In this document: piece by piece, positions 1 through 33,402 of the stretch | Numbering within the stretch: position 1 is the stretch's first letter | How the letters are laid out: every line of letters starts with the position of its first letter | Assembly: GCA_019237095.1 (NCBI GenBank) | Contig: JAFAHT010000407.1 | Span: forward strand, 1 to 33,402 | Length of the DNA: 33,402 nt | Source: Planctomycetaceae bacterium | GTDB taxonomy: Bacteria > Planctomycetota > Planctomycetia > Isosphaerales > Isosphaeraceae | Reading direction: 5' to 3' | The notes under the pieces: model-generated | Databases searched by the model: none | The model's input: only the letters and a program-made list of their open reading frames with translations | Told to the model about the DNA's origin: nothing | Program-made: the position numbers and the translations under genes

Positions 1-342
1 TCTGGGGATCACTCGGCCGGGACCGGGAGAACCGGATCGGAACCCGCTCGATGACGCCAAACTGGCTCCTCGCTTAGCAAATGGCTCGATTTCAAGCTCG
101 ATTGCGTGGACTACGTCTCGGCCGCCCGGTAACGGTGCTACAGTGTCGATAAAGTTAGCAATTACGCAGCTGGTTTTTGAGATTTACAGCCCAAGTCTCC
201 GCCCAGCAAGAGTTTAATTCTGACTGCAATCCGTGGGTGGCCGGGACCATCTCACGGCACATCATCTGGGGGTACCAGGGGGACATTGCTATTTTCTGGA
301 GACGATTGCACAGTCTGGGTAAGATCAGATCCGAACTGAAAT
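1..342. other. No supportable gene
   Basis: All frames on both strands were read. Short open stretches exist (for example 177-368 on the plus strand) but their translations resemble no known family and none has a convincing ribosome binding site. The left edge could hold the tail of a gene that starts outside the window, but no frame reads like a protein end. Confidence 0.5.
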
Positions 343-655
343 TCATGGTAACGCCGCCAGCGACGTGACGAACGCAAAGGTCGGCTGAAGCGTTCTGACA
401 AGCCTGTCATCCGCCGTCAGGAGGTCACATCCCTCCCGCTCGGCTAACGCCACATAGAGGCAATCGTACACGCCGATACGAGCCGGGGAGGCAATGTCGA
501 GCGCACTCTTGAGCAAGGGCAGATAAGGATAGAACTGCGGCGGCATCGAAAGGACGTTCGTTAACAGCCTGTCCGCGTCCCCCTGGGGAATCACTTGCCC
601 GCCGCTCCGCCTTCGCAAGCCCGTGGGCAACCTCGACGGGGAACACGTCGTGGGA
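343..655 (-). pseudogene. VapC-like PIN-domain toxin remnant
   Basis: The minus strand encodes the back two thirds of a VapC-type PIN ribonuclease, the toxin of type II VapBC pairs. Seen: the motif YDCLYVALAEREGCDLLTAD, which carries the distal acidic metal-binding residues of PIN domains, ends in LVRTL and a short tail. The part before VIPQGDADRLL is in a different frame: DVFPVEVAHGLAKAERR is read in the frame that continues through 631-655, so a frameshift lies near 600-606. The first ~45 residues, with the first catalytic aspartate, are absent. Coding similarity stops at 655, exactly where a 21-bp repeat begins. No vapB antitoxin is visible nearby. It is almost certainly non-functional. 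Family assignment is from motif recognition only. Confidence 0.7.
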
Positions 656-676
656 GGAAATTGGTGTCGCTTCTAT
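656..676 (+). repeat. 21-bp direct repeat, copy 1
   Basis: This 21-bp sequence, beginning GGAAATTGGTGTCGC, recurs exactly at 1571-1591 in the same orientation. Copy 1 abuts the broken end of the vapC remnant. Similar AAATTGGTGTC words are common in REP-like intergenic elements of many bacteria; that link is from memory and not tested here. Confidence 0.75.
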
Positions 677-742
677 TTTCGGCCAGGGCGGCTTCGCGGG
701 GTCAGGGCCGGTTTTCGGAAGTGATGTCTTGTCGAGCGGGTC

Positions 743-840
743 GGGTGCGTCGAGTCTGCGATGATGCACCGTTCCCCGGCGACGTCTTTGCCGGGACGCC
801 GCCCACATCGACGGTGCGTCTGCGCGGACTTGACGCACCC
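743..840. repeat. MITE-like inverted repeats with stem-loops
   Basis: Two 28-nt arms, 743-770 and 813-840, are inverted copies of each other with 23 of 28 positions matching (outer word GGGTGCGTC against GACGCACCC). The right arm is itself a hairpin, with GGTGCGTC (813-820) pairing with GACGCACC (832-839). Between the arms, CCCGGC (775-780) pairs with GCCGGG (790-795). The whole stretch can fold as one long stem or as successive small ones. It has no open frame of its own and sits between the 21-bp repeat and the higBA promoter. It could be a miniature transposable element, a REP-like element or a structured RNA. Confidence 0.6.
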
Positions 841-910
841 TACGATCCCAATGATTCTTCAGCTTTTCCCCGGCAGAGGACGGGAGCAGCTTGCGACCAA
901 CCCAGCAATC

Positions 911-939
911 TTGTCCGCTGTCCGCTATTGACGTATGAT
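911..939 (+). promoter_or_regulatory. Candidate higBA promoter
   Basis: TTGTCC (911-916) and TATGAT (934-939) are separated by 17 nt, a good sigma-70-type match. The -10 ends 6 nt before the higB ATG at 946, so the transcript would have almost no leader. A tandem repeat of TGTCCGC (912-918 and 919-925) overlaps the -35 and is a plausible operator for the HigA repressor. Confidence 0.55.
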
Positions 940-945
940 TCCAGG

Positions 946-1263
946 ATGCGATTTCTTGAGACGCCCATTTTCACGGAGGCGGTCGAAGAGTTGCTGGATC
1001 ACGACGGATACTACGCCCTCCAATCCTCTTTGATCCTTCGACCCGAGGCCGGCGTCGTGATCCCCCAGAGCGGCGGACTACGAAAAATACGCTGGGCCCT
1101 CCCGGGCAAAGGCAAACGTGGAGGATGCCGCATCATATATTTCTGGGATGAGGCGAGCGAGACATTCTTCATGCTCTACGCCTATCGCAAGAGCCAGCAA
1201 GAAGATTTGTCTTCTCACCAGCTTCGGATCCTGAGCCGATTGGTGCGCGAGGAACTGAGATGA
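946..1263 (+). CDS. HigB/RelE-like toxin of type II TA pair
   Basis: This 105-residue protein belongs to the HigB/RelE-ParE toxin superfamily, which in well-studied members cleaves mRNA on the ribosome. Seen: a compact basic protein with ETPIFTEAVEELL at the start, a central GGLRKIRWALPGKGKRGGCR block and IIYFWDEASETFFMLYAYRK, the strand pattern typical of this fold. The frame is open further upstream to 595, but that part covers repeat sequence and is not protein-like, so ATG 946 just after the promoter is chosen. The stop overlaps the start of the antitoxin by 4 nt (ATGA), the usual coupling in toxin-first higBA operons. Length is normal and no defect is visible, so the pair is probably active. 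Confidence 0.85.
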   Translation: MRFLETPIFTEAVEELLDHDGYYALQSSLILRPEAGVVIPQSGGLRKIRWALPGKGKRGGCRIIYFWDEASETFFMLYAYRKSQQEDLSSHQLRILSRLVREELR

Positions 1264-1550
1264 AGGAAGAGGATTTCGATCAGTTGGTCGCCAGCATTCG
1301 ACAAGCCGGGGCCATTCGGCGCGGTGAGATGAAACCGAGTCGGGTCACGGAGTTCGCGCCGGACGATGTCAAGGCGATCCGACAGCGCCTCGGCAAGTCT
1401 CAGTCGGAATTCGCCCTCTTGATCGGTGTGAGTGTTTCCACCCTCCAGAACTGGGAGCAGGGGCGAAAGGCCCCGGAAGGTCCAGCGCGTGCCTTGTTGA
1501 GGGTCGCTGCCAAGGACCCCGAAGCCGTCGCCAAAGCGTTGGAGACGTAG
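1260..1550 (+). CDS. HigA-like XRE-family antitoxin
   Basis: This 96-residue protein is the cognate antitoxin of the upstream toxin. Residues ~38-75 form a Cro/C1-type helix-turn-helix (VKAIRQRLGKSQSEFALLIG followed by VSVSTLQNWEQGRKAP). Such antitoxins neutralise the toxin by direct binding and repress their own promoter. The start codon overlaps the toxin stop (ATGA at 1260-1263), implying translational coupling. The N-terminal ~35 residues probably contact the toxin. A stem-loop about 65 nt downstream may end the operon. Confidence 0.87.
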   Translation: MKEEDFDQLVASIRQAGAIRRGEMKPSRVTEFAPDDVKAIRQRLGKSQSEFALLIGVSVSTLQNWEQGRKAPEGPARALLRVAAKDPEAVAKALET

Positions 1551-1570
1551 CCGGTCGGGTGAGTCGAGGG

Positions 1571-1591
1571 GGAAATTGGTGTCGCTTCTAT
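1571..1591 (+). repeat. 21-bp direct repeat, copy 2
   Basis: Identical to 656-676 and in the same orientation. It begins 20 nt after the higA stop. The two copies bracket an ~890-bp segment holding the inverted repeats and the whole higBA operon. Confidence 0.75.
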
Positions 1592-1614
1592 GAGAAAGCG
1601 CCAATCGAAGCCAA

Positions 1615-1651
1615 CGGGAATCGGTAAACCTTCGCCGATCCCGTTCTTTCC
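1615..1651 (+). terminator. Candidate terminator after higBA
   Basis: CGGGAATCGG (1615-1624) pairs with CCGATCCCG (1635-1643) with one bulged base, followed by TTCTTTCC. It is weakly T-rich but correctly placed downstream of higA. Confidence 0.35.
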
Positions 1652-1774
1652 GGTTCTTCTGTTCTCGATGAAAGAGAACTAGTCCCTGTCACTTGGGGCT
1701 ATTTCGGGTAAGCCAAGCTGATCACGGATGGCGAACTGGTCCAAGTCTGTCTTCCCAGTCACTTCCTCCCGGAG

Positions 1775-1960
1775 TTGGCCTCCTCGGTGGAGAACTTGAG
1801 CCCGGAAGTAGATGAACTGCGCGCCGAAGTCCACCGCCTGCAAGCCGAGAACCACGATTTCCGCCAGCAGGCCGGGTATTGGAACAGTCGCCATCGCGAT
1901 AACCTGAACCGCGTCAACGTGTTAGAGCTGAAAGTCGGACCGACACCAAGGGTTTTTCGG
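1775..1960 (+). mobile_element. IS66-family transposase N-terminal remnant
   Basis: A short open frame encodes a coiled-coil-like segment (EVDELRAEVHRLQAENHDF, then RQQAGYWNSRHRDNLNRVNVLE) resembling the leucine-zipper-like N-terminus of IS66 TnpC-type transposases. The frame stops soon after, at 1978, and no zinc-finger or DDE region follows. No terminal inverted repeats could be identified. The flanks (1592-1774 and 1979-2211) contain no recognisable gene. It looks like debris of an old insertion. A coiled coil this short could come from another protein, so the assignment is moderate. Confidence 0.5.
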
Positions 1961-2211
1961 GCATTGCTGGCTGCCTGAATCTCTACTTTTCTCTACCACA
2001 CGCCCGTCCAGTACCGGTAATGGCCCGCACGGCTCGCCGTGACGGTCAGCGCAAGGAAAGCGCCCTGTCTGTCGATCGGCGGGGTCTCCCCAGATCGGCC
2101 AAGCTATGCCATAATCCAAAAAGCCCTTTTTCGGAACGGTCAAGGAACCAGAACCAGCGGCTGGATGTGGGAATTACCCCGCCGATGCCGATTATCCGGG
2201 CGGAGCGAGCC

Positions 2212-2988
2212 ATGGTTTCAGTGCATCTGCTCCCCAGCCTGATACCACCGGGCACTCTTCACGGAGGCGTGGCGGTGGTGATCGACGTGCTCCGCGCTTC
2301 GACCATGATGATCCATGCGCTGGTGGCGGGTTGTACGGCCGTCATGCCCTGCGGCGAGGTCGACGAGGCCCGTCGCCTTGCGGCGTCGTTGCCGGAGGGC
2401 TCGGCGCTCCTGGCCGGCGAGCGGCACGGGGTTCTGATCGAAGGTTTCGACCTGGGAAACTCGCCGGGTGAATGCACACCCGCGGTCTGCCAGGGAAAGA
2501 CGATGGTCATCACCACGACCAACGGCACTCGCGCCCTCCTGGCCTGCCTGGATGCCGATCCCGTCGTGGTTGGCTCGTTCGTCAATTTCGCGGCCACCTC
2601 CCAGCGCCTGCTGCACGAGGCCAGGCCGATTCATCTGGTTTGCGCCGGCACTGAGGGACGAGTCAGCTATGAGGACACGCTTTTGGCCGGGGCCTTTGCC
2701 AGGCACTTCAAGGACCTGGACCACCGCATGGCTAATGACGAGGCCGAGATCGCGGCCGGGCTCTGGGCCAGGGTCGATGATATGATCTGGTTCAAGAGCG
2801 GCAAGCTGGTGCAGGCCGAAGAGACCAACCCTCTGGTTCGCTACTTGACCCGGGGACAGGGAGGGCGGCGCGTGGTAGAGTTGGGGCTAAGCGCCGATAT
2901 CGCCGACGCCGGCCGCCTGAACCGGTCCGATTACCAGATTGTCGCCGAGCTCCGGCGCGACCCCCTGCGCATCGTGGCCTGTCCTTGA
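2212..2988 (+). CDS. comB: 2-phosphosulfolactate phosphatase family
   Basis: This 258-residue protein matches the ComB family, Mg-dependent phosphatases that convert 2-phosphosulfolactate to sulfolactate, a step defined in coenzyme M biosynthesis. Seen: GGVAVVIDVLRASTMMIHAL near the start, LAGERHGVLIEGFDLGNSP, TMVITTTNGTRALLAC and VCAGTEGRVSYEDTLLAGAF, the conserved blocks of the family. ATG 2212 is preferred because GGAG lies 6 nt upstream; an in-frame ATG at 2185 has no such site. Many bacteria without coenzyme M carry this family, so the physiological substrate here is uncertain. No other coenzyme M genes are in the window. It precedes the glycyl-tRNA synthetase gene by ~106 nt on the same strand. 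Length is normal and the sequence intact. Confidence 0.87.
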   Translation: MVSVHLLPSLIPPGTLHGGVAVVIDVLRASTMMIHALVAGCTAVMPCGEVDEARRLAASLPEGSALLAGERHGVLIEGFDLGNSPGECTPAVCQGKTMVITTTNGTRALLACLDADPVVVGSFVNFAATSQRLLHEARPIHLVCAGTEGRVSYEDTLLAGAFARHFKDLDHRMANDEAEIAAGLWARVDDMIWFKSGKLVQAEETNPLVRYLTRGQGGRRVVELGLSADIADAGRLNRSDYQIVAELRRDPLRIVACP

Positions 2989-3094
2989 CCCGGATATCGC
3001 GGCGAGGACCTCACGAGACGGCAAGAAACCCGGCAGCCGCGCACTGCGGCCGGCCCCAGATTCGTTGATCAGATGGGATGGGAAGGTGGGACTG

Positions 3095-4621
3095 ATGATG
3101 GACCTGGAAATGGATAAGCTGGTCTCGTTGTGCAAGCGCCGAGGGTTCATCTTCCCCTCGAGCGAGATCTATGGCGGAATCAACGGCTTCTGGGACTACG
3201 GTCCGCTCGGCGTCGAACTGAAGCGGAATATCAAAGAGGCCTGGTGGCGCGACAACGTCCAGATGCGCGACGACATGGTCGGGCTCGATTGCTCGATCAT
3301 CATGAATCCGCGTGTCTGGGAAGCCTCGGGCCATGTGGGAGGATTCAGCGACCCGATGGTCGACTGCAAGGACACCAAGGAACGGTACCGCGCCGACCAG
3401 CTTTACGTCTTCGCCTATGTCTTCCCAGCTGTGAACCACAAGGGAGAGCCGGCCGAGGCCTGGCTTGCCGGTCTGGGCAGCTCTCCCGGCGAGGCCGCCG
3501 AGCATCCCGAGAAAAAGGCCGCCAAGCTTGCCAAGAAGCTCGGCCAACCGACGGCGCCTCCCACGATCATCCCCTACATGCAGCTTGACCTCGCCGACCG
3601 CGACAAGGTCATCGGCCCATCGACCGACGAACGGGGTACGCTGACCGAGCCCCGATCGTTCAACCTCATGTTCAAGACATTCGTCGGCGCTCTGGAAAAC
3701 GAATCGAGTATCGCCTACCTCCGCCCGGAAACGGCCCAGGGAATCTTCGTCAACTTCAAGAACGTCGTCGATACCGGCCGCGTCAAGCTTCCCTTCGGCA
3801 TCGCCCAGGTCGGCAAGAGCTTCCGCAATGAGATCAACCCGCGCAACTTCACGTTCCGCTCGCGCGAGTTCGAGCAGATGGAGATCGAGTACTTCTGCCG
3901 GCCCGAGGAGGCCAAGGACTGGTATGCCTACTGGCGGAAGGCGCGGTTCCAGTGGTATGTCGACCTGGGCCTGAGATCGGATCGACTGCGGCTGCGCGAC
4001 CACGACGCCGAAGAGCTTGCCTTTTACTCGACGGCCACGGCAGACATCGAGTTTGCCTTCCCGTTCGGCATCAGCGAGCTGGAAGGGATCGCCCATCGGG
4101 CCGATTACGACCTCACCCAGCATATGAAGCATAGCGGCAAGGACCTCAGCTATTTCGACGAGGAGCTCAAGGAGCGGCTCGTGCCTCACGTCGTCGAGCC
4201 CTCAGCCGGCGCCGACCGCGCGACGCTGGCCTTCCTGTGCGAGGCCTACGCCGAGGACCAGGTAGGTGGCGAGACCCGCACCGTGCTCAAGTTCCATCCC
4301 CGGATCGCGCCCATCAAGGCCGCGATCTTCCCGCTGGTCAAGCGTGATAGCATGCCCGAGAAGGCCGAGGCCATCTATCGCGATCTGAGACGGCACTTCA
4401 ACGTCTTCTATGATGAGAAGGGAGCTATCGGCCGGCGGTATCGCCGGCAGGATGAGGCCGGGACTCCCTTCTGCATCACGGTCGACAGTCAGACGCTCGC
4501 CGAGGACACCGTCACCTTTCGCGACCGCGATAGCTGCTGGCAGTGGCGCGTGCCCATCGCCGGGGTCGTCCAGTCGCTCCGCGACCTGCTCGAGGGCCAG
4601 GCCATTCCGGCGAATCCTTGA
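3095..4621 (+). CDS. glyS: Glycyl-tRNA synthetase, dimeric type
   Basis: This 508-residue class II synthetase charges tRNA-Gly with glycine in the cytoplasm. It is the single-chain alpha-2 type (as in Thermus, archaea and eukaryotes), not the alpha2-beta2 GlyQ/GlyS type. Seen: an N-terminal catalytic start (LVSLCKRRGFIFPSSEIYGG, then GFWDYGPLGVELK), the glycine-enzyme signature RPETAQGIFVNFKNVV, motif 2 FRNEINPRNFTFRSREFEQ, GIAHRADYDL, and a C-terminal anticodon-binding domain that includes the motif 3-like end region. ATG 3095 is chosen because GGAAGG lies 8 nt upstream; ATG 3098 and 3110 are alternatives. Open frame continues upstream into comB but is not protein-like. It appears complete and essential. 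Confidence 0.95.
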   Translation: MMDLEMDKLVSLCKRRGFIFPSSEIYGGINGFWDYGPLGVELKRNIKEAWWRDNVQMRDDMVGLDCSIIMNPRVWEASGHVGGFSDPMVDCKDTKERYRADQLYVFAYVFPAVNHKGEPAEAWLAGLGSSPGEAAEHPEKKAAKLAKKLGQPTAPPTIIPYMQLDLADRDKVIGPSTDERGTLTEPRSFNLMFKTFVGALENESSIAYLRPETAQGIFVNFKNVVDTGRVKLPFGIAQVGKSFRNEINPRNFTFRSREFEQMEIEYFCRPEEAKDWYAYWRKARFQWYVDLGLRSDRLRLRDHDAEELAFYSTATADIEFAFPFGISELEGIAHRADYDLTQHMKHSGKDLSYFDEELKERLVPHVVEPSAGADRATLAFLCEAYAEDQVGGETRTVLKFHPRIAPIKAAIFPLVKRDSMPEKAEAIYRDLRRHFNVFYDEKGAIGRRYRRQDEAGTPFCITVDSQTLAEDTVTFRDRDSCWQWRVPIAGVVQSLRDLLEGQAIPANP

Positions 4622-4731
4622 GTTCCTTCCGGACCGGCCGGAGAATTCGCCCGGGAGGACCTGGGACGCTGGTCGGTTCGCAGCATCTTCCCGTGATGGC
4701 ACAGGCCACCAACCGAGCGCCGACTTGACTC

Positions 4732-5577
4732 ATGAAACCCTGCATCAGCCAAGCCACAACCATGAGCACGCCGCTGGAGGCCGATCTTCCGGCATTCCAG
4801 CGCGGCGGTTGGCGGGCCGTCGAGCTCTGGCTGACCAAGCTGGAAACCTACCTCGAAGGGCATACGATCGACGAGCTGCGCGGGCTGTTGGATTCCCATG
4901 ACGTGGTGCCGGCGGCGGCCGCGGGGCAAGGGGGCCTGCTGCTCTCGCGGGGGGACGAACGCGAGATCCACTGGAGCCACTTCCGCCGCCGCCTGGCGGT
5001 CCTGAAGGAGCTGCAAGTCCCGATCTTGATCGTCGCGTCCGATTTCACGCGCGAGCCCTCGGGCGAAGACTACGGCCGCGCTGCCGCCATGCTCGGCGAG
5101 GCGGCCGAGCTGGCTGGCAGTTTCGGCGTCCGGATCGCACTCGAGTTCCACAAGGCCTCGGGATTTTGCGCCAGCCTGGACACGACGCTGGCCCTGATCG
5201 CCCAGTGCGGCTCCAATCACGCCGGCGTCTGTCTCGACCTGTTCCATTACTACACCGGGCCCAGCAAGTTCGAGGACCTGGCCTACCTTTCCCGCGACAA
5301 CCTGGCCTGGGTACAGGTCTGCGACCTGAGTGGCACCCCCCGCGAGCTGGCCGGTGACAGGGACCGGATCTTGCCGGGTGAAGGGGATTTTCAGATCGAC
5401 CCGATTCTCGATCACGTCGGGCGCATCGGCTATGACGGATACGTCTCGCTCGAAGTTCTTAACCCTCAGCTCTGGCAGGTCCCCGCCGACCGGGTTGCCG
5501 ACCTGGGCCACCAGGCAGTTTGCCGGGTGCTGGGACAATGGAACCGGTACCCGCCGGAAACCTGGGGAGGAGCATGA
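4732..5577 (+). CDS. Sugar phosphate isomerase/epimerase-like TIM barrel
   Basis: This 281-residue protein belongs to the xylose isomerase-like TIM-barrel superfamily (AP endonuclease 2 fold), whose members isomerise or epimerise sugars, inositols or hydroxypyruvate using a divalent metal. Seen: probable metal ligands in the correct order, E138 (IALEFH), D169 and H172 (CLDLFHYY), Q195 (WVQVCD) and E241 (SLEVLNP), plus LPGEGDFQIDPILDHVGRIG, typical of the family. The exact substrate cannot be read from sequence. The stop overlaps the next gene's start by 4 nt (ATGA), so the two are co-translated. The first ATG at 4732 is used; ATG 4762 (MSTPLEAD) is an alternative since the first ten residues look unlike the fold. 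Confidence 0.83.
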   Translation: MKPCISQATTMSTPLEADLPAFQRGGWRAVELWLTKLETYLEGHTIDELRGLLDSHDVVPAAAAGQGGLLLSRGDEREIHWSHFRRRLAVLKELQVPILIVASDFTREPSGEDYGRAAAMLGEAAELAGSFGVRIALEFHKASGFCASLDTTLALIAQCGSNHAGVCLDLFHYYTGPSKFEDLAYLSRDNLAWVQVCDLSGTPRELAGDRDRILPGEGDFQIDPILDHVGRIGYDGYVSLEVLNPQLWQVPADRVADLGHQAVCRVLGQWNRYPPETWGGA

Positions 5578-6122
5578 GCGTGTCGACCGTGGTGACCATG
5601 CGACCCGCAGCGACCGTGTTCCGCGAGGAGCAATATTTTGACTGGCGGGTGTACGCTTTGATCGCGGCATTCGAGCTGGTCGCGGGCTACTGCCTGGTCT
5701 GGGTGACTCGCCCCTGGGACCCTGTCGACGCCCTCCTGGCTCACAGGTGGTCCATCGAGTTCGCTCTTGGTCTGCTCGTCGCCCTGGCACTGCCCTTATT
5801 GATGGCGGCCTGCCTGCTCCATATGACCACCGAGGTAACCCCGACTGAAGTACGCGTCTGGTTCGGCTGGGTACCGATCTACCGTCGCGCGGTCTTGATC
5901 ACCAGCATTCAGCGCTACCACGTCGTTGAGTACCGGCCGATCATCGACTACGGCGGCTGGGGCATTCGGACCGGCCGCGACGGCGAGCGCGTTCTCAACG
6001 CCCGCGGCAATCGGGGCGTCCGGCTCGAACTGGCCGACGGCTCCAAGCTCTTGATCGGCAGCCAGCGCTCCGAGGAACTCGCCGAAACCATCGAACGTGC
6101 CCGCCGCCCCGACGTCGCCTGA
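5574..6122 (+). CDS. Small membrane protein, two TM segments
   Basis: This 182-residue protein has two predicted membrane helices (around WRVYALIAAFELVAGYCLVW and FALGLLVALALPLLMAACLL) followed by a ~100-residue beta-rich soluble domain (EVTPTEVRVWFGWVPIYRRA, then YRPIIDYGGWGIR, VRLELADGSKLLIGSQRSEE). This layout resembles PH-like (bPH) membrane proteins of unknown function. The start is the ATG overlapping the upstream stop, with GGAGGAG just before it. It is translationally coupled to the isomerase-like gene, but a shared role is not evident. No enzymatic residues are seen. Confidence 0.75.
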   Translation: MSVSTVVTMRPAATVFREEQYFDWRVYALIAAFELVAGYCLVWVTRPWDPVDALLAHRWSIEFALGLLVALALPLLMAACLLHMTTEVTPTEVRVWFGWVPIYRRAVLITSIQRYHVVEYRPIIDYGGWGIRTGRDGERVLNARGNRGVRLELADGSKLLIGSQRSEELAETIERARRPDVA

Positions 6123-6188
6123 GAGGGCCGTGTGCTGATAGAGCTTGCAGTGGTGAAAAAACGACGGTGACCGAGGGGGGGCTTTCCG

Positions 6189-8804
6189 ATGAGTCCTGAG
6201 CAGTCTGGTCGAGCGGGTAGGGCGTGGTCGATCGTACTGATCGTGGTGATTCTCACCTTGACCACGTGCTGCGTCGCGATCATGAACAGGCGGTCAGCCG
6301 AAGCGGGAGTCGAAACCTCTGCGGATGCGGACTGGCCCATGGTCTTGTTGCAGCATCTGGCTTTCTTCGTCATGGTGGGCCTGTTCGCATGGCACCAGCG
6401 GCGGGTGCTGGTGTTCCTGATCAAGCTCGCAGGTTGCAACTGGGTCATTGGTTCCGAGATCATGCTCTTGCTGGCAATCGTCTACGGAGCGTTTGGCGGC
6501 TTTGGCGTGCCCGAGCTGTTCTGGGACGATTCAACGATGACCGTGGGCGTCGCGGGCTTCAGCGCGATGCTGTTTCTCGAGTTGGCGTGGTGCGCCATCT
6601 ACCTGGCCGACTATTCGCGGCCGACCCGAAGCCAGCATCGGCGACTGGAGTGGAACCGGTTAGAACCCTTCGTGGTGGTGTCCGGGCTGCCCCGGCTCTT
6701 GAGAATGCCGACCCAGAACGTCTCTCCCCTCTGGCAGTTGGGCTGGTTCCTCGCAATCGCCTGCCTGCCCGGGCTGTTCCTGCTGGCACTGCCGGCGTTC
6801 CTGCCGGCAGTCCGCCCGTCGAGCGATCCGCGAGTCGTGGAATGGACCTGGCTGGCTGGCCTGATCCTGGGAGTGATGGTCCCACCGATTCTCCTGGTCA
6901 CCAGGCCGATCTCATTCTTCGTCCGCCAGCTTCGAAAAGGGTTTGGCAAACCCATGGCACCCGACCGATCGGGTGCGGTTTTCCATCCGCGCGTACTACT
7001 GTGGCTACTGGGATCGGTCTATGTGGCGGCCCTGATCGCTGATCGGTTCCAGCCGAAGTGGGTCGTACCCGCGGCCCTGCTTTGCCTGCTGCTGGCGATG
7101 ATTGCCGTTGCCGTCGCTTATTTTCTCTCGTTCCGCAGCCGGACTGCGCAGGTCTGGACCGCGCTCCTGGTACTGACCACCATCTTGCTCAATGGCATCC
7201 AGACCTATGATACCTGTTACCGCGGCCTGGCGCCCTATTACCCACCCGACCCGCTGCACCGGCTCATCCGGCTTCCCTCCCCGTTCTCGAGTAGCGACAG
7301 CAATACGCCGGTCAAGCTTGTCGATTACCAGGAGAAGAAGGATGTCAACAGAGCAGGCCGGGAAGCCGCGGTGCAGAAACGGACGGCGATTCTGGATGCC
7401 TGGAAGAACAGTGTTGGGCGCCAGACCGGCCCGGGCGATCCGGCCTCCGCCAGGCCGATCCTGGTCGCGATCGCAGCCGCTGGGGGCGGCCTTCGGGCCG
7501 GGGTCTGGACCGCGGCTGTTCTTGACGCGATCGGGAACGCGGTGCCCGAATTCCCCAAGCATGTCCGCTACGTCACCGGCGCATCGGGCGGCATGGTTGG
7601 AGCCGCCCTGTTCGTGACCTCGCGCTTGCGGGCCCCCGCGGCCGGCGGACTTCCGGGAACGCCCCCAGCCGTGGGCGGTCTTGCCAACCGACTCTCGAAT
7701 GATTACCTAAGTTCAATCACCCGGCAGTACATGCTCCGGGATCTACCTTTTGCGATCTTCCCCTGGCGTCAATCGTACGATCGCGGACATGCCCTGGAAG
7801 ACGCGATGGTTAATGAGGGCAAGCTCACCGAGTTGGGTTACACTTTTGCTCAATTGCTTGATGCCGAAAGCCAGGGCCAGATCCCCTCGCTGGTTTTCTC
7901 TCCCATGCTGGTCGAGGATGGGCGGCGGCTCTTGATCAGCAATCTCGAGCTGGACGACATTACCACGATCGACGGCGCGGTCCTCTCCGAGGACCGTAGC
8001 GAGTCCAAGAGCCGTAGCGAGATCGGCGAGTTGATAAAGCGTCAGACGCAGAAGATGCAGAAGATGCAGAAGCGACGCAAGAACCTGGAGTATCGAAAAA
8101 TCATCGCGATCCCCGCGGTCGAGTTCTTCCATCTCTTTCCCCAGGCTCGAGACACCTTCAAGGTGGTCACGGCCGTTCGTATGAACGCCACCTTCCCCGT
8201 CGTGACCCCGACTGGAGTCCTGCCAACGGACTCACCACGCCAGGTCGTCGACGCGGCCTACTACGACAATTACGGAGTTGACCTTGCCAGCGCCCTGATC
8301 TTCGCGCATCGCGAGTGGATTGCGCAGAACACGGCGGGAGTGCTGCTCGTCCAGATCCGCGCGTTCCATGACGAGATGCAGTTGAAGGTGCTCGACCAGC
8401 CCATCCTCTCGGAGTGGTTGGTCAACACGACCAGCAACGTGACCAACATCCTGGCCCGGGGAATTCGCTGGCTGACCTCGCCTGTTACCGGTATTGCCGA
8501 GGCACGCGAGGCCAACATGTACTACCGCAACGCCGGTCAAGTCCATGTCCTCGACCAGTACTTCCGGGAGCGTGTCAAAAGTGATCCCGATTTCTTCAAG
8601 ACAGTCGTCTTCACCTGCGACAGCAAGATCATGTCAACCGACGAACAGCAGGTCGCCACTCTCAACTGGCGCCTCTCGGACGAGGAGATGGCTCAGATCA
8701 AGAATAACATGACCAGCCGCGATCAGAACCAGATCCGGCTCAAGAAAATGACCGCGTGGTGGCGGCAACGCGGCAACGCGCCCCGACCGGCCAATGCGAG
8801 GTGA
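6189..8804 (+). CDS. Membrane-anchored patatin-like phospholipase
   Basis: This 871-residue protein joins a polytopic membrane half to a C-terminal patatin-like lipase. Residues ~10-340 contain about nine hydrophobic helices. Seen in the lipase part: the oxyanion loop GGGLRAG (~432-438), the nucleophile elbow GASGG with Ser~466, and the second dyad motif DAAYYDNYG with Asp~688. Patatins hydrolyse acyl lipids with a Ser-Asp dyad; here the substrate is probably membrane lipid, by inference. The usual DGG/DGA triplet is DAA, a mild variant. Residues ~600-635 are highly charged (a KMQKMQKRRK run). The start at 6189 has GAGGGGGG upstream. It ends convergently 24 nt from the minus-strand EamA gene. 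Confidence 0.85.
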   Translation: MSPEQSGRAGRAWSIVLIVVILTLTTCCVAIMNRRSAEAGVETSADADWPMVLLQHLAFFVMVGLFAWHQRRVLVFLIKLAGCNWVIGSEIMLLLAIVYGAFGGFGVPELFWDDSTMTVGVAGFSAMLFLELAWCAIYLADYSRPTRSQHRRLEWNRLEPFVVVSGLPRLLRMPTQNVSPLWQLGWFLAIACLPGLFLLALPAFLPAVRPSSDPRVVEWTWLAGLILGVMVPPILLVTRPISFFVRQLRKGFGKPMAPDRSGAVFHPRVLLWLLGSVYVAALIADRFQPKWVVPAALLCLLLAMIAVAVAYFLSFRSRTAQVWTALLVLTTILLNGIQTYDTCYRGLAPYYPPDPLHRLIRLPSPFSSSDSNTPVKLVDYQEKKDVNRAGREAAVQKRTAILDAWKNSVGRQTGPGDPASARPILVAIAAAGGGLRAGVWTAAVLDAIGNAVPEFPKHVRYVTGASGGMVGAALFVTSRLRAPAAGGLPGTPPAVGGLANRLSNDYLSSITRQYMLRDLPFAIFPWRQSYDRGHALEDAMVNEGKLTELGYTFAQLLDAESQGQIPSLVFSPMLVEDGRRLLISNLELDDITTIDGAVLSEDRSESKSRSEIGELIKRQTQKMQKMQKRRKNLEYRKIIAIPAVEFFHLFPQARDTFKVVTAVRMNATFPVVTPTGVLPTDSPRQVVDAAYYDNYGVDLASALIFAHREWIAQNTAGVLLVQIRAFHDEMQLKVLDQPILSEWLVNTTSNVTNILARGIRWLTSPVTGIAEAREANMYYRNAGQVHVLDQYFRERVKSDPDFFKTVVFTCDSKIMSTDEQQVATLNWRLSDEEMAQIKNNMTSRDQNQIRLKKMTAWWRQRGNAPRPANAR

Positions 8805-8828
8805 ATCACTCTCCGAGTGCCAGTCTCT

Positions 8829-9278
8829 TCAAAACAGAAATCGCTCCAGACGTTGCTGAACCGCGGGGAGGGTAAGTAGCACGCCCGCGACGATGAGCGC
8901 GGCGCCGGCCAGGGTCAGCGGCCGGACGGTTTCCTTGAGCACGAAAAAGCCCAAGACCATCGTGATCACAAAGCTGAGCTTGTCGATCGGCGCGACTCCG
9001 GAGATCGGGCCATGCTTGAGCGCGGCGAAGTAGAAAAGCCAGGACAGCCCTGTGGCGACCCCCGATAGTATGAGGGCCAACCAGCCGCGACCGGAGATCA
9101 AACCCAAATGTCGAAATTGCCCCGATGCCGTGACGATGCCCGTCGCAAAGAGCACCACCACGACCGTCCTGACCAGCGTGGCCAGATTGGAAGGAACCTG
9201 ACTCACCCCGATCTTGGCCAGCACGGCCGTGAGCCCCGCGAAAACCGCCGACAGCGCGGCGTACAAGGTCCAGTTCAC
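8829..9278 (-). CDS. Single-EamA-domain membrane protein
   Basis: This 149-residue hydrophobic protein has about five membrane helices and one EamA repeat, half of the usual ten-helix drug/metabolite transporter; such half-size members presumably dimerise. Seen: NWTLYAALSAVFAGLTAVLA at the start, GVATGLSWLFYFAALKHGPI and VAPIDKLSFVITMVLGFFVL, conserved features of this family (COG2510-like). The GTG at 9278 is chosen because GGAGGT lies just upstream on the minus strand. The frame is open another 230 nt upstream but reads as non-hydrophobic, unlikely protein. The transported substrate is unknown. Confidence 0.85.
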   Translation of the reverse strand: MNWTLYAALSAVFAGLTAVLAKIGVSQVPSNLATLVRTVVVVLFATGIVTASGQFRHLGLISGRGWLALILSGVATGLSWLFYFAALKHGPISGVAPIDKLSFVITMVLGFFVLKETVRPLTLAGAALIVAGVLLTLPAVQQRLERFLF

Positions 9279-9518
9279 GCCACGACCTCCGCTCACGGTG
9301 GGCCCTGGCAATACTCGCGCAATGGCGCCCGATTGCCAGGAGAACCAGAGATTCGGTCTCGTTTTTAACACCCCATCTGTCTCATTGACAGACATTTCCA
9401 TGCCGCAGGGTGCTGATCTCGCCGTCCCTGCGTCCTGGCGAGAGTTTCCTGTTTGCTGAAGCAAGGTCTGGCAAGGGGCAATAACCCGATCGGTCGTGGG
9501 AATGCGGCCCACCAGTGA

Positions 9519-10430
9519 TCAGGGGCGGTAAGAGCAGCAGGGATCAGGGTCGAACTGCCTCCAGGAAAGAGGCTGGGCAGCGGCAACCCCGTGGAACGAG
9601 TCGCAGTCCAGCTCGACGCCGAGCCATGAGCCCAGTCGCGTCAGGTCGCGGTCGAACAGCTCTCGCAGCCGATCGCTCAGACCGGCGGGGACTAGAGGGG
9701 GATCTATGCCGACCTTCCAGAGCGATTTCAGGCCTTCGGTCAGGGGCCTGGGTATCAAGGTTCGGCGCAGTGTGCTCAGCATGGGAGCCTGCACGATCGC
9801 CTCGCGAAGGGGGCTTTTGCGCATTCGCTCACGCCCGACGTTCTGGGGTTTCAAAGCATGATTCCAACACAGCGGCTCATGGACGCCGAGAAACTGGCCG
9901 AGCCGTGCGAGCTCCCGGTCAGGCTGGTCGACCAGACGATTGAAGAATACGGGGAGAATTGACTCCGGGCCATACACACGGAGATAAGGCTCGAGTTGCA
10001 TGCTGTACCGACCGTAATCGACCAGCTCGGGATGCCGCTCGACGGCTTCCTCCAAACCGACCGAGATCTGCCCCACGGTGAGCTGGTGGAGGTAGTGGGA
10101 TGTCAGCCGGTCGATCGGATGCCTCATCACATAGATCAGCTTGACCCGGGGCAGGGCCCTGACCATGCGCTCGACGGTGTGGGGATGGGTGGGAAGTTTG
10201 GTGTAATGCGTGCTCGATTCACCCAGGAGAAGATGATCGCCGGCCCCCGCGAAAAACGACGCGTACCACTCGATCCCCCTGGCGTAAATCGCGTCGTCGC
10301 TGAAGAAGTTCGGTTCCTTGGACCGGCTCATGAACAACCCGGGTTGACGCGCCAGTTGCTCATGCAGCGTCGTCGTGGCGCTCTTCATGGCACCGATGAC
10401 GATGAAATCGGGCAGGCGTTTATGCTTCAT
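9519..10430 (-). CDS. Sulfotransferase domain protein
   Basis: This 303-residue protein is a PAPS-dependent sulfotransferase of the heparan-sulfate/Stf0-like superfamily. Seen: the 5'-phosphosulfate-binding loop GAMKSATTTL (residues ~13-22) and the 3'-phosphate-binding block YVMRHPIDRLTSHYLHQL. It transfers sulfate to hydroxyl or amino groups, often of polysaccharides or lipids; the acceptor cannot be read. Planctomycetes carry many such genes. ATG 10430 begins the conserved MKHKRLPDFIVIG; a GTG at 10445 would add five residues. The ~240 nt between its stop and the EamA start hold only a weak hairpin (9376-9392). No defect is seen. Confidence 0.87.
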   Translation of the reverse strand: MKHKRLPDFIVIGAMKSATTTLHEQLARQPGLFMSRSKEPNFFSDDAIYARGIEWYASFFAGAGDHLLLGESSTHYTKLPTHPHTVERMVRALPRVKLIYVMRHPIDRLTSHYLHQLTVGQISVGLEEAVERHPELVDYGRYSMQLEPYLRVYGPESILPVFFNRLVDQPDRELARLGQFLGVHEPLCWNHALKPQNVGRERMRKSPLREAIVQAPMLSTLRRTLIPRPLTEGLKSLWKVGIDPPLVPAGLSDRLRELFDRDLTRLGSWLGVELDCDSFHGVAAAQPLSWRQFDPDPCCSYRP

Positions 10431-10746
10431 GGTCGGTGATTCCACTGTCTCGCATCCTGTCGAGCCATGGTTCGTGACGCACCATTTGTCCTCGTGCCAC
10501 GCGGGTGCGTCCTCCAGGAAGCTATGAACGTTCGTCGACTGCGAGATGGTCCCCCTTTTCCGCTAACCGAACAGATTCTTCACATTAGCTTTATCAATGA
10601 AATGCATGTCTACAGGCCTTGACAGCGGTTCGACCCGCTTCTCTTCGGTTTACTCATTCCGCGGCCCAAGACCAAGGGGTTCTAATCCGTGAACGGTCGC
10701 GGCAGTGAAAAGCGCGCGCAAAAAAACCGTTTGCGATCGTTCCGGT

Positions 10747-10775
10747 TTGTCGGACGTGAATCCGACGGGTAAAAT
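10747..10775 (+). promoter_or_regulatory. Candidate promoter with palindromic spacer
   Basis: TTGTCG (10747-10752) and TAAAAT (10770-10775) are spaced 17 nt apart. A perfect inverted repeat, GTCGGA (10749-10754) and TCCGAC (10761-10766), overlaps the -35 and spacer and looks like an operator. Transcription would start near 10782 and run toward 10796 and then Uma2 at 11144. Confidence 0.4.
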
Positions 10776-10795
10776 CGGTCTACCTGATCTTACGA

Positions 10796-11092
10796 ATGAG
10801 ACTTCGAAAGCGACTCTTGCCATGGCAAGCGTCATCTCTCAAGGCGAGTCTAATGAGAACACCTGACTGGGGCAACCTGGTTCTCGGTGATGGCATCCTC
10901 CGCGAGCCTGCACACGAGGGCAACCGCATGGCGTTCTGGCTGCCAGCAAGTCGAGATCGAGAATTTCAGTACTGGGAGCGGATCGGCACCGTGCCCCGCT
11001 CAGAGATCAAGGTTGAGCACGGCGCCTGCACGACCCCGGCAACGTCGGTCTGCGCACGGCAGAGGCTGGGCGGGGGCTTACTGGGGTCGTAG
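10796..11092 (+). CDS. Doubtful small ORF
   Basis: An open frame of 98 codons begins ~20 nt after the candidate promoter. It matches no family I know and has no clear ribosome binding site. Codon use in the middle (RTPDWGNLVLGDGILREPAH onward) is reasonably protein-like, but the N-terminus is a run of basic residues and the end is Gly-rich. It could be a real small protein, a gene fragment or chance. The opposite strand (10966-11160) is also open and equally unconvincing. Confidence 0.2.
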   Translation: MRLRKRLLPWQASSLKASLMRTPDWGNLVLGDGILREPAHEGNRMAFWLPASRDREFQYWERIGTVPRSEIKVEHGACTTPATSVCARQRLGGGLLGS

Positions 11093-11143
11093 GTTAAGTC
11101 TGGACGATCATGCTCTTCCAAAAGGAGCCGCCGAGGATCAACG

Positions 11144-11716
11144 ATGGCAAACGCGATCACGACGACAGAAGAGTTCAGTTCACCGACCCCGGAATCGTCC
11201 GAGGTCCGGTTTTACGAGGTCGTTGGCGGGCAGATCGTGGAGAAGCCGGCAATGGGTGCTTTCGAGTCGCTTCTCGCTTCCCTGCTGTGGCGCTGGATGG
11301 CTCCTCATGTCGATGAGAATCAACTGGGGCGCGTCGTGTGCGAGACCCTTTTTCTGCTGGACCCCGCCCTCAAGCTCAAGCGCCGACCCGACCTGGCCTT
11401 TGTCTCGACCCAGCGCTGGCCGCTGCGACGCCGCGTTCCACGAACCGAGACCTGGGAAGTCGTTCCCGATCTCGCAGTCGAGGTCGTCAGCCTGACCAAC
11501 GGTGCGGAACAGGTGGCCTCAAAGATCGAGGAGTACTTTCGCGCGGGCGTCCGTCAGGTCTGGGTGGTCTATCCGGGTATCAGCAAAGTTTACCTGTACG
11601 ACACCCCGACCAGCGTAAGGATTCTCCAGGTCGGAGATGATCTCGACGGTGGCTCCGTGCTCCCTGGCTTCCGGCTCGCTCTGGAGGATCTGTTTCTGCA
11701 AGGAACCGAGGACTGA
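11144..11716 (+). CDS. Uma2-family (DUF820) endonuclease-like protein
   Basis: This 190-residue protein belongs to the Uma2/DUF820 family, a PD-(D/E)XK nuclease fold greatly expanded in cyanobacteria and planctomycetes. Seen: the catalytic-type residues D83 (RRPDLAF), E113 (PDLAVEVVS) and K127 (VASKIEEY), followed by the core strand VRQVWVVYP. The role of these proteins is not established; a link to mobile DNA is often suggested. GGAG lies ahead of ATG 11144. Length is normal and all three active-site residues are present, so it could be active. It leads a forward run with the receiver-like protein and kinase downstream. Confidence 0.88.
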   Translation: MANAITTTEEFSSPTPESSEVRFYEVVGGQIVEKPAMGAFESLLASLLWRWMAPHVDENQLGRVVCETLFLLDPALKLKRRPDLAFVSTQRWPLRRRVPRTETWEVVPDLAVEVVSLTNGAEQVASKIEEYFRAGVRQVWVVYPGISKVYLYDTPTSVRILQVGDDLDGGSVLPGFRLALEDLFLQGTED

Positions 11717-11768
11717 GTATCCTCAATCGGCCAGCTTGATCTCGGTCCCGGCGGCAAGGAGTTCACTC

Positions 11769-12287
11769 TTGACGCGAATGGCTGTCATCCTCCACGAGCG
11801 TTTGGGCACCTGGTCTGCTCAACTCCGACCCAGGCTCCAGGGGCAGCCGGTTCACTGGATCGAGACCCGTTCTGCGACCGACCTGGATAAGGCACTGCTC
11901 GGCCTGGCCTGCCCGGTGGTCTTGATCGACCTGAAACGAAACGTCGTGAAGGGCCTCAGCGACCTGGACCGCTTGATGCGCCTCTTTCCCGGGACACGAG
12001 TGCTGGTGCTCGATCCGGAGGCTCATGACGGGGTCGCGGAGCTGGCCCGCGAGCTGGGGGCAACTCACGTGATCTCCGGGTTCGTCCCACCTCCCGAGGT
12101 CGCTTGCCTCATCGACCGGTGGATCACCCTTGCCGACCTGCAAACCGACCGTGCGGGCTGGTCGCGGCCCATGACGACGGACACCCTACTGGACCCCGAG
12201 GAATGGCTCCAAATCGCAGCCGGCGATCACGCCCCAATCGGACCTCCGCAACCTCGGGGTAGTTGCGGAAATGAAAGCTATGATTGA
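11769..12287 (+). CDS. Response-regulator receiver-like protein
   Basis: This 172-residue protein shows the alternating pattern of a receiver (REC-like) fold: PVVLIDLKRNVVKGLSDLDR, FPGTRVLVLDPEAHDG, then VAELARELGATHVISGFVPP. A D at the end of the third strand could be a phosphoacceptor, but the usual acidic pair and conserved lysine are not clear, so it is probably a pseudo-receiver. TTG 11769 is favoured because AAGGAG (11756-11761) is 7 nt upstream; ATG 11778 is 17 nt from that site. Its end abuts the kinase gene, suggesting co-transcription and perhaps a signalling link (inference). Confidence 0.6.
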   Translation: MTRMAVILHERLGTWSAQLRPRLQGQPVHWIETRSATDLDKALLGLACPVVLIDLKRNVVKGLSDLDRLMRLFPGTRVLVLDPEAHDGVAELARELGATHVISGFVPPPEVACLIDRWITLADLQTDRAGWSRPMTTDTLLDPEEWLQIAAGDHAPIGPPQPRGSCGNESYD

Positions 12288-12325
12288 TCTGGGACAGAAG
12301 TTTTTCGCTTCCCGACGGTCTTGCC

Positions 12326-13450
12326 ATGCCCCCACAACGTTCGAAGGACAACGAACACGTTCTGGGTTATCGGCTGATCGAGCTGCTAGGGGCCGGCGGT
12401 TTTGGCGAGGTCTGGAAGGCCGAAGCTCCTGGCGGTTTGCTCAAGGCGATCAAGTTCATCTATGGAAAGCTCACCGATCGCCAGGCCAGCCAGGAGCTCA
12501 GAGCCCTGGAGCAGATCAAGCAAGTAAGGCACCCGTTTGTCCTGTCGCTCGAGCGAGTCGAAGTCCTCGACGGCCAGCTCATCATGGTGAGTGAGCTGGC
12601 GGACAACACCCTTCTGGACCGGTTTGAAGAATGCCGAGCCGGGGGTGGGAACGGGATTCCCCGCGAGGCATTACTGCGTTATCTACTCGACGCGGCCGAA
12701 GCCCTTGACTTCATCGCGATCCGGTTCCGACTTCAGCATCTGGATGTCAAACCCAGCAACCTGTTCCTCATGGGTGATCGCCTCAAAGTGGGCGATTTCG
12801 GGTTGCTCCGCGAGGTTTGCCATCACACCGGGATCAGCGCGGGGGGGTTGAGTCCGGCTTATGCCTCGCCAGAGTCTTTCACCGGCGAGGTCAGTTTCTA
12901 CTCGGACCAATATGGTCTGGCAATCATGTACCAGGAGATGCTGACCGGCACCCGACCATTCCGGGGACGGACAGTCCTCCAGCTCTCCGACCAGCATCTT
13001 CATGCCCGCCCCAATCTCGCATCCCTTTCCTCGGGCGAGCAGTCCGTCATCGGCAGGGCTCTTTCCAAGAATCCCAACGACCGGTTCCCGACCTGCGGTG
13101 AAATGGTCCGGGCCTTGCTGAGCGTCGAAGCCTTCGATTCCCCGGCCCTGGAACCAAGTGAGCCCAACGAGTTCGAGCCAGGACCTTTCTCCCCATCGGC
13201 GCCGCTCCAGCCAGTGCTCCGGTCGCTCAACCCGGCCGACGCTGTTCTGGACGCCACGGGCACGCCGACTCTGCAAACTTGCGTCTCTTCCGATCCCGAG
13301 GCGGGGTCGAGATCGGGGTCGAGTGGGATCACGTCGCAGCTTCTCCTCAAGGGCTTCCCCGCGTCGACCTTGTTCGTCGGCATCGGCGGAATCGCGGGCT
13401 CCCGGTGTCTCGCGTCTTCGGGTCGCACCGGCCTGGCTGGTCCTTTCTGA
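12326..13450 (+). CDS. Ser/Thr protein kinase, C-terminally truncated
   Basis: This 374-residue protein contains a complete Hanks-type kinase domain. Seen: glycine loop GAGGFGEVWKA (22-32), lysine in KAIK (K43), catalytic loop HLDVKPSN (D140, K142; HLD replaces HRD), DFG (157-159) and SPE (181-183, in place of APE). A low-complexity Pro/Glu/Ser linker follows from ~270. The last stretch begins PASTLFVGIGGIAG, which resembles the nucleotide-binding start of a tubulin-like domain found behind kinases in some planctomycetes, then degenerates and stops. The rest of that domain is absent. The catalytic part should be functional. ATG 12326 is preferred over TTG 12284. The truncation call relies on family memory and is moderate. 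Confidence 0.83.
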   Translation: MPPQRSKDNEHVLGYRLIELLGAGGFGEVWKAEAPGGLLKAIKFIYGKLTDRQASQELRALEQIKQVRHPFVLSLERVEVLDGQLIMVSELADNTLLDRFEECRAGGGNGIPREALLRYLLDAAEALDFIAIRFRLQHLDVKPSNLFLMGDRLKVGDFGLLREVCHHTGISAGGLSPAYASPESFTGEVSFYSDQYGLAIMYQEMLTGTRPFRGRTVLQLSDQHLHARPNLASLSSGEQSVIGRALSKNPNDRFPTCGEMVRALLSVEAFDSPALEPSEPNEFEPGPFSPSAPLQPVLRSLNPADAVLDATGTPTLQTCVSSDPEAGSRSGSSGITSQLLLKGFPASTLFVGIGGIAGSRCLASSGRTGLAGPF

Positions 13451-13533
13451 GTGACTGGAATAGAATACTCTAAGAAAGTACGAACTTCCGTCAACACGAC
13501 CAGGTGGGAACACCCGCGGGGGAATCACGCTCG

Positions 13534-14700
13534 ATGTTCGGCAAGACCAATCCGACGCTCGCTGAACGGGATGTGTTCCAGGCGCTCAAGGGGGTCAAGG
13601 ACCCGGATCTGGGCCGAGACTTGGTGGATCTCGGGATGATCAAGGATGTCCGGATCAGCGACGGTACTGTTGCGCTTACGGTCAACCTGACGACTCCGGC
13701 CTGCCCCCTCAAAGCACAGATCGAACGCGACGTCCGAACGGCCTTGCAGAACCGGCTGCCCGGCGAGTGGAAGCTGAACATCACCATGGGGGCCGAGGTC
13801 CGCGGCAAGGGCATCACGGAGACCGGAGACATCCCCGGCATCAAGAACGTGATCGCGGTCGGCTCGGGAAAAGGGGGCGTGGGCAAATCGACGATGGCCG
13901 CTGCCATCGCCTTTGGGCTGCGTTCCTATGGTGCCTCGGTCGGCCTGATGGATGCCGATGTTTACGGCCCGTCGATTCCCCACTTGGTCGGCGCATCGGG
14001 GCGGCCCATGGCCCGGGGCGAACGAATCCAGCCCATCGAGACCAACGGCCTGAAGCTGATGTCGATGGGGTTCCTGCTCGAGCCCGACCGCGCGGTCATC
14101 ATGCGCGGGCCCATGCTGCACGGAATCATGCAGCAATTCCTCCGCCAGGTCGACTGGGGCCAGCTTGACTACCTGGTCATCGACCTGCCCCCCGGCACTG
14201 GCGACGTTCCCCTGACCCTGGCCCAGACCTTACCCCTGACCGGCGCTGTGGTCGTTTGCACACCCCAAGAAGTGGCCTTGCTTGACGTCACGCGGGCCAT
14301 CATGATGTTCCGGCAGCTCCGCGTACCCGTCCTGGGGATGGTGGAGAACATGGCCTTCTTCGATGTGCTTGCCTACCTCAAGGACCGGGGCGGTCCCGAG
14401 GCTCACAAGATGGTTGACAGCAAGGCCTTCTTCGACGTTCCCGGCGACGAGCGGGTTTACGTTTTCGGACGCGGAGGCGCCCGGCGCAAGGCCGAGGAAA
14501 TGGGCGTGCCTTTCCTGGGCGAGGTGCCGCTGAACCTCTACCTTCGCGAGACGGGCGACGAGGGCAAGATGGAGCATGCCCTTTTGCCTGGCTCTCCCTC
14601 GCGCCCCTACCTGCTGGGTGTTGTCGAGCAGCTTGCCGCCCAGATCAGCATCCAGAACATCAAGACGCCCAAGATGCCCAAGCTCGAGATCCTGAACTAA
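13534..14700 (+). CDS. mrp: Mrp/ApbC-family iron-sulfur carrier ATPase
   Basis: This 388-residue protein has an N-terminal MIP18/DUF59 domain (~8-85, VKDPDLGRDLVDLGMIKDV) and a deviant Walker A P-loop GKGGVGKST (112-120), with DADVYGPSIPH and VIDLPPGTGD. Mrp/ApbC proteins carry and transfer Fe-S clusters, normally through a CxxC in the segment after the ENM motif. Here ENMAFF (271-276) is followed by ~30 residues rich in charged residues (DVLAYLKDRGGPEAHKMVDS onward) with no cysteine, and the chain then rejoins the family at VFGRGGARRKAEEMGVPFLG. Only C57 and C242 occur in the protein. It may bind clusters differently or not at all. ATG 13534 begins the conserved part; GTG 13504 is an alternative. 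Confidence 0.88.
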   Translation: MFGKTNPTLAERDVFQALKGVKDPDLGRDLVDLGMIKDVRISDGTVALTVNLTTPACPLKAQIERDVRTALQNRLPGEWKLNITMGAEVRGKGITETGDIPGIKNVIAVGSGKGGVGKSTMAAAIAFGLRSYGASVGLMDADVYGPSIPHLVGASGRPMARGERIQPIETNGLKLMSMGFLLEPDRAVIMRGPMLHGIMQQFLRQVDWGQLDYLVIDLPPGTGDVPLTLAQTLPLTGAVVVCTPQEVALLDVTRAIMMFRQLRVPVLGMVENMAFFDVLAYLKDRGGPEAHKMVDSKAFFDVPGDERVYVFGRGGARRKAEEMGVPFLGEVPLNLYLRETGDEGKMEHALLPGSPSRPYLLGVVEQLAAQISIQNIKTPKMPKLEILN

Positions 14701-14815
14701 GCGTCCTCCAAGGTCGTAAAGAGGAGGGCACTTTGGTCATCTCCGTGCCGATCGGGTCAAGGAGATGGCTGCTTGCCGGCACGGTAACTGACAAATCCCG
14801 GAAGGAGTGATGCAG

Positions 14816-15142
14816 ATGGGCATGAAGCAAGTCTTTCTCGCCTTGGCACTGGTGACGGTTCTCGGCTTGGCCGCTCCGCGTGCCCAGGCACAGGTCGTCG
14901 GTGGCGGCGGTTACATCGGATTCGGCACGCCCGGATTTGGTGGTGCCGTCAGCTTCGGGACACCCGTCGCCGGAGCAGCCGTCGTCGGAGCACCCGTCGT
15001 CCCCTACGTGGCACCCTATCCCGTGGTTGTGCCCCGGCCAGTCTACGCCGCACCTTTTTACGGGGCCGGTTGGGTGGGCTATGGGCCCCGCTATTACGGT
15101 CCTCGCTACTACCGGGGCGGCTATGGCTGGCGCCGGTGGTGA
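14816..15142 (+). CDS. Small secreted Gly/Pro/Tyr-rich protein
   Basis: This 108-residue protein starts with a clear signal peptide (MGMKQVFLALALVTVLGLAA, cleavage probably after AQA). The mature part is low complexity: Gly/Val/Pro repeats, then a Tyr/Arg/Gly-rich tail (GPRYYGPRYYRGGYGWRRW). Similar small proteins are common in planctomycetes and are thought to be exported surface or wall components; no function is known. ATG 14816 sits 8 nt after AAGGAG; upstream GTG 14807 and ATG 14810 are too close to it. A strong stem-loop follows the stop. Confidence 0.77.
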   Translation: MGMKQVFLALALVTVLGLAAPRAQAQVVGGGGYIGFGTPGFGGAVSFGTPVAGAAVVGAPVVPYVAPYPVVVPRPVYAAPFYGAGWVGYGPRYYGPRYYRGGYGWRRW

Positions 15143-15163
15143 GGTGTCTGTCTTGGAGGGGAC

Positions 15164-15192
15164 ATCGGCCGGAACTGCCGGCCGATTCCTTA
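15164..15192 (+). terminator. Stem-loop terminator
   Basis: ATCGGCCGG (15164-15172) pairs perfectly with CCGGCCGAT (15178-15186) around a 5-nt loop, followed by TCCTTATCC. It lies just past the secreted-protein gene and between two convergent genes, so it may serve both. Confidence 0.6.
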
Positions 15193-15202
15193 TCCTTGCA
15201 AA

Positions 15203-15895
15203 CTACTTGACCGGCGGTGTATCCACGTTGCGCCAGATGTACCAGCTCGCAATTGTGCGATAAGGTCTCCAGATCTCGGCAAGGGCGTGGCACTCCGCCG
15301 GCCTGGGCAATTCGGCCAGACCATGGCGGTCGCGGAGGGCGACTCGCACCCCAAGGTCGTGAACGGGTAGAACGTCGGGGCGGTTGAGTGAGAAGATCAG
15401 AAACATCTCGGCCGTCCAGATGCCGATGCCCTTGATCGAGGTCAAAGAGGCTACGATCGCGGCATCGTCCCAGGAGTCGTCGAAGGCATCCAGGGGCACC
15501 GCACCGCTGGCGACGGCCTCGGCCAGGTTCAGTACGTAACGAGCCTTGCTCGCCGACAGGCCCACACTCCGAATCGCCTGCTCGCCCAGCTCGAGCAGCC
15601 GAGCGGGCTGGTGCGGCTGGCCCCCCAGCGCGTGCAGCCGCAGATTGATCGCCGCGGCGGCCTGGGACGAGATCTGCTGGGCGACAATCGAATTGACCAG
15701 CGTGCCGAACCGGTCGGGGCGCGGCGTGAGACCGCATGAGCCGATTCGCTTGATCAGCGCGCGCAGGTGCGGGTCAACCCGGCACAGGTGTCTCACGGCA
15801 TCGGCCCATCGCTCCTGCTCGGAAGTTGCGGTTGGAAGCCGATTCGGCGAGCGCCTGGGGGTCTGTGCGGGGGATGCCTTCCTGGCTTCTCTCAT
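15203..15895 (-). CDS. AlkA-type DNA-3-methyladenine glycosylase
   Basis: This 230-residue protein is an HhH-GPD superfamily glycosylase that removes alkylated bases (3-methyladenine and relatives) in base-excision repair. Seen: LVNSIVAQQISSQAAAAI (~67-84), the helix-hairpin-helix LTSIKGIGIWTAEMFLIF (151-168) and the catalytic aspartate in DVLPVHDLG (D180). The four cysteines of the Fe-S-binding Nth/MutY branch are absent, which supports the AlkA/MagIII-like branch. Residues 1-28 are a basic tail and may be partly untranslated. It is the last gene of a minus-strand run after the aminotransferase (60-nt gap). It appears intact. Confidence 0.87.
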   Translation of the reverse strand: MREARKASPAQTPRRSPNRLPTATSEQERWADAVRHLCRVDPHLRALIKRIGSCGLTPRPDRFGTLVNSIVAQQISSQAAAAINLRLHALGGQPHQPARLLELGEQAIRSVGLSASKARYVLNLAEAVASGAVPLDAFDDSWDDAAIVASLTSIKGIGIWTAEMFLIFSLNRPDVLPVHDLGVRVALRDRHGLAELPRPAECHALAEIWRPYRTIASWYIWRNVDTPPVK

Positions 15896-15955
15896 GGCGG
15901 GCCCGTTTCGTTCTTGCCCTGGATTTCTTGCGTTGGGGTTGATTGCTGGGTCAGA

Positions 15956-17218
15956 TCAGGCCAAGTCGTAGGGCAGAGGAAGCACGTACTGGGGGTTCGC
16001 TTTCAGATAGCGCTCGATGCGGTCGTTCCGGCCCAGGGCGCTCGTGATGAAATTGATGGCCTGGTCGATTCGCTCATCGGGCTCGGCGCAACTGAACCGA
16101 AGGAAGCCGCGGCCGGCCTCGCCGAAGCATTCGCCACCCAGGCAGGCAACGCCGAAATCGTCATCGGCCCCTTCGAGGAGATACAGTGCCAGGCCGTGCG
16201 AGCTGATGCCCAGTCGGTTGCATGCCGGCCGTGCATCGGGAAAGACATAGAAGGTGCCGGCGGGACGTGCCACGCGCAGCCCATCAATGCCGGTCAGCCC
16301 GGCGCAGAGTCGCTCAACTTTGCGGCGAAACCGGTCCATGTAGTCATCGCGGGTGGCCGCGTCGTGCTCGAGGGCTGCCTGGGCCGCCCATTGCGCCAGG
16401 GGGGGGCTGCATGAGGCTGTCGTGTTGATCAGCTTGCCGATCGACTCGACAACCTCGGTGTGGGCCACGGCGAAGCCAATCCGCCAGCCGCTCATGCTGT
16501 AGGACTTGCTGAAGGTATAGGCCGCGACCGTGTGCTCGAGCATCCCTGGTTCGGCCAGAATGGAGGCATGCCGCCCAGCCCAGACCATGTGGCAGTAGGG
16601 CTCGTCGGAAAAGATCATCAAGTCGGTGCCCCGCACCAGATCGGCAATCGCCGCCAGGTCTTCCCGGGTCGCCACGCCGCCGGTCGGGTTGTGAGGTGAG
16701 TTGAGGAAGATCGCGCGCGGCCGGGGGTCGGTGGCCAGGAAGCGCCTGACGTCCTCGACCCGGGGCCGGAACGCGTGCTCGACCTTCAAAGGTGCCAGCA
16801 CGGCTCGCGCCTGGCGACGCTCGAGGTTGGGGATGTACGTCGGGAAGTGCGGGCTGAAGATTAGCACGCCATCGCCGGGCTCGAGCAAGGCCTCGGCGAA
16901 ATACTGCTCGAGCGGCTTCGCTCCGGAGGCCACCACGATGTTCTCAGGCCTGGCAGGGTAGCCGAACTCCGCGGCGACAAACGTGGCCGCCGCCTCACGC
17001 AGCCGGGGCAGGCCCAGGCTCGGGCAATAGCCGCTCTGGTTCTCCTCGATCGCCTGGATGCCGGCGCCCTTGGCGTGCGGTGTGCTGGGAAACGGACTGT
17101 CGCCGATCTCCAGCTCCACGATCTCTTTTCCCAGCGCCTTGAGCTTCCGCGCCAGGGCCAGCACGGTGAACGCGGTCTCGGCAGTCAAGTTCTCCGCCAG
17201 GGCGCTCAGTCGAGGCAT
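15956..17218 (-). CDS. Class I PLP aminotransferase
   Basis: This 420-residue fold-type I PLP enzyme resembles aspartate aminotransferases. Seen: SGYCPSLGLPRLREAAATF substrate-side block, NSPHNPTGG (N177), D205 and Y208 (SDEPYC), the Schiff-base lysine K238 in TFSKSYSMSGWRIGF, R246, and the C-terminal FLRFSCAEPDERIDQAI, whose Arg binds the substrate carboxylate. It transfers amino groups between amino and 2-oxo acids; the exact substrate is unclear. AAGGAA precedes ATG 17218 at a good distance. Only 22 nt separate it from the upstream gene on the same strand, so they are likely co-transcribed. Confidence 0.9.
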   Translation of the reverse strand: MPRLSALAENLTAETAFTVLALARKLKALGKEIVELEIGDSPFPSTPHAKGAGIQAIEENQSGYCPSLGLPRLREAAATFVAAEFGYPARPENIVVASGAKPLEQYFAEALLEPGDGVLIFSPHFPTYIPNLERRQARAVLAPLKVEHAFRPRVEDVRRFLATDPRPRAIFLNSPHNPTGGVATREDLAAIADLVRGTDLMIFSDEPYCHMVWAGRHASILAEPGMLEHTVAAYTFSKSYSMSGWRIGFAVAHTEVVESIGKLINTTASCSPPLAQWAAQAALEHDAATRDDYMDRFRRKVERLCAGLTGIDGLRVARPAGTFYVFPDARPACNRLGISSHGLALYLLEGADDDFGVACLGGECFGEAGRGFLRFSCAEPDERIDQAINFITSALGRNDRIERYLKANPQYVLPLPYDLA

Positions 17219-17240
17219 GCACGGCTTCCTTCTGTAGTTT

Positions 17241-17984
17241 CTAGCGAGACGCGATCACCTGCGCCAGCGGCCGGACGATGCGGGGGATAATGGAGCGGCG
17301 GAGCACCTCCTCGCCGACTTCACGTTGGCGCTGAAACGACTCCAGGAACGACTGGTCGGGACCGCTTCCCCAGTACTGGCGGACCGTGAAGTACACGCTG
17401 ATCTGATCATCGGAATATTCGCTTGTTCGCACCTGGAAGGTATTGGTCCGGGTCTCGATCGCCAGGCGGCATTGAAGCTGGCACGATTCGTCCAGGCATA
17501 GAGTCAATGACGGCTCGAAATTGATCACACGTGTTCGGGGAAGTTCGAGCAGTCCCTCCAGGGCGCTGCCCACCCCCAAGGCTTCGGTCACCACTTCATC
17601 GTGATTGCCGTCGTAGGTGAAGTCGAACCCGTACATGACATCGAGCGCCTCGCAGTCGAGCAGGCTGATCGTGAGCAAAGGAGGCGCCATGTCCAGAACA
17701 AGCTCGTGTTGCCGATAGGCGTCTTCCAGCGACTCAGGATTGGTGTGACCGGAGCAAAGCCGCCGCTGCTCGATCGCTACCCAGCGATACGAATCGGCCT
17801 CCTTGTCTCCTTCAAGGACCAAGTCGCCATTCTCTCGCGTGTGAAAGTTGCGTAGGTCCGGAAAGCCTTTCTTTATTTGCTCAAAAAAGTGCAGGACTGT
17901 GTCGCGATTGGTGGGCAACTCCATTTCGGTGTTGAGGTGGATATTCACGTAGAAGTCGTCGGCGTCCTGGTTGTAGTGATTCAT
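17241..17984 (-). CDS. Conserved hypothetical protein (planctomycete-like)
   Basis: This 247-residue protein is of unknown function but reads as a well-conserved soluble protein. It begins MNHYNQDADDFYVNIHLNTE, has an acidic N-terminal half and contains RDTVLHFFEQIKKGFPDLRN, GDKEADSYRWVAIEQRRLCS and, in the second half, ALDVMYGFDFTYDGNHDEVV. No signal peptide, membrane segment or catalytic motif is evident. I recall very similar sequences as common in planctomycetes; that is memory, not a search. The frame is open to 18113, but protein-like sequence begins at ATG 17984. It precedes the aminotransferase in the same transcript. Confidence 0.8.
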   Translation of the reverse strand: MNHYNQDADDFYVNIHLNTEMELPTNRDTVLHFFEQIKKGFPDLRNFHTRENGDLVLEGDKEADSYRWVAIEQRRLCSGHTNPESLEDAYRQHELVLDMAPPLLTISLLDCEALDVMYGFDFTYDGNHDEVVTEALGVGSALEGLLELPRTRVINFEPSLTLCLDESCQLQCRLAIETRTNTFQVRTSEYSDDQISVYFTVRQYWGSGPDQSFLESFQRQREVGEEVLRRSIIPRIVRPLAQVIASR

Positions 17985-18419
17985 CCGTCTTACCCCGAAT
18001 GCCTCTTCCCGTGCAACCCACTCGGCGATGTCAAGACGATCACGGGGTGCCTTGCCTCGCCGCAGAATGGCACGAACTGAGAAAGGGTGTTCGCAAAAAT
18101 CCCATCCTACCAAAACCTCTCAGGGGACGAAACGAATCGAGCCAATGAACTGAAGATCGTGTTGCAAGTCTCTGTAATAATGCGATTTGCGATCTCTCCC
18201 TGGCAGCGACCTGGTGAGTCCGTCCGGAGCGGGTCCGCAGCCGGAGCTGGAAGATTCCTTCCAACTTCGGTGCCGACGCATCGAGCATACCCGGGCGAGA
18301 CCCGTCTCGGGATGGCGAAGCCGGATGGGGGGAAGAAATCCGGGGTCAATGGTCGGATCATGGCACCTCCCTGTCGATCTCACTGCTCGTATCCCTTGAT
18401 AAAGTATTGTCGAGCAGCA
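17985..18419. other. Intergenic region, no clear gene
   Basis: About 435 nt lie between the conserved hypothetical's start and the GAF gene's stop. Several frames are open on both strands but all read as low-similarity, Arg/Ser/Pro-rich shadow. A promoter for the minus-strand run should lie near 17985-18120, but no convincing -10/-35 pair was found. Confidence 0.5.
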
Positions 18420-18896
18420 TCAAGGCGGCGTCCATCCATTCCGTGGAACAAGTGTCCCCCGAATCCGCTCGGCGACGATTCGGTCGCCAAGGGTGCTGTC
18501 GGCGGTCAGCGCCACCGAGAAAACTCCCTGAATCTTCCCTCCTTCGCCATGAATCGGAACAGCTACTGATCGGCTGGCGCCGAAGGCGCGCAGCCAGCGG
18601 CCGGAGCCGGAATCGGCGGGCAGCTCTTCCACACACGAGACGGCCGGTTGCCCCGTGAGCGCCGCGGCCACGATGCCCAGGCTTGTCTGGCACAAGGGTA
18701 CCGTTGCGGTCGCGGCCGCGAACTGCCGGCCGACCGCCCGATCAAGTCCCACGCCCGGCACGAAGCCGAGCTGGACCAGGCGCTCGGTTTCTTGATCGAG
18801 TTGCCAGTATCCGGCAGCGCGCGCGCTGAGCGCTGCGCAGACCTCGGTAACCTTCGCGCGCAGGTCGTCCAGGTTCCGGGCCCAAGATGATTCCAT
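18420..18896 (-). CDS. GAF-domain protein
   Basis: This 158-residue protein is a single GAF-like domain, a small-molecule or redox sensing module. Seen: GYWQLDQETERLVQLGFVPG, then FAAATATVPLCQTSLGIVAA, FGASRSVAVPIHGEGGKIQG and VFSVAL, the strand-helix order of GAF. Possible ligand residues include C in VPLCQ and in VSCVEE. There is no output domain, so it may act through a partner. ATG 18896 follows AAGGAGGT at a good distance. The frame upstream is open but not protein-like. Confidence 0.77.
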   Translation of the reverse strand: MESSWARNLDDLRAKVTEVCAALSARAAGYWQLDQETERLVQLGFVPGVGLDRAVGRQFAAATATVPLCQTSLGIVAAALTGQPAVSCVEELPADSGSGRWLRAFGASRSVAVPIHGEGGKIQGVFSVALTADSTLGDRIVAERIRGTLVPRNGWTPP

Positions 18897-19033
18897 GATT
18901 GACCTCCTTGGAGCGTCGATCGCGAAGTCAGTAGTGCCATCCTCGCACTCCCTCGATGCTTCATCCAGGCCTTGCCAGGCCCGTTTTTTGACGAACCCGG
19001 GCATTGCCTCGTCACCGTGATCGGGCTAACCTG

Positions 19034-19056
19034 GTTCGGGTCGTGCGAACCCGAAC
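19034..19056. repeat. Short perfect hairpin
   Basis: GTTCGGGT (19034-19041) pairs with ACCCGAAC (19049-19056) around a 7-nt loop. There is no T-run. It lies upstream of the ridA remnant and may be an element end or an operator. Confidence 0.45.
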
Positions 19057-19132
19057 GATTCAGCGCGGGAGCCAGTTCTCTTCCGATCGCTGTTCTCGAA
19101 CGATCCAGACAGTCAGGGGGGAAACCGAGCCG

Positions 19133-19285
19133 TGGAAGGAAGTGGGTGAAGTTCACGGTGAGTTCTTCGACCAGATCAGGCCCGCTCTGACCATGGTTGA
19201 GATCGCGCGACTGATTGATGACGCTGCCATGATCGAGATTGAGGCCGACGCGATTGTCCACTCGGAGCATAAAGAGCACATCTAG
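19133..19285 (+). pseudogene. RidA-family C-terminal remnant
   Basis: The frame encodes WKEVGEVHGEFFDQIRPALT then MVEIARLIDDAAMIEIEADA and a stop at 19285. This matches the C-terminal third of RidA/YjgF-type proteins, which deaminate reactive enamine/imine intermediates; the conserved arginine before P is present (IRPA). The first ~80 residues are missing. Upstream sequence in the same frame (19004-19132) reads as unrelated basic sequence and contains the hairpin at 19034. It is a broken gene between two minus-strand genes. Confidence 0.65.
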
Positions 19286-19378
19286 CCCGCGGATCTCCAC
19301 GCTGCAGCGCGGGTGGACCGGGTTTTCTTCGATTGGATGCCTCGAATCTGGTTGTGGGAGAAAACTCGATCCGCCTGC

Positions 19379-19858
19379 TCACGGCGCGGATTGACGCAGA
19401 ACCTCCGGCACGGGCTGCCTTGCCAGGTAGAAGACATAGGCCGTGACGGCGCGGAGCTGGGCGGGTTCGAGCACCAGACCCCAGCCGGCCATGCGTGTAC
19501 CCTCCACGCCCTTGGAGATGACACCAAGCACCTCCTCGGGCTTGCCTCCGTGCTTCCACTTGCCGTCGCTGATGTTGCCGACGGGCGGCCCCAGCAGGCT
19601 GCCCGCGATCGGGCCGTCGCCGCGTCCTTCCTGGCCGTGACAGGTCGCGCAGCGGGCGAGGTAAATCGACCTCCCCTCGAGCAAGAGCGGGTCGCCTGCG
19701 ACTTCTGGCGGAGGAGGCGCGGGAGGCGAGCTGAGCATGTAGTACGTCAGGAAGCCCGCTGCTGCGAGCCCAAGCATTCCCAGGAAAACCCAACGCGCGG
19801 CCGCGGCATCAACCGCGCCGGCCCCATCGTCAACTGAGAGCGGATCGTCGGCTGCCAA
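19379..19858 (-). CDS. Membrane-anchored monoheme cytochrome c
   Basis: This 159-residue protein has an N-terminal membrane helix (residues ~23-42, WVFLGMLGLAAAGFLTYYML), a Pro-rich linker (PPAPPPPE) and a cytochrome c domain. Seen: the heme-attachment site CATCH (C70, C73, H74) and the likely axial methionine M123 (TRMAGW). It would face the periplasm and shuttle electrons, similar to class I cytochromes tied to oxidases or alternative complex III. No partner respiratory genes are in the window. The start at 19858 opens an acidic N-terminus. It appears complete. Confidence 0.87.
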   Translation of the reverse strand: MAADDPLSVDDGAGAVDAAAARWVFLGMLGLAAAGFLTYYMLSSPPAPPPPEVAGDPLLLEGRSIYLARCATCHGQEGRGDGPIAGSLLGPPVGNISDGKWKHGGKPEEVLGVISKGVEGTRMAGWGLVLEPAQLRAVTAYVFYLARQPVPEVLRQSAP

Positions 19859-20079
19859 GGTATGAAAATTCCTCTCGATCCGGGGCGATACGAATTCACG
19901 ACGAGGTCAACCTTACAGTGCGCTCATCCAGGCTTGCAAGTCCTGGATGTAGGCAGATGATCGCGACAGGTGGAAGATCCCACCCCGGAAGTCGCCTCGG
20001 TCCTTCAACTGGTCCGGCGTCTCTCTTAAACTCGATGAAGAGTGATCGTTATCGGCTCTGGGACACGAGGCCACCAACC

Positions 20080-21894
20080 ATGGCGAGGCGAGACACGCCC
20101 GAGATCCTGACAATTCAAGAGACTTACGAGAAAAGCACGCTGGATACGCTCCGCCCGCTCGCCAAGCTCCTCGATCCGAATGCGCCGAGCAAGAAGGCGG
20201 ATCTCGTCCCATTCTTGACCCGGAAGATGGGCAGCAAGGAGCAGGTCCAAGAGCTCTACGAGTCCCTCGGAGACCTGGGGAAGTCAACGGTTCGTGAGGC
20301 CGTCCACAGTCCCATGGGACAGCTCGACCCCTCGCGTTTCGCGGCCAAGTACGGCCAGCTTCCGAGTCGCGGGATGAGAGATGAGCCGGGCAAACTCAGG
20401 GCGTTCTTTCCCGTCGGCTGGTGGCTACCCAGCGACCTCCGGTCGATGCTCCGGAAATTCGTGCCGGAACCCGAGGTCGCTTCGGTGAAGACAGTCGGTG
20501 AGCTTCCGGAAGCCGTAGCCGAGGCAGGTCCGAGCTGGCGCTTTCGTGACGGCAAGCGGGAACGAGAGCAGGTCCCGCTCCATCAGCGGTTAACGTCACC
20601 GGCCGCGCCAAGGGAGTTCGCCACCATGCTCCGGCTGGTGGAGGCCGGCAAGGTCCGCGTGAGCGACAAAACCCGGAAACCCTCCCAGGCCACGGTCGAG
20701 ACGATTCTGCCGCTCCTGAGTGACGGTGACTTCTATCAGGCCGAGGAACGGATCGAATACGCCAAGGACACCGGCCAGGACCTGACGATCCGGGCGTACG
20801 CTTGGCCCTGCATTCTCCAAGCGGCTGGGCTCGTCTCGCTGGTAGGAGGGCGGCTCGAACTCTCGCGGGAAGGTCGCAAGGCGCTCACACGGCAACTCGA
20901 GGTCACGATTCGCGACGCCTGGAAGAAGTGGGACGCCACCAAGCTGTTCGACGAGTTCGATCGCGTCGAGCAGGTCAAGGGCAAGTCGAGTGCCCGGCTC
21001 AGCGCGGTGGCCGATCGTCGCCGCGCTGTGGCTTGCGCTCTCTCGAAATGCCCGCCCGGTGGCTGGATCGAGGTCGACGATTTCTTCCGGTTCCTGAAGG
21101 CCCTGGACCTGGATTTCACGCTGGCTCGCAACGAGTGGAGGCTCTATGTCTCCGACGCGAATTACGGGAGTTTCGGCTACGACGGGCGCCATAACTGGGA
21201 ATTGCTCCAGGGGCGTTTCATCCTGGCTGTGCTCTTCGAGTACGCGGCGACACTGGGCCTGATCGACGTGGCTTATGTTGCTCCCGAAGACGGCCGCGAC
21301 GATTTCTATGATCACTGGGGCGCGGACGACCTCTCTAGCTTCAGCCGATATGACGGTTTGAAGTACATCCGGCTCAGTCCTCTGGGCGCCTGGTGCCTGG
21401 GTGTCGCCGCCGAATATCAGCCGGAGGCTTCGACGTCCGGGGGCTCCTGGCGTGTCTTGCCTAATCTCGAGATTGTCTCGGGCGATGCCCAGCCCGACGC
21501 CGCCGATGCTCTCTTCCTCGACCGGATCGCGGAGCGAACCTCCGAGGCGGTCTGGCGGCTGGAACGCGACAAGATCCTCGTGCGCGTCGAGGAAGGGCTG
21601 AAGCTTGACGAGATCGCCGCGTTCCTGGAAAGGCATGCTCAGGGGCCTTTGCCCGGCACGGTCAGGGCATTGCTTGACGACCTGGAACAGCGATCGGGAC
21701 GGCTTCGCGACCTGGGGACCGTTCGAATGATCGAATGCACCGACCCGGAAACGGCCCGAATGCTCTTGCTCGACCCCAAGCTAAAGACTCTATGCGAGCC
21801 ATCGGGAAAACGCGGAATCGTCTTCCGCGCGAACGTGGAATCGCAGGTCAGGTCCCAATTGCGAAAACTCGGTTATGTTCTTCCGTCAACCTGA
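20080..21894 (+). CDS. Standalone Helicase_C_3 / XPB-Ssl2-like protein
   Basis: This 604-residue protein resembles the helicase-associated (Helicase_C_3, XPB/Ssl2-like N-terminal) domain proteins such as mycobacterial Rv0862c. Seen: alpha-helical N-terminal half (TIQETYEKSTLDTLRPLAKL) with winged-helix-like segments, and the C-terminal RVLPNLEIVSGDAQPDAADA through KLGYVL, the conserved core. No Walker A, DEAD or other helicase motor motif is present, so it is not itself a helicase. In mycobacteria such a gene neighbours an XPB-type helicase; here none is adjacent, and the next helicase genes are DISARM. ATG 20080 begins the conserved part; an ATG at 20035 is in frame. It appears intact. Confidence 0.78.
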   Translation: MARRDTPEILTIQETYEKSTLDTLRPLAKLLDPNAPSKKADLVPFLTRKMGSKEQVQELYESLGDLGKSTVREAVHSPMGQLDPSRFAAKYGQLPSRGMRDEPGKLRAFFPVGWWLPSDLRSMLRKFVPEPEVASVKTVGELPEAVAEAGPSWRFRDGKREREQVPLHQRLTSPAAPREFATMLRLVEAGKVRVSDKTRKPSQATVETILPLLSDGDFYQAEERIEYAKDTGQDLTIRAYAWPCILQAAGLVSLVGGRLELSREGRKALTRQLEVTIRDAWKKWDATKLFDEFDRVEQVKGKSSARLSAVADRRRAVACALSKCPPGGWIEVDDFFRFLKALDLDFTLARNEWRLYVSDANYGSFGYDGRHNWELLQGRFILAVLFEYAATLGLIDVAYVAPEDGRDDFYDHWGADDLSSFSRYDGLKYIRLSPLGAWCLGVAAEYQPEASTSGGSWRVLPNLEIVSGDAQPDAADALFLDRIAERTSEAVWRLERDKILVRVEEGLKLDEIAAFLERHAQGPLPGTVRALLDDLEQRSGRLRDLGTVRMIECTDPETARMLLLDPKLKTLCEPSGKRGIVFRANVESQVRSQLRKLGYVLPST

Positions 21895-21921
21895 TAAGGA
21901 ACGACGAGGGAGTCGACTTCC

Positions 21922-22670
21922 GTGAAACGACCAACCATCCGTCTTCTCGCGCTCTTGCTGATTCTCAGGGTGGGCCATGCGACTATCCCGGTCTTGTTGC
22001 AGGCCCAGACCATCTGGGTTGAAGGGGAAAAGCCTGCTCGGTCGACCATGAGCCGACATCCCTGGTGGTACGACCAGGTCAAGAAGAACTTGCTTTCCGG
22101 AAGCGATTGGATGTCCAACTGGTCGGATGACAAGGACGGCGTGGCGGAGTATGTCATCGAGGTTCCGGCCACGGGTCACTACACGCTCTGGATCAGGGCA
22201 AACCCGGTTGGGACCCGGCTGGCTTACCTGATCGATTCGGGAAAATGGACGCCCATTGACATGACCGGCCGATCAAGCTCAAGGACGTGACGATCCAATC
22301 TTCGAACGATTACGCCACGGTGATGATTGTCTCGCTCGACAACCAGCCGCTGACCGAGAGCAAGCGGGTGCTCGTGCAGGTCGGCACGACCGCGAGGCCC
22401 ACCGGCTGGATCGAGCCCCAGACGACGTTTCAGGGAGACGACGGCAAGCAGACCTACCATGGCAAGCAGGTCGTCGATACGGGCAAGATGCCCTGGGCCA
22501 TAGCCGATGCCCAGATCACGCTGACGGTGGCGAACTCAGGCCTCACGGCGGCAACGCAACTCGACATCAATGGCAACCCGCGGACGAAACTCGAGACGAT
22601 CGCCCAGGGCCAGGCGATCCGGCTGCATTTGCCCAAGGATGCCCTGTACGTGGTGCTCGAGGCGAAGTGA
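21922..22670 (+). pseudogene. Secreted carbohydrate-type protein, central part deleted
   Basis: Two pieces of what looks like one secreted protein lie in different frames. The first (21922 to ~22263) has a signal peptide (MKRPTIRLLALLLILRVGHA) and a beta-rich domain (WVEGEKPARSTMSRHPWWYD, HYTLWIRANPVGTRLAYLID), like the N-terminal carbohydrate-binding-type module of planctomycete glycosidase-like proteins. The second (~22266-22670) is a beta-rich C-terminus (RPIKLKDVTIQSSNDYATVM, VTLVQVGT-like region). The joint is near 22263-22270, with frame 1 changing to frame 3. The catalytic middle expected between them is absent. A GTG at 21922 with GAGGGA upstream would begin it. The identity of the missing domain is an inference. 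Confidence 0.6.
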
Positions 22671-22680
22671 GGTGAAGACT

Positions 22681-22700
22681 GCCGGTGGATGCCGGTGGAT
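22681..22700 (+). repeat. 10-bp tandem duplication
   Basis: GCCGGTGGAT occurs twice in immediate succession, just after the stop at 22670. Confidence 0.7.
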
Positions 22701-22722
22701 GATTGACGATGCGGGAGCAAGG

Positions 22723-22960
22723 AGAAACGGTCCGAGCGGGGGCAGGAAGTGTTGGTAGCGCGCCGAGCTGGGTATCCATGGACTGAACAGATGGCCCGCA
22801 AAATGTTGAGAAATGTCGAGAAGCGCGGAGTTCAAGCAGCCAGAAACGGTCCGAGCGAGGACGGCAAGCGTTGGCAGCGCGTTGGGTTAGGTATCCATTC
22901 CCTGAAAAGCTGGGGCCGCAACTGGTCTAGAAAAGTCCGAGAAACGCGGAGTTCAAGCCC
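22723..22960 (+). repeat. Two-copy 119-bp tandem repeat
   Basis: Two adjacent imperfect copies, 22723-22841 and 22842-22960, share the start AGAAACGGTCCGAGCG, a middle GGTATCCAT and the end CGCGGAGTTCAAGC. They fill most of the 400 nt between the secreted-protein remnant and drmD. The frame through them (22749-23000) is open but gives different peptides from the two copies, so it is probably not coding. It may be a duplicated regulatory block, or intergenic repeat that drove recombination. Confidence 0.75.
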
Positions 22961-23008
22961 AGGTTCCGCACGTCTTCCGCAAGTAATTGAGATCAAATGA
23001 CTTACGAA

Positions 23009-23029
23009 GGACAAGGTTTACTGTTGTCC
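23009..23029. promoter_or_regulatory. Palindrome upstream of drmD
   Basis: GGACAA (23009-23014) and TTGTCC (23024-23029) form a 21-bp inverted repeat 42 nt before the drmD start. It could be an operator. No convincing -10/-35 pair could be placed with it. Confidence 0.35.
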
Positions 23030-23070
23030 GACACATAAACTGTCACCGATGTCTCAGAGGCTGCAACACC

Positions 23071-24914
23071 ATGGCGATCGCCGCAACGTCGCCCCCCGAG
23101 TCAGGTCAGCTCGTCAACGTTCGATCCCGGCGCTGGGTAGTTAACGAAGTTCAGGCGAGTCAGCTCTCACCCCGTCCCCTGGAATCGACAGCCGCCAAGC
23201 CCCAGCATCTCGTCTCACTGCTTTCCGTTGAAGACGACGCGCTCGGAGAAGAGCTTCAGGTCGTCTGGGAAATCGAGCCCGGGGCCAAGCTCATCGAGAA
23301 GGTGGCCCTGCCCGAGCCGACCGCCTTCGATTCACCTGACCGGCTCGATGCCTTTCTCGATGCCGTTCGATGGGGAGCCGCTTCGACCGCAGACCTACGG
23401 AACATCCAGGCCCCGTTTCGTTCCGGCATCGACATCGAAGATTACCAGCTTGACCCGGTGGTCCGGGCCATCCAGATGCCACGGGTCAACCTCCTGGTCG
23501 CCGACGACGTGGGCCTGGGCAAGACGATCGAGTCTGGCCTGGTGGCCCTCGAGCTGATCATCCGGCACCGGGCCAGACGAGTTCTGGTCGTCTGCCCGGC
23601 CTCGCTTCAGATCCAGTGGCGCGATCAGATGCGGGACAAGTTCGGGCTCGACTTCCGCATCGTCGATAGCGAGAGGAGACGAAGGTCGGCGACCTTGACG
23701 CCGACCTGGAGTTCTTGATGCGAGCCGTCCGCAAGGTCGAGGCGATCCGTGAAGACCTTGGCAAAGTGGGTCCGGTGATCGCCGAGCAGGTCGAGGAGGC
23801 CATGCTGGGCCGGCGCACCCGGCTCGACACCCGCAAGGCGGAAACCGAGGTCGAACCGATCCGGAAGCTGTTCAAGTTCGAGCGGGATCTCGAAAAGCAG
23901 ATCCGCCTGTTGCTGGACCGGCTCAACGCCACCAAGCGCGACCTGCGGCTCGACCCCGAGAACGTCCAGAAGGTGGTCGAGGTGGCCCTGGAGCTCGCCG
24001 GTCAGCCCAAGCTCGTCGAGGCCAAGGTGTCCGGCCTCTGGCCCGATCCCAAGCGGTCGAAGTGCCCGGTGTTCCGGCTGCCGGTCCTGTCCGACGCCTG
24101 GGCACTGTGCGCTGAGGGGCTGGCGCACCCGTTCACGGGAGAGGCCCGCCCGTTCGTGTTCGATCACGCGCTGGCGCAGGGCCGCGAGGATGTGGTCCTG
24201 GTCCACCTGAATCATCGGCTCGTCCAGATGAGCCTGCGGCTGCTGCGGGCCGAAGTCTGGTCGCAGGAGGGGCAGAAGAAGCGGCTGAACCGGGTGACGG
24301 CCCGTGTCGTCCCCGACTCGTCCCTGCGGCACCTCGCCGTGGTCGCCCATGCCCGGCTGGTCGTCATCGGCGGAGATAGCCAGCGACTCCACGAGGAGAT
24401 CATCACGGCCGTCGGCCCGATCCGGGAAGGGCGATTCTCCCGGTTTGGCTCGCTCAAGGAGATGCAAGACGCTCTTGCGTCGGCGACGGATGAGGAGCCA
24501 GCCGATCTGGTGAAAGAGAAACTCCTTCGACTCTGGCAGTACATCGCCGAGCCGTTGCACCAAACCCTGGAGGCCCGCAAGAACGACCGGACGGACGGCC
24601 TCAAGAAACTGCTCCAGGACCGTGCCAACAAGGAGGTGTCCGACATCACGGCGATCCTCAACGAGTTGCGGCAGGCGATCGAAGGGCAACTGGACGACCC
24701 GTATTACCGGGAAAACTACCTCCCCGGCTTCGCCCCGGCGGAGCAGGAACAGTTCGAGCGAAACGTCGATGCGCTCAGGCGACGATTGGAGGAGATCCCC
24801 GGGGAGATCAAGAAAGAGACCGAGGCGATCCGGGCACGGTTTGCCGATCCGCAGCCACGGATGTTTCCGGTGGCAGTTACGTTCTTGGTGACCGAGAGGT
24901 TGGCGAGGGTCTAG
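23071..24914 (+). pseudogene. drmD: DISARM helicase DrmD, core deleted
   Basis: DrmD is the SNF2-type helicase that marks class 1 DISARM, an anti-phage system. The first piece (23071 to ~23673) carries the family start (ELQVVWEIEPGAKLIEKVAL), NIQAPFRSGIDIEDYQLDPV, the Walker A ADDVGLGKTIES and ARRVLVVCPASLQIQWRDQM, ending FGLDFRIVDSE. The second piece (from ~23670, another frame) starts ETKVGDLDADLEFLMRAVRK and runs to 24914 with a charged helical C-terminus. The DEAH box, motif III and the whole second RecA domain, which should lie between them, are absent. The total is ~610 residues where family members have about 1,000 or more. The frame change at the joint would stop translation near 23718. 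It cannot encode an active helicase as given. Confidence 0.85.
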
Positions 24915-25186
24915 CGGAGGATTCCCAACATGGGTATCCGGGATTTCCGGAGGGCTTTCCGGCTCGCGAAGAACGACGGATTCGTGTTGTTCTATTGATC
25001 GGCTTCGCGCGAGTTCACGACCGATGCCGGCCGAGAGTCATCACCAGACCTCGCGGCGGGGAACCTCTCCCTTAGACGCGGGGACGAACTCCGCGCAGGC
25101 ACGGGAAAAGGAACAGGCCAAGGGAAATTGCCGCACCTGCGGCGGTCTGGGCGCGGTATGATGGCTAAAGGTGAAGGAGATTCTCG
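24915..25186. other. Spacer with a 22-codon ORF
   Basis: A short reading frame, ATG 24930 to TGA 24998 (MGIRDFRRAFRLAKNDGFVL and two more residues), has CGGAGG 9 nt upstream. It begins 15 nt after the drmD stop. It could be a leader peptide, the remnant of a lost gene or chance. The rest of the spacer has no clear signal; TATGAT at 25157-25162 lacks a properly spaced -35. Confidence 0.35.
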
Positions 25187-25591
25187 GTGGCCGTGATCCG
25201 GCTGGTTTCCGCAGCGGATAGCCAGGGAGGGGCGCTGAGGGCGGGCGGCGCTCGGCTACCAGACGAGGCTTTCGTGGTGCGGTGCGGGTTGCCGCCGTTT
25301 CGTGGCCGACCGCTCTTCACGGCGTGCGATGATCATCCGGACGGCGTCTACGGTTTCTCGGTGCAGTCCGCGGCGGCATTAACTGTGGAACAACTGGCGT
25401 CGGCATGCCGGAACAAGACCGTCGGTGCCACGACCGTCGCACGAATCCGCGAAATGGGCTTCGACGTCGTTCCGACAAGCGGCCAGTGGTGGCATGCGAC
25501 CGTCGTCGTCCCGAAGGGCTGGAGCCAAGCGGAAGCTGAGGGGCTGTCCCTGCTCTTCGAGCCGATCAGCAACCCGGCTGCCAGGAGGTGA
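25187..25591 (+). CDS. Unrecognised protein inside DISARM locus
   Basis: This 134-residue protein matches no family I recognise. It is a compact soluble protein with VIRLVSAADSQGGALRAGGA at the start, a core RCGLPPFRGRPLFTACDDHP, a YGFSVQSAAALTVEQLASAC segment and a conserved-looking GQWWHATVVVPKGWSQAEAE end. It has no signal peptide or membrane helix. Start GTG 25187 is supported by AAGGAG about 7 nt upstream. It ends 2 nt before the next gene, so the two are co-translated. Class 1 DISARM normally has drmD followed by drmMI, so this is an addition. A role in DISARM is inferred from position alone. Confidence 0.68.
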   Translation: MAVIRLVSAADSQGGALRAGGARLPDEAFVVRCGLPPFRGRPLFTACDDHPDGVYGFSVQSAAALTVEQLASACRNKTVGATTVARIREMGFDVVPTSGQWWHATVVVPKGWSQAEAEGLSLLFEPISNPAARR

Positions 25592-25593
25592 TC

Positions 25594-26538
25594 ATGAGGC
25601 TGATCTCCGCTGACTTCAACGCGATGACGGAGGCCGGACACGTCCGGTTGACCCTCCCGTGCTCGCGGGAGGATATCCTGCGGATGAGTCTCCGCCCCGG
25701 CGACTGGGCCTGGCTCAGCGACTGTGAGGTCTTGGTGGGCGCGCAACTGGCCATCGACGATCGCTACGGACTGGTCGGCGTCCCCGACTGGGATACCCTC
25801 GTGCACCTGGACGAAGAAGGCGCCGACGACTTCAACCGCGTCAGCGCCGCGCTCAACCCGTTGCTGAACGGGGAACCTCCCTCAATCGAGGAGGAACCAC
25901 GGATTCTCGAGCTCCTGACCCAATTGGAGCACGTCGCGCCGCCGCAGATCAAAGACGCCTCTCCGGGGACTTTCGCCTTCCGGCGTGCTCTCGCCCTGCG
26001 CCAGATGGGTAAGCTGGGCCTGGCGCTCTTGGAGATCGAGGACGCTCGACGCTTCCGGCCTGACGACCCGGAAGTCGTCTTCGTTCACCTCGATCTCCTG
26101 CGTCTCGAGGACTTCCCCGCCGCGATCGCGGAGGCCGAAACAGTCGCCCGATCGCCGAGTGTGCCCGCCCTTGTCTTATCGGCGTGCATCAACATCCTCG
26201 CGACCCAAGCGGAGCAGGCGGCCGCTGACCAGTTCGAGCCGGCTGCTCGGCGAGTCCTCGACTGGTGTCGCCGGCTCGATCAAGCCCCGGACCGCGAACA
26301 AGCGGGGGAGTCACTGCTGGCCTTGTCTCACTTCAACCGCGGCCTCGTGCTCCTCCGAGCGGGCCGGGTCTCCCAAGCTCGAGAAGCATTCGAACACGCG
26401 CACCGGATCTATCCCGTAGGTCCGATGCTCCATGAGGTCGCCGGGCTCCAGACTTACGATCGACACGCCCGCGAGATCGCGAGGAACGTGCGAACGCTCG
26501 CGGAGCGGTGGGTTCCAACGAGGCCGGTTGCCGCATAG
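25594..26538 (+). CDS. TPR-like protein inside DISARM locus
   Basis: This 314-residue protein has an N-terminal ~75-residue beta-type domain (MRLISADFNAMTEAGHVRLT, RPGDWAWLSDCEVLVG, DRYGLVGVPDWDTL) and an alpha-helical repeat region. Seen: helix pairs FRRALALRQMGKLGLALLEI, then EDARRFRPDDPEVVF, and later FNRGLVLLRAGRVSQAREAF with HAHRIYPVGP, typical of tetratricopeptide repeats. TPR proteins are protein-binding scaffolds. ATG 25594 is 6 nt from AGGAGG; an in-frame GTG at 25588 abuts it. The stop lies 8 nt before the drmMI start, so it is in the same operon. It matches no known DISARM component, and its function is unknown. Confidence 0.72.
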   Translation: MRLISADFNAMTEAGHVRLTLPCSREDILRMSLRPGDWAWLSDCEVLVGAQLAIDDRYGLVGVPDWDTLVHLDEEGADDFNRVSAALNPLLNGEPPSIEEEPRILELLTQLEHVAPPQIKDASPGTFAFRRALALRQMGKLGLALLEIEDARRFRPDDPEVVFVHLDLLRLEDFPAAIAEAETVARSPSVPALVLSACINILATQAEQAAADQFEPAARRVLDWCRRLDQAPDREQAGESLLALSHFNRGLVLLRAGRVSQAREAFEHAHRIYPVGPMLHEVAGLQTYDRHAREIARNVRTLAERWVPTRPVAA

Positions 26539-26546
26539 CTCACGCC

Positions 26547-29500
26547 ATGCCTTCTTCCCGCCACCACACCGAATGGCTCTCCCTGATCGAGGTATCCGGC
26601 CCGTTTCTGTCGGTCCCGGTCCTGGAGCGGGTGTTTCCGCAGGGGCTCGACGCCCACGACCCGGATCACGTCCGGGTGTTGCGGCTGGCGTTCGACGAGT
26701 GGGAGGACGATCGAGACAGCGACTCGCCACGACCGGCGATCCATCGGAAGTGGATTCGCTTCGTGCTCAAGGAGACGCTCGGGCTGCCCGGTGAGGTCTT
26801 GGCCGAGGGTCAGTCGATCCCCCAAACGCTCAAGGCGACGATCTCCGAGCATCACGAGACATTGCGGCCCGATGTGGTCGTCCGCAACCCCGAGGGGGTG
26901 CCGAATGCCGGGAAGCCCCGGCTGCTGGCCCAGGTCTATCCGCCGGAGCAGAACCTCGAAAAGCCGATCACCGGCCGGCATTGGAAGGCGTCTCCGGCGA
27001 CCCGGATGATGGAGCTGCTCCACGCCACCGACGTGCGGCTGGGGCTCGTTACCAACGGCGAGCACTGGATGCTGGTCGATGCGCCGAGGGGTGAGACGAC
27101 CGGCTTCGCCTCGTGGTATGCGACCCTCTGGCTGGAGGAGCCGCTCACCCTCAGGGCGTTCCGCAGCCTGCTGGGGGTGAGCCGGTTCTTCTCGGCGGCG
27201 GACGCCGCCACGCTGGAGCAGATGCTCAGGGACAGCGCCACGCACCAGCAGGAAGTCACGGACCGGCTGGGCTATCAGGTGCGTGAAGCCGTCGAAGAGA
27301 TCATCCGGGCGCTCGACCGGATCGACCAGGACGAAAAGCGGCAACTCCTGGCGGGCGTGTCCGAGCCCGAACTCTACCCGGCCGCCCTCACGGTCATGAT
27401 GAGGCTGGTGTTCCTGTTCTCGGCCGAGGAGCGGGACCTGCTGCTGCTCGGTGACTCCCTTTATGATGAGCACTACGCCGTCTCGACCCTCGTGGCCCGG
27501 CTCCAGGAGACGGCCGACCAGCACGGCGAGGAGATCCTGGAGCGGCGGCGCGATGCCTGGGTCCGGCTCCTCTCCACGTTCCGGGCGGTCTACGGCGGCG
27601 TTCAACATGAGCGGATGAAGCTGCTCCCCTACGCCGGGAACCTGTTCAACCCCGACGAGTTCCCCTTCCTCGAAGGGCGCAAGGCGGGAACGACGTGGAA
27701 GAGCACGCCCGCCACGCCACTGCCGATCGACAACCGCACCGTGCTGCACCTCCTGCGGTCGCTCCAGTACCTCGAACTGCATGGTGAGGCACGCCGCCTG
27801 AGCTTCTGGGCGCTCGACATCGAGCAGATCGGTACCGTGTACGAGGGCTTGCTAGACCATACCGCCAAGCGGGCGAACGAGCTGATGGTCAGCCTGACCG
27901 CCGCCAAGGGGGACGAGCCCGAGGCCGCCATCTCGGAACTGGAGCGGCTCAAGGCCAAAGGGGAAACCGAGCTTCTCAAGTTCCTGAAAGAGCAGACCGG
28001 CCGGGGCGAGAACGCATTGACGAAGGCGCTGGCGACCCCGAGAGAGGGTATCGAAGCGAAGAAGCTGCGGGCCGCCTGTGGCAACGATGATGCGCTCTTC
28101 AACCGATTGCGGCCCTTCTCGGGGCTGGTCAGGAACGACACGTTCGACCGACCGGTCGTCATCCGTAAGGGCTCCGTCTACGTCACTGTTGGGACCGACC
28201 GGCGCTCCAGCGGCACGCACTACACGCCTCGCAGCCTGACCGAGCCGATCGTCCAGTACACGCTGGAACCGCTGGTGTACGTTGGCCCTGCTGAGGGGAA
28301 GCCGAAGGAGGAATGGGTTCTTCGCCCGGCCAAAGACCTGCTCGACCTCAAGATCTGCGACATGGCGTGCGGCTCGGGAGCCTTCTTGGTCCACGTGTGC
28401 CGGTATCTGGCCGAACGGCTGTTGGAGGCGTGGGAGGACGCAGAAAAGCGGCACCCTGGCGTGCCGGGCATCACGCCCGAGGGTTCCGCCTCGACCGGAG
28501 CAGCGAACGAGCAACTCATACCGAAGGACACGGATGAGCGGCTGGCCTACGCCCGCCGCATCGTGGCTCAGCGGTGCCTCTACGGGGTGGACAAGAACCC
28601 GCTGGCGGTGGAGATGGCGAAGCTGTCGCTCTGGCTGCTGACGCTGGCCAAGGACAGGCCGTTCACGTTCCTGGACCATGCCATCCGGTGCGGCGACTCG
28701 CTCGTGGGAGTCAGCAGCGAGACCCAGTTGAAGATGTTCTCGCTGGATAGTCAGGGGATCGGGATCACGCTGCCAAACTTCCTCGACATGATCCCCAAGA
28801 TCCTGGATGCGACCCGCCTCCTGCGAATCCGTCTGGAGAAGATCGCCGACGAGACTGTCGGCAACATCGAGGAGAAGCAGCGGCTTTTCGACAATATCCG
28901 GTTCCAGACCAAGCGTCTGAACTATGCCGCTGACCGCCTGCTGGCGGCAAGCTGGGAACCAGCAAAACCGGCCGAGAGGGTCGCTTTGCTCAGGAAGGCG
29001 CTCCAGGAGGTGGACGACCGGATCAGGGACGTAGACCCCGAGACGCTGGAGGCCGAGGTGCTTGCCCACCTCAAGGAAGCGGGATGTGCCCGTACGTTCC
29101 ATTGGACGCTGGAGTTCCCGGAGGTCTTCCTGGACCGGGGTGGGTTCGATGCGTTTGTCTGCAACCCGCCATTCATGGGCGGGCAGAAGATCACGGGCAA
29201 TCTCGGCACGGATTACCGGGACTATCTGGTCGAGCATCTTGCCAAAGGGAAACGAGGCAGTGCCGACCTGTGCTCCTACTTCTTCCTGCTGGCGGCTTCG
29301 TTGCTTCGGGAGGGAGGTCAACTTGGCTTCCTCGCCACGAACACCATCGCCCAGGGAGATACCCGAGAGGTTGGCCTCGACCAGTTGACGGCCATGGGCT
29401 GCGTCCTCCCCCGAGCGGTCCCCAGCCGCAAGTGGCCGGGCACGGCGAACCTCGAAGTCGCCCACGTCTGGTTGCGGAAGGGCCGCTGGGCCTCACCGTT

Positions 29501-31049
29501 CGTGCTCGATGAGAAGCCGGTTTCGGGGATCACGGCATTCCTCACCGAACCGGGCACCGTCAGCGGCCCGCCACACCGCCTGGCCGCCAACGCCGGGAAG
29601 TCGTTCCAGGGCTCGATCGTCCTGGGAATGGGCTTCGTGCTGGAGCCGGAGGAGGCCCAACGTCTCATCGCCAAGAATCGTCATAACAAAGATGTGCTGT
29701 ATCCCTACCTCAACGGCGAAGACCTCAACTCCCGGCCCGATCAGTCGCCGAGTCGATGGGTTATCAACTTCTTCGACTGGCCGCTCGATCGGAAGACGGC
29801 CCCGGAACCCGGAAGACTATGTGGGCCGGTGGCGGCGGATTACCCGGATTGCCTGGCGATTGTTGAGGAGAAGGTGAAGCCGGAGCGGATGAAGAATAAC
29901 CGGAAGGTGTATCGGGAAAAGTGGTGGCACTTTGCCGAGAAACGTCCCGAACTCTACTGTACCATCGCCGGGATGGAGCGGGTGCTGGTCTGCCCGATCG
30001 TCACGAAGTACGTATCCTTCAATTTCGTTTCTTCTGGCATCGTATATATGCACAAGTTGTGCGTATTTGCTTATGACAGCTTCGATGCCCTTGCCGTCTT
30101 GAATTCAAGTTTCCATGAGCCGTGGGTCCGAGAGTTTTGCTCGACCCTTGAGACAAGGTTGAACTATAGCCCTGCCGATTGTTTCGAGAACTTTCCCCTG
30201 CCAGACCACCGGAGGGTTCTCCAAGCAGTGGGGTTGTCATTCAACGATCACCGCCACAAGATCATGCTCTCCCGCCAAGAGGGCTTAACCAAGACCTACA
30301 ACCGATTTCACAACCCCGCCGAATCTGCTACCGACATCCAGAAACTCCGTGACCTCCACGTCGAGATGGACAAGGCCGTCGGCGCCGCCTACGGCTGGTC
30401 CGATCTCGACCTCGGCCACGGCATCCACGAGACCAAGCAGGGAATCCGGTTCACTATCAGCGAGTCGGCCCGCAGGGAAGTCCTCACCCGCCTCCTGAAG
30501 CTCAACCACGAACGCTATGCTGAGGAAGTCAAGCAGGGCCTCCACGACAAGAAGGGCAAGGCCAAACCCGCATCGGGTGGCCGGGGTCGAAAATCCAAAG
30601 CATCCACGAGCACGCCAAGCTTAAAGTTCGGCGGCGACGAAGAGGACCCCGACCCTCCGGACGACTCAGACGAAGAGCCGACGTCCACCCGAACAGGCAC
30701 TATACCCAAACCAAACCGAGCCGACCGCCAAGTTCAACCAACCCCGACTCCCGAAACGCCTGCCCGCCCGACGCCGATCGATCAGATCGAGACCGGATCA
30801 TGGCAGCGTTCCGCCAAGCCGCCCGGAACAGGGGCTGGCTCGATCGAGACGAGCTTCTCAAGGAAGTCTCCCTCGTCCTCGGCTACCAACGGCTCGGACC
30901 CAAGATCGACGAAGCCCTCCGGGGCCACCTCCGAGCCGCCATCCGCCGCCGGATCATCGAGACCGAGGGTCCCAATCTCGTTCGTGCCGGGGCCGTCAAC
31001 ATGGCCGACTACGAACCCGACGAACTCGTCGAGGTCTTCCGCTCCGTGA
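26547..31049 (+). CDS. drmMI: DISARM N6-adenine DNA methylase DrmMI (3'-frameshifted)
   Basis: DrmMI methylates host DNA at adenine so DISARM spares it. This frame gives 1500 residues. Seen: a large N-terminal region (specificity or nuclease-like), SAM-binding motif I DMACGSGAF (~605-613) and catalytic NPPF (873-876), the N6-adenine type, then SGIVYMHKLCVFAYDSFDAL and a low-complexity linker at ~1330-1415 (EEDPDPPDDSDEEPTSTRTG). After about 30793 the frame yields Ser/Pro-rich nonsense to 31049, while another frame continues with MAAFRQAARNRGWLDRDELL, the expected C-terminal winged-helix-like domain. A one-base indel near 30793 best explains this. Methylase motifs are intact, so activity without the tail is possible. 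ATG 26547 is used. Confidence 0.87.
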   Translation: MPSSRHHTEWLSLIEVSGPFLSVPVLERVFPQGLDAHDPDHVRVLRLAFDEWEDDRDSDSPRPAIHRKWIRFVLKETLGLPGEVLAEGQSIPQTLKATISEHHETLRPDVVVRNPEGVPNAGKPRLLAQVYPPEQNLEKPITGRHWKASPATRMMELLHATDVRLGLVTNGEHWMLVDAPRGETTGFASWYATLWLEEPLTLRAFRSLLGVSRFFSAADAATLEQMLRDSATHQQEVTDRLGYQVREAVEEIIRALDRIDQDEKRQLLAGVSEPELYPAALTVMMRLVFLFSAEERDLLLLGDSLYDEHYAVSTLVARLQETADQHGEEILERRRDAWVRLLSTFRAVYGGVQHERMKLLPYAGNLFNPDEFPFLEGRKAGTTWKSTPATPLPIDNRTVLHLLRSLQYLELHGEARRLSFWALDIEQIGTVYEGLLDHTAKRANELMVSLTAAKGDEPEAAISELERLKAKGETELLKFLKEQTGRGENALTKALATPREGIEAKKLRAACGNDDALFNRLRPFSGLVRNDTFDRPVVIRKGSVYVTVGTDRRSSGTHYTPRSLTEPIVQYTLEPLVYVGPAEGKPKEEWVLRPAKDLLDLKICDMACGSGAFLVHVCRYLAERLLEAWEDAEKRHPGVPGITPEGSASTGAANEQLIPKDTDERLAYARRIVAQRCLYGVDKNPLAVEMAKLSLWLLTLAKDRPFTFLDHAIRCGDSLVGVSSETQLKMFSLDSQGIGITLPNFLDMIPKILDATRLLRIRLEKIADETVGNIEEKQRLFDNIRFQTKRLNYAADRLLAASWEPAKPAERVALLRKALQEVDDRIRDVDPETLEAEVLAHLKEAGCARTFHWTLEFPEVFLDRGGFDAFVCNPPFMGGQKITGNLGTDYRDYLVEHLAKGKRGSADLCSYFFLLAASLLREGGQLGFLATNTIAQGDTREVGLDQLTAMGCVLPRAVPSRKWPGTANLEVAHVWLRKGRWASPFVLDEKPVSGITAFLTEPGTVSGPPHRLAANAGKSFQGSIVLGMGFVLEPEEAQRLIAKNRHNKDVLYPYLNGEDLNSRPDQSPSRWVINFFDWPLDRKTAPEPGRLCGPVAADYPDCLAIVEEKVKPERMKNNRKVYREKWWHFAEKRPELYCTIAGMERVLVCPIVTKYVSFNFVSSGIVYMHKLCVFAYDSFDALAVLNSSFHEPWVREFCSTLETRLNYSPADCFENFPLPDHRRVLQAVGLSFNDHRHKIMLSRQEGLTKTYNRFHNPAESATDIQKLRDLHVEMDKAVGAAYGWSDLDLGHGIHETKQGIRFTISESARREVLTRLLKLNHERYAEEVKQGLHDKKGKAKPASGGRGRKSKASTSTPSLKFGGDEEDPDPPDDSDEEPTSTRTGTIPKPNRADRQVQPTPTPETPARPTPIDQIETGSWQRSAKPPGTGAGSIETSFSRKSPSSSATNGSDPRSTKPSGATSEPPSAAGSSRPRVPISFVPGPSTWPTTNPTNSSRSSAP

Positions 31050-31112
31050 TGCGTAAAGGCACGACCTACGACCGTGAAGAAATCATCCCCGCACTGGCTC
31101 GACACCTGGGAG
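30794..31112 (+). pseudogene. Out-of-frame and cut C-terminal piece of drmMI
   Basis: In a different frame from the rest of drmMI, this stretch encodes RGWLDRDELLKEVSLVLGYQ, RGHLRAAIRRRIIETEGPNL, VRAGAVNMADYEPDELVEVF and RSVMRKGTTYDREEIIPALA, two winged-helix-like repeats expected at the methylase C-terminus. It breaks off after ALARHL near 31105-31112. The last ~45 residues and the normal end of the gene are missing, and the next codons in a third frame belong to drmA. An ATG at 30800 could re-initiate translation of this piece. Confidence 0.7.
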
Positions 31113-33402
31113 GAGATCGACGAGCAGAGCGTTCGGGACCGCCACCTTGCCGGGATGCTTGCCCCCAAGCGGCAGGAACTCTCACCCGAGCAGTTCGACG
31201 AGCTTTCCCAGGGGGGTAGCGGATCGGTCGAGGACGGGGCCACCGAATCGTCGTCCCCGACAACGAAGACGATGTTCCCGTCGTCGTTCGGGATGACGTT
31301 TTGCGTCGGCCTCGAAGCGGAGGCCCTCCAGATCACGGCTCGATGGGGGCACTATCACCGGGATCGGAGCGAAACCCTCACGGCCAAGAGCGGCGACAAG
31401 AAACTGGTCTGGAAGCGTGCCCAGCGAGAGGCTGTCTCCGAAGCGATCCCGCTGAAGGTCGGGAGGCTGAACTGGACCCCGGATGGGGAGTTCCCAGAGG
31501 TCCAAGTTCAGGGCCTCGTCCGCAAGCGGGACGACTTCTGGAGCGTCACACTCTTCCTTGTCAACGGCCAGCAGGAGCCCAAGAAACTGCGCGACTCGGC
31601 CTGGGTCTTTCAGCCCGAACTGATCGTGGAGTCGCCCGGTAAGGAAGCCATCTTTCACAGTCGCCCTCAACAGAAAGACCCAGGCAAGAGCGATCCTGTG
31701 ACCTTCGCCGAGGAGCAGGAAATGGCGATGCTCTATCGCCACCACGTCGAGTTCGGCGTCGGACATGGCGTGAGCGTCCACGCCGAATGCCCGGATGGTA
31801 TCTGCGACAAAGCGTCTCGGCTCTCGACCAGGGTGGTCCCCACCCACGAGGTGCCCCAGACAACGCCACCGACCACGGCTGATTGGCCCAGGATGTCCGG
31901 GCTGGTGCTCGACATGAAGGAGTTGGGCGAAACACCCACGTCCCAGATTGAGTCCAAGCTCCGGCCGCTGATCACGGCCTATGACGCCTGGATCAAGGAC
32001 CGGCAGGCGGAGCTCAAGAAACCCGATATGGCCCTCTATCAGAAGCCGGGCGAGGCGGCTTTGACTCGGTGCAAGGTCACGCTCCAGCGGATCGAGGAGG
32101 GGCTCCAACTGATCCTCGACGACGGCAAAGCCGCGGACGCCTTCCGATTCGCCAATCTGGCCATGTGGAAGCAGCGCATCCAGACGATCATCTCGCTCAG
32201 ACGACGCCGTGATGAGCCGGTGGACGAGCGCGCCATCGACATCCCTGAGAACCGCTCCTGGTATCCCTTCCAGTTGGCCTTCATCCTGCTCAATTTGCCG
32301 AGCATCACCCGGCTCGACCACAAGGACCGAACGTCCGAATCGGAGGCGATGGCCGATCTGCTGTGGTTCCCGACAGGGGGAGGCAAGACAGAGGCGTACC
32401 TTGGACTGTCGGCCTACACGATGGGGCTACGGAGGCTCCAGGGGACGGTGGCCGGTCGCTCTGGCGAGTGCGGCATCGCCGTGCTGATGCGCTATACGCT
32501 GCGGCTACTGACCATCCAGCAGTTCCAGCGGGCCACTGCCCTGATCTGTGCCTGCGAAGTGATCCGGCGGTCCGACGAGAAGACATGGGGCAAGGAACCG
32601 TTCCGCATCGGCCTCTGGGTGGGACAGAAGACGACCCCGAATACGACCGATGCCGCCGCCGAGGCAATCCAGGAGGAGCGCGGTGGCAAATACAAGGGAC
32701 GAGGCAGCGGCACCCCGGCCCAACTGACGAATTGCCCTTGGTGCGGGACCAAGATCAACGCCGGGCAGCACATCAAGGTTGAGAGCTATACAAAGGGGCG
32801 ATGCCGCACTGTGACATACTGTGGCGACGAACTGGGCCGTTGCCCCTTCAGCGCCAAGAACTCTCCGCTCGAGGGCATCCCGGTCCTGGTCGTGGACGAG
32901 GAAATCTACCGGCGACTGCCAACCTTGCTGATCGCCACCGTGGACAAGTTCGCCCAGATGCCCTGGAACGGCAAGGTGGGGATGCTGTTCGGCCAGGTGG
33001 ACGCCTTCTGCCCCCGCCACGGCTTCTGCTCCCCCGAGCTGGCCTGCGGTATGAACCACCCGAAAAAGGATAAATGGCCCGCGGTCCGTGTGCAGCCGCA
33101 CAAGCCGCTGCGTCCGCCGGACCTCATCATCCAGGACGAGCTGCACCTGATCTCCGGGCCGCTGGGGACGCTGGTCGGCCTGTACGAGACGGCGGTGGAT
33201 CGGCTCTGCACCTGGGAGGCCGGCGGCAAGAAGGTCCGGCCCAAGGTGATCGCCTCGACGGCGACCATCCGCAAGGCCGGCGACCAGGTCCACGCCACCT
33301 TCCTGCGGCGAGTAAGCGTCTTCCCGCCTCAGAGCCTCGACGTGCGAGATAACTTCTTCTCCCGCCAGCGGCCGCCGAGCGAGGCCGAACCCGGTCGGCT
33401 GT
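31074..33402 (+). CDS. drmA: DISARM helicase DrmA, N-terminus lost, runs off window
   Basis: DrmA is the core DISARM helicase. The frame is open without a stop from 31050 to the window end. Seen: EEIDEQSVRDRHLAGMLAPK at the first conserved residues, TMFPSSFGMTFCVGLEAEAL, GFWVTLFLVNGQ-like region, the Walker A WFPTGGGKTEAYLGL (~32364-32400), cysteine pairs of a zinc-ribbon-like insert (NCPWCG at 32730-32747; YCGDELGRCPF), the DELH box (33135-33146) and STATIRKA (~33255). The family's first ~25 residues and a start codon are absent; the nearest in-frame starts are GTG 31074 (no good ribosome binding site) and ATG 31155. The second RecA domain, drmB and drmC should lie beyond 33402. Confidence 0.83.
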   Translation, partial: MKKSSPHWLDTWEEIDEQSVRDRHLAGMLAPKRQELSPEQFDELSQGGSGSVEDGATESSSPTTKTMFPSSFGMTFCVGLEAEALQITARWGHYHRDRSETLTAKSGDKKLVWKRAQREAVSEAIPLKVGRLNWTPDGEFPEVQVQGLVRKRDDFWSVTLFLVNGQQEPKKLRDSAWVFQPELIVESPGKEAIFHSRPQQKDPGKSDPVTFAEEQEMAMLYRHHVEFGVGHGVSVHAECPDGICDKASRLSTRVVPTHEVPQTTPPTTADWPRMSGLVLDMKELGETPTSQIESKLRPLITAYDAWIKDRQAELKKPDMALYQKPGEAALTRCKVTLQRIEEGLQLILDDGKAADAFRFANLAMWKQRIQTIISLRRRRDEPVDERAIDIPENRSWYPFQLAFILLNLPSITRLDHKDRTSESEAMADLLWFPTGGGKTEAYLGLSAYTMGLRRLQGTVAGRSGECGIAVLMRYTLRLLTIQQFQRATALICACEVIRRSDEKTWGKEPFRIGLWVGQKTTPNTTDAAAEAIQEERGGKYKGRGSGTPAQLTNCPWCGTKINAGQHIKVESYTKGRCRTVTYCGDELGRCPFSAKNSPLEGIPVLVVDEEIYRRLPTLLIATVDKFAQMPWNGKVGMLFGQVDAFCPRHGFCSPELACGMNHPKKDKWPAVRVQPHKPLRPPDLIIQDELHLISGPLGTLVGLYETAVDRLCTWEAGGKKVRPKVIASTATIRKAGDQVHATFLRRVSVFPPQSLDVRDNFFSRQRPPSEAEPGRL

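What the first reader, a model, noticed from the sequence alone, without database searches (positions are those of the whole stretch)
23660..23690. drmD internal deletion joint
Sequence reads ...FGLDFRIVDSE in one frame and ETKVGDLDADL... in another, with only a short GAG overlap at the joint. The first piece stops right after the first helicase motifs and the second has none. Both flanks are well conserved, so this is a clean deletion of roughly 1-1.5 kb rather than gradual decay.
Basis: partly seen in the sequence, partly recalled or inferred. Interest (0 to 1): 0.6.

Follow-up and report, generated by a model that had tools for sequence, protein, structure and literature searches.

The report
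Broken drmD gene, internal deletion
A bacterial anti-phage defence gene has lost about 1.4 kb from its middle, which removes most of its motor domain and almost certainly breaks it; the gene next to it has been cut the same way, so this looks like ordinary recent gene loss in a shrinking stretch of genome rather than a new mechanism.

Summary
The joint is real in the assembled sequence. Window 23071-23673 matches PADLOC DrmD profile positions 9-203 of 1040; 23673-24914 matches 642-1038. Against the nearest full-length DrmD (L012, 78-80% aa identity) 1362 nt are missing and 2 nt are unassigned: net 1360, a frame change. Walker A stays; helicase motifs II, III, V and VI are lost. Both pieces evolve no faster than intact L012, so the deletion looks recent. 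No direct repeat of note flanks it. The middle is not elsewhere in the 92%-complete bin.

Two other shortened drmDs sit in decayed loci, and drmD is broken beside a kept methylase on two isolate plasmids. I read this as an ordinary pseudogene: the class 1 DISARM translocase is lost, the methylase DrmMI kept. An assembly error at both joints cannot be excluded without reads. Low interest.

The parts
23071..23673 (+). drmD 5' piece (201 aa): N-terminal region plus helicase motif I (Walker A); open frame runs on out of frame to the TGA at 23716-23718
23674..23675 (+). deletion joint: 2 unassigned bases (AG); about 1362 nt of drmD missing here, net loss 1360 nt
23676..24914 (+). drmD 3' piece (412 aa): RapA-like C-terminal region, no helicase motif
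23716..23720 (+). TGATG: stop of the 5' piece overlaps an in-frame ATG of the 3' piece; incidental, since the same TGATG is present in 11 of 17 relatives that hold the motif
25187..25591 (+). 134-aa ORF with no PADLOC or Pfam match, between drmD and drmMI
25588..26538 (+). TPR protein between drmD and drmMI; not conserved in the relatives looked at
26508..31049 (+). drmMI, DISARM adenine methyltransferase, full length (profile 3-1336/1347)
31074..33402 (+). drmA helicase, open to the contig end
21922..22266 (+). upstream hydrolase-like gene, 5' piece
22272..22670 (+). same upstream gene, 3' piece; about 2.0 kb missing between 22266 and 22272, frame changed
22723..22958 (.). two copies of a ~117-bp interspersed repeat between the two broken genes

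Best explanation
drmD of a class 1 DISARM anti-phage operon in a planctomycete lost about 1.36 kb from its middle in one recent event that needed no long repeat (illegitimate or end-joining type; the event itself is inferred). Shown: the missing part carries helicase motifs II to VI, the reading frame changes, and the flanks are otherwise intact. Inferred: no working SNF2/RapA-type translocase is made, so the operon is inactive or impaired, while DrmMI can go on methylating host DNA and so no self-restriction follows. The same stretch is losing DNA more generally: the adjacent hydrolase-like gene has its own 2.0 kb internal deletion, and the contig is much shorter than the colinear stretch of a same-genus genome.
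For: Piecewise profile and protein matches. Breakpoints against 16 relatives. Relative-rate test level with L012, and 83 of 85 (N) and 107 of 111 (C) relative-invariant columns kept. The joint shares no long word with either side, which a k-mer assembler would normally need to misjoin (the assembler point is recalled knowledge). Second, independent joint in the neighbour. Window 2201-22578 colinear with G001 4127973-4199111 (71 kb), for example 124 bp here against 6.9 kb in G001 and about 4.3 kb in G002. drmMI intact and single in the bin. Similar outcomes elsewhere: L025, L088, Sinorhizobium meliloti pC and Nocardioides JS614 pNOCA01.
Against: The source is a 603-contig, 92%-complete bin without read data, and two joints 1.4 kb apart on one contig could also be two errors of one assembly step. 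The bin also lacks the rest of a second drmD cut at the end of C360, so absence of the middle from the bin is weak evidence. G001 may have gained DNA rather than this lineage losing it. That DrmD is needed for class 1 DISARM activity was not found in any text I could read.
Confidence: 0.76

Rival explanations
1. Assembly error: the organism has an intact drmD (and an intact hydrolase-like gene) and a scaffold or gap-filling step dropped about 1.4 kb and 2.0 kb.
For: Fragmented bin (603 contigs); two frame-changing joints within 1.4 kb on one contig, with an interspersed repeat found at about 40 places in the bin lying between them; pieces show no decay.
Against: No direct repeat at the breakpoints that could mislead a k-mer assembler: longest in-register match 4 bp in L012, at most 8 bp in 16 relatives; no Ns at the joint; the missing middle is not on any other contig of the bin.
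Confidence: 0.17
2. A working split DrmD without motor: the 5' piece and the 3' piece are made as two polypeptides by stop-start coupling at TGATG (23716-23720), and the RapA-like C-terminal part keeps a structural role in DISARM.
For: The stop of the first frame overlaps an in-frame ATG, with GGAG 6 nt upstream. L088 (G367) holds a much shortened drmD whose three pieces are in one frame, and L025 has an in-frame internal deletion.
Against: The ATG is an internal codon of intact DrmD and TGATG is already there in 11 of 17 relatives, so the overlap is incidental. L088 sits beside a 58-aa scrap of drmMI, and L025 has lost its N-terminus too, with no DrmMI match in the 3.6 kb held downstream: both look like relics. 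The first ~60 residues of the C piece are predicted with low confidence.
Confidence: 0.04
3. A natural short DrmD lineage in which the helicase core was dropped long ago.
For: Some PADLOC DrmD profiles are short (273-508 positions).
Against: The joint is out of frame. 18 of 33 loci examined are full length in one piece; none shares this joint. The window branch shows no change of rate.
Confidence: 0.02

Closest known systems
DrmD, SNF2/RapA-like helicase of class 1 DISARM (PADLOC PDLC02621)
   Same: Both pieces match the family end to end apart from the missing middle; the operon neighbours drmMI and drmA follow.
   Different: Profile positions 204-641 are missing and the frame is broken.
RapA (RNA polymerase-associated Swi2/Snf2 protein)
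   Same: L012 DrmD matches RapA over the first motor lobe (E 3.1e-29); the modelled C piece matches RapA by fold (Foldseek E 2.8e-7).
   Different: DrmD belongs to a defence operon; the fold match is partial (TM 0.40 on the query).
Defence-system pseudogenes, as discussed for PADLOC (PMC9252829, passages seen)
   Same: A multi-gene defence operon with one gene broken and the neighbours intact.
   Different: A single internal deletion rather than a frameshift or insertion.
drmD interrupted by IS1380 in Nocardioides sp. JS614 pNOCA01
   Same: drmD broken, methyltransferase gene next to it full length.
   Different: Insertion, not deletion; an isolate plasmid.

Membership tests
DrmD (class 1 DISARM helicase) | sequence match to DrmD profiles | tested here: met
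   both pieces
DrmD (class 1 DISARM helicase) | complete SF2 motor (motifs I to VI) | tested here: not met
   only motif I remains
DrmD (class 1 DISARM helicase) | one continuous open frame of about 1050 aa | tested here: not met
   two frames of 243 and 399 aa
Class 1 DISARM operon (PADLOC rule: DrmA, B, C, D, MI; PMC9252829 passage) | drmMI and drmA next to drmD | tested here: met
Class 1 DISARM operon (PADLOC rule: DrmA, B, C, D, MI; PMC9252829 passage) | drmB and drmC in the same operon | tested here: inconclusive
   contig ends in drmA; the only DrmB match in the bin is on C572 behind a different drmA; drmC not searched
Pseudogene by internal deletion | flanks orthologous to both ends of an intact gene, middle absent, frame broken | tested here: met
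Pseudogene by internal deletion | lesion present in the organism's DNA, not only in the assembly | not testable with these tools
   no reads held

The most novel reading that the evidence does not exclude
Loss of the motor from drmD is a recurrent, tolerated route: the window, L025 and L088 lost the core independently, the last two in frame, so a motorless DrmD C-terminal part may persist as a DISARM or host-protective remnant, possibly made by stop-start coupling in the window.
Probability: 0.05. Interest if true: 0.5.

Novelty: new member of a known kind. Interest (0 to 1): 0.2.

Why it matters
It warns against counting this operon as a working DISARM, and gives one recent-looking case in which the translocase is lost while the protective methylase is kept. 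The second broken gene beside it shows that the locus, not just the defence gene, is losing DNA (or is misassembled).

Tried and rejected
Flanking direct repeats: none of note in 16 relatives. Middle elsewhere in the bin: not found; the other matches are a different drmD (C360, 43%) and other helicase-like matches. Joint 35-mer in viral contigs: 0 matches. Conserved accessory genes between drmD and drmMI: the relatives' genes there are unrelated. Promoter and terminator scan of 22600-26600: no promoter-like site, two terminator-like sites where 2.8 are expected by chance. Rfam on the upstream repeat: nothing. Papers: searches for drmD, for DISARM with pseudogen/incomplete, for drmD with truncat, for DISARM with unmethylated DNA recognition, and for Isosphaeraceae with DISARM gave no report of this joint in what I saw (search listings; passages only of PMC9142583, PMC10925250, PMC9716671, PMC12458937 and PMC9252829). 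The founding DISARM paper is not held.

Full report
Observation. The window is the whole contig C30 (33,402 bases) of a 603-contig, 5.62 Mb, 92%-complete genome. Window 23071-23718 and 23673-24914 are two open stretches that match opposite ends of DrmD, the SNF2-type helicase of class 1 DISARM: PADLOC PDLC02621 positions 9-203 and 642-1038 of 1040. The nearest full-length homologue is L012 (JAFANO010000339, a Planctomycetaceae MAG), 78% identical over the C piece and 80% over the N piece. Placed on it, the N piece ends with the codon at 23671-23673 and the C piece starts at 23676; 1362 nt of L012 lie between and two window bases (23674-23675) are unassigned, so the net loss is 1360 nt and the frame changes. 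In the 16 relatives the corresponding stretch is 1320-1464 nt.

What is lost. In L012 the Walker A motif is on the N side of the joint; the DEAH, TATPHNG, ATDAASEGID and QRNGRIDR stretches are in the lost part (the motif numbers are recalled). The C piece begins just behind the motor. A model of the C piece (20-row alignment; mean pLDDT 76, first ~60 residues poor) matches RapA by fold (E 2.8e-7), and L012 DrmD matches RapA by sequence over the first motor lobe. The C piece alone has no sequence match in the PDB at E 0.1.

Age and cleanliness. With 7 outgroups the number of changes unique to the window and unique to intact L012 is about equal in both pieces (largest chi-square 2.67, on 47 sites and with fewer changes on the window side). 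Of columns invariant in 12 relatives the window keeps 83 of 85 (N) and 107 of 111 (C). Of those invariant in the 11 relatives other than L012, the window keeps 85 of 88 and 107 of 116, and L012 keeps 85 of 88 and 111 of 116. So decay is slight or none.

Is it only this gene? No. The ORFs at 21922-22290 and 22287-22670, just upstream, are the two ends of one hydrolase-like gene (the name is my reading of the homologues; Pfam gave no match): both match the same 951-aa protein of G005 (58% and 51% identity), with about 1992 nt missing between 22266 and 22272 and a change of frame. The homologues in G001 and G002 (same genus) match the C-terminal part only and lack this N-terminal domain. Window 2201-22578 is colinear with G001:C1:4127973-4199111, 71 kb there; for example 19283-19407 (124 bp) faces 6.9 kb in G001, and about 4.3 kb in G002. 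Other genes (phosphosulpholactate phosphatase, a class II tRNA synthetase, a kinase, an aminotransferase, drmMI) give near-complete family matches. G000 is 5.6 Mb and its two congeners about 10 Mb. This fits a lineage losing DNA, but gain in the congeners, or an assembler that dropped stretches, would look alike.

The rest of the system. drmMI is full length and the only one in the bin. drmA is open to the contig end. A second drmA 3' end with a drmB lies on C572 (76% nt identity to this drmA over 784 bp, so another copy), and a second, divergent drmD 5' part runs off the end of C360. A second DISARM in the same bin is therefore likely and could make loss of this one tolerable (inference).

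How common is it? Of 33 loci examined with the L016 DrmD, 18 (L016 itself included; L021 and L022 look like copies of one sequence) carry it in one full span, 13 are cut by ends or are otherwise partial, and 2 are internally shortened: L025 (residues 117-385 joined in frame to 680-1062; its N-terminus also gone) and L088 (three pieces, about 9-69, 736-871 and 1037-1061, in one frame, beside a 58-residue scrap of drmMI). Of 392 genomes of the phylum sampled, 27 had a match to the C piece, 9 of these with E below 1e-50 including the window's own. In isolate plasmids (46 records with a match; two of them opened) drmD is in fragments in Sinorhizobium meliloti LMB1 pC and split by an IS1380 element in Nocardioides JS614, each followed by a full-length methyltransferase gene. 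Broken drmD beside a kept methylase is thus nothing special.

Function. From the PADLOC definition (passage in PMC9252829) a class 1 DISARM needs DrmA, B, C, D and MI. Without a motor in DrmD the operon is probably inactive or impaired; DrmMI alone should be harmless to the host. This is inference: I could read no text that tests DrmD. The stop-start overlap TGATG at 23716-23720 could let the C piece be made, but TGATG is part of the normal coding sequence in 11 of 17 relatives, so it is no sign of design.

Verdict. The feature is ordinary: an internal-deletion pseudogene with a second one next to it. Whether both are in the organism or in the assembly needs reads.

Noticed in passing
window 21922-22670: Hydrolase-like gene upstream of drmD has lost about 2.0 kb from its middle with a change of frame.
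   Followed up: yes
window 22723-22958: Two tandem copies of a ~117-bp repeat, found at about 40 other places in the bin, several at contig ends, and also right before the second drmD on C360 (7233-7331); no Rfam match.
   Followed up: partly
window 2201-22578 against G001:C1:4127973-4199111: Colinear with a same-genus genome but about 20 kb here against 71 kb there; the bin is 5.6 Mb and the congeners about 10 Mb.
   Followed up: partly
L061 (G000:C572) 1-3762 and L046 (G000:C360) 7468-8898: Parts of what is probably a second DISARM in the same bin: drmA 3' end plus drmB, and a divergent drmD 5' part.
   Followed up: partly
L088 3837-4556 (G367:C581) and L025 7681-10149: Internally shortened drmD genes that keep one reading frame, in decayed DISARM loci.
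   Followed up: partly
window 25187-26538: Slot between drmD and drmMI holds unrelated small genes in different species (134-aa ORF and TPR protein here).
   Followed up: partly
L045 8834-10873 (G047): In G047 an LmuB-like gene (PADLOC) lies next to drmA, on the side away from drmB.
   Followed up: no

Follow-up and report, generated by a model that had tools for sequence, protein, structure and literature searches.

Background

In RHS systems, polymorphic-toxin tips occupy the C-terminal position. Toxin and immunity genes of this kind also occur apart from their delivery machinery: orphan rhs toxin/immunity pairs of Salmonella, which lack the delivery part, have been shown experimentally to be type II toxin-antitoxin (TA) modules (PMC7043789). 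Cargo nested in BREX has been proposed as a backup effector (PMC12839542), and our literature search, which was thin on subscription papers, found no account of nested backup cargo for DISARM.

Here we describe two genes lying between drmD and drmMI in a 33,402-nt stretch (the window; contig JAFAHT010000407.1) from a draft genome of a Planctomycetaceae bacterium. On sequence evidence, the pair is likely to be a free-standing cassette of toxin and immunity genes, of the type known from polymorphic (RHS) toxins, acting as an internal TA module; it probably landed in DISARM as cargo instead of being part of the system. As best read, the family to which it belongs has not been described before.

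Organization of the locus

The features of the region are as follows.

22987..23718, + strand: N-terminal piece of drmD (SNF2 helicase; PADLOC DrmD 2.2e-101; true homology ~23053-23685)
23688..24914, + strand: C-terminal piece of drmD, in another frame (PADLOC DrmD 2.9e-113)
24915..25186, no strand: intergenic stretch of 272 nt, 5' of the cassette
25173..25179, + strand: ribosome binding site GAAGGAG of the toxin gene, read from the sequence
25187..25591, + strand: putative toxin gene (GTG start, 134 aa; ORF from sequence)
25583..25588, + strand: AGGAGG Shine-Dalgarno of the immunity gene, within the last toxin codons (from sequence)
25594..26538, + strand: putative immunity gene (ATG start, 314 aa; N-terminal "DFN" immunity domain followed by a TPR region)
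25594..25818, + strand: immunity domain, residues 1-75, predicted beta-rich (BLASTP, A9 alignment, model strands)
25813..26511, + strand: TPR-type helical extension, common to the G401 and G415 partners and missing from other partners
26547..30587, + strand: drmMI, homologous part (PADLOC DrmMI E=0, 1816 bits; frame open to 31049)
31074..33401, + strand: drmA, running off the contig end (NCBIfam DrmAS 3.8e-273)

The original prediction of two intact genes of 134 and 314 aa between drmD and drmMI was confirmed at the level of the ORFs: 2 nt separate the putative toxin and immunity genes, and 8 nt separate the latter from the drmMI ATG (26547). Its proposal of one transcript was narrowed. The drmD stop (24914) lies 272 nt from the first cassette gene, so that co-transcription is suggested only for toxin, immunity gene and drmMI; a consensus scan of this 272-nt stretch found no sigma-70-like promoter.

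PADLOC and NCBIfam agree on the identity of drmD and drmMI. The neighbours had been described as broken, which is true of drmD alone: its pieces align to residues 12-223 and 674-1077 of the DrmD of a reference locus (L041) in two different frames, and ~450 aa of the helicase core are absent where the frame changes, between 23682 and 23688. Against the same locus, drmMI aligns continuously (residues 3-1383 of 1409), as does drmA up to the contig end. The loss in drmD may be a real deletion or a misassembly; with drmD broken, DISARM itself is possibly non-working in the window. An ORF at 30800-31219 (FRQAARNRGWLDRDELLKEVSLVLGYQR...) overlaps the open drmMI tail in another frame and could represent either a small gene in its own right or an extension of the C-terminus in a shifted frame. 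A 658-aa protein containing an XPB-like Helicase_C_3 domain is encoded at 19918-21894, upstream of the DISARM genes.

Both cassette genes are real coding sequence, as indicated by their protein homologues and by an excess of third-position differences. Between relatives, differences in the two genes amount to 0.60-0.68 at third and 0.20-0.41 at second codon positions; for the toxin against its G401 homologue the values at positions 1, 2 and 3 are 0.38, 0.33 and 0.66. Cassette GC3 (0.76-0.78) is slightly below that of drmMI and drmA (0.83).

The 134-aa protein is related to RHS toxin tips

Among 294 genomes of the phylum sampled first, the 134-aa protein had its best relative in the C-terminal portion of an RHS protein (86 residues aligned at 45% identity), and a search with a two-row profile brought up another RHS protein; these relatives are at L002/L073 and L064/L074 (alignments A5, A10). 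The homologues form the C-termini of RHS-core proteins in two Planctomycetota metagenome-assembled genomes (MAGs; TIGR03696 1.5e-14 and 4e-17, above the cut-off); an RHS fragment that ends in a homologue comes from an Armatimonadota MAG (2.2e-5, below the cut-off). A scan of species genomes gave Planctomycetota and Planctomycetia MAGs as RHS carriers, besides the Armatimonadota MAG with two copies, and a contig listed in IMG/VR (L076) holds two further copies. With homologues at RHS C-termini, and the RHS core confirmed in two, the domain sits at the polymorphic-toxin tip position. Since fusion to the RHS delivery shell holds for homologues but not for the window copy, a free-standing 134-aa ORF, the latter is an orphan relative of RHS toxins and not an RHS toxin itself. 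Known homologues are few, about a dozen. Three early candidates (L004-L006) proved to be chance matches, and plasmids and viral contigs, searched with single sequences, returned no matches.

Sequence searches of Pfam, NCBIfam, PADLOC and PDB gave no match for either the toxin or the antidote domain, and the 134-aa protein matched no known enzyme family. Conserved toxin residues include R32, G34, G56, S58 and H103. Seven positions (V, V, R, G, G, S and H) are invariant across the nine toxins aligned, which suggests an active site centred on R, S and H. The AlphaFold2 model (pLDDT 74, pTM 0.71; 85-94 in a block across residues 61-110) had no significant Foldseek match, and a search against viral proteins was uninformative. 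Tpt1/KptA chains top the Foldseek list weakly (probability <=0.35, E >=0.45), and comparison of profiles with hhalign failed to support kinship with them. From the conserved R, S and H and this weak model-based lead to an ADP-ribosyltransferase-like fold, ADP-ribosyltransferase-like chemistry may tentatively be entertained for the putative toxin; a metal-free RNase seems a somewhat less likely assignment. At L076 (1801-4450), two toxin-immunity pairs with a repeated upstream segment have a KptA/Tpt1-like gene between them.

The 314-aa protein carries an immunity-type domain and TPR repeats

In the RHS loci, the toxin and the next gene have overlapping or near-overlapping junctions, and the ORF that follows the toxin is 75-93 aa long; the domain it encodes has two motifs, DFN close to the beginning and one resembling WDTL towards the end. 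The gene after the L064 RHS toxin matches the 314-aa protein over residues 4-74 (BLASTP 4e-8; 0.004 for the weaker other pair), and the immunity domain, with model strands at residues 2-11, 38-42, 46-55 and 59-71, aligns across six to eight sequences (A9). An immunity-type gene directly downstream of the toxin is thus co-conserved with it. The earlier description of the 314-residue protein as TPR-like held: TPR_2 matches residues 243-274 (1.4e-8; 34.7 bits against a cut-off of 27), and the C-terminal region gave TPR matches in Foldseek with probability 1.0 but a best E of only 5e-3. Its first database matches (L008-L010) reflected generic TPR similarity. The best reading is that TPR repeats were joined to the antidote in one sub-lineage.

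Free-standing pairs and toxin decay

The toxin is carried by 5 of 45 genomes of the window's order, namely the window's and four more in which the two genes come in the same order, all in the window's own family (G401, G415, G430 and G404). The partners in G401 and G415 are of the TPR type (309 and 304 aa from a conserved ATG), and those in G430 and G404 are short (88 and 92 aa). These pairs adjoin PSP1, alpha/beta hydrolase, uvrA and cytochrome c/Uma2 genes, and no drm genes were found among the neighbours tested. Two adjacent, coupled genes thus recur at scattered loci, as in type II TA modules, with the 314-aa partner larger than usual.

A profile of the immunity domain found the same five genomes plus two extra copies, and did not detect the domain in the 40 toxin-free genomes of the order. 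As this profile was built from genes adjoining toxins, co-occurrence in the seed genomes follows in part from its design, and the independent evidence lies only in the absence from those 40 genomes and in the extra copies. One of these adjoins a disrupted toxin (G404:C191). The other, in the window's own genome (G000:C127; L121/L123; L121 1501-1728), is a short, toxin-less immunity copy with a HicA-like gene on its upstream side and obgE on its downstream side.

Neither gene is disrupted in G401 or G430. The toxin frame is broken while the antidote stays open in G415, at both G404 loci and in copy 1 of L075, a pattern expected if only the toxin is harmful; some of the frameshifts may be draft-assembly errors. 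In G081 a stop falls inside the conserved toxin motif, and since the TPR part there has no detectable relation to that of the window, this locus is counted as a toxin relic only.

The drmD-drmMI junction as a cargo slot

Profiles of both proteins were run against 33 DISARM stretches, and the window alone matched. In G430, two DISARM loci are located on the pair-bearing chromosome, 0.65 and 2.3 Mb away from the pair. The cassette is therefore not a drm gene, and does not recur with drmD, drmMI and drmA as a component of class 1 DISARM would.

In most of the 29 other measurable DISARM loci drmD and drmMI are 15-53 nt apart, against ~1.64 kb in the window. Seven of these 29 junctions (L054, L057, L058, L105, L107, L109, L111) hold 0.4-3 kb of extra DNA with other genes: AriAB/PARIS in G238 (L058; 1.3e-139), a PIN-like protein together with XRE-ImmA in G081 (L054), a 23S rRNA intervening-sequence protein in G069, a protein with a cold-shock domain in G408, and unassigned proteins in G422 and, twice, in G430. 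Mutual comparison of the slot proteins revealed no convincing similarity; a match between those of G408 and G422 (E 0.003, 32 aa) was attributed to chance. The drmMI-drmA junction likewise bears 1-4 kb of cargo at L043, L045, L052, L054 and L059, including DarG in G016 (at L045, DarG with E 2.1e-132 plus an ImmA-like gene) and an NsnA-like gene in G002 (L043). Unrelated extra genes at so many junctions mark them as cargo slots. The data accommodate either reading, that such cargo was recruited as a backup effector or that it is merely tolerated.

Alternative explanations

The original prediction had offered a DISARM accessory, a regulator or an inserted second defence module. A true accessory or regulator acting alongside the Drm proteins is suggested by location only and is extremely unlikely, given that one of 33 DISARM stretches matched (the window itself), that homologues occur away from drm genes, the very finding named in advance as counting against it, and that most relatives keep drmD and drmMI close together. 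The idea of an inserted module fared better, although what was inserted is a putative toxin-immunity pair and not an established anti-phage system. We judge it rather unlikely that the pair is a guardian or backup effector, in which the TPR region of the antidote would sense phage attack or DISARM inhibition and free the toxin to halt the infected cell, in the manner of PrrC. Sensing is an established role of some TPR proteins, for example Rap and NprR, both of which are among the many TPR matches of the 314-aa protein. The cassette moreover lies inside the operon, 8 nt from drmMI; other DISARM junctions carry suicide-type or TA genes (AriAB/PARIS in G238, XRE-ImmA plus PIN-like in G081, DarG in G016); and there are precedents in PrrC, from a type IC restriction locus, and in BREX-embedded PARIS (PMC12707154, PMC12839542). 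However, the TPR-type pairs of G401 and G415 are outside DISARM, the DISARM of the window is possibly idle with its broken drmD, and no sensing partner is known. It is unlikely, too, that the drmD-drmMI junction is a dedicated slot for swappable suicide modules triggered by a block of DISARM, for which a weapon-derived toxin and a TPR antidote would have been recruited.

That the pair is a silent cassette, a stored tip for RHS swapping with no expression of its own, would suit the displaced cassettes that adjoin RHS genes in L075 and the two copies close together in L076. We regard it as very unlikely, as the window copy comes with a start codon and ribosome binding site of its own, the window proteins scanned gave no RHS-like match, and the stretches read around the free-standing copies of G401 and G430 contain no RHS gene. 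The draft state of the genome (603 contigs) and the ~450 aa missing from drmD in the same stretch could point to a decaying remnant or a misassembly product, but both frames are intact and of the expected length, the family is under coding constraint and a homologous pair is found in a genome of 5 contigs (G401), which makes this highly improbable.

We thus favour the free-standing toxin-immunity cassette. The 134-aa protein would be a bare toxin domain devoid of the RHS delivery part, and the 314-aa protein its cognate antidote, with the antidote domain in residues 1-75 and a TPR array added. The toxin would be made inside the cell together with the antidote, which, by analogy with type II TA modules, would bind and block it, so that loss of the cassette would be penalised. 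Its presence in DISARM may be explained, we tentatively propose, by a drmD-drmMI junction that tolerates cargo sparing the flanking frames and gene order.

Comparison with known systems

Our data point to an undescribed toxin/antidote family common to RHS weapons and free-standing modules. They also show that DISARM operons of the phylum carry unrelated genes, PARIS and DarG-type genes included, at fixed junctions, which makes nested backup modules in DISARM, as discussed for BREX, a directly testable idea.

Tpt1/KptA, an RNA 2'-phosphotransferase of ADP-ribosyltransferase fold, recurs as the top structural neighbour of the toxin model, but the Foldseek matches are weak (<=0.35) and profile comparison lends no support. 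With PARIS (AriAB) and PrrC-type guardians the window pair shares the nesting of an effector set in a restriction-type operon, in the case of PARIS in the same drmD-drmMI slot (G238, L058); it differs in that no ATPase is seen in the pair and PADLOC matched the toxin neither to AriAB nor to another defence protein. RHS polymorphic toxins with downstream immunity genes resemble it in the homologous toxin domain and in the antidote-type gene directly downstream, whereas the window lacks the RHS part, its antidote has TPR repeats, and both families are absent from Pfam, NCBIfam and PADLOC. The orphan rhs-CT/rhsI pairs of Salmonella likewise combine toxin and antidote in the absence of a delivery part, with intracellular expression shown there and presumed here. 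The likeness is one of arrangement, with no claim of sequence relation, and the window pair is set apart by its place inside a DISARM operon.
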